Positions 1-45,508 of a stretch of 45,508 nucleotides of DNA are shown here, one piece after another. The stretch is from Eutypella sp. D-1 (taxonomy: Eukaryota; Ascomycota; Sordariomycetes; Xylariales; Diatrypaceae): positions 1 through 45,508 of the forward strand of contig JAJTTP010000042.1 of NCBI GenBank assembly GCA_023313575.1, given 5' to 3'. Below the pieces are notes generated by a model. It made no database searches. It was not told the DNA's origin and saw only the letters and a list, made by a program, of their open reading frames with translations. Positions within the stretch are counted from its first letter, which is position 1. Each line of letters starts with the position of its first letter. The position numbers and the translations under genes are program-made.

Positions 1-7738
<7,738 letters not shown>

Positions 7739-7748
<10 letters not shown>

Positions 7749-8731
7749 TTTCGATTATTCTAATTTGAGGCTTTAAAACTTACCTTTTACCTGAAGTAAT
7801 TTCTTTCAATATTACATTGTTCGAAACTTTTATATATCAATTTGAAATTCCGAACATAATTTTAGCAAGTGTTTTAGGATTATTCGCTAGATTAAGTCTA
7901 AAAGGAATAATTGAAGCTTTTTTTGAAGATTTTAGTTTAAAACAACCCTTAGATTCATCAGGAGTAAGCTCAGATTCATCCGGAGTAGGTAAGTCAATAC
8001 TATTTAAAGATAATGGAGAGGGTTCTTCTTCACAAGATCCAACAAAAGGTGGAGGTTGAGCTCCAAAAAAAGGTGGAGTAATAGGGCCAGAAGACTTTAC
8101 TTATGGTAGTGATACTGAATCTGAGTCTAGTCATAGCATGAATGAAGATAGTAATGCAACTGGTGATAACGTAGAAACTTTTGAGAAAAAAGTGGAAAAT
8201 ATGACTAGTAAAGATAGTGTTTCTTCTATTAAAGAAAAAATGAACAAGGCTTTAGAAACATATAAAGAATCTGGTTCTAATGTACCAGCTTTTCAACAAC
8301 AAGTAGCTGAGATCGAAAAAAAAATAGAAATATGTGATTCTAAAATATCTGAGTTAGAAAAAGAAGAACGAACTAAAGGTAAAGGAAAAGAAAAAGAAGT
8401 AAGAAACGTTTACGATCGAGTAATAGGACCAGGTGATCCGAATTTCCCTCGAACAATAGAGAATCCTAATTACCAAGCACCACCGGGGGGTCGTAGAAAA
8501 AAAGAAAACCTAAACCTACCACCAGAAGTGGTTAAAAATTACCTACGGGGCCTATCACCAGTGGCTGAAGAACCATCACAAGTAAGAAAAAAACTCAAAA
8601 GGGATCATGATCCTGATTATGCAGAAAACTCCGATGAGGAAGCGGAAGCGGTTCGTCGTGCTATAGAGGAATCAAAAAAAACCAAATCTGATAGGGAAGA
8701 TTCTTCTTCTAAGTCAGGTAAGGGAAGGTAA
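7739..8731 (+). CDS. Unknown ORF overlapping the cox1 stop in the -1 frame; two-helix anchor plus long polar domain
   Basis: ATG 7739 overlaps the cox1 TAA by ten bases; the ORF ends at TAA 8729-8731 (330 aa). Read through the TGA-Trp codons, residues 1-70 hold two hydrophobic segments (GLISIILIWGF; IILASVLGLFARL). A Ser/Gly/Asp-rich linker follows, then a charged helical stretch with coiled-coil look (8190-8400), a Pro-rich part and a Lys/Glu/Ser-rich end. I recognise no domain. Layout and some positions (I.LA...GL, EAFFEDF versus EGVFECF) match the ORF after atp6, which carries a Cox1 tail in front. It may be a separate gene coupled to cox1 translation, or a C-terminal extension of Cox1 made by a -1 shift. 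Confidence 0.75.
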
Positions 8732-8880
8732 ATAGAAATGATTTTCTTAATACGTAAAAACCCAAAATTATATACAATATCGATTGGTTATGGATTTTCT
8801 GTACTTAACATTATCCTAGTTTTTTTTATATAATATTAATAGAGGGATTAGTAATGTTTTAGCCCTAATTTTTTTTAGGA
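8732..8880 (+). other. AT-rich spacer between the cox1-linked ORF and trnR
   Basis: No gene seen. It holds long T runs (8820-8826, 8870-8877) and leads into the hairpin at 8881. Confidence 0.6.
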
Positions 8881-8914
8881 ATTTTGTGTAATGGACAAGC
8901 CATTATACAAAATT
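8881..8914 (+). other. Long hairpin directly before trnR
   Basis: ATTTTGTGTAATGG and CCATTATACAAAAT pair over 14 bp (one G-U) around a 6-nt loop. The 3' arm touches the tRNA 5' end, so it may serve transcript processing or termination. Confidence 0.5.
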
Positions 8915-8983
8915 CTCATTAGCTCAAAGGTAGAGCAGGATACTTCTAATATCCCTATTTTAGTTCGAGTCTAGAATGAGAAT
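8913..8983 (+). tRNA. trnR(ucu): tRNA-Arg (UCU)
   Basis: Acceptor TTCTCAT/ATGAGAA, D arm AGCTC..GAGC, anticodon arm GGATA-CTTCTAA-TATCC with anticodon TCT at 8945-8947, and T arm with TTCGAGT. A complete cloverleaf reading AGA/AGG. CCA is not encoded. Confidence 0.93.
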
Positions 8984-9088
8984 TCAAATAATGAGTAATT
9001 ACTTAAAATAAATTATTATTGCTCTTCATATTTATTATATTCTTTACATTTTTTATGGGGAATATTTTATTATAATAATAAAAAGAAA

Positions 9089-12000
9089 ATGTTATTTTTA
9101 CCTCCAACTTTTATATCAGCTATTGAGGTTCTTTTAGTTATTGTTCCAGCATTGCTTAGTGTAGCTTATGTTACTGTAGCAGAGAGAAAAACTATGGCCA
9201 GTATGCAAAGAAGATTAGGTCCGAACCAGGTAGGATTAACCTTTGATACATTAATTATACATCGTAGTAAATTCTTCCCTCATTATCCTTTTACAAATTA
9301 TATTAATGCTTTTTTTGTTCGTCCGTTTCACACTTCAAATTATTATTTATCAAATAATAAAAATATTTTAGATAGTTTATTAAATAGTAGACTTGCTCCT
9401 GTTATACCTTTTACTCATCCAGTTTTAATTACTTGTGATAATTTTTTAAATCAAACAGAAAGAAATTCATTTTTTAGTAAGCTTTCAGATTTAATTCTTG
9501 AAAAAAAAGAGAATGACTTAGGTGTTATTTACATCTTTCAATATAAACATGATCCTAATATTTATTATATAGGTAGAACTAATAGTTTAAGAACTCGTTT
9601 AATTAATCATCTTTCTAAATATAAATTTGATAAGTTTCATATTATATCTAGAAATTTAGGTTGAGAAAATTTTTCTTTAAGTGTTATTGAAATCAATAAT
9701 TATTCTAAATTAATAGAACGTGAAAATTATTATCTTTGTTATTATAAACCTTTATTAAATACTGTTTTTCGTTCTTTTTATTCTGCAGATATTAATAAAA
9801 AAATTGATTTAATGGATAGTGTTAAAGCTTTGAATATTACTGAAAATTTATCTATTAATATTGAAGAGCAAACTTTAATTAATGAGACTAATTATATGGA
9901 GGAAGGGGTCGCGCCTTATCTTTGATCGGCGCAACGACTAAAAAAAAAAATCAAAACCTAAAATCCGCTTCGCATAGATATATATCAAATATGGTGTATT
10001 AAATTTAGATTTTATTTTGGATTTTTTTTAAACTCCGTATCCCCATCGGGGATGGGGGCCCCCTCCCTAGGGGAACGGAGGTAGTAGATATCTCAAATAA
10101 ATGTATTAAGTTTAGATTTTAGTTTTTGATTTTTTTTTAACGCCTACTAAAGAATCTATTATAAATAATGTTATGAAAACTAAAGAGGGTATATGAGTTT
10201 ATAATAAATTGAATGATAATTTCGTTTTATTAGAAGATCAGCCTTTTAAATCTAAATGAATCGCCTCTAAACTATTAAAGATCAGTTATAAAAATATAGA
10301 TAAATATTTAGATACAGGTGAATCTTATAAAGATTCTTATTTTTTCAGTAAAAAATTAGATTAATTAGTAATTAATTATGAATGGTGTATTCCTGTAGCT
10401 TCGCACCAAAGGATATAAGTCGCTTCGGGTACCCCTCCGGGTAAACAAAGTTAAACAAAGTTTTGGGAATACGGTAAAAAAAAAAGTTAAGATATAATAT
10501 AATAAAAAGGGACATTAATGTTAAAAAATTTTATGGTGTAGAATTAATGGTAGTCCCCCTTAAAACTATATAGTTGTAAGGTAAACAGAGGATGAATTTC
10601 AAGAAAAACTTTGCTGTGAAGTTAACTTGAAGCGAAGCTTATTTTTAATAAAGTTTTTCCTTCAAGAATATTCTACCTCTTGAATGAAATACAAGCAATA
10701 TTAATGTATTATTAAATAATAAGAACGTTCAACGACTAGCTCTTGGGTCGCCGTCAACTTCGTAGGCGTAGGCTGCGCCTTAGCGAAAAAATCAAAAAAA
10801 AATCTCAATTTAATACGTTTATTTGATATATTATTAAATATTTTATTTTTTTTTATCCCTGTCTCTTTAAGCGTAAGAGCAGGGTCTCCCGGAGACCGGA
10901 AGTAAGTAAGTATTACTGTATTGATGCTATCTTACCTTCCTAGAGTATCCTCCATCTAAATTTTCAACAGCCAATATACGTACATACTAATCTGTTAATA
11001 AATACTTAATTATGTATATCTTGGTTAATTTTCAGTTTAAAATAAGATGAAGACATAGTCTGAACCATCTTGAGAAGGATGGATATGAAGGATAATCCAT
11101 AAACGTATATGTTTATATATCCTTTATTTGTAACATAATTGACCTAGGGCTTCTCCAAGCATTTGCAGATGCTTTAAAACTTTTATTAAAAGAATATGTA
11201 GCACCTACGCAAGCTAATATAGTATTATTCTTTTTAGGCCCTGTTATGTGAAGTAGGATTTCACAAATTTTTAGGGGTGAATTGTCAAATTACGGGGACA
11301 TCCTAAAGTTTCTGGTACCAAGCAGCATTTGAAAATTTGTTTGTGGATGAACTAATCACTCATGTATGGTAAAAAGTCAGAAGATATTCGATAGAAAAAT
11401 GGGTAATCATGTAGTTAAGTCAGAAAGATTTTTTTTCTGTAAAGATGCAACGAGTATACGACAGTTGGTGTGAAATTATGGTATTAATTTTACATTTAAG
11501 ATGTATTCTAATGGGTCTCGAGAGAGATTATCCGGTTAAAGTCCTTTCTAATCCAATTAAATTTTATAGACCGTCTTCTACGTATAGTTCTTGTTTTCCT
11601 CAACCTAAAATTAAATTAAGATCCAGATCATTCTCTACTTTAAAATCTCCTTTAGATCCTAATTTTTTCACAGGGTTTGTAGATGCAGAGGGTTCTTTGG
11701 TTATTTCTATACAAAAAGAGCCTAAAAATAAAACAGGTTGAACAATAAAATCAAGATTATCTATCTCCCTTCATAAAAAAGATCTAGCTATCTTAGAACA
11801 AATTAAAAATTATTTTAAAGGAGTAGGTAATATATCTAAATAAGGTAAAAATGTTGTACAATATCGGGTAGCTTCTTTAGGCGATTTAACTAATATAGTA
11901 ATTCCTCATTTTGATAAATATCCTCTAATAACTCAAAAAAAGGCGGATTTTATTTTATTCAAACAAGTTATTGAATTAATGAATCGTAAGGAACATTTAA

Positions 12001-15000
12001 CAGAAGAGGGTTTAATAAAAGTATTATCAATTAAAGAATCTATAAACTTAGGTTTATCAGATATAGTGAAATCTGCTTTCTTTGATATTGTTGCAGTAGA
12101 GAGACCTATTATTAGTAATCAAAAGATACTAGATCCCAATTGATTTGCTGGTTTTGCTAGCGGTGAAGGTTGTTTCCAGATTACATTAATTAAAACAACA
12201 AGTAATCAATCAGGTTACTGAGTTCAATTAAGTTTTCAACTTTCTCAACATACTCGTGATATAGAGTTAATTGATAGTATAAAAGAGTATTTGGATTGTG
12301 GTCAAACAACTGTATACGACAATCATAATTATATAAGGTATACTGTTTCTAATATTTCGGATATTATGGAAAAAGTTCTGCCTTTTTTATCGCCGAAGGC
12401 GCAGAAAAATATTTAATTGTAGGAGTAAAGTCCCAAGATTATGAAGACTTTAAACAAGTAGTGCTAATGGTGAAGGATAAAAAACATTGAACTTCTGACC
12501 CCCAGAGGGGGTTTAAAAAAAATCCAAACCTAAAATCGCTGAGGCGGAGCCTATCTAAAAAAAAAATCCAAAATAAATTCTTAAACGAATCTATTAAAGT
12601 ATTATTTCTAAATTTAGAATTTAGTTTTTGATTTTTTTTTAAGGCCTTCCTCCGTATCCCCATCGGGGATGGGGGCCCCTCCCTAGGGGAACGGAGGTTA
12701 GATATATATCAAATATGGTGTATTAAATTTAGATTTTATTTTGGATTTTTTTTTACCGGAGGCCGTGGATTTAATTTAATTAAAAAGATAAAGGGAGGTA
12801 TGAACAAATTAAGAAAAGATTAACGAATATTAGTTAATTTTTTTTTAATATATACTATTGGGTATTTTATTAAGTACTGTTTACTTTTTGCTGCATACTA
12901 AGGACTACATGCTACATATTTATGTACTTTATTTTAGGTGTTTTGTACTCCTACTACTGTTGAGTCCTTAGTGGTCTATTTAAAAATTTATATGTATTGA
13001 TAAATTTAACTACCGTGGTTATAACATTGGTTTTTGCATTATTAGGGTACGGAGTTATACCTTATGTTCATAGGGTGATATAGTCAAATTACGGGGAACT
13101 CCTAAAGCTTATAATACTAAACTAGGTACGAAGGTACTTGAGTGGCTGAATTAATTATTCAGGTATAGTTATAAGTTATAAGATGATCAGATGGTTAAGC
13201 TCTGGGAAATGGACAATCGCGGATCTAAGTCAAATAAAGGTGGCGCTTTATTTGTAAAAGAGCAACGAGCAGACGGCTATAGGTATTTTATAATATTATT
13301 GTAAATATTTAAGGTGTGCTCTAGTAGCTTAGAAATAAGTTCTCGTTAAATTGTATGCTAAGAATAACTACGATTCACCATTAATTGGAAAGATTGTTCG
13401 CAACTCTAATTCTTTAAAAATTAATTCTCGTCGTAATTATTCAACATTAAAAAATAAAATCGACGAACGCTTCGCACAAGTAGATCCTTGATTTATAACA
13501 GGGTTTACCGACGCTGAGGGTTGTTTTATGTGTAATATGGTAAAAAAACCTAAATATAAAGCAGGTTGAGAAATTCAACCCGTTTTCCAAATTAAACTCC
13601 ATGTTAAAGATTTTCCTGTTATATTAGGAATTCAACATAGTTTAGGAAATATTGGGACTGTAGAGAATAACCAATCTACATGTACTTTTAGAGTCAGAAA
13701 ATTGAAAGAGATAATAGAATTAATTAAATTTTTTGATAAGTATCCTTTAATTACTAGAAAAAAAGGAGATTATCTATTATTTAAACAAATTATTTCTATT
13801 ATCCAATTAAAAGAACATTTGACTACTAAAGGTTTACAACGAATTATTAATTTAAAAGCAACTTTAAATTTTGGTTTATCAAAAGAATTACAATTAATGT
13901 TTCCTGAAACTATTCCAGTTGCCCGTCCTTTAAGAGAACCTTGCGTAATTCCACATCCACAGTGATTAGCTGGATTTACTTCTGGTGAAGGTAATTTCTC
14001 TGTTTCTTTAGATAATGGTATTTTTAAGTCTCTTCTATTTAAAATTACTCAGCATGAAAAAGATGAGGTATTATTAATTGCAATTAAAGATTCTTTAAAT
14101 TGTGGGTCTTGTTATTTAAGAAAAAAAGAAAACACTATGGATTTTAAAGTTACTAAGTTTTCGGATATTACTGAAATTATAATACCTTTTTTTATTAATA
14201 ATCCAATATTAGGTGTAAAATCTTTGGATTTTAAAGATTGATGCTTAGTTTCGGAAATAGTCAAAAAAAGAGGACATAAACTAGAAGAAAATATTCTAAA
14301 AATCAAAGAAATTCAAAAGGCTATGAATAGGGGAAGAAGTTTTTAAATTTTTAATTATTACTTTTTATTTTTGTATGGACCTGGTTTAGCTCTTAGTGAT
14401 TTTAATTTAGGTATATTATATATGTTAGCTGTATCATCTTTAGCTACTTATGGAATTTTGCTCGCGGGGTTTTTTTTTTCTTCGGCCTCCTTTTTACATA
14501 CTAAAAATACTCAATACGAACACCCCAAATCCACTACTCAAGGAGTCTTTCCGAGCTTGCATATGAAATACGTAAGTGGATTTGGGTATCTATCGAATAT
14601 ATCAAAGCCAATATTTATTGCACTCCAAATACCAGTAAATTACAACACTTATCCCTCACAATATTTTAAGATATCTAGATGTTTTATTCACACAAATAAA
14701 GACAAGAATAATAGCAATAACAGTAATAATAAGGATGAGTTTATCCAAGATCTTTTCAAAGATAGGATTGCTCCAGTTATACCTTTCGATCGAGATTTAA
14801 TAAAAGGCTCTTGTTTAAACTATACTGATAAGTTATCTAAAGCAAAGTTCCTTAAAGAATGAGGTTCCAAAGCTGGAATTTACCTTATAGAATACAAATA
14901 TTATCCAAATATCTATTACATCGGGAGAACAAATCTATTCAAAAAAAGAATTTTTGAGCACTCAAAAGCAGAATCCCTTAGTAAATTCCACCTTTTCGTG

Positions 15001-18000
15001 CGGCTAATAGGTATAGAGCATTTTAATATTCACATCTTAGAGGTCTGCCCTGAAACTAAACTGGGAGAAAGGGAAACCTATTACTTACAAAAATATATTC
15101 CTATACTTAATTCCGTTTTCTCTTCATCGATAACTGAAGGTGTAATTAAACAAACTTTATTGTTAAAACTTAAGGATCTTAGAGCAATTAATAGGGGAAA
15201 AGACTCTAGAGTTATCCTCGTTTATGTTTACGAATGAACAGAAAAAGGAATAAATCGCCAACCTACTATATATAACAGTAGTAATGAGGCAAGCCGATCT
15301 TTAGCCTACCCCATTTCCGGTATTTTAAGATATAAAAACACGTCTATACCATATAGAGGAAAACTGTTCTTTAATTACCCTATTACTGATTTTAGCCAAG
15401 TGTTCGAAGAATCCAGAAAACTGACACCTAAAGGTCTATTGAATCGAGTTATTAGTACTCAAGTTTGAGCGTACGATGCTATTAATTTAGAACTAATAAA
15501 AGGCAGTCCTTTCGCTTCAAAAACTAAAGCAGCTAAAGCTTTACAGATTCCTAGAGCAACTATAGATTTAGTTATAGACAAAGGAGGAACTGCAGGATCG
15601 AAGGCTATTTATGTCTATTCTAGACCCCCTAAGTGCCACAGAAATTAAACCTCTTATAGTTAAAGCTGGAAATTTACAACTGGGTCATAAAGTTCCAGTT
15701 TACGTTTATGATGCTAATACTCTAGAATTAGTAAACAATACACCATTCGATTCACTTTTAGCCACTGCAGATTATTTTTGTGTCAACTATCGAACAATTG
15801 CTCGTCATGTAAATACCAATAAAGCTAATCCCTCTCTTTGAGAAAAAGAGAGGGATTTAAAAATTCTTTTAAGAATTTTCTACTTTTAGAAAATAAATAA
15901 ATATTATTTATTTATTTTTCAAATTTAAAAACAATTTATAATTATAAATTTTTTTTTTAATTTAGGAGCGGTAGATTAGTTTATTTTTTCAGTAAAAATT
16001 TGGTATCCCTCCGGGATCGGACAGTTAAGCAAACAATTACTTGCTGTAAGCCCGCAAATAGGTGATAGTCGTAATTATAACACGAAGGTCTGAGGAATTT
16101 TTTTTACTTATTTTTATTTTATAATATATTAAATTAACAAATATTACAAAATTTAAGTGCCGGCTCATAAAAATAATCAAAAAAATACATAAAGCAGATA
16201 GTCTGGAATTAATAAACAATCGCCCCTTTGACTCCATTCTTTCTGTTGTTAGCTATATAGGTATAGCTAAATCAACTATCTATCGAAATTTAGATAGATG
16301 TAAACCAGTAGTCTTAAGAAAAGTTAAGCTCACGGTCTACTTTCTAACTAAAGAAATGAGCTCTGAGTTAAAAGATAAAATTAAGAAAGGGTATATCTAA
16401 CTGTACTGTAACTAAGGGTATTGATGGATTTACTAAATTTGGTAATGAGGATATAGATAGATAAAATAGGTATATATACATTGAGAGATAGGAAGATAGA
16501 TTAATATTATGTTTTGCTTTTGTTTTGGTACTTCGTAGGGGTAACCTTATTATTCAGCAAGGAAAGAGGAGAGTGCTTAATCTAGATAAATAATTTAGTA
16601 TGTAATATTGAGGCTGAGGCTAAATGTGATAATACTAAGTAAGTCACTTAGTAGTCCTTTTTAGGTACTTAGCGGGCGGCCAAAAAGGGGGTAGGGTACT
16701 ATTTGTACTTCGTAGCAAAGCCCGGAGTGTCACATGCATTCAAGGTATATTTATGTAAATATACCTTGAATGAAGGTAAAGAGAATAACAGAAGCCCATT
16801 AATTACGTGAGTAATTAATAATAATCACCGAAGGAATTTCAAGAATAACTTATGTTAATAAGTCAACTTGAAGCGAACCTAGTTATATAGATAGGTACGT
16901 TCAACGACTAGCAGATATAAATTTGCTGCCACGAGCATTCGGGGTCTATACACTCATAAATAATTTTTATGTAATTGTCGTTTGTTTGTGGGGGACCGAG
17001 AATAATACTTTATCAAGGTTCCTCATAAAATCTCCATATTAAAAAAAAAACCAAATTTTTTTACTGACATCCTTTAGATAGGCGAGATAAAAAACAGATA
17101 TATAGATTATGACTTAGTCTGAGCCACATCGCGAGATGTGGAATTAATATTAGATTATATTAAAATATATAAAAAATATTAAAATAACAACATCTGGAAG
17201 TGCTAATAGTAAATATGCCTTTTTAGGATCTCTTAGAAGTACTGCTCAATTAATTAGTTATGAATTAATATTAAGTTCTGCTTTGTTATTGGTTATTATG
17301 TTGACAGGTAGTTTAAATCTGACTGTTAATGTAGAATCACAAAGAGCTGTTTGATTTGTATTGCCATTATTACCTATATTTATAATATTTTTTATAGGAT
17401 CTATAGCCGAGACCAACCGTCCACCCTTTGACTTGGCTGAGGCTACTAATATGATTTGGTCTCACTAAAGATCACAAATTGCTGGAAACTTCTTTGAGAA
17501 TAGGATAATCAGCAGGGAAGTTAACATATTATGTTAAAACCTTCAGAGGCTAGACGTGATCATTTAATATAAGTATTTATATTAAATAAGGTATAGTCCA
17601 AATTTGTATGAAAATGCAAAAAAAAAAACCTGAAATCATCTTTAAAAATGAAATCATCTTTAAAAATGAACTATCCTGTTACTACCTTAGGTGTGAACTA
17701 CTTAGTTCAAACAGGTTATCTTTATATTATATCTAGATTGAAAGTTAGTGCGGTAGCTAGTTATAGATATTATTCTACTTAAAAATCAGATCCACAATCA
17801 TCTGATCTATCTCCTGTTCCTATTTTTACTATTAATAATCTAAATAATGAAGATTGTGTTAAATCTTCTAGAATAATATTAAAAGATAAAGGGGTATTTA
17901 TTCTTTTATTAATACGGTCAATGGTAATCAATATATCGGAGGTGCAAAAGATTTTTATTTAAGACTTAAATAACATCTGAAAAATAAAAAGTCTAATGTT

Positions 18001-20968
18001 GCCCGCCGCCAACTTCGTAGGCACGCACAAAAAGCATTTGATAAGTATGGCTATTTCGCACCCTCCCTTCCCTCCTCGTGCAATTCTACTCCTTGATAAT
18101 TTTCACCATAAATTATACTCCTTTATAGTTGTCACCATAAAATTGATAGTGAGATACTTTTTTTGTGAGACGCAAATTAGGTATCTTGGTTCGTAGGAGT
18201 TCATGTATGCATATGATATGCCTTTTTTAAGAGCATAGTTCAAGGGTAAAATAGGTAGGTTCAATCTCCAAATCTCAGTTCAAATCTTAGTAATGCGCGA
18301 CGAAGTACTGCTTTATGATTTTGCTAACGAAGTATCCGGCGCTAAATCGTAGAGTAAAGCAGTCGCTTCCTAACGAAGTATGTGTCTCCTTTACGGAGGT
18401 AAATAAAAATTTATTAAATAAAAAAATGGAAAATAAAAGATTCATAGTTAGTACAAATGGTAGTTCTGCGCTGTCTCGTATCGACCAAGATGAACTTAAT
18501 TTAAAAAATACACCAAATTTAAGCAAGCTTTTGAAATAGTCAATCGTAAATAACATTTAAGTTTTAGTGGTTTAGAAAAAATAATAAGTTTAAAAGCATC
18601 AATTAATAAAGGGTTATCTGGTAAATTGAAATAAGCATTCCCTAAGATTATCCCTATTTAAAGACCTTTGGTTAAATCACCATAAAATTTTGATCCTTAT
18701 TGATTAGCAGTAAAAAAAATAAAAATGAAATCTTAAATGATGTAAACGATATAATTGAATAGATTTAGTCAAACAAAAATGAAGCGTCTTAGTTTTTATT
18801 TTTTTTTTTATTGTTAGTGGAGAAGGGTGTTTTTATATTAATCTATATAAAGCAAGCACAAAATTAGGGTTTTCTGCTTATTTAGTTTTTCAAATCACTC
18901 AGCATTCACGTGATGTAGAGTTAATGAAGAGCCTTATCTCTTTCTTCAATTGTGGTCGTTATGCTTTTCGTACGAATAAGAACTATGGTGATTTTTTAGT
19001 GACTACCTTTTCTGATGTCAATGATAAAATCATACCGTTTTTTTTTTAATATAAGATTGGAGGATGGCAAAGGCTAAGGCCATGCCTATGCCTACAAGGA
19101 GAGAGATTTTTTAGATTTTTGTAAAGCATCTGATATTATTAAAGCCAAAGGCCATTTAACCCTTAAGGGGGGTTAAATGAGATATCGGAATTAAAAGGAG
19201 GTATGAACCGTAAGAGAATGATTTAGATGACAACTTAATTTTAAAGTTTAAGAATAATGTAGAGTTAGCTGAACATTTGGGTATTTATAAGGTTACGGTA
19301 GGTAAGTGTTTAAATTCAGGCCTTGTATATAATAAAACTTCTCGATTTAAACCTATACAAGGTCAGATGTGTTTTTTTTTTAAAGCCTTTTTTGATTTAT
19401 GGTTATTAACTTTTGTTCTTTATAACTCTTGCCACCAAGAATTTATAGTAACAATAAGTAATTACTTAAAATAAATTATAATTACTTTTCATATACGATT
19501 TGTTACAGGCTTTTTTTAAGATGTATCATGCGTGGAATTTAATAATAAGAAAAATGAAAAATCAAAAATTGTTTAATATATTTCAAAAACAAATTTTTTT
19601 TTTCGGATTATGCTAATGTAGATATTTTTCCTTAATGCTTTCCTTTTGAGCGGCGAAGCCGACCCATTTTTACTATTAATAGCTATGCAGCTTCAGCTTT
19701 TTTTAGGCTAAAAACTAAAAAAAAAGGTTAATTGGTATTCTACCTCTCCGGTTATTGAAAAGGGTAATAAAAATCTTAACCCTGACCCTCAGCCGATTTT
19801 AACTCTAGATTTAATTGATATAGATTATATCAATTCATATAAAGGTATATTAAAAGGTAAAGGTGGTATTTATTGTAAATACTGTTAATGGTAAGCGATA
19901 TATTGGTAGCGCTTAAGACTTTTATATAAGAATTAAGCAACACCTTTTTTGAAGTATAGGGATACTTCAAATGTTGCTTAGCAAAAAGCCTTCGCTAAGT
20001 TTGGTTTAGATAAGTTTAAGTTATGTATTTTTGAGTATTTCACATATGAAAGTAAAATCGTAAGCCATAAATCGTTAACTGAACTAGAAACTAGTTATAT
20101 ATCAAAAGATGATTTCGACACTCTATATAATTTTAGCCATATTGCCCATAATAATCTAGGGTACAAACATACTGATGAATCTAAATTAAAGATCAGTAAA
20201 CCAGGAAATTTAAATCCTATGTATGGAGAAATACATAGTGAGGAGACCAAGGCTAAGATGAGTGAAAGGAAAAATAAGCATTTATTAGGAGTAGGAATAT
20301 TTGACTTAGATGGTAATTTAATCTCAAAACATAAGAATAATGTAGAATTAGCTAAACATTTAAATATTTCTAAAGTTACAGTAGGTAAATATTTAAATTC
20401 TAAGCTTATATACAATAATTCTTATTATTTTAAGCCTATAACTGAATAAGTATTATAGCGTAATCAAAAAAAACCAAAGGAATCAGAATTAGTTAGTGGG
20501 TTTATGACAGAACACGCTGCAGTTGTTTTTGTATTCTTTTTTTTAGCTGAATATTCTTCACTTGTAATTATGTGTATCTTGACTAGCTTGTTATTTTTAG
20601 GAGGTTATTTACCTTTATTTGGTTTATCTGATTTTTTCCCCATTATCGATTATGTATGTAGCAGTTTATTCTTTGAATATTGATATCTTGACGGTAATAG
20701 ATTCTATATGTTAAATCTTTTATTCAATACTGATAATCATTCTTCTCTTTGAGAAGGGTTCATATATGGTCTAACTTTGGGTATAAAAAGTTCCATTTTG
20801 GTTTTCACCTTCATATGGGCTCGGGCATCCTTCCCTAGAATTCGTTTTGATCAACTAATGTCCTTCTGTTGAACAGTTTTATTACCAATAGTGTTTGCTT
20901 TTATAATCTTAATCCCCTGTGTTTTATATAGTTTGGATATATTCCCTATTAATATAAATTTATTTTAA
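9089..20968 (+). CDS. nad1: NADH dehydrogenase subunit 1, exons 9089-9236, 11142-11242, 13018-13062, 14374-14470, 17197-17444, 20480-20968
   Basis: Membrane subunit of complex I at the quinone site. The joined exons give 375 aa without a break: [14 protein letters not shown].., [74 protein letters not shown] and [12 protein letters not shown]. Phases agree at every junction. At the fourth junction a T from exon 4 and GA from exon 5 make a TGA codon, read as the Trp of AGWSANSKY. The start at 9089 is the first ATG before a typical Nad1 N-terminus. Five group I introns give a gene length near 11.9 kb. Confidence 0.95.
9237..10364 (+). pseudogene. GIY-YIG homing endonuclease gene interrupted by a repeat
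   Basis: The frame continues from nad1 exon 1. The catalytic module [20 protein letters not shown] with Arg in LRTRLINHL is at about 9520-9615, and the Glu helix (LIERENYYL) near 9710. After MEEG the frame enters a GC-rich insertion and stops at TAA 9959-9961. The gene resumes in frame 0 at 10140 ([10 protein letters not shown]) and ends at TAA 10362-10364 with a NUMOD-like DNA-binding tail ([22 protein letters not shown]). The nuclease domain is intact; only the C-terminus is cut off. Confidence 0.82.
9905..10140 (+). repeat. Composite GC-rich repeat, copy B
   Basis: It begins with a GTCGCGCC...GGCGCAACGAC module (also at 35954-35984), then an A-tract plus TCAAAACCTAAAATCCGC. The block around TATATCAAATATGG seen on the right of copies A and C follows, then the CTCCGTATCC...AACGGAGG core (10033-10081), and a T-rich end. 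The modules occur in a different order from copies A and C, which suggests nested insertion or recombination between elements. Confidence 0.8.
10381..10510 (+). repeat. GC-rich repeat remnants in nad1 intron 1
   Basis: Short GC-rich stretches (CTTCGGGTACCCCTCCGGG) and a tandem AACAAAGTTA between the endonuclease and the intron core. No gene. Confidence 0.5.
10740..10905 (+). repeat. GC-rich hairpin element inside the nad1 intron 1 core
   Basis: It begins with TCGTAGGCGTAGGCTGCGCC, then an A-tract with AATCAAAAAAAA, an AT-rich middle and a T-tract, then GC-rich AGCAGGGTCTCCCGGAGACC. The GC / A-tract / AT middle / T-tract / GC plan is the same as in the other repeat copies. Confidence 0.6.
12390..12403 (+). 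repeat. 14-nt GC hairpin insertion in LAGLIDADG gene
   Basis: TCGCCGAAGGCGCA, a CGCC-GAA-GGCG mini-hairpin, separates the codons for PFL from those for EKYLIVG and causes a frameshift. Confidence 0.7.
12497..12769 (+). repeat. 273-bp composite GC-rich repeat, copy C
   Basis: Same length and, by eye, one base different (GCTGAGG for GCTAAGG) from copy A at 3418-3690. It sits after the codons for HWTS of a LAGLIDADG gene, the position equivalent to HLTP in copy A, and in the same reading frame relative to the host gene. Confidence 0.9.
12824..13017 (+). other. 3' part of nad1 intron 2
   Basis: It contains a long imperfect palindrome around 12890-12975 (CTAAGGACTACATGC... and ...TGAGTCCTTAGTGG) that may be the 3' terminal domain of the intron. 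No gene. Confidence 0.5.
13063..14373 (+). mobile_element. Group I intron 3 of nad1 (probably IA)
   Basis: It lies between GTT ATA CCT and TAT GGA CCT. The core strings GTCAAATTACGGGGAACTCC, GAAATGGACAATCGCGGATC and AGAGCAACGAGCAGACGG occupy 13083-13280; the ORF follows and reaches almost to the 3' splice site. Confidence 0.85.
13351..14346 (+). CDS. Double-motif LAGLIDADG homing endonuclease, intact
   Basis: The frame is open from TTG 13351 to TAA 14344-14346 (331 aa; no early ATG). The motifs are [11 protein letters not shown] (about 13494) and [11 protein letters not shown] (about 13966). Each is followed by a full domain, including the conserved segments [17 protein letters not shown] and EHLTTKGLQ. 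It shows no repeat insertion, unlike its neighbours, and is a good candidate for an active enzyme. Confidence 0.88.
14471..15841 (+). CDS. GIY-YIG homing endonuclease with a frameshift in the C-terminal part
   Basis: The frame continues from nad1 exon 4. Residues show [11 protein letters not shown] (shared with the intron 1 enzyme, which has RLAPVIPF), then the catalytic module [20 protein letters not shown] (about 14873-14935), Arg in FKKRIFEH and Glu in LGERETYYL. Frame 1 stops at TAA 15646. The sequence homologous to the C-terminus of such enzymes continues in frame 2 from about 15625 to at least 15841 ([24 protein letters not shown]-like). A one- or two-base indel near the C5 run at 15624-15628 explains the shift. 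The nuclease domain is intact. Confidence 0.8.
15842..16187 (+). other. Insertion between two endonuclease C-terminal pieces
   Basis: AT-rich sequence with a hairpin (TTAAAAATTCTTTTAAGAATTTT), a GC-rich patch (16004-16020) and a roughly 70-bp block (about 16103-16173) that is an inverted copy of 43846-43917. No gene. Confidence 0.55.
16188..16400 (+). pseudogene. Second copy of a GIY-YIG enzyme C-terminus
   Basis: The frame [16 protein letters not shown]... to GYI* (TAA 16398-16400) parallels [15 protein letters not shown] at 15720 and continues past the point where that copy ends. It looks like the original 3' end left behind when another version replaced it, or an end split off by the 15842-16187 insertion. 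Confidence 0.65.
16401..16737 (+). other. Intron 4 spacer without a gene
   Basis: GTA/TAG-rich sequence with a few GC-rich patches (CTTCGTAGGGGTAACC, GGCGGCCAAAAAGGGGG). I see no coding frame. Confidence 0.5.
16738..16771 (+). repeat. Perfect 16-bp hairpin element
   Basis: ATTCAAGGTATATTTA, loop TG, TAAATATACCTTGAAT. One arm recurs at 25698-25716 and a related hairpin is at 30391-30419, all behind a CATTC motif. Confidence 0.75.
17650..18066 (+). pseudogene. Degenerate GIY-YIG endonuclease
   Basis: Fragments VYIF-like...[32 protein letters not shown] (17900-17998, with an in-frame TAA and a frameshift) and KAFDKYGYF (18027-18056) are the GIY-YIG module and its following helix, split by a GC-rich piece at 18000-18022. 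Confidence 0.7.
18229..18297 (+). pseudogene. tRNA-Trp pseudogene
   Basis: This copy of trnW(uca) at 42198-42268, including part of its upstream flank (CTTTTTTAAGAG), has a disrupted acceptor 3' strand (TAATGCG against AAGAGCA) and altered anticodon stem, while TCA in the loop remains. It lies inside nad1 intron 5. Confidence 0.75.
18540..19225 (+). pseudogene. Degenerate LAGLIDADG endonuclease, second domain
   Basis: Pieces [25 protein letters not shown] (18552-18630), PYWLA (about 18697), then after a repeat [14 protein letters not shown] (18818-18860), [29 protein letters not shown] and [11 protein letters not shown] in several frames. A GC/A-tract repeat (about 18768-18815) sits exactly between WLA and the SGEG part of the motif. 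Confidence 0.7.
19226..19375 (+). pseudogene. Duplicate NUMOD-like C-terminus of a GIY-YIG enzyme
   Basis: [31 protein letters not shown] parallels the segment [24 protein letters not shown] near 20330, so a second version of the same 3' end exists 1.1 kb upstream of the later one. Confidence 0.7.
19445..19495 (+). repeat. Copy of the nad1 upstream region
   Basis: GTAATTACTTAAAATAAATTA followed by TTTTCATA closely matches 8993-9030, just upstream of nad1. Here it lies inside nad1 intron 5. Confidence 0.6.
19830..20449 (+). pseudogene. GIY-YIG endonuclease, frameshifted at the N-terminal end
   Basis: GGIYC and NGKRYIGSA (19860-19910) are in different frames, with an in-frame stop between them. 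From 19985 the frame is open to TAA 20447-20449: [26 protein letters not shown] (catalytic Glu), [37 protein letters not shown] (NUMOD3-like) and a NUMOD1-like end. The catalytic module is broken, but the DNA-binding part is well preserved. Confidence 0.78.
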
Positions 20969-21100
20969 ATTTTATTTTTGTTAAGATGATAAAAAAATTA
21001 ATATGTAGTTTGTTTTATATAATATAATCATGTAATTGTTTACTTATGATGTAATTTTTTTTTAATTATATGGGAAGTTTTATTTTATTAGAGATAATAA

Positions 21101-22612
21101 ATGTTATTATCATCTTTATTATTTATACCTGTTTTAGGTATATTCTTAATATCTAGCCTGGATTCTAATTATATAGATTCTAAGGTTTCAATTAGTCAAA
21201 TTGCGTCTTATTATAAAAGGATAGCCTTAGTAACATCAGTTTTAAATTTAATAGTATCTCTAGTAATATTTATATTATTTGATTTTAGTTCTAATCAATT
21301 TCAATTTGTTGATTATCAATATGTATATGATTTATATGGTATATACCTTGGAGTAGATAGTATATCTATCTATTTTGTTTTATTAACTACTATTATCTTT
21401 CCTATTGCAATTATAGGTAATTTTAATTCTATTACTGATAATATAAAAACCTATTTTATATTGATGTTATTATTAGAAATGTTATTGTTAGCTTGTTTTT
21501 TAGTTTTAGATATATTATTATTCTACGTATTTTTTGAATCCATTCTCCCTCCTTTGTTTTTACTAATAGGGATATTCGGGTCCTCAAATAGAGTTAGGGC
21601 TAGTTTTTATCTTTTTTTATACACACTTTTTGGATCTCTCTTCTTATTGTTGGCGATACTAACAATGTCTTCTATAATGGGGGGTACAGATATGGAGTTA
21701 TTATTTAAATCAAATTTCGATTACGCTACGCAAGTATTTTTATTCTGCGGAGTGTTTTTTTCTATTGCCATTAAAACTCCGGTTTATCCTCTTCACACCT
21801 GGTTGTTAAGAGCTCATGTAGAATCTCCTTTAGGTGGAAGTATTATTTTGGCTGGAATAGTGCTTAAACTAGGATTATACGCTGTATTAAGATTAATGTT
21901 ACCAATAATACCTCAGGCCTGTTTAGATTACACATTTGTAATATATGTAATTTGTGTTATTACTATTATATATGCTAGTTTTAGTACTTTAAGAACTACA
22001 GATCTTAAAGAATTAGTAGCATATAGCTCAGTATCTCATGCTGCTGTGTATATACTAGGTGTTTTCTCTAACACAGTTGCTGGAATAGAGGGGGCTATAA
22101 TCTTAGGATTGGCGCATGGATTTGCTTCCAGCGGATTGTTTATTATTGTTGGGGGGGTTCTTTACGATAGAACCGGAACTAGATTAATTACTTTCTATAG
22201 AGGATTATCTCAGATGATGCCTTTGTGCTCTTTATTATTCTTTATCTTCTGTTTAGGTAATTGTGGAGCACCTCTTACATTAAATTTTGTAGGAGAGTTC
22301 CTATCTCTTTATGGTGCATTTGAAAGATTACCCGTTTTAGGTGTTTTAGCCGCTTCTTCAATGGTGTTCTCTGCAGCTTACAGTATTTATTTATTTAATA
22401 GAGTAGCCTTTGGTGGTTCCTTCTCTTTATTCTTTCAAGAAAGTTTTTTTGACTTAAGTAAAAGAGAATTCTCTATATTATTAACTCTAGCATTATTTAT
22501 GGTTTTATTTGGTATATACCCTAATGTAATATTAGATGGTATCCATTACGGTGTATCCGGTTTAATTTATAGTTATTCTGAATTATCAACTCTTACTTCT
22601 ACAAATAATTAG
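21101..22612 (+). CDS. nad4: NADH dehydrogenase subunit 4, complete, no intron
   Basis: A 503-aa antiporter-like membrane subunit of complex I. It has about 13-14 hydrophobic segments. Typical strings are GVDSISIYFVLLTT, FYVFFESILPPLFLLIGIFG (conserved Glu), TPVYPLHTWLLRAHVESP and LKLGLYAVLRL (conserved Lys), and TLNFVGEFLSLYGAFERLPV. The start ATG 21101 and stop TAG 22610-22612 give the usual family length. No indel is seen. A second, diverged 3' end lies at 24038-24568. Confidence 0.96.
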   Translation: MLLSSLLFIPVLGIFLISSLDSNYIDSKVSISQIASYYKRIALVTSVLNLIVSLVIFILFDFSSNQFQFVDYQYVYDLYGIYLGVDSISIYFVLLTTIIFPIAIIGNFNSITDNIKTYFILMLLLEMLLLACFLVLDILLFYVFFESILPPLFLLIGIFGSSNRVRASFYLFLYTLFGSLFLLLAILTMSSIMGGTDMELLFKSNFDYATQVFLFCGVFFSIAIKTPVYPLHTWLLRAHVESPLGGSIILAGIVLKLGLYAVLRLMLPIIPQACLDYTFVIYVICVITIIYASFSTLRTTDLKELVAYSSVSHAAVYILGVFSNTVAGIEGAIILGLAHGFASSGLFIIVGGVLYDRTGTRLITFYRGLSQMMPLCSLLFFIFCLGNCGAPLTLNFVGEFLSLYGAFERLPVLGVLAASSMVFSAAYSIYLFNRVAFGGSFSLFFQESFFDLSKREFSILLTLALFMVLFGIYPNVILDGIHYGVSGLIYSYSELSTLTSTNN

Positions 22613-22702
22613 AGTTTAGTACCTGTATCTTGCTTAGATAATCCAACATCTACATTATCCGGATCCCTGTTGCTTTCGAGTAGCGTGTGAAAGACCGGGT
22701 AA
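22613..22702 (+). other. Probable intron 5' core remnant behind nad4
   Basis: AAGACCGGGTAATATGG and nearby GC-bearing strings look like part of a group I core that belonged to an intron-bearing nad4 allele; too little remains to be certain. Confidence 0.35.
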
Positions 22703-23530
22703 TATGGATCAAGTTAATTTTAGTAAATTTTACTCTACTTCAAGTAAGTCAACATGGGGAGAAAACCCGGCAACATTACCTGTTCACTCAACACTTGATA
22801 GATTATCTCCAGAGTTTTGTGAATGATTTGCCGGGTTTGTGGATGCAGAAGGCCTATTTGCGGTTTATTTAGTAGATGACAGGAGACCTAAATCTTCCTT
22901 TAGAATTACCTTGCATAAAGATGACCACGCAGCTCTAGAATTCATACAAGATCAATTAGGAGCAGGTAATATCTTGTCTAGTAGAGAAACTTTGGTGTTT
23001 TATTTACAAAGAGAGGAGGATTTAGAGAATGTTCTTTTCCCTCTTTTAGATTCATTCCCTCTTAATTCTACTAAACACATGGATTATCTTTAAAAAAGCG
23101 CATTTTATAAGGAAAGATAGATCATATAGGACATTTGAAGGTTTAAGTTATCTGAAAAATCTGTTATCCCAGCTGAAGAATGAAAGAACTGATTTTACGT
23201 ACCCTGGTAACCATACTTTCCGAATAACTCTTAATTGAATGTTAGGGTTTATAGAGGGAGACGGGATGTTTACAGGACACGTAGACAAAGAAACTTACAG
23301 GATACGGTAAGGTTTAAGTATCATTCAGACGGCGGCTGAAGAAAAACTTCTGGACACTATTAGAGTCTTCTGGAAAAATCTTGCTCAAGTTAAATAAGCC
23401 TCAGGAGATGGGGAGGAAATAGTGTAAAAAAATAAATGTACCAGCTAAACCTTCCGAACAGCCTTCTATTCGAATTACTATTAGTGATACAGTTTTTTTA
23501 TACACTACAATTATACCTTTATTTAACTCT
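22703..23530 (+). pseudogene. Degenerate LAGLIDADG endonuclease
   Basis: The first motif WFAGFVDAEGLFAVYL (about 22826-22873) is well preserved, and the first domain runs to DSFPLNSTKHMDYL (TAA 23091). The second domain appears in other frames: MLGFIEGDGMF-like sequence near 23238-23270 and ITISDTVFLYTTIIPLF near 23485. Several frameshifts and stops are present. Confidence 0.75.
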
Positions 23531-23543
23531 TAAATTTTTCACC

Positions 23544-23575
23544 AAACCCCCGCAGTAAGAATGCAGCGGGGGTTT
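23544..23575 (+). repeat. GC hairpin family R3, copy 1 (inverted)
   Basis: AAACCCCCGCAGTAAG...GCGGGGGTTT; arms of 10 or more bp. The same hairpin in the opposite orientation occurs at 24911, 40046, 43438 and 43618. Confidence 0.8.
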
Positions 23576-23619
23576 ATGAAAAAAGGTTAGATTATCAGGA
23601 TTGATCTATTGTAGTTCAA

Positions 23620-24009
23620 ATTTCTTTTTTAGGTATACATTTAAACGAGGAAGGTATATCCTTGGCTTTAGATTTAATTAGTCGTATGAATAATAGTAGA
23701 CTTACTACTCATAAAAACTTTAAAGAGGTATAAATCAGTAAGGATAGAATAGATCATGTTTTATTTTTATCTTCTGCCTATGAGTATAGAGGTGGAGAAC
23801 GTTATCTTATAGATAGCGGTAGAAAAGTTTCCCTTATTAAAGAAATTAAGTTAATTGATCCTCAAGGATTAGGATTAGTATTTCCTAGTATAAGCGAATG
23901 TGCCCGGGCTTTAAATGAAGATAGGAAGAGAATAGTTAGATATGTTAATAAGGATAAATTATTAGTGTGCAAGAATGATAAAAATAAGAAATACTATGTG
24001 GTGAGATAA
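23620..24009 (+). pseudogene. LAGLIDADG enzyme C-terminal end with NUMOD-like tail
   Basis: GIHLNEEGISLALDLISRMNN (typical end of the second domain), an in-frame TAA at about 23731, then RYLIDSGRKVSLIKE and LVFPSISECARALNEDRKR (NUMOD1-like helix-turn-helix) ending at TAA 24007-24009. It belongs with the gene at 22703 and precedes the duplicated nad4 exon, as expected for an intron endonuclease. Confidence 0.65.
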
Positions 24010-24029
24010 GACTTACCTAGTTCGAATCT

Positions 24030-24568
24030 GTACCTTATTGGTTAGCCCTGGTTTATCTATTGTAGCTGGAGGTGTTTTATATGATAGAACTGGTACTCGT
24101 AACATAGCTTATTACCGGGGAATTGCTCAATTACTTCCATTATGTTCCGTTTTATTTTTTATTTTATGTTTAGGTAATTGTGGAGCACCTCTTACATTAA
24201 ATTTTGTAGGAGGGTTCCTATCTCTTTATGGTGCATTTGAAAGACTACCCGTTCTAGGTGTTTTAGCCGTTTCTTATATGGTATTTTCAGCAGCATACTC
24301 AATTTTCTTATTTAATAGAGTAGCTTTTGGTTGTAGCTTTAGTGTATTCTTTCTCGAGGGTTTTGTAGATCTTACAAAACGAGAGTTCTCCATATTATTT
24401 ATTTTAGTATTCCTTACAGTATTATTTGGAATTTACCCTAGTGTAATATTGGATGGTCTTCATTTTGGAGTCTCAACTTTAATTTATAGTGCTGATTATT
24501 CAAATTCGTTTACTTATACAGGTTCTTCTTTCAAGTGGATAACCTTTCATTGGATAAGTTTAAATTAG
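24030..24568 (+). pseudogene. nad4: Duplicated, diverged nad4 3' exon
   Basis: VSPGLSIVAGGVLYDRTGTR through to the C-terminus corresponds to about the last 165 residues of the resident Nad4 and is open to the end. Most of it is clearly diverged, but about 100 bp around CCTCTTACATTAAATTTTGT (about 24172-24275) are almost identical to the resident gene. The conserved Glu of VGEF is Gly here. It has no 5' part in frame, and with the degenerate endonuclease before it, it looks like the downstream exon of a foreign intron-bearing nad4 allele. Confidence 0.85.
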
Positions 24569-24595
24569 GAAGTTCTAATTTGTCCCGGTGGAATT

Positions 24596-25640
24596 AGAAC
24601 TTTAACTAGACGTACAAATGTACAAGTATGTAACTCATCAAAAGTTTCTTTCAGTTCAAATAGCAAGGTGGCAGAGAGTGAGGAACTTCACCCTGAATAT
24701 GTTGTTGGGTTAACGGATGCAGAAGGTTGCTTTATGACTCTTGTAAAGAGCCAAAATATACAGTAGGTTGAAGAGCAAGTTGTTGTTTTCAAATAGGTTT
24801 GGCATCTTGAGATAAACCTCTTTTAGAAAAACTTCAAAGTGCTTTGAAGGTAGCCTTGGCTAAAAATCTTGGATTTTTAAGACTGACAAGGAGGAATAAA
24901 AAAAAATATTAAACCCCCGCTGCATTCTTACTGCGGGGTTTAAGTATTATATAAAATTAATAGGTTAAATTTAGTCAAACAAAAATGAAGCGTCTTAGTT
25001 TTTGTTCTTTTTTTTATGTCTAGGCAACCTGCTACGCAGGTAGGTACTAGAAATAAAGCAGGAAGTAATGCTTATTTATATAGAGTGACCTCTCCTAAGG
25101 ATTTACTTGTTGTTATTATTCCTTTTTTATGAGAAATACCCTCTTTTAACTCATAAATACTCTGACTTTATTTAAAAAAAGTGTTTAAGCTTTAAATAAT
25201 GGAGAACATTTAAAGCTAGAAGGACGCTCCGCACACAAAGAATTTTGAATTGGAGAGCTTCTAGAAACTTAGGGTTATCATCGGAGTTAAAAGCTGCTTT
25301 TCCTGATACTGTGGCTGAAGTAAGACCTTTAAATTTGGATATCAATATTAGAGATTCTCAATGATTGGTAGGATTTACAGAAGGAGAAGGTTGCTTTAGT
25401 ATTTTGGTTAAAAAAAATTGAGGGGGTTCTACATCAAACCAAACTATAATTAAGATAGTTTTAGAATTTCTATTAACTCAACATTCTAGAGATATTTTAT
25501 TAATCAAAAGTCTAGTGATTACTTAGGGTGTGGTAATGTTTACTATTACCCTGATAAAGCTGATGCGGTTTATTTTAAAGTTAGGGCTAAATAAGATATT
25601 GGAACTAAAATCTTACCTATTTTTGAAAAATAGAAAAATA
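24596..25640 (+). pseudogene. Degenerate LAGLIDADG endonuclease split by repeats
   Basis: The first motif [12 protein letters not shown] is at about 24700-24735; the rest of domain one is interrupted by hairpin R3 (24911-24942) and by the GTCAAACAAAAATGAAGCG repeat (about 24977-25015). Domain two has WLVGFTEGEGCFSILV (about 25361-25410) and LTQHSRDILLIKSL. Frames change several times. Confidence 0.72.
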
Positions 25641-25688
25641 GAAAAATAGAAAAATAGAAAAATAGAAAAATAGAAAAATAGAAAAATA
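25628..25688 (+). repeat. Tandem repeat of GAAAAATA, about eight units
   Basis: An exact 8-bp unit repeated head to tail. Confidence 0.95.
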
Positions 25689-25715
25689 TCCTGCCTTCAT
25701 TCAAGGTATATTTAT

Positions 25716-25758
25716 AAAATAAATCCCTAATCCCCTCCGGGGATTAGGGATTTATTTT
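25716..25758 (+). repeat. Perfect 20-bp hairpin with 3-nt loop
   Basis: AAAATAAATCCCTAATCCCC, loop TCC, then the exact reverse complement. It is preceded by CTTCATTCAAGGTATATTTA, one arm of the 16738 hairpin, so one element seems to have landed in another. Confidence 0.9.
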
Positions 25759-26244
25759 TTTTTAATGGCCTAACTTCGTCAGGGTTAAATGAAATTATAA
25801 AGCTTAGAGATCAAATGAATACACAAAGACTACATGATAAATCTTAGCCGCTATCGGTTTAAAAGTAGGTTATACGGAATACTTTAACTTGGATAGATAT
25901 TATAAAAAAGAACCGGAAAGAATAAGATGTTTGATGCCTTAGCTTTGTATGTGAACTAATCTTAGTTAGCTAGGAATCCACTAGTTTACATTAAGGTAAA
26001 TATAGCGATATACAGGTTCCCTTTTATAATAATTGTTTAAAGTAGTTAGTGATAGGAATTTTAACCCGGTGGTGGGGTTATTCAGTTTATTTATCAAGTT
26101 GCATGGTGTTGTAGCGAAAAAAAAAGTTTTTCGTATAGTTATTCATTGGCTGATGTTACTACTAATAAACATCGGTATTGGAAAGGGAGGGATGGTGGGC
26201 ATATTTAAAGAAAAATACCAGAGCATTATGAGGATACAGAACTA
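25759..26244 (+). other. Spacer with scraps of endonuclease sequence
   Basis: It includes KLRDQMNTQRL-like coding scraps near 25800-25830 (end of a LAGLIDADG gene); otherwise I see no gene. Confidence 0.45.
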
Positions 26245-26360
26245 AGTATAAGATCTTATAAAATAACAGCTTTTGTAACATCTATTCTAAATTTAGTTAT
26301 ATCTTTAGTAATATTTATATTATTTTATTTGAGCAGTAATCAATTTCAGTTTGTGCAAGG
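26245..26360 (+). pseudogene. nad4: Stray nad4 5' fragment
   Basis: SYKITAFVTSILNLVISLVIF and SSNQFQFV correspond to Nad4 residues about 33-70 (resident: ALVTSVLNLIVSLVIFILF). It lies 1.7 kb downstream of the duplicated nad4 3' exon, so the two ends are in reversed order. Confidence 0.85.
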
Positions 26361-26379
26361 ATGGCTCACGAAGTGCGCC

Positions 26380-26640
26380 TTTCGCTCCACGTGTTTTCCC
26401 CTTTCTCTTCACTAACGAGTAGAAGAGAAAAAGGAAAACTAACAAAAAATAATCTTGGGTTTGCGTAGGCTCCGCCTTACCATATCTCAGACCCTTCGGT
26501 GGCTACGCCTACAGAAGCGATCCATAAGGTAAAAATTTACCAGGGATCAGGTAATAAAATTATCGCCGATCCTGTAATATATAAAATAAATAGTTTATAT
26601 ATATTTTTTATTTTTTTTTAATGCCTTTAAAGACAGGCAC
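26380..26640 (+). repeat. GC-rich repeat cluster (families R5 and R2)
   Basis: R5 at 26393-26440 (TTTTCCCCTTTCTCTTCACT ... GAGTAGAAGAGAAAA) recurs at 42688-42738. R2 at about 26461-26580 (GTAGGCTCCGCCTTACC ... CCTTCGGTGGCTACGCC ... CCAGGGATCAGG) recurs at 38396-38478 and 40503-40615. A T-tract ending in TTAATGCC closes the cluster. Confidence 0.75.
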
Positions 26641-26956
26641 AAAAAAGTGTTTAAATGAAATCCACCGCCATAGTCCCTTTTAGGTATACGGCGACAATAA
26701 GTAGCGGTTAATTCTAAAGTAAAATCAACTTTTGGTATTATAGTTAATAAATTTGTTGGATCACCCTTCCTCTTCACTCGAATGAGTGGAAGAGGAACAG
26801 GAAAACTAATTAAATAAAGAAACAAAGTTTCTTTATTAAAAATTAATGTAATTTTAAGTAATATAGCTATCAAAATCTAAATGAATTCTCTAAATTTTTC
26901 CGTTTCATAAGAAACGCTAATACTTATAATTATAGTATTAAATAATCTATTTATAA
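26641..26956 (+). other. Spacer upstream of atp8
   Basis: It holds a second R5-like hairpin (about 26765-26807, CCTCTTCACT...AGTGGAAGAGG). No + strand gene is seen; a minus-strand frame over it is not convincing. Confidence 0.5.
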
Positions 26957-27115
26957 ATGAATATGCCTCAATTAACACCTTTTTATTTTGTAAATGAAGT
27001 TACTTTTGCTTTTGTCATAATTATAATTACAATTTACATGTTATCTAAATATATATTACCCAGATTTGTTCGGTTATTTTTAGCTCGTACTTTCGTATCT
27101 AAATTATTTAATTAA
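26957..27115 (+). CDS. atp8: ATP synthase subunit 8
   Basis: A 52-aa protein of the F0 stalk in the inner membrane. The N-terminal MPQLTPFYFVNEV is the family signature. One membrane helix (FVIIIITIYMLSKYIL) and a basic C-terminus (RFVRLFLARTF) follow. ATG 26957 precedes the canonical ATG 26963 by two codons, and either may be used. Stop TAA 27113-27115. It is followed by atp6 after a 194-nt AT-rich spacer, the usual fungal order. Confidence 0.94.
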   Translation: MNMPQLTPFYFVNEVTFAFVIIIITIYMLSKYILPRFVRLFLARTFVSKLFN

Positions 27116-27309
27116 TATTTCTGTACAATCAAGGGATTTTTAGAATATTATATTAAATATAAATGAAATTTATTAAGATTTATATTTCAATTAAAAGAAT
27201 TTAAAGTGTATAAATATATATTTAAATTTAGTTGTTGTAGTTATTATAACTACAGTATAGTTTAAATTTTTATACTTTATTAATTATTGAATACAGTTAT
27301 AATTTTATA
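27116..27309 (+). other. AT-rich spacer between atp8 and atp6
   Basis: It contains a hairpin around 27233-27258 (GTTGTAGTTATTATAACTACAG). No gene. Confidence 0.6.
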
Positions 27310-29277
27310 ATGGAAATATTAACCAACTTTTTTAATTTATACAGAGAAATAATTAGTCCTTTAAATCAATTTGAGATTAAAGATTTAATAAGTATGGACG
27401 CACCAATATTAGGCAATATACACTTATCAATAACTAATATAGGATTATACTTAATGATAGGAGCGTTTTTTATATTAGCTCTTAATCTTTTAAGTACAAA
27501 CTACAATAAATTAGTAGGTAATAATTGATCAATAAGTCAAGAAAGTCTTTTTGCAACTATTCTTAACATAGTTACAAATCAAATAAATCCCCAAAAGGGT
27601 CAAGTATTTTTCCCCTTTATTTATGCTTTGTTTGTATTTATTTTAATGAATAATCTTATAGGGTTAATACCTTATAGTTTTGCTGCAACTAGCCACTTTG
27701 CTTTGACTTTTTCATTCAGTTTTACTATTGTTTTAGGGGCAACAATATTAGGTTTTTCACAACATGGACTTAAATTCTTTTCTCTATTGGTTCCCGCAGG
27801 TTGTCCTTTGCCTTTATTCCCTTTATTGGTTTTAATAGAACTTATAAGTTATCTAGCCAGATGTATATCTCTTGGTTTAAGATTAGGGGCCAACATAAAA
27901 AAGTGAAAGTAGGTAGTCACTATTATTGTGTATAAGGGCCAAATTCCGGGGAAGCCCTAATAGCTCTAATAACTAAAGATAAAAGGAATACTTCTTATCT
28001 GGCCTCATTAATGTCTGAGGGTATAGTAACATCATTAGAGATTCTAGTAATAGGAATGGGTAATCGTGGATCTAAATCAGTAATATGTGGAAATATTGCT
28101 GTAAAAGAGCAACGAGTAGACGGTTCTTCAGATTCTAGGAATTTAGTTTCTGTATGGTGTACTCTAGTCGCCGGGGAGAGCCGGTTCTTGGGCGAAATTA
28201 AGTAATTCAAGATTAAAGTTATCACAATAGCCTATCCTTTATTGTTATGATTTCTTCTGTTTTTTATTCCTCTATCGAGTCGATTATTCTTTCTAATATC
28301 GAAACAGGGAAGGGAGAAGAATTTTCTTCTATGATACGGGCTGCGGAGTTTTTAGGTGTTCATATGACTACTGTTAAGAGGTATTTAATTAATAATAAGC
28401 CATACAAAGGTTGTATGATTACTAAAGCTAATTCTAGTTTAGATTCCTCTTCTATCTCTAGTCTAACTAATTCAAGACAGGCTGTATTATTAACTGACAG
28501 TGTTTCAGGAATTACCAAACAATTCTCTACAATGAGAGTCGCATACCAATTTTTGGAAATATCTCATAAACGACTCTTAAATTATTTAAAAAATAACGAG
28601 TCTTCGTCTGCAGATGGACAAGTTAGCACCATAAAAGGGTACATTATAACCAAGCTAGACTCAGTTAGACGAGGGTCTAAAGCTGTAGAAGTTACTAATA
28701 TTCTTACAAATGAAGTAATTAAGTATTCTTCGAGAAGTTCAGCAGGTGAAGCTTTGGGTATTTCTCAGCCGAGTATTTCTGTTGATTTAAGTAGGAAACG
28801 TACTACTCCATTTAAAGGTATTTACCTTTTTAATTTAAGTTATGGTTAATATATTATTCGGGTGAGCCAGCCTAGTATATCTTTATACTTGAAAGAAAAT
28901 AGAGTTAAACCTTTTAAAGGAAAATATATGTTCAAATTAGTAAACTAGATTACTGTGGTATACATCGCTCCGGATAACTTTACCAGATGGGGTATGAATT
29001 GCAGAGATAAGAATAAAAGTTTACTTATTTTTGTCATTAACATAATTAGAGGATTAATTTGTTGACACGAATGTCAGGCCATATGCTTTTAAGTATATTA
29101 TCAGGTTTTACTTACAATATAATGAGTTCAGGTATTGTTTTTTTTTTTTTTGGTTTGGTCCCTTTGTCATTTATTATAGCTTTTTCGGGTTTAGAATTTG
29201 GGATTGCTTTTATTCAGGCTCAAGTGTTTATTATATTAAGTTGTTCATATATAAAAGATGGATTAGATCTTCATTAA
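27310..29277 (+). CDS. atp6: ATP synthase subunit 6, exons about 27310-27897 and 29062-29277
   Basis: The proton-channel subunit a of F0. Exon 1 encodes MEILTNFFNLYREI... through LARCISLGLRLGANI, including the essential Arg of LGLRL. Exon 2 encodes LTRMSGHMLLSILSGFTYN...SYIKDGLDLH (TAA 29275-29277). Total about 267 aa, normal for the family. The intron sits directly behind the essential Arg region. The exact 5' splice base is uncertain (AAC AT or AAC ATA). Fourteen T in a row at 29138-29151 encode a Phe run. The frame one base back is open from here into the following ORF. Confidence 0.93.
28247..28849 (+). CDS. Intron ORF made of NUMOD1-like DNA-binding repeats, no nuclease domain seen
   Basis: A 200-aa frame with three similar units of about 55 residues: FSSMIRAAEFLGVHMTTVKR, FSTMRVAYQFLEISHKRLL and YSSRSSAGEALGISQPSISV. 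Each has a helix-turn-helix look and is followed by KPYKGCM, STIKGYI or TPFKGIY. This is the C-terminal DNA-binding module of many GIY-YIG and LAGLIDADG enzymes. I find neither catalytic motif in the 200 residues or directly upstream. It may be a stripped-down remnant that still binds DNA, or a partner for an enzyme in trans. Confidence 0.75.
   Translation: MISSVFYSSIESIILSNIETGKGEEFSSMIRAAEFLGVHMTTVKRYLINNKPYKGCMITKANSSLDSSSISSLTNSRQAVLLTDSVSGITKQFSTMRVAYQFLEISHKRLLNYLKNNESSSADGQVSTIKGYIITKLDSVRRGSKAVEVTNILTNEVIKYSSRSSAGEALGISQPSISVDLSRKRTTPFKGIYLFNLSYG
28858..28948 (+). pseudogene. Remnant of a second NUMOD1-like C-terminus
   Basis: RVSQPSISLYLKENRVKPFKGKYMF followed by TAG parallels the end of the preceding ORF (GISQPSISVDLSRKRTTPFKG). 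An older 3' end left behind after replacement. Confidence 0.75.
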
Positions 29278-29336
29278 TTGATATTTATAATACAATAAAA
29301 AGTTGTCTTATTTACTTTTATGAAAAAATCGCTAAA

Positions 29337-30362
29337 CTTAATTTAGAGTGAGGTAAAACAAGCCCTCCTAAACCTCATGCCTTTGTAAGTTGTCCTTTAC
29401 AAAGTAGTTTTTTTTGGAATGTTATAAACAAATTTAGTGCTAAATTTTCATGGGTTAAATTAATTATTATGGCATTAGTAGGGATATTATCTTTCTATTT
29501 TAAAAATGAACTTACTGATTTACTACTTAGTTTAAGCTCTGTGGGCGTTTCACTCAATGAAGAAATTTTGGCAATTTTTATGGGTTTGATTAGTACATTA
29601 GTTTATTTATTCCGTAACTTTTTAAGTTCAATGCTTGAAGGTGTTTTTGAATGTTTTAATATTCCAATAAATGGTGGCCATGTTGGTAAAATAAAAATAG
29701 ATTCTAACATTAAAACTCATCTTGAAGTAAGAACAGATAAAGCAACTTCAGGTTCAAATACTGTACCAGATTCTCCAGAGATAGTGTCTAACTTGAAAAG
29801 GGAAATGGATGATTTAAGTGCTGCAAATCAACGGTTTTTAGATGTCTTCAAGTTATGAAATGAAGTACCAACATTTGAAGGTCTTGACTGAAACAAACAT
29901 AAAGATGCTATGGTGTTTATAAAATTACTTCAAGATCAGGCCGATATGGTTAGTAAGTGATTTATAAATAGGATGACTTGAACAGATACTGTGCTTAAGG
30001 ATATAAAAATGTCTGGGGCTACTATAAATGAAATAGAGGAGTTACATCGTAAAGTTAGGGATAAACAAGATGAATATTTCGATAAAGTATCTGCATTATC
30101 AGATAAAGAGGGACGAGGTGTTGAAAGACATGCAAAAGAATTCTTTTCTTTAGCTAATGGTTTTCGTAATGACGTTAACAAGTTATTAAATAAGGGGGAA
30201 AATATAATGCATGACGGTATTAGAAAAAGTTCTTTATATAAAGATCCCGAAATAAAAAAAATATTTAATCAATATTATCCTGAATTCAAAAAAGCATTTA
30301 TCGAAGAGGATACGAAATTAAGAAAAAAATGCTCAGAATTTATAAATGCTAAAAAAGATTAA
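29337..30362 (+). CDS. Unknown ORF after atp6: Cox1-like tail, two hydrophobic segments, long helical domain
   Basis: Read in code 4, frame 0 gives LEWGKTSPPKPHAFVSCPLQSS from 29340, clearly the Cox1 C-terminal tail. Then come hydrophobic segments near LIIMALVGILSFYF and EEILAIFMGLISTLVYLF, and about 220 polar, helix-rich residues with coiled-coil look, ending KCSEFINAKKD at TAA 30360-30362. The only ATG before the bulk is 29469 (297 aa). The frame is open much further upstream, overlapping atp6 in its -1 frame, so the start is unclear. The polar domain is not recognised. Several TGA-Trp codons and no stops argue for function. Confidence 0.75.
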
Positions 30363-30390
30363 TTCACAAGAAGTAACTTTGCCTTCATTC

Positions 30391-30419
30391 TAGGTAGATT
30401 TATAAGGTAAATCTACCTA
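30391..30419 (+). repeat. 12-bp hairpin with 5-nt loop
   Basis: TAGGTAGATTTA, loop TAAGG, TAAATCTACCTA, behind the CCTTCATTC motif. Same family as 16738 and 25698. Confidence 0.8.
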
Positions 30420-30446
30420 AGGTCAATATGAAATATAATTGGTATC

Positions 30447-30848
30447 ATGGCTGTTATATTGGTAGTTGTAGGCTTAATTTTAGGTGCTTTTAATATGGAA
30501 CCTGGTAAAAGGGTACCACACCAAACGGATCCCAAGTATAAGCCGGTATCATCTTCTTCATCTGGCCCTAGGAATATGGATTTACTTCCATTGGTACCGA
30601 AGGGAGGTCCACGCTTACCTGTTCTTGAACCACCTGTTCCAGATGTTGGTCCTCCTAAAAAAATGGAAGACTATAAAAATGGAAGACTATGAAGAAGGTG
30701 GTGTCACTTATTTGGGGTAATTTACTTAGACGTTCTCATTCGACTAATTCTTTATCTTGGTAGCTTAAGGGTAAGGCTACGTCTACGCCTATGCTTCGCG
30801 GATCCAACTGATAATGGGTTCTATTCTACTAATGATTTAAAGTCTTAA
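30447..30848 (+). CDS. Small unknown ORF with N-terminal membrane helix and Pro-rich region
   Basis: 133 aa in code 4. MAVILVVVGLILGAF is a membrane helix or signal anchor. A Pro/Ser-rich stretch (KYKPVSSSSSGPRN, RLPVLEPPVPDVGPPKK) follows. A 17-nt tandem duplication (ATGGAAGACTATAAAA, then ATGGAAGACTATG...) near 30664-30695 shifts the frame. With one copy, the protein would end after an acidic EDYEEGGVTYLG at 30720. The present C-terminus runs through a GC-rich repeat patch (30765-30800), so it is probably not the original one. Confidence 0.5.
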
Positions 30849-31020
30849 AAAGTGTTTGGAGTCTACCCAATACTTTAAGAATGAAATAAAACCTTTTTTT
30901 GTTCTGCATATTTTCTGAAATAAGGTCATATGTCCGTCCTAATTTCTAAGGCGCCGTTATACTGAGCGAAATTACATATTATATAATTCAAGATTTATAA
31001 TCTAAATTTGTTGAAAACAA
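30849..31020 (+). other. Spacer before the fusion ORF
   Basis: AT-rich with a GC patch (AGGCGCCG). No gene seen. Confidence 0.6.
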
Positions 31021-32676
31021 ATGACTAACAATTACATATTTAGTGGGGTTAAAAAAAAAATAAAGAAATTGATACAAGTAGCAAAAATAATAGGTACAGG
31101 TTTAGCTACAACTGGTTTGATTGGAGCTGGAGTTGGAATAGGTGTAGTTTTTGGTGCATTAATTTTGGGATTTGTATTCAGTGAAGCCACTGGATTATTT
31201 GCCTTAATGATGGCTTTTTTGCTTTTAAGTGTTGCTTTATTTAAACAGAGTTATCTTAGTTTAGAGTGAGCTTTAAATAGTCCACCTAAACCACATATTT
31301 TTAATTTATCATTGGAAAGTTCTTCTTTTTCCATGATGGGCCTTTTTGATGAAAGTAAGCCATATGCTGTAGAAGGAAAAGGTATTTACATTATTACAAA
31401 GGATGGTAGGAAGGTTATAGACGGGTGTTCAGGTGCTGGTGTATCTAGTATTGGTCACAGAAACCGCAGAGTGATTGATGCTATTACAAAACAGAACAAA
31501 ACGGGTATAAGTTATCTGTCTTCATCTTGGGGTAGTAGAGTGGTCGATGATTTCTGTAAGTTTATCATAAGAGGTACAGGAGGTAAAATGGTCAGGGTAT
31601 ACATCGTTAACTCAGGGTCTGAGTCAACCGAAGTTGCAATGAAGCTAGCTTATTCTTATCATCGCGAAAATAATGACCCTAGACGGATCAATATCATTTC
31701 AAGGGTGGGTTCTTATCATGGGGCTACCTTGTTACCTTTGACTATATCAGGGTTTTATGCCCGTAAACATTATTACAATGCAATACTAAATAAAGATAAT
31801 TTTTATTACGTTTCCGCTTGTTACGCTTACCGTCAAAAATTAAAAGGGGAGACAGATGTGGCTTTCGTGTATAGAAAAGCAGCAGAACTGGAGGCAAAAA
31901 TCCTGGAGATAGGTCCTGGTACAGTTATGGCCTTTATCCTCGAGCCTGTGGTAGGTGCAGCATTAGGATGTGCTCCTTTTGTTCCGGGTTATTTAAAGGC
32001 TATGCGGGAGGTATGTGATAAATATGGTGTACTTTTAATATATGATGAAGTTATGTGTGGTATGGGTAGGACTGGTACTATGCATGCATGACAAGCAGAA
32101 GGTGTTGGGCCTGATATTCAGACTAATGCTAAAGGGCTTGGTGGAGGATACGTCCCTATAGCGATGGTGTTAGCCTCTAAAAAGGTTATTGATGTTATAA
32201 ATAAAGGTAGTGGGGAGTTTGTCCACGGGCAGACCTATGAAGGAATGCCATCCACTGTTGCAGGTGCTCTCGAAGTTCAGAGAGTCATAAAAGATAATAA
32301 ATTAGTAAAAAATGTATCCAAACAGGGGGCATATTTAGGATGATGTCTTAGAGCTGTTTTAAGTAATCACCCTAATGTTGGAGACATTAGGGGACTGGGT
32401 CTTTTCTGAGGTATAGAGTTTGTAGAAAATAAAGGGACTAAAAAACCCTTTGACCCAAAACTTGAAATTGCTAAAAGAATTGTTGACTTGGCCTTCTCAC
32501 CTGAATTTAACCTAGCAATTTACTATGGGGGATTTGCAGGATATTATATCCATATAGATCGTATTATAATTGCTCCTCCATTTATTATCAAGAAAAAGGA
32601 GGTGGATTGTATAGTGGAAATTCTATCAAAAGTAATTGAGAGAGTTTTCAATGAAGTTGGCACTAAGAGGATATAG
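31021..32676 (+). CDS. Fusion ORF: atp9-like helices + Cox1 tail + class III aminotransferase
   Basis: One 551-aa frame (code 4). Residues about 20-75 match ATP synthase subunit 9 ([40 protein letters not shown]) with the proton-binding Glu, but the polar loop (RNP-type) between the helices is missing. Residues 79-94 are [15 protein letters not shown], the Cox1 tail. From about 105 on is a complete PLP-dependent class III aminotransferase: NSGSES (197-202), SYHG (231-234), Asp342 in [12 protein letters not shown] for the pyridine N, Lys371 in [10 protein letters not shown] for the Schiff base, and HGQTYEG (402-408) for phosphate. Substrate unknown. TGA-Trp at residues 83, 357, 441 and 463 shows adaptation to the mitochondrial code. 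By eye it is GC-richer and uses CTC/CGC/CGG-type codons more than its neighbours, suggesting transfer from a nuclear or bacterial source. Confidence 0.88.
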
Positions 32677-33444
32677 CGCAATAGTTTAGAAAACATGTTT
32701 ATATTGACCTTGGGGTCAAGATAATTAAGGTTTAACTATATGATTTATACATGATGAAAAAAAAGTAAAAAATAACCCTTAATTACATAAATAGGTGAAA
32801 TGATTTTATTTATATTATTAAGTATATTAGTTAAAATCTTATATACTATTTTAGAATAAAAAGTTTTAGAGATAATAATAAACTAAATTTGAGAGAATTT
32901 AAGTAAAGTTATAGTAGACAACGTGTCCGTATATATAATTACTTTAAGCGAAAGGTTTAGGTTTTAAATAGAAAATATAATAAATTAAGCCTTCGGTTCA
33001 GTATGTACTCTTCACGTTATTATTTTTGGAATAAAATTGCATAGGGTTCCTTAAATTTTTGTGCATGCGAAGTTAGCGCCGTCACACTGAGCGAAAAAAA
33101 AAGTTTTTTGATTAAAAATTACTACATAAACAGTGATGAGAACATATTAACCTAAAAAAATTAATAAATGAAGGATGGATAGTTTTATCTGAACCTATGA
33201 TTTAAAAGCGAGCTTTGCAAAGCCTACATAAGACTATAATTTAGAGAGATAATTGCCTAGAAATAGCTTGGTATTATCCGAAACTTTTTAAGCCAGGAAC
33301 TTTTGGTACAGTTTTCATAAAATAATTCCAAAAGTTGTTTATACTATAGTTTTTTGAGAAAACCCTAAATTTATAGTGATGGGTTTGCCATCAATATTTT
33401 ACAGATGGATTTACCATCAATATTTTACAATAAATAAAATTCTA
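32677..33444 (+). other. AT-rich region between the fusion ORF and rns
   Basis: No coding frame recognised. It contains a hairpin (GACCTTGGGGTCAAG, 32706-32720), a GC patch GTGCATGCGAAGTTAGCG (about 33061, also at 40743) and a tandem GATGG[GA]TTT[GA]CCATCAATATTTTACA pair (about 33378-33430). It may include the rRNA promoter and leader. Confidence 0.5.
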
Positions 33445-33654
33445 TTATATAGGTGAGTTTGGTGATGGCTCTGATTGAACGCTGTCTAAATGCTTGACAC
33501 ATGCTAATCGGACGTTTAATTTAAATAATATTTTTATTAAAAGTGGTGTACAGGTGAGTATAGATATCCGGCCTACCTTAAAGTGAGGGAAAGATCCCTC
33601 ATAATAAAAAAAAGGGATAAAAAAAAAAATTATAAAAAATGATATAACAGACTA

Positions 33655-33750
33655 TCAGAAGCATGAAATGATATAACAGACTATCATGAAATGATATAAC
33701 AGACTATCATAATTCACAGACTATCATAATTCACAGACTATCATAATTCT
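33655..33750 (+). repeat. Two nested tandem repeats in an rns variable region
   Basis: A unit ATGAAATGATATAACAGACT of about 24 bp occurs about three times, followed by about three copies of a 17-bp unit ATAATTCACAGACTATC. The shared part is ACAGACTATC. Confidence 0.9.
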
Positions 33751-35255
33751 CTTAAGATCTGGTGTGCGAAGCGGGTTGTTTTTACATTAAACGACGTGCA
33801 TCCGCTAACCATGAGAGAAAAAATGATACCCGCTTTAAGAGGACTTAAGGAGTTATCGTCGGGATAGGTAGTTGTTAAGGTTATTACTTAACAAGCCTTA
33901 ATTCTCGTAGTCGAAGCTGAAAGGTTGATCGACCACACTGGGTCTGAAAAAACCCCAGGGCAAGCGAGTACAGCAGTGGGGGATTTTGGTCACTTGTCCG
34001 CGCGACAGAACTGGCAACTTAGAGGAATGGTAGCTTCTCTAATAAGTTAGGGGGCTACAAATTGACATATCAAATAAAGTTCTAAATGTGTAATTGATAA
34101 TGACGATATGCAGATTTATGCCTTGACTAATTACGTGCCAGCAGTCGCGGTAATACGTAAGAGGCTAGTGTTATTCATCTGAAATAGGTTTAAAGGGTAC
34201 TTAGACGGTAGATATTTGCCTTTTAAAAGGTACATTATCGACTAGAGTTTTATGCGAGGAGGTCGTACTTAAGGTGTAGAGATTAAATTTGTTGATACCT
34301 CGGGGACTGATAAAGGCGAAGGCAACCTCTTATGTAAAAACTGACGTTAAAGGACGAAGGCACAGAGAACAAACAGGATTAGACACCCCAGTAGTCTTTG
34401 CAGAGAATGATGAATGCTATAGGTTAGGTTAACTTGGCCTATAAATGAAAGTGTAAGCATTTCACCTCAAGAGTAATGTGGCAACGCAGGAACTGAAAAA
34501 ACGTGAGATTATTTTTATCCTAGATAGAATTATTTAGGATTAGCCACAAAAAAATATAAATTAATAATATTCCAGTGTTGGTTCGATTCCAACTCTATAA
34601 ATTTAATTTTTGTTTAGATTATTTTAAGATATTATTGAAATAACTAATAATTAGCTTAATTTTATATTTATTATTACTTTCAGTTTACGATAGTATACCT
34701 GAAAATAGATAAAAGTCCAGAACTAGAATTCACTAGTATAAAAGTGAAGCTAACTTTTAAGGGTTCCTATAATAGGATGGATCGGATCTTTGGTACTACT
34801 GAAATATAATTAAAAATTAAGCAAATTTTACTATGTGTAGTTTAGAAGTTATACTATAGCAGTCATTAATCTATGAAATAGTGAACGTAATTGGCCTCGG
34901 GGAGTTTGGGCATAAAACTTGACGAGGGGTAGGAACGCATACGACCTAGGACAAAGGTAATAGACAAGAAATCCGGAGCTGATATATTAAATTTCGAAAA
35001 TCAATGGAAAAATAGATATTGCAGGGAGCGTTACGGAACCTGCATTTATACTTCGCCGTAGAGAGTAATATACTACCATTGACCAGGTAGATTCTATAAG
35101 TTATCAGAAGAAGATGGCGAGGTCTCAACTGGTAGTAAAATTCTTCAGCTATCTCAATAAATAAAAAAAAACCTAGATTAGGGAAACCGACAGTTATATT
35201 TATAATAAAGAATATTTTTATTTTAAATAATTATTTTTTACCTTTTCTTGGAAAT

Positions 35256-35726
35256 ATGGCTTTCATCAGTAAAAAGGGTAAAGATTTTTTAAGTTTTAAA
35301 ATAATCTGTAATGCAGTGTATAAAGGTTCACATAAAATAGAAGAAATTAGATCATTAATTTTAAGATTAACTTATAATATGAATAATTTTAGATTGTCTA
35401 ATAATACAAAACCCGTCGTATGATTAAGTGAAGAGGAAATTGATAAAATTATTAATGCCGAAGCTATTTTTGAATATCTTAGCGATGGTTGTATTATAGA
35501 CAAAAGAACTAATAAACCTTTATCTTCTTTTAGAAATTGTATTTATGAGATAACATTATCAAGTGGTGAAATTATATTAGTTGATACACTAAAAGAAACT
35601 TTAAGTAAGGTAAACGTTAGTTTTAGAAGTTTAAAAAAATCATTAGATAACAGTGAATCTGTAAAACTTGAAAGTTTTGAAGTAAAGAGAATTCCTATCT
35701 TTATGTCCTATAATTTAAATAAATAA
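35256..35726 (+). CDS. C-terminal remnant of a homing endonuclease in the rns intron
   Basis: 156 aa, ATG 35256 to TAA 35724-35726. EEIRSLILRLTYNMNNFRLS is the end of a LAGLIDADG second domain (compare the MNNNRLSTN end in nad6 and MNNSRLTTH near nad4). A NUMOD-like part follows (ILVDTLKETLSKVNVSFRSLKKSLD). No LAGLIDADG motif is present, so it cannot be a whole enzyme. Confidence 0.6.
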
Positions 35727-35953
35727 AAATAAATTGAGGGAAGGTTACAGCCTTACAATTTATAGGATTTATAGAAAAATTCGGTGAAACGGTTAATGAC
35801 ATCCTGGTAGGAGACCGTCGGCAGTTGTAAATGTCGCTACAGACTAGATCACCGGGGTTAGGCTGAAATGTCTGTCCAAATGTATAGTCGGGTTCTGTAA
35901 TGAGTATGATATCATAAAGGGGAAGGATAATCCAAGTTTTATTTATCAAGTGA

Positions 35954-36045
35954 GTCGCGCCTTATCTTTGATCGGCGCAACGACGCTTCGCTAACCCTCC
36001 GGGTGTAGTACGCTTCGCTACTCGTAAAATAAAAACTACATACAG
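35954..36045 (+). repeat. GC-rich repeat near the 3' end of the rns intron
   Basis: GTCGCGCCTTATCTTTGATC...AACGAC (35954-35984) matches 9908-9938; further GC patches CTTCGCTAACCCTCCGGG follow. It sits between the intron P7/P9 region and the 3' splice site. Confidence 0.7.
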
Positions 36046-36748
36046 TGGATAGTTATCATCACGGTAATAATAACCCTTAATTAATCAGAACTGAATCACT
36101 AGACCGTTTCTGACACCAGCAGTGAAGTATGTTATTTAATTCGATGACCCGCGAAAAACCTTACCACAATTTGAATATAATTTGCAGAGAAAAAAAACCG
36201 TTCTTTTGGGTTTTTTTGAACTAATTAGTCAAGCTAAGAAATTAGTAGAACAAGTGTTGCACGGCTGTTTTCAGTTAATGTTGTGAAACTGCGGATCCGT
36301 CCGTGTAATTAACGAATACCCCGGCTTTATTTGTAAGATTACTAAAATAGAGCATTTTCTAGCCCGCTACAATGGTTAGGACAAAAGGGAATAAGACAAG
36401 TCATCATGGCCTTAATATTGTGGGCTATAGACGTGCCACGTAGTCCTAGACAAAGAGAAGCAAAACTGCGAAGTCAAGCGAACCTCAGCAAAATAGGATA
36501 AAATATGGAAATGGATTGTAGCCTGAAATTCGGCTGCATGAATAAGAAATTGCTAGTAATCGTGAATCACCACGTCACGGTGAATAATACTTTGGATTGG
36601 TACTAATCACTCGTCACATGCTGAAATGAGTTAGTGCAATAAGTTTGCTCTCTTATTATAAGTAAGTAAATGATAGGATTTAGATGTTATAGTAGGATTC
36701 TTCGTATGCGCGATTCGGATTAGTGTTAAGTCGAAATACGGTTCGTGT

Positions 36749-36862
36749 AGTGGAAGTTGCACGGGATTCATAAATTTTAACCAAAAAAATAATAAAAAAA
36801 AAGCCTGGGAGAAGGAAATAAATTGTATGAATTTTATTTTGGTTCAAATCCAAAACAGGTAA
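36749..36862 (+). repeat. Direct repeat, left copy: rns 3' end, tRNA-like stretch
   Basis: TAGTGGAAGTTGCACGGGAT...AAATTTTAACCAAAAA...AAGCCTG is repeated at 37949-38002. The stretch 36804-36862 has matching ends (GCCTG...CAGG) and a T-arm-like GGTTCAAATCC but is too short for a tRNA. Confidence 0.8.
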
Positions 36863-37931
36863 ATGAAGAGATTAATTAATAAAAATATAATGATATGCGA
36901 ATTTGATGTCTTTTACGCAAGAAATAAAGGCAAATTATTTAGGTTATTGGCTTCGCGTAGTAGTATTATACGGTGTATTAGTAACGTAACATTACAGATT
37001 CGTCCTCTAGCGGTTTATTTGGATTTAGCGGACAAAAAAAAACGATCTTTAGCGATAATAGGAAAAAATCGGGGGTTTATCGTTGAGTGAATACGGTGAA
37101 TGGGTCTACATATATAGGAAGTGGAACAGATTTGACTAGGAGATTCCGGGATTATTTAGCACCAGAGTGATTAATTAAATAAGTTAAAAAGAATCGTAGT
37201 ATTATTTATAGATCTTTATTAAAACATGGTTATAATAATTTCCGTCTTGAGATTTTAGAATATTGTGAATCATCTAAAGTTGTAGAAAGGGAACAATATT
37301 ATTTGGATAAATTAAAGCCAACATATAATATTTGTAATGTGGCTGGTTCATCGTTAGGTCGTGTAATTAGAGAGGAGACACGATTAAAATTGCGAAGAGC
37401 TTGGTTAGTTAGATTATATAAAGATAGTCAAAGCAAATCAAGCCTAAGAGATTTTTCTTTAAAATACTTGGCAGGAAAAGTTGATGAATTAGAATCAAGT
37501 TTTTCAAGATTAACCAAAAAGTTTGATAATTTAATCACCGAAAAACCAGAATTTAAGCAATCAGCTGAAACTCGTTTAAAAAAATTAGTTTCCTCTCCTA
37601 CATTATATCCTGTTTTAATTATAGGTTTGAAAACAGGAGAAAGTATTAAGTACCCTTCGCTAAGGCGGAGCCTATCTAAAAAAAAAAATCCAAAATAAAT
37701 TCTTAAACGAATCTATTAAAGTATTATTTCTAAATTTAGAATTTAGTTTTTGATTTTTTTTTAAGGCCTTCCTCCGTATCCCCATCGGGGATGGGGGCCC
37801 CCTCCCTAGGGGAACGGAGGTTAAGAAGAGCAGCGGATGCTTTAGGAATTAGTCCTACTAATATTAGGAATAGGTTATCAGGTAAAACAACTAAAGCATA
37901 TAAAGGAAGATACGGGTTTAAGCTGGGCTAG
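36863..37931 (+). pseudogene. GIY-YIG endonuclease gene with nonsense codon, frameshift and repeat insertion
   Basis: The module SGVYRWVNTVNGSTYIGSGT with Arg in LTRRF is at about 37066-37145. An in-frame TAA follows (LIK*VKKNR, near 37178), then LLKHGYNNFRLEILEYCE and the Glu helix VVEREQYYLDKLKPTYN. A coiled region and a NUMOD-like tail follow. The tail SIKYPS...LRRAADALGISPTNIRNRL is split by the repeat core (37656-37821). The gene ends at TAG 37929-37931. The N-terminus (MKRLINKNIMICEFDVFYARNKG) has a counterpart at about 38067-38130 in the downstream duplicate. Confidence 0.8.
37656..37821 (+). repeat. GC-rich repeat core, copy D (minimal form)
   Basis: It runs from TCGCTAAGGCGGAGCC to AACGGAGG and lacks the left and right modules of copies A and C. 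The host codons on both sides (TACCCTTC / TTAAGAAGAGCAGCG) rejoin sensibly, so it shows the size of the mobile core, about 165 bp. Confidence 0.85.
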
Positions 37932-37948
37932 TAACCCTCCTAGATGGT

Positions 37949-38135
37949 AGTGGAAGTTGCACGGGATTCATAAATTTTAACCAAAAATAATAAAAAAGCC
38001 TGTAGCAAGGTGCTTATGTTCTGGACCTTAATACTTTTTATTTCTGGTTCAAATCCGGAGCAGGTTTATGAAAAATAGAGATTTAAGGATTAAATGGGAA
38101 TTTCACACCTTTTACGCAATAAATAAGGGGTCGCT
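37949..38135 (+). repeat. Direct repeat, right copy: duplicate rns 3' end and downstream sequence
   Basis: The same rns 3' end as at 36749, followed by a tRNA-like 72-nt stretch and a frame similar to the endonuclease N-terminus (FHTFYAINKG against FDVFYARNKG). The endonuclease cassette lies between the two copies. Confidence 0.8.
37996..38067 (+). tRNA. tRNA-like sequence, identity not assigned
   Basis: AAGCCTG and CAGGTTT form a 7-bp acceptor, CTGG-TTCAAAT-CCGG is a good T arm, and a short D arm GCA..TGC is possible. Total length is 72 nt. I cannot draw a clean anticodon stem, so it may be degenerate. A shortened relative lies at 36804. Confidence 0.3.
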
Positions 38136-38155
38136 TCGCTAATCCAAAGGATAAT

Positions 38156-38174
38156 GGGGGGGGGGGGGGGGGGG
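38156..38174 (+). repeat. Run of 19 G
   Basis: A homopolymer G tract in an AT-rich genome. The true length is probably uncertain in the assembly. Confidence 0.85.
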
Positions 38175-38660
38175 TGCTTTTAGCCTTTACTATCCCTCCG
38201 GTAAAATTTTCCCAGGAGGAGCTGTAACATTTTATGTTAATAATTATTGTGTTTCCGAGGTTACTAGTTTATGATATATTATATCTAGTATCCTTCCTCA
38301 TTTTTATGTACATCGTCTAATTTCAAATAAACTAGTGGATTACTTGCTATTCAGATATATAGTACTAATTATGCAGCGACCCTGGGCCATTTAATTGCGT
38401 AGGCTCCGCCTTACCCATATCCCAGATCCTTCGGTGGCTACGCCTACAGAAGCGATCCATAAGGTAAATTTTCCCCAGGGAAGCTGCTTTACCCAGGAAA
38501 ATGTAAAAATTTTCTTGATGTGCTTAATATCCGGGTCATTGAATAAACATTCAGATAAAGGAACTATTTATTTTAAATTTTTTACATTTTCACAAGATTT
38601 ACTACCTAATGTTGAACATAAATTGGCAGCTTTAGATGAATTAGCTCAAAAATTGTAGAT
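38175..38660 (+). pseudogene. Endonuclease scraps interrupted by GC-rich repeat R2
   Basis: EVTSLWYIISSILPHFYVHRL and NKLVDYLLFRYIVL (38248-38370) are a LAGLIDADG domain end. R2 follows at 38396-38478. A frame of 50 residues (FLMCLISGSLNKHSDKG...) then ends at TAG 38658; I do not recognise that part. Confidence 0.5.
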
Positions 38661-38743
38661 TAGACGTGAAGGAAAAGTCTAAAAAAAGTTAAAATTGAAT
38701 AAACAAACTTAAAGCAAGGTACGATGTATCTTGCTTAAGGAAA

Positions 38744-38827
38744 GGAGACTCCCTTTATGGTAAGAAGGGCTGAGCTGTAAACTCAGTAGTTTAAAGCGGC
38801 TTTAAGAGTTCGAATCTCTTGTCTCCT
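38744..38827 (+). tRNA. trnY(gua): tRNA-Tyr (GUA)
   Basis: Acceptor GGAGAC/GTCTCC, anticodon arm CTGAG-CTGTAAA-CTCAG, a long variable arm, and T arm with TTCGAAT. A hairpin AAGCAAG...CTTGCTT precedes it (38711-38735). Confidence 0.92.
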
Positions 38828-38835
38828 AAGGATAA

Positions 38836-38909
38836 GCCCCTATAGCTCAATTGGTAGAGCGCGGTACTGTTAATACCGTTTCGTAGATGTTCGAGCCATC
38901 TTAGGGGCG
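38836..38909 (+). tRNA. trnN(guu): tRNA-Asn (GUU)
   Basis: Acceptor GCCCCTA/TAGGGGC, D arm GCTC..GAGC, anticodon arm CGGTA-CTGTTAA-TACCG, and T arm with TTCGAGC. Eight bases after trnY. Confidence 0.92.
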
Positions 38910-38919
38910 AGGCTATACA

Positions 38920-39500
38920 TCAACAGCGGTTTAGTACAGATAAAGTAACTAATTGTGTAATTCGACCGTTTGTGGGTGTTCGAGTCATCTTGGTAACGGT
39001 ACTAACTTTTTTGTGGCTAAAAAAAAATTAATCAATGTGAGCGAAGCATCATAGGCTCCGCCTTACCCAATGGAAAGGGTATTAGGTCTTTTGGGCGCGA
39101 GGTCTGATTTAACTCCATTTAAATAAAGCAAGGGGTCGCTTCTGTAGGCGTAGCCACCGAAGGATCTGGGACTAAGAACCAAAAAATCCGCTTCGCATAG
39201 TGATACATCGAATAAAGGTCTTCCATAACCATCTGGTAAAATTTTACCAGGAGCGAAGCGTCTTATATTTTACTTTTTATTTTTTTTTAACCGCTCATAA
39301 ATTCTTGTGCAGGGCGTACTACTATTTATGACTTGTTTGAACATATATATTAGTTGGTTTTTTTATAATTAATATCTTAATTAAGATATTAATTAGTTAT
39401 GTTGTCAGGATAGTTGTTAATAATTCGAAAAGAAGGATAATGATAGATGTTCGATTCATCTTAGGTACGCAAAAATTCTAGATATGTAAAAAGGATTTAA
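38920..39500 (+). other. Spacer with tRNA scraps and GC-rich repeats
   Basis: T-arm-like copies of trnN (GGTGTTCGAGTCATCTT near 38975; AGATGTTCGATTCATCTTAG near 39447). R2 pieces lie at 39050-39170 (one inverted), and the R4 element at 39187-39290 (CCGCTTCGCATAG...CCAGGAGCGAAGCG), with a second copy at 41555-41662. No gene. Confidence 0.65.
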
Positions 39501-39571
39501 GGGATATTAGCATAACGGTAATGCATATGACTTTTAATCATCGTTATGTGAGTTCGAATCTCATATATCCT
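39501..39571 (+). tRNA. trnK(uuu): tRNA-Lys (UUU)
   Basis: Acceptor GGGATAT/ATATCCT, anticodon loop CTTTTAA, T arm GTGAG-TTCGAAT-CTCAT. One mismatch in the anticodon stem. Confidence 0.9.
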
Positions 39572-39626
39572 AAATATACGGCCATAGGTTAATAGTGAAT
39601 TTATAATGATATATAAATTACATACA

Positions 39627-39697
39627 GCAACTGTAGTTTAATGGTAAAATTATCGTCTTCCACACGAAGGTTGTCGGTTCAAGTCCGACTAGTTGTA
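39627..39697 (+). tRNA. trnG(ucc): tRNA-Gly (UCC)
   Basis: Acceptor GCAACTG/TAGTTGT, anticodon arm ATCGT-CTTCCAC-ACGAA, T arm GTCGG-TTCAAGT-CCGAC. Confidence 0.92.
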
Positions 39698-39847
39698 GCT
39701 AAATTATTATATTGTTAAGTTCATAACTTATAGTAATAAATTATATTAAAAGATTATGATTTAATGATAAAAGGAACTTTCCAGGGTTACAAACTCGGGT
39801 ATAATTTTATTTAAAGGTGTTTATTTGAATTCGACGTTGTAATGTAA

Positions 39848-39920
39848 GAATTAGTAGCTTAATTGGTAAAGGACTTCCCTGTCACGGAAGTAGATGAGGG
39901 TTCGAGACCCTCCTAATTCG
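39848..39920 (+). tRNA. trnD(guc): tRNA-Asp (GUC)
   Basis: Acceptor GAATTAG/CTAATTC, anticodon arm CTTCC-CTGTCAC-GGAAG, T arm GAGGG-TTCGAGA-CCCTC. Confidence 0.93.
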
Positions 39921-42076
39921 GCTTATTAGCAATTAATGGATAAAGTATTTTGTTTTTAGTGCACCTTTAAGGTTATTAATTGATAAAAAGTTTTATGGTT
40001 TTATTATCCTTAGTTCTGTAAGCCTACGGTCTAGATAATTGTTTTAAACCCCCGCTGCATCCCTACTGCGGGGGTTTAGTAAATTTATTGAGTTTTTTGA
40101 ATATGTTTAATATAGTAAAAATGCTTTATTGAGAGTATGAAAAAAAATAAAATTTAGGCTCTAAACTCGTGCGTGCATACTTCGTAAGCCAGAAAATATG
40201 TGAATATTCTGAATAAATTCAGGGTGCAGATCCTACAATTATTAGATTTTGAATCTCTCGTGGCTAAGGCTAAGGCTATGCCTAAGCCTACAAAGATTAA
40301 ATTACCCTAAATCTTTAGTATCACCGTTAAAGAATCAAAATAGCCAAATCAAAAAATATACACATGTTAAATAAAAAACCAAATACTTATAAGATTATAA
40401 CCTTTATACTATGCATGTGCACTATCTTCAAGAATAATCTGAATGGATGCACGATAATCTTATGAAAAAGGATGAAAGCGGAAAAAAATGAAAAAAAGAG
40501 CTTTCGTAGGCTCCGCCTTACCAAGATCCTTCGGTGGCTACGCCTACAGAGGCGATCCATAAGGTAAAATTTTACCAGGGATCAGGTAATAAAATTACCG
40601 TCGATCCTAAATATATTGAATTATATTGTTTATATAACTTACGAGTTAAAATAAAAAATCAAATCTTAAACAATATAAACAATACAATTAAGAAGATTAA
40701 GATTTGATTTTTTTTTTTAACCGAAGGTTGCGATTTTACTTTTTGTGCATACGAAGTTAGCGCGCGCCCTCTTAAAAGAATTATGTCAAATAATAGGTTA
40801 ACCAACATTATTTCATTCGAGAAGCTCTAATACCTTTTTTAAATTCGCTAAATTGACGGCGCTACGAAGTCGTTCCTATAAATAAACAAGATTTTTAATC
40901 TTGATGCTTCGTTACAAAGGATTTCAATACATAGATGACGGTTTAAGACTAATATAATTAATTATTAGTCAAACGAATAGCCGTAGATTCTCTAACTCAG
41001 GTATGGTGACAGCAGATAGATAGCTTTTGTATTAAGAGATTAAATTTATGTTAAGTAAACCTTCTAACTTATAAATTAGAAAAGGGAGCATTTTCTAAAT
41101 TTCACATGATAGGTTTATTAATGGAGTGGTACAGAATTAAATACAACTTATAGATGAGAATGGATAGTAGCCATAACATTTTTACATTTAAATATTGTGC
41201 TAACTATTTGGAGGTATCTTGGTAAACTATTCCTAACATAAAAAAACCAGAATAGTTTATTTAAAGGTAAACCTACATTCTCTCTTAAAAATGTATAATA
41301 TACTAATTAAAGCGCTAAAGTTATTTATTTTTGTTTATTTATAAGTTTAAGTGAAATATAAACATCTTTATATTTCAATTAATAATCTTCAAATATTTGT
41401 TAACCTAAAATAATCCATTTAATATTCTAAAGATATATAGCTAAATTATTAATAGCTAGTGTTGTTGCTGGTACTATCAGGGTTGTTAATTAAGTTTATG
41501 ACGACTTCGTAGCGAACTTCTCCGAAGTTCGCTACAAAGTAGGGGGACTAAAAAAAAAATCCGCTTCGCATAGTAATATATCAAATAAAGGTCTTCCATA
41601 TCCCTCTGGTAAAATTTTACCAGGAGCGAAGCGTCTTATATTTTACTTTTTATTTTTAACCGCGGATAGATTTTTGCGCTAATAAATTACCCAGAGGGAA
41701 GAGGAATAAGCGTTATTTGTTTTTTTTTTATTATTTTTAATTTAGAATTCTTAATCTTTCATTTAAATAATATAACTCTAAAATAAAAATAATAAAAAGA
41801 TTTAGGGACATAAACAGCAAAATTAGTGTATATCTAATTATTATAGTAGTTTGCGTATCCAAAGGGTTCGAGACCGTTCTAGTTCGTAAGTTTTGATGTT
41901 ATATACCCTGTTCTGCTGCATCGCTTTAACTTCGTATGCAAAAAAAGCAAAAAAATCTTAAATAGTATATAAAAGATAAAGAAATTATCTTTATATTTTT
42001 TTATTATTTTTAAGGCGCTCCTAATATAATTAGGAGCGCCGGGCTAAATAATATTTAAACCTGATAGAATAAATAA
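39921..42076 (+). other. Two-kb region without a recognised gene, with GC-rich repeats
   Basis: R3 hairpin at 40046-40078; R2 at 40503-40615; a 17-bp inverted pair AAAAAATCAAATCTTAA (40653-40669) / TTAAGATTTGATTTTTT (40697-40713); R4 at 41555-41662; and a trnD T-arm scrap (GGGTTCGAGACC near 41862). The part 40900-41480 is free of repeats and has no ORF. I could not match it to an rRNA, RNase P RNA or tRNA. Confidence 0.55.
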
Positions 42077-42159
42077 GGAAAAGTTGCCATAGGTAAGGTA
42101 AGATATTTGCTAAATATTGTGTATAATTACATTTAGGTGTTCGAATCGCCTCTTTTCCG
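42077..42159 (+). tRNA. trnS(gcu): tRNA-Ser (GCU)
   Basis: Acceptor GGAAAAG/CTTTTCC, anticodon arm GATAT-TTGCTAA-ATATT, a long variable arm, and T arm AGGTG-TTCGAAT-CGCCT. Confidence 0.88.
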
Positions 42160-42197
42160 TCGTATTGCTTTCATTTTAAAACTTAATATACTTTTTT

Positions 42198-42268
42198 AAG
42201 AGTATAGTTTAAAGGTAAAATAGGGAGCTTCAACCTCCAAATTCTCAGTTCAAATCTGAGTACTCTTG
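42198..42268 (+). tRNA. trnW(uca): tRNA-Trp (UCA), reads UGA
   Basis: Acceptor AAGAGTA/TACTCTT, anticodon arm GGGAG-CTTCAAC-CTCCA, T arm CTCAG-TTCAAAT-CTGAG. The UCA anticodon agrees with the TGA-Trp codons in all genes here. A decayed copy is in nad1 intron 5. Confidence 0.93.
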
Positions 42269-42314
42269 TAATTCATCCTTTACGAGGGTAAAGATAGTTT
42301 AAAAAATAAAAATT

Positions 42315-45256
42315 ATGAATAATTTGTTTACTATATACGAAACTTATACAAATGGCTATAAAACAGATATGTTAGATATTATCTCATTATTGGCAATTTT
42401 ATGTGGTATACTTGTTATTATTAGTAAAAACCCTATAGTTTCAGTACTCTTTTTGATAGGTTTGTTTGCGAATATATCCTGTTATTTAGTAATATTAGGT
42501 TTAAGTTTTATAGGTTTATCTTATTTGATAGTATACATAGGAGCGGTAAGTCAACGTATATATTTAGCCGCGTTGGTTAGAATCCAACTCTACAAGGTGC
42601 TTAATAAATTAACAATTAAGTTAAGATGATTAAGCTGGTTCCTTTTAATTTTATAAAATTCTTTATTTGTCCCACCCGCGCTCCGTCTCGTTTTCCCCTT
42701 TCTCTTCACTTGGTGAGTAGAAGAGAAAAGGAAAACTTTGAAAAAAAACAATGTATATTTAACTTTACCATGTGGAGTTAATACAAAAAAAGAATATTTT
42801 TAAATACACCATTAGATGGGTGTTGTTATTTACCTACTAGTCCAATAGCACCCATAAAATATAAAGGATATTTTACTTCTGTTAATGAAAATAACTTAAA
42901 GGATAAATAATTTTTAGAATGATTCTCTGGCTTTATAATTAAAAAGATCCTCGAAGAGTAAAATCACCTTTTGTTTTTTAAATCTTGATAGATTTACATA
43001 AGGATGGTCTAAAAACACTAGAGTACATTCAAACAAGATGTAGGTAATATATCTAATTCAAAGAACTTTAGCAGGTTTTCTGTTTCAAGTAAAACAGGGA
43101 TTACTTAAATTATATAAATTTTTACTAAATATCCTTTAAAGTCTACTAAAAATTTCGATTTTGCAGTAGCTTCGCGTATCCCATCTCCCATATCCCATAT
43201 CCCATATCCATCAGGTAAATTTTTCCCAGGGATTAGAAAAAAAGCTTTTGAACATTATCACCAAGAGGGAGATAATGTAGACTCTAGAGAAGATATTATT
43301 TTTAAAGTAGATAAAATAAGAGAGGGTATGAACACAAGAAGACCCTCTGAACTTGATAACTCAGATAATATAAGTATAACAAAATCTTGATTATTAGGGT
43401 TCATAGTTAAAAAAAAAAAATAAAAAAAGAAAATCTTAAACCCCCGCTGCACTCTTACAGCGGGGGTTTAAGTATTATATAAAATTAATAAGTTCAATTT
43501 ATATTTTAGTAGACACGCACCCGCATACTTCGTATGCGGGGGGGTTTATTTACCTTTACTTATCCTGATCCCGAAGGGATATGGATCAGACTTCAAGGAG
43601 TCGTCTAGGCTGCCTCCAAACCCCCGCTGCATCCTTACTGCGGGGGTTTAAGAAGGATCATTTTTTGTAGTAAGAGATGAAAATATGACTGTGTTTAGTT
43701 TAGGGCAAGTTTCTCAAAACAAACCTTTACTTGAAAAAATAGTAGGATTTTTGAATAGTCACGTAGGTGACTTTTATATAAAAAAAGATTATCTAGGAAT
43801 TTATGATAACGCTAAAAATAATTGGGTGAATTTTTTTTATTCTTTTTATGAGCCGGCACTTAAATTTTGTAATATTTCTTAATTTAATATACTATAAAAT
43901 AAAAAGAATAAAAAAAATAACCCTACAAAAAGCTTATTCAGATATTCGTAGTTCTAATCTTGATTCTCATATTCCTTCGGTGGCTAAGGCTAAGGCTATG
44001 CCTATGCCTACAGAAAGGTACCTTTATTAAAAGATCTTAAATTATTAACTAAAAACATAAAGATTTTATTGATTGAACTTTAATTTTATAATTAAAAGCT
44101 GCAGGTTTACATAAGGTATCAGAAGGTAAAGAAATGATTCTAAAACTACACTCTCAAATGAATAACAACCGTTTATCAACTAATAATCCTAATATAAATT
44201 CTTTATCTAGAACTCAATTACATAATGATATTAAGAATTTACTCGCTCAACCTTTAGATCACAAAAGAAAAGTTAAACTTGTAAATCTATAGATATTAAC
44301 GGTAAGATTTATTTCATACGTAGCTTATCCTCCCAGAAGAATGCCCCCCTGTAGGCGTAGCCACCGAAGGATAGGGGATACGCGAAGCTACGGAAGAGGG
44401 TAAATAAATAAAATATTCAGCAGTATTAATTATATAAAAGAATTAATTATAGAATAAGGGATATGGCACGCACCAAAAGAATTAGAGGAAATGAAATAAG
44501 GTTACAATCGGACTATTTCCAAACTTGTAGAAAAATTAAGTAAAAACGGTCAACGATATCCTGATCAAAGACCGTCGGCAGTTGTAAATGTCGCTACAGA
44601 CTGGTTTACTAGAGTTAGGCTGAAATGTCTGTTCAAATGTACAGTCGTATTCTAAAATGAATCATTTAATCTTCATAAGGAGGAAGGACAATACATAGTT
44701 ACTAATTTATAGTGAGTGGATGGTCATTAGCATGTATGATAGTAACTCCTTGATAAGTTTAGCATTAATTAACCACTATACTTATCTTAAGTTAATTAGA
44801 ATTGATCTATATTGTTTTTATTTATTTTAATGTTAATAAATATTAGAATAAGTGAATTACAAAGCAATACTAGTAATAGTATACCTTTAGCTATCGGTAT
44901 AGCAGTATCTTTTAATTATCCTATATTTCAGTTATTACCTTACAATATAGCTATATTAAATAACTATTACAATTTAAACAATATTTTATATAATATTTCT
45001 TTTAATCAAGATAATAAAAAGTAAATTTAAATACATTTAGTAATGATATACATTTTGTAACAAGTAAGATATGAGATGGAGCGTTGTTGAAAATAGTGAT
45101 ATTACTAGTATTGGGAATGTGCTTTACACTAATTTTAATATGTGGCTTTATTAGCAAGTTTGGTGTTATTATTAGCAATTGTTCGGTACTATAGTTATAC
45201 CAAAAAGTAACCCTAATTCATCAAAAATGGGTATGACACACCCCCATGAATTTTAA
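42315..45256 (+). CDS. nad6: NADH dehydrogenase subunit 6, exons 42315-42547 and 44805-45256, 3' part frameshifted
   Basis: Complex I membrane subunit. Exon 1 ends LSYLIVYIGAV (phase GCG GT|A). Exon 2 continues SILFLFILMLINIRISELQ. The annotated frame stops at TAA 45022-45024, giving 150 aa. The typical Nad6 C-terminus nevertheless follows in other frames: HFVTSKIWDG, then ENSDITSIGNVLYTNFNMW, then GTIVIPKSNPNSSK, ending MTHPHEF* at 45256. About four one-base indels, mostly in short homopolymers, separate these pieces (near 45015-45022, 45080, 45142 and 45185). Either assembly errors near the contig end or real decay. Confidence 0.85.
42688..42738 (+). repeat. GC-rich repeat R5 copy near the start of the nad6 intron
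   Basis: GTTTTCCCCTTTCTCTTCAC...GAGTAGAAGAGAAAAGGAAAAC, a hairpin matching 26393-26440. Confidence 0.8.
43435..43655 (+). repeat. Cluster of GC hairpins in the nad6 intron
   Basis: R3 hairpins at 43438-43470 and 43618-43650 flank ACCCGCATACTTCGTATGCG (about 43527-43547), and ATCCTGATCCCGAAGGGATA. The flank TTAAGTATTATATAAAATTA after the first R3 also follows the R3 copy at 24911, so the unit is longer than the hairpin. Confidence 0.8.
43846..43917 (+). repeat. 72-bp block, inverted copy of 16103-16173
   Basis: TTATGAGCCGGCACTTAAAT and the AT-rich continuation match the reverse complement of the block in nad1 intron 4 with a few differences. Confidence 0.8.
44340..44400 (+). repeat. R2 fragment, inverted
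   Basis: TGTAGGCGTAGCCACCGAAG followed by GGATACGCGAAGCTACGG; same family as 26461 in the opposite orientation. Confidence 0.65.
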
Positions 45257-45508
45257 TGTTGGTTTTCCTTTCCTGCGGAACCGAAACGATTTCTTCTCCG
45301 GAGCGCTCCTGTTAGTTCACCAGCTCATCAGCTAGCCTTCACACCTACCTGAGTAACGGGGTTTTCGGAATGGAGAATCCTTCCTTTTCAGTGTCTTCCC
45401 GCCCCCCTCCTGCCTATACCCTCTGGTTGAGCCCCTTGTTCCTTCCTTCGCCCTGCCTTACGTCGCCCGCTTACCTTCTTGTTCCCCTCCCTGGCTTTTG
45501 GAGCTGGT
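45257..45508 (+). other. GC-richer, pyrimidine-rich sequence at the window end
   Basis: About 250 bp with frequent CCT/CTT/CCC and few A runs, no reading frame and none of the local repeats. Composition changes sharply just after the nad6 end. It could be nuclear DNA (mtDNA inserted in a chromosome), a chimeric assembly join, or an unusual spacer. Confidence 0.6.

Follow-up and report, generated by a model that had tools for sequence, protein, structure and literature searches.

A fusion ORF between atp6 and rns

We analyzed a 45,508-nt stretch of DNA from Eutypella sp. D-1 (the window, to which all coordinates without a contig name refer). It is contig C37 of a 48.5-Mb genome, in which C33, C36, C38, and C57 are other mtDNA contigs that overlap C37 or each other. 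On the forward strand, between atp6 and rns, lies an ORF at 31021-32676, here named AT1, which translates with genetic code 4 into 551 residues followed by a stop. The original prediction had read this 551-codon frame as an ATP9-like part, a Cox1 tail, and an aminotransferase. Translation, profile, and sequence matches bear this out: the frame runs from a piece of ATP9 without its polar loop through the C-terminal tail of Cox1 into a complete class III aminotransferase. The predicted use of TGA as Trp was found as well, at four of the five Trp codons (residues 83, 357, 441, and 463; the fifth is TGG). A tRNA that ARAGORN names tRNA-SeC(tca), at 42197-42269, is probably the tRNA-Trp that reads TGA in this code.

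Upstream of AT1 are the last exon of atp6 (29071-29277, + strand) and orfX (29241-30362, + strand), an accessory ORF without a Pfam family that overlaps this exon out of frame and carries an in-frame Cox1 tail of its own (29331-29405). Its downstream neighbor is rns, which is interrupted and gives two Rfam matches (33447-36778, + strand). No intron was matched around AT1: at Rfam gathering scores, the window has a single intron match, at 7110-7374, although degenerate introns could escape such detection. Contigs C33, C37, and C57 carry this ORF without a single difference, and the same is true of the surrounding 3.4-kb stretch (30001-33400). Moreover, a public protein from another source (P0002; public proteins are given P numbers throughout) is 99% identical to AT1 and shares its joins and its loop deletion, but not its start. 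Searching viral contigs with AT1 returned two pattern matches and no relative.

The enzyme part (residues 105-551; 31333-32673, + strand) starts with ATG ATG and was delimited by Pfam, alignment, structure model, and Foldseek. Pfam Aminotran_3 (PF00202) matches residues 116-539 with E=1.5e-78 and 264.7 bits, against a curated cut-off of 30.5, and positions 13-403 of the 403 in the profile are covered. All three of the predicted key residues are present, Asp342 in YDEVMCG, Lys371 in NAKGLGG, and Thr405 in HGQTYEG, and none of their columns varies across the 9 rows aligned. The AlphaFold model of AT1 has a mean pLDDT of 75.5 and a pTM of 0.74; between residues 111 and 550, 35 of the 44 full ten-residue blocks reach at least 80, and low confidence is found in the leader and in a few short stretches, including 403-405, which holds Thr405. 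The solved folds closest to this model are omega-transaminases, such as the top Foldseek match 5kqw (TM 0.84 by target length, 34% identity). AT1 did not reach the equivalog cut-off of NCBIfam NF005685 (PRK07483), scoring 469.1 bits vs. 485. By sequence and fold, the enzyme is probably an omega-aminotransferase, a predicted activity.

A second aminotransferase and the origin of the family

The same mtDNA encodes a second aminotransferase, AT2, located between atp9 and cox2 (C36:23934-25268). Its open frame (C36:22845-25277) runs in the -1 frame through all of atp9, includes a hydrophobic N-terminal part, and has no ATG within its first 216 codons; in P0121, a relative of AT2, an ATP9 start is fused in frame. 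AT1 and AT2 are identical at 226 of 437 residues and have diverged by dN 0.40 and dS 1.57. The resulting dN/dS of ~0.25, a mostly synonymous divergence, points to purifying selection on the pair. The GC content is 0.39 both in the enzyme part of AT1 and in AT2, compared with 0.295 in nad4 and 0.305 in the window.

The description of the mtDNA of Annulohypoxylon stygium, another member of the Xylariales, places a class III aminotransferase gene between atp9 and cox2, where AT2 is found here, and an AAT_I fragment at the site of AT1, between atp6 and rns (PMC6140425). Unlike the fragment described there, AT1 is intact and fused to pieces of ATP9 and Cox1; the main text of that paper uses neither “fused” nor “fusion” (PMC6140425). 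In its atp6-rns position, its mitochondrial code, and its fungal lineage, AT1 fits a Xylariales mitochondrial aminotransferase locus. The lineage was read from the TSR1 protein of this genome, for which the closest matches with an organism name are Diatrype stigma (85%) and Monosporascus (84%), placing the fungus in the Xylariales, probably in the Diatrypaceae. Together with two homologues named as Apiospora mitochondrial proteins among the best 120 of 7103 matches, the A. stygium genes as described (PMC6140425) contradict the earlier statement that no class III aminotransferase was known from fungal mtDNA.

Of 124 domains (from P0001-P0121, P0124, P0131, and AT2), the 115 that are longer than 400 residues were used to build a tree, drawn with midpoint rooting and without a bacterial outgroup, with SH-aLRT as its only support measure; its nuclear and mitochondrial labels rest mostly on amino acid composition. 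AT1 falls into a nine-row clade with P0002, P0003, P0004, P0005, P0038, P0055, P0100, and P0114 (SH-aLRT 98), the members of which are of mitochondrial-type composition. A 33-row clade (31 rows labeled nuclear by composition; support 99) is nested among the mitochondrial-type rows instead of standing apart from them. Given the midpoint tree and the composition labels, this family has probably undergone more than one transfer between mitochondrion and nucleus, and the nesting of the nuclear clade suggests that the direction of transfer may even have been from mitochondrion to nucleus. Nuclear-type relatives do exist in fungi, for instance P0010 (57%), encoded on a 1.98-Mb contig, and AT1 has a 42% match on the 6.2-Mb contig C1 of its own genome. 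From the genera, we take all 39 of the 39 organism-named homologues among the best 120 of 7103 matches to be fungal, and a bacterial donor finds no support among those matches. A recent transfer from an outside donor, as first proposed, finds no support in these fungal names or in the mitochondrial-type clade of AT1. Of the original interpretation, the fusion ORF with TGA as Trp and the intact enzyme stand; the absence of such genes from fungal mtDNA does not, and the recent transfer is unsupported.

The leader is a copied and shortened atp9

A 737-bp stretch reaching into the start of AT1 (30434-31170, + strand) is 99% identical to the atp9 locus at C36:22211-22947, which excludes a chance origin of the leader. 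The copy takes in the 587 bp ahead of the start codon, including an ORF at 30447-30848 (+ strand; its C36 copy extends further upstream), and continues through the start codon and an N-terminal extension to the middle of ATP9. On C36, part of the atp9 5′ region recurs further upstream. The N-terminal extension of AT1 has 16 residues (31021-31068, + strand) and is near-identical at the atp9 locus, and the ATG that opens MIQVAKIIG in the true atp9 (C36:22846-23070) is TTG in AT1. Next comes the ATP9-derived segment (residues 17-72; 31069-31236, + strand), which differs from the true atp9 by a single large change, an in-frame loss of 54 bp, or 18 polar-loop residues, between two direct copies of ATTTTGGGA; after this gap, AT1 resumes with the second ATP9 helix. 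The polar loop is absent, and AT1 stays below the Pfam ATP-synt_C cut-off (13.6 bits vs. 24), so its leader is a derivative of ATP9 and no ATP9.

The hydropathy of AT1 (KD19) exceeds 1.6 in a single unbroken run of residue centers 35-70, in agreement with the hydrophobic ATP9-derived part that had been predicted ahead of an intact enzyme. This run may plausibly tether AT1 to the membrane. In normal ATP9, both termini are on the intermembrane-space side, and loss of the polar loop could alter the side of the membrane where the enzyme ends up. In 72 codons, atp9 and the AT1 leader differ by 4 synonymous and 7 non-synonymous changes (ratio 0.51), too few to demonstrate selection on the leader. 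Since the same genome also has a nuclear exon for ATP9, divergence of the atp9 copies in the mtDNA may be tolerated, and the mitochondrial gene may be non-essential.

A Cox1 tail joins leader and enzyme

Residues 76-104 of AT1 (31246-31332, + strand) are a Cox1 C-terminal tail, matched with E=8e-9 in a search of the mitochondrial contigs; the ATP9 and Cox1 matches reported here cover C33, C36, and C37, with C38 and C57 being duplicates. The native tail is at 7602-7685, within the last exon of cox1 (7410-7745, + strand), which also holds a short extension, and the tail inside orfX is the third copy. In a core of 13 codons, chosen after viewing the alignment, native cox1 and the AT1 tail show 8 synonymous and 0 non-synonymous differences, and over all 30 aligned codons they show 16.7 synonymous and 16.3 non-synonymous ones. 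The core fits constraint on the AT1 tail; between the AT1 and orfX tails the ratio is near 0.7, a value that does not demonstrate constraint. In view of the synonymous saturation relative to native cox1, the tail could derive from the cox1 of another fungus.

Within the AT1 clade, BLAST places a Cox1 tail ahead of the aminotransferase in AT1/P0002, P0003, P0055, and P0100. Among the 17 chosen proteins on which pairwise E-values for leader and tail matches were calculated, BLAST detected no Cox1 tail in P0004 of this clade or in P0019, which is not a clade member; by eye both have at most a degenerate one. P0005, P0038, and P0114 of the AT1 clade start right at the aminotransferase domain. In P0071, immediately outside this clade, the domain is preceded by a long N-terminal stretch that lacks a Cox1 tail.

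Similar joins recur in public proteins

Among proteins of 303-964 residues, a search with the leader of AT1 (residues 1-110) gave 35 with E no higher than 10, of which 23 had an E of 1e-3 or below. We read all 35: apart from P0002, 20 begin like ATP9 and then continue with other sequence, 18 of these having an E of 1e-3 or below. The other 15 are P0002, two intron-type proteins (an endonuclease and a reverse transcriptase), two other ATP9 arrangements, nine Cox1 proteins, several with long extensions, and one protein composed of Nad4, a Cox1 tail, and other sequence. A Cox1 tail follows ATP9 in 8 of the 35, P0002 included. The cargos behind ATP9-type starts include aminotransferases and a GNAT acetyltransferase (P0152), which had an E of only 3.5 in the leader search yet is 56% identical to atp9 over 72 residues.

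By BLAST, 11 public proteins, made up of the 8 with ATP9 and a Cox1 tail plus P0003, P0055, and P0153, combine a leader (ATP9, ATP6, or Nad4), a Cox1 tail, and a differing cargo. P0003 has an aminotransferase 73% identical to that of AT1, preceded by an ATP6 end and a Cox1 tail; its start is 75% identical over 51 residues to the last exon of atp6 in the window. P0055 has ATP9 (60% over 72 residues) and a Cox1 tail before its aminotransferase. A homologue of orfX, P0127 (51% over 118 residues), begins with ATP9 (78% over 74 residues) and a Cox1 tail, whereas orfX follows atp6 here. Given that both the AT1 relatives and the orfX/P0127 pair differ in their front piece, the leader has been exchanged for two unrelated cargos, each time with a Cox1 tail at the joint. 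As conceptual translations, some of them possibly of unspliced introns, the public fusions over-represent in-frame cases and document recurrence but not its rate.

A peptidase-like motif ahead of other accessory domains

The motif R-x-[FYL]-[SA]-[ST] has the pattern of the MPP/Icp55 matrix-peptidase site, and in the nuclear ATP9 of the same genome RAYSS closes the presequence. AT2 has RDYST between the atp9 region and the membrane part, and the same enzyme domain is preceded by RSFST in P0121, RCFST in P0131, and RSYST in P0031; among the 62 family proteins with at least 25 residues ahead of the aminotransferase domain, 3 have the motif there (AT2 not counted). All ATP9 + Cox1-tail proteins, AT1 included, lack it.

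We counted the motif in the ORFs of at least 150 aa in this mtDNA, within the 60 residues before the first homing-endonuclease motif. It is present in 11 of 39 ORFs (9 LAGLIDADG and 2 GIY-YIG), 11-35 residues away; in 5000 shuffles, the number of motif-bearing ORFs averaged 0.46 and never exceeded 5. Of the arginines, 11 of 103 upstream head the motif vs. 1 of 429 downstream, and the residues with the next highest upstream fractions are Gln (2/66) and His (1/34). The 11 ORFs are at 13339 (where the motif reads RNYST) and 5907 of the window, at 27205, 39151, 41272, 59322, and 72977 of C33, and at 8395, 14365, 27424, and 28663 of C36; a shorter frame at 11415 (142 aa) has RSFST as well. These statistics describe one genome, and since the endonuclease ORFs are mutually related, the 11 cases are not 11 independent events.

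Other features of this mtDNA

AT2, orfX, and an accessory ORF that overlaps the end of cox1 (7706-8731, + strand; weakly similar to the orfX family) are each in the -1 frame of the preceding gene, and the open part of each contains slippery heptamers (at the cox1 end, A AAA AAG). Under synonymous resampling, an open overlap had P = 0.12, 0.07, and 0.59 for AT2, orfX, and the ORF after cox1, respectively, and a heptamer within the overlap had P = 0.38, 0.23, and 0.69. With these values not significant, we set aside a programmed -1 frameshift from core gene into cargo as a guess.

Core-gene pieces and extra genes were also observed at other places. The window contains an extra copy of the nad4 3′ end at 24041-24493 and an inner nad4 piece at 26251-26358, and the 3′ part of nad3 is duplicated at C36:19454-19690. 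A repeat of up to 336 bp with 94-99% identity, possibly a mobile element, is found at 3370-3705, 12449-12784, and 37657-37823, and the first two copies each end an ORF with the same peptide. C36 carries a GNAT acetyltransferase ORF (37733-38992; Pfam PF13302, E=5.6e-29) and, by eye, a second GNAT-like frame on the minus strand at 1385. Finally, nad5 (C36:49476-51020) runs in frame into a long charged C-terminal extension, and the public proteins P0016 and P0036 combine nad5-type and aminotransferase domains.

Discussion

Judged from its sequence, AT1 belongs to a type of accessory gene that Pezizomycotina mtDNA was already known to carry, and its frame now opens in a borrowed leader. What is unusual is the leader-tail-cargo architecture, not the presence of an aminotransferase in fungal mtDNA. 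On balance, we lean toward the explanation that AT1 is a real accessory enzyme that borrows the expression signals of atp9 and is made as a membrane-anchored protein; its translation, anchoring, and activity we infer. The copied atp9 5′ region would supply transcription and translational activation, the ATP9 helices would enter the inner membrane during synthesis, and the aminotransferase would fold behind the Cox1 tail as an anchored matrix enzyme, perhaps to be cut free later. The tail would persist as a recombination hinge shared by leaders and cargos, as a matrix-exposed spacer, or as a processing site.

Alternatively, a real enzyme could start at its own ATG ATG (31333-31338), with the ATP9 and Cox1 sequence ahead of it being recombination debris that is in frame by chance. 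Relatives without a leader begin near this MM (P0005 with MGSFNKK, P0025 with MDSPTSFSLGR), and copied ends or pieces of core genes do occur elsewhere in this mtDNA (nad4 at 24041-24493 and 26251; nad3 on C36), which lends this explanation some weight. We nevertheless consider it somewhat unlikely, because the frame is kept across two junctions and a 54-bp deletion, because a Cox1 tail precedes the domain in four independent members of the clade (AT1, P0003, P0055, and P0100, by BLAST), and because all 8 changes that separate the 13-codon tail core from native cox1 are synonymous. That the whole ORF is a functionless, decaying insertion has little chance of being right: A. stygium is described as keeping a mere fragment between atp6 and rns (PMC6140425), but AT1 has 551 open codons, retained catalytic residues, and a dN/dS of ~0.25 relative to AT2, and its relatives P0003 and P0004 are still long and intact.

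The recent arrival of a bacterial or nuclear gene, the explanation first offered for this ORF, might account for the GC content of AT1's enzyme part and AT2, which at 0.39 is higher than that of nad4 (0.295) and of the window (0.305), and for the nuclear-type fungal relatives (P0010 at 57%; the 42% match on C1). It is very unlikely all the same, in that the closest relatives among the best 120 of 7103 matches are of mitochondrial type and the 33-row, mostly nuclear clade is nested among mitochondrial-type rows. Least credible of all, in our assessment, is an assembly artefact or a nuclear copy of mtDNA. This mtDNA is repeat-rich, but AT1 and its 3.4-kb surroundings are identical on three contigs, P0002 from another source matches at 99% with the same joins and loop deletion, and TGA stands at 4 of the 5 Trp codons.

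Related arrangements are known from other mitochondrial genomes. Plant male-sterility-type chimeric ORFs, such as Petunia pcf, join atp9 and cox pieces to other sequence, often with copied 5′ regions. In AT1, by contrast, the cargo is a conserved enzyme, and the gene is not linked to a known phenotype. It is widely accepted that fused intron ORFs gain the expression signals of the host gene, an idea called “core creep” (PMC3073962, PMC10448965). In the intron-ORF fusions reported from Leptographium (PMC10448965) and Erysiphe necator (PMC8260586), an accessory protein fused in frame at its N terminus relies on a core gene's start and expression signals, as proposed for AT1; unlike those fusions, AT1 shows no intron, and its leader is a copied and altered gene from elsewhere, joined to a piece of a second gene. 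By analogy, AT1 may have gained core-gene expression signals without an intron. In the fused cox1-cox2 frames reported from Pleosporales, the Cox1 C terminus likewise enters another protein in frame (PMC5626475, PMC6221350), except that two complete core genes are joined there, whereas in AT1 only the Cox1 tail is used, ahead of an accessory cargo. A review calls the processing of fusion proteins made from organelle intron ORFs an “obvious gap” (PMC3073962). In a literature search that excluded most subscription journals, we found no paper on ATP9/Cox1-tail leaders of accessory genes and none on peptidase motifs in mtDNA-encoded proteins.

These features could be parts of a modular way of expressing extra genes in fungal mtDNA, consisting of a core-gene leader (ATP9, ATP6, Nad4, or Cox1), a Cox1-tail hinge, and an exchangeable cargo, with the products inserted into the membrane and many of them cut by the nuclear-encoded MPP/Icp55 at an mtDNA-encoded R-x-[FYL]-[SA]-[ST]. 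AT1 would represent the Cox1-tail type and AT2, with its RDYST, the peptidase type. We put this model forward tentatively and regard it, taken as a whole, as unlikely to hold in full.

With atp9 as the source, AT1 as the recipient, and a further aminotransferase behind atp9 all in one genome, leader and enzyme appear as separable modules. The recurrence of such joins before unrelated extra genes suggests how these genes may get expressed, and sequences annotated as ATP9- or Cox1-like in fungal mtDNA may be the leaders of other proteins.
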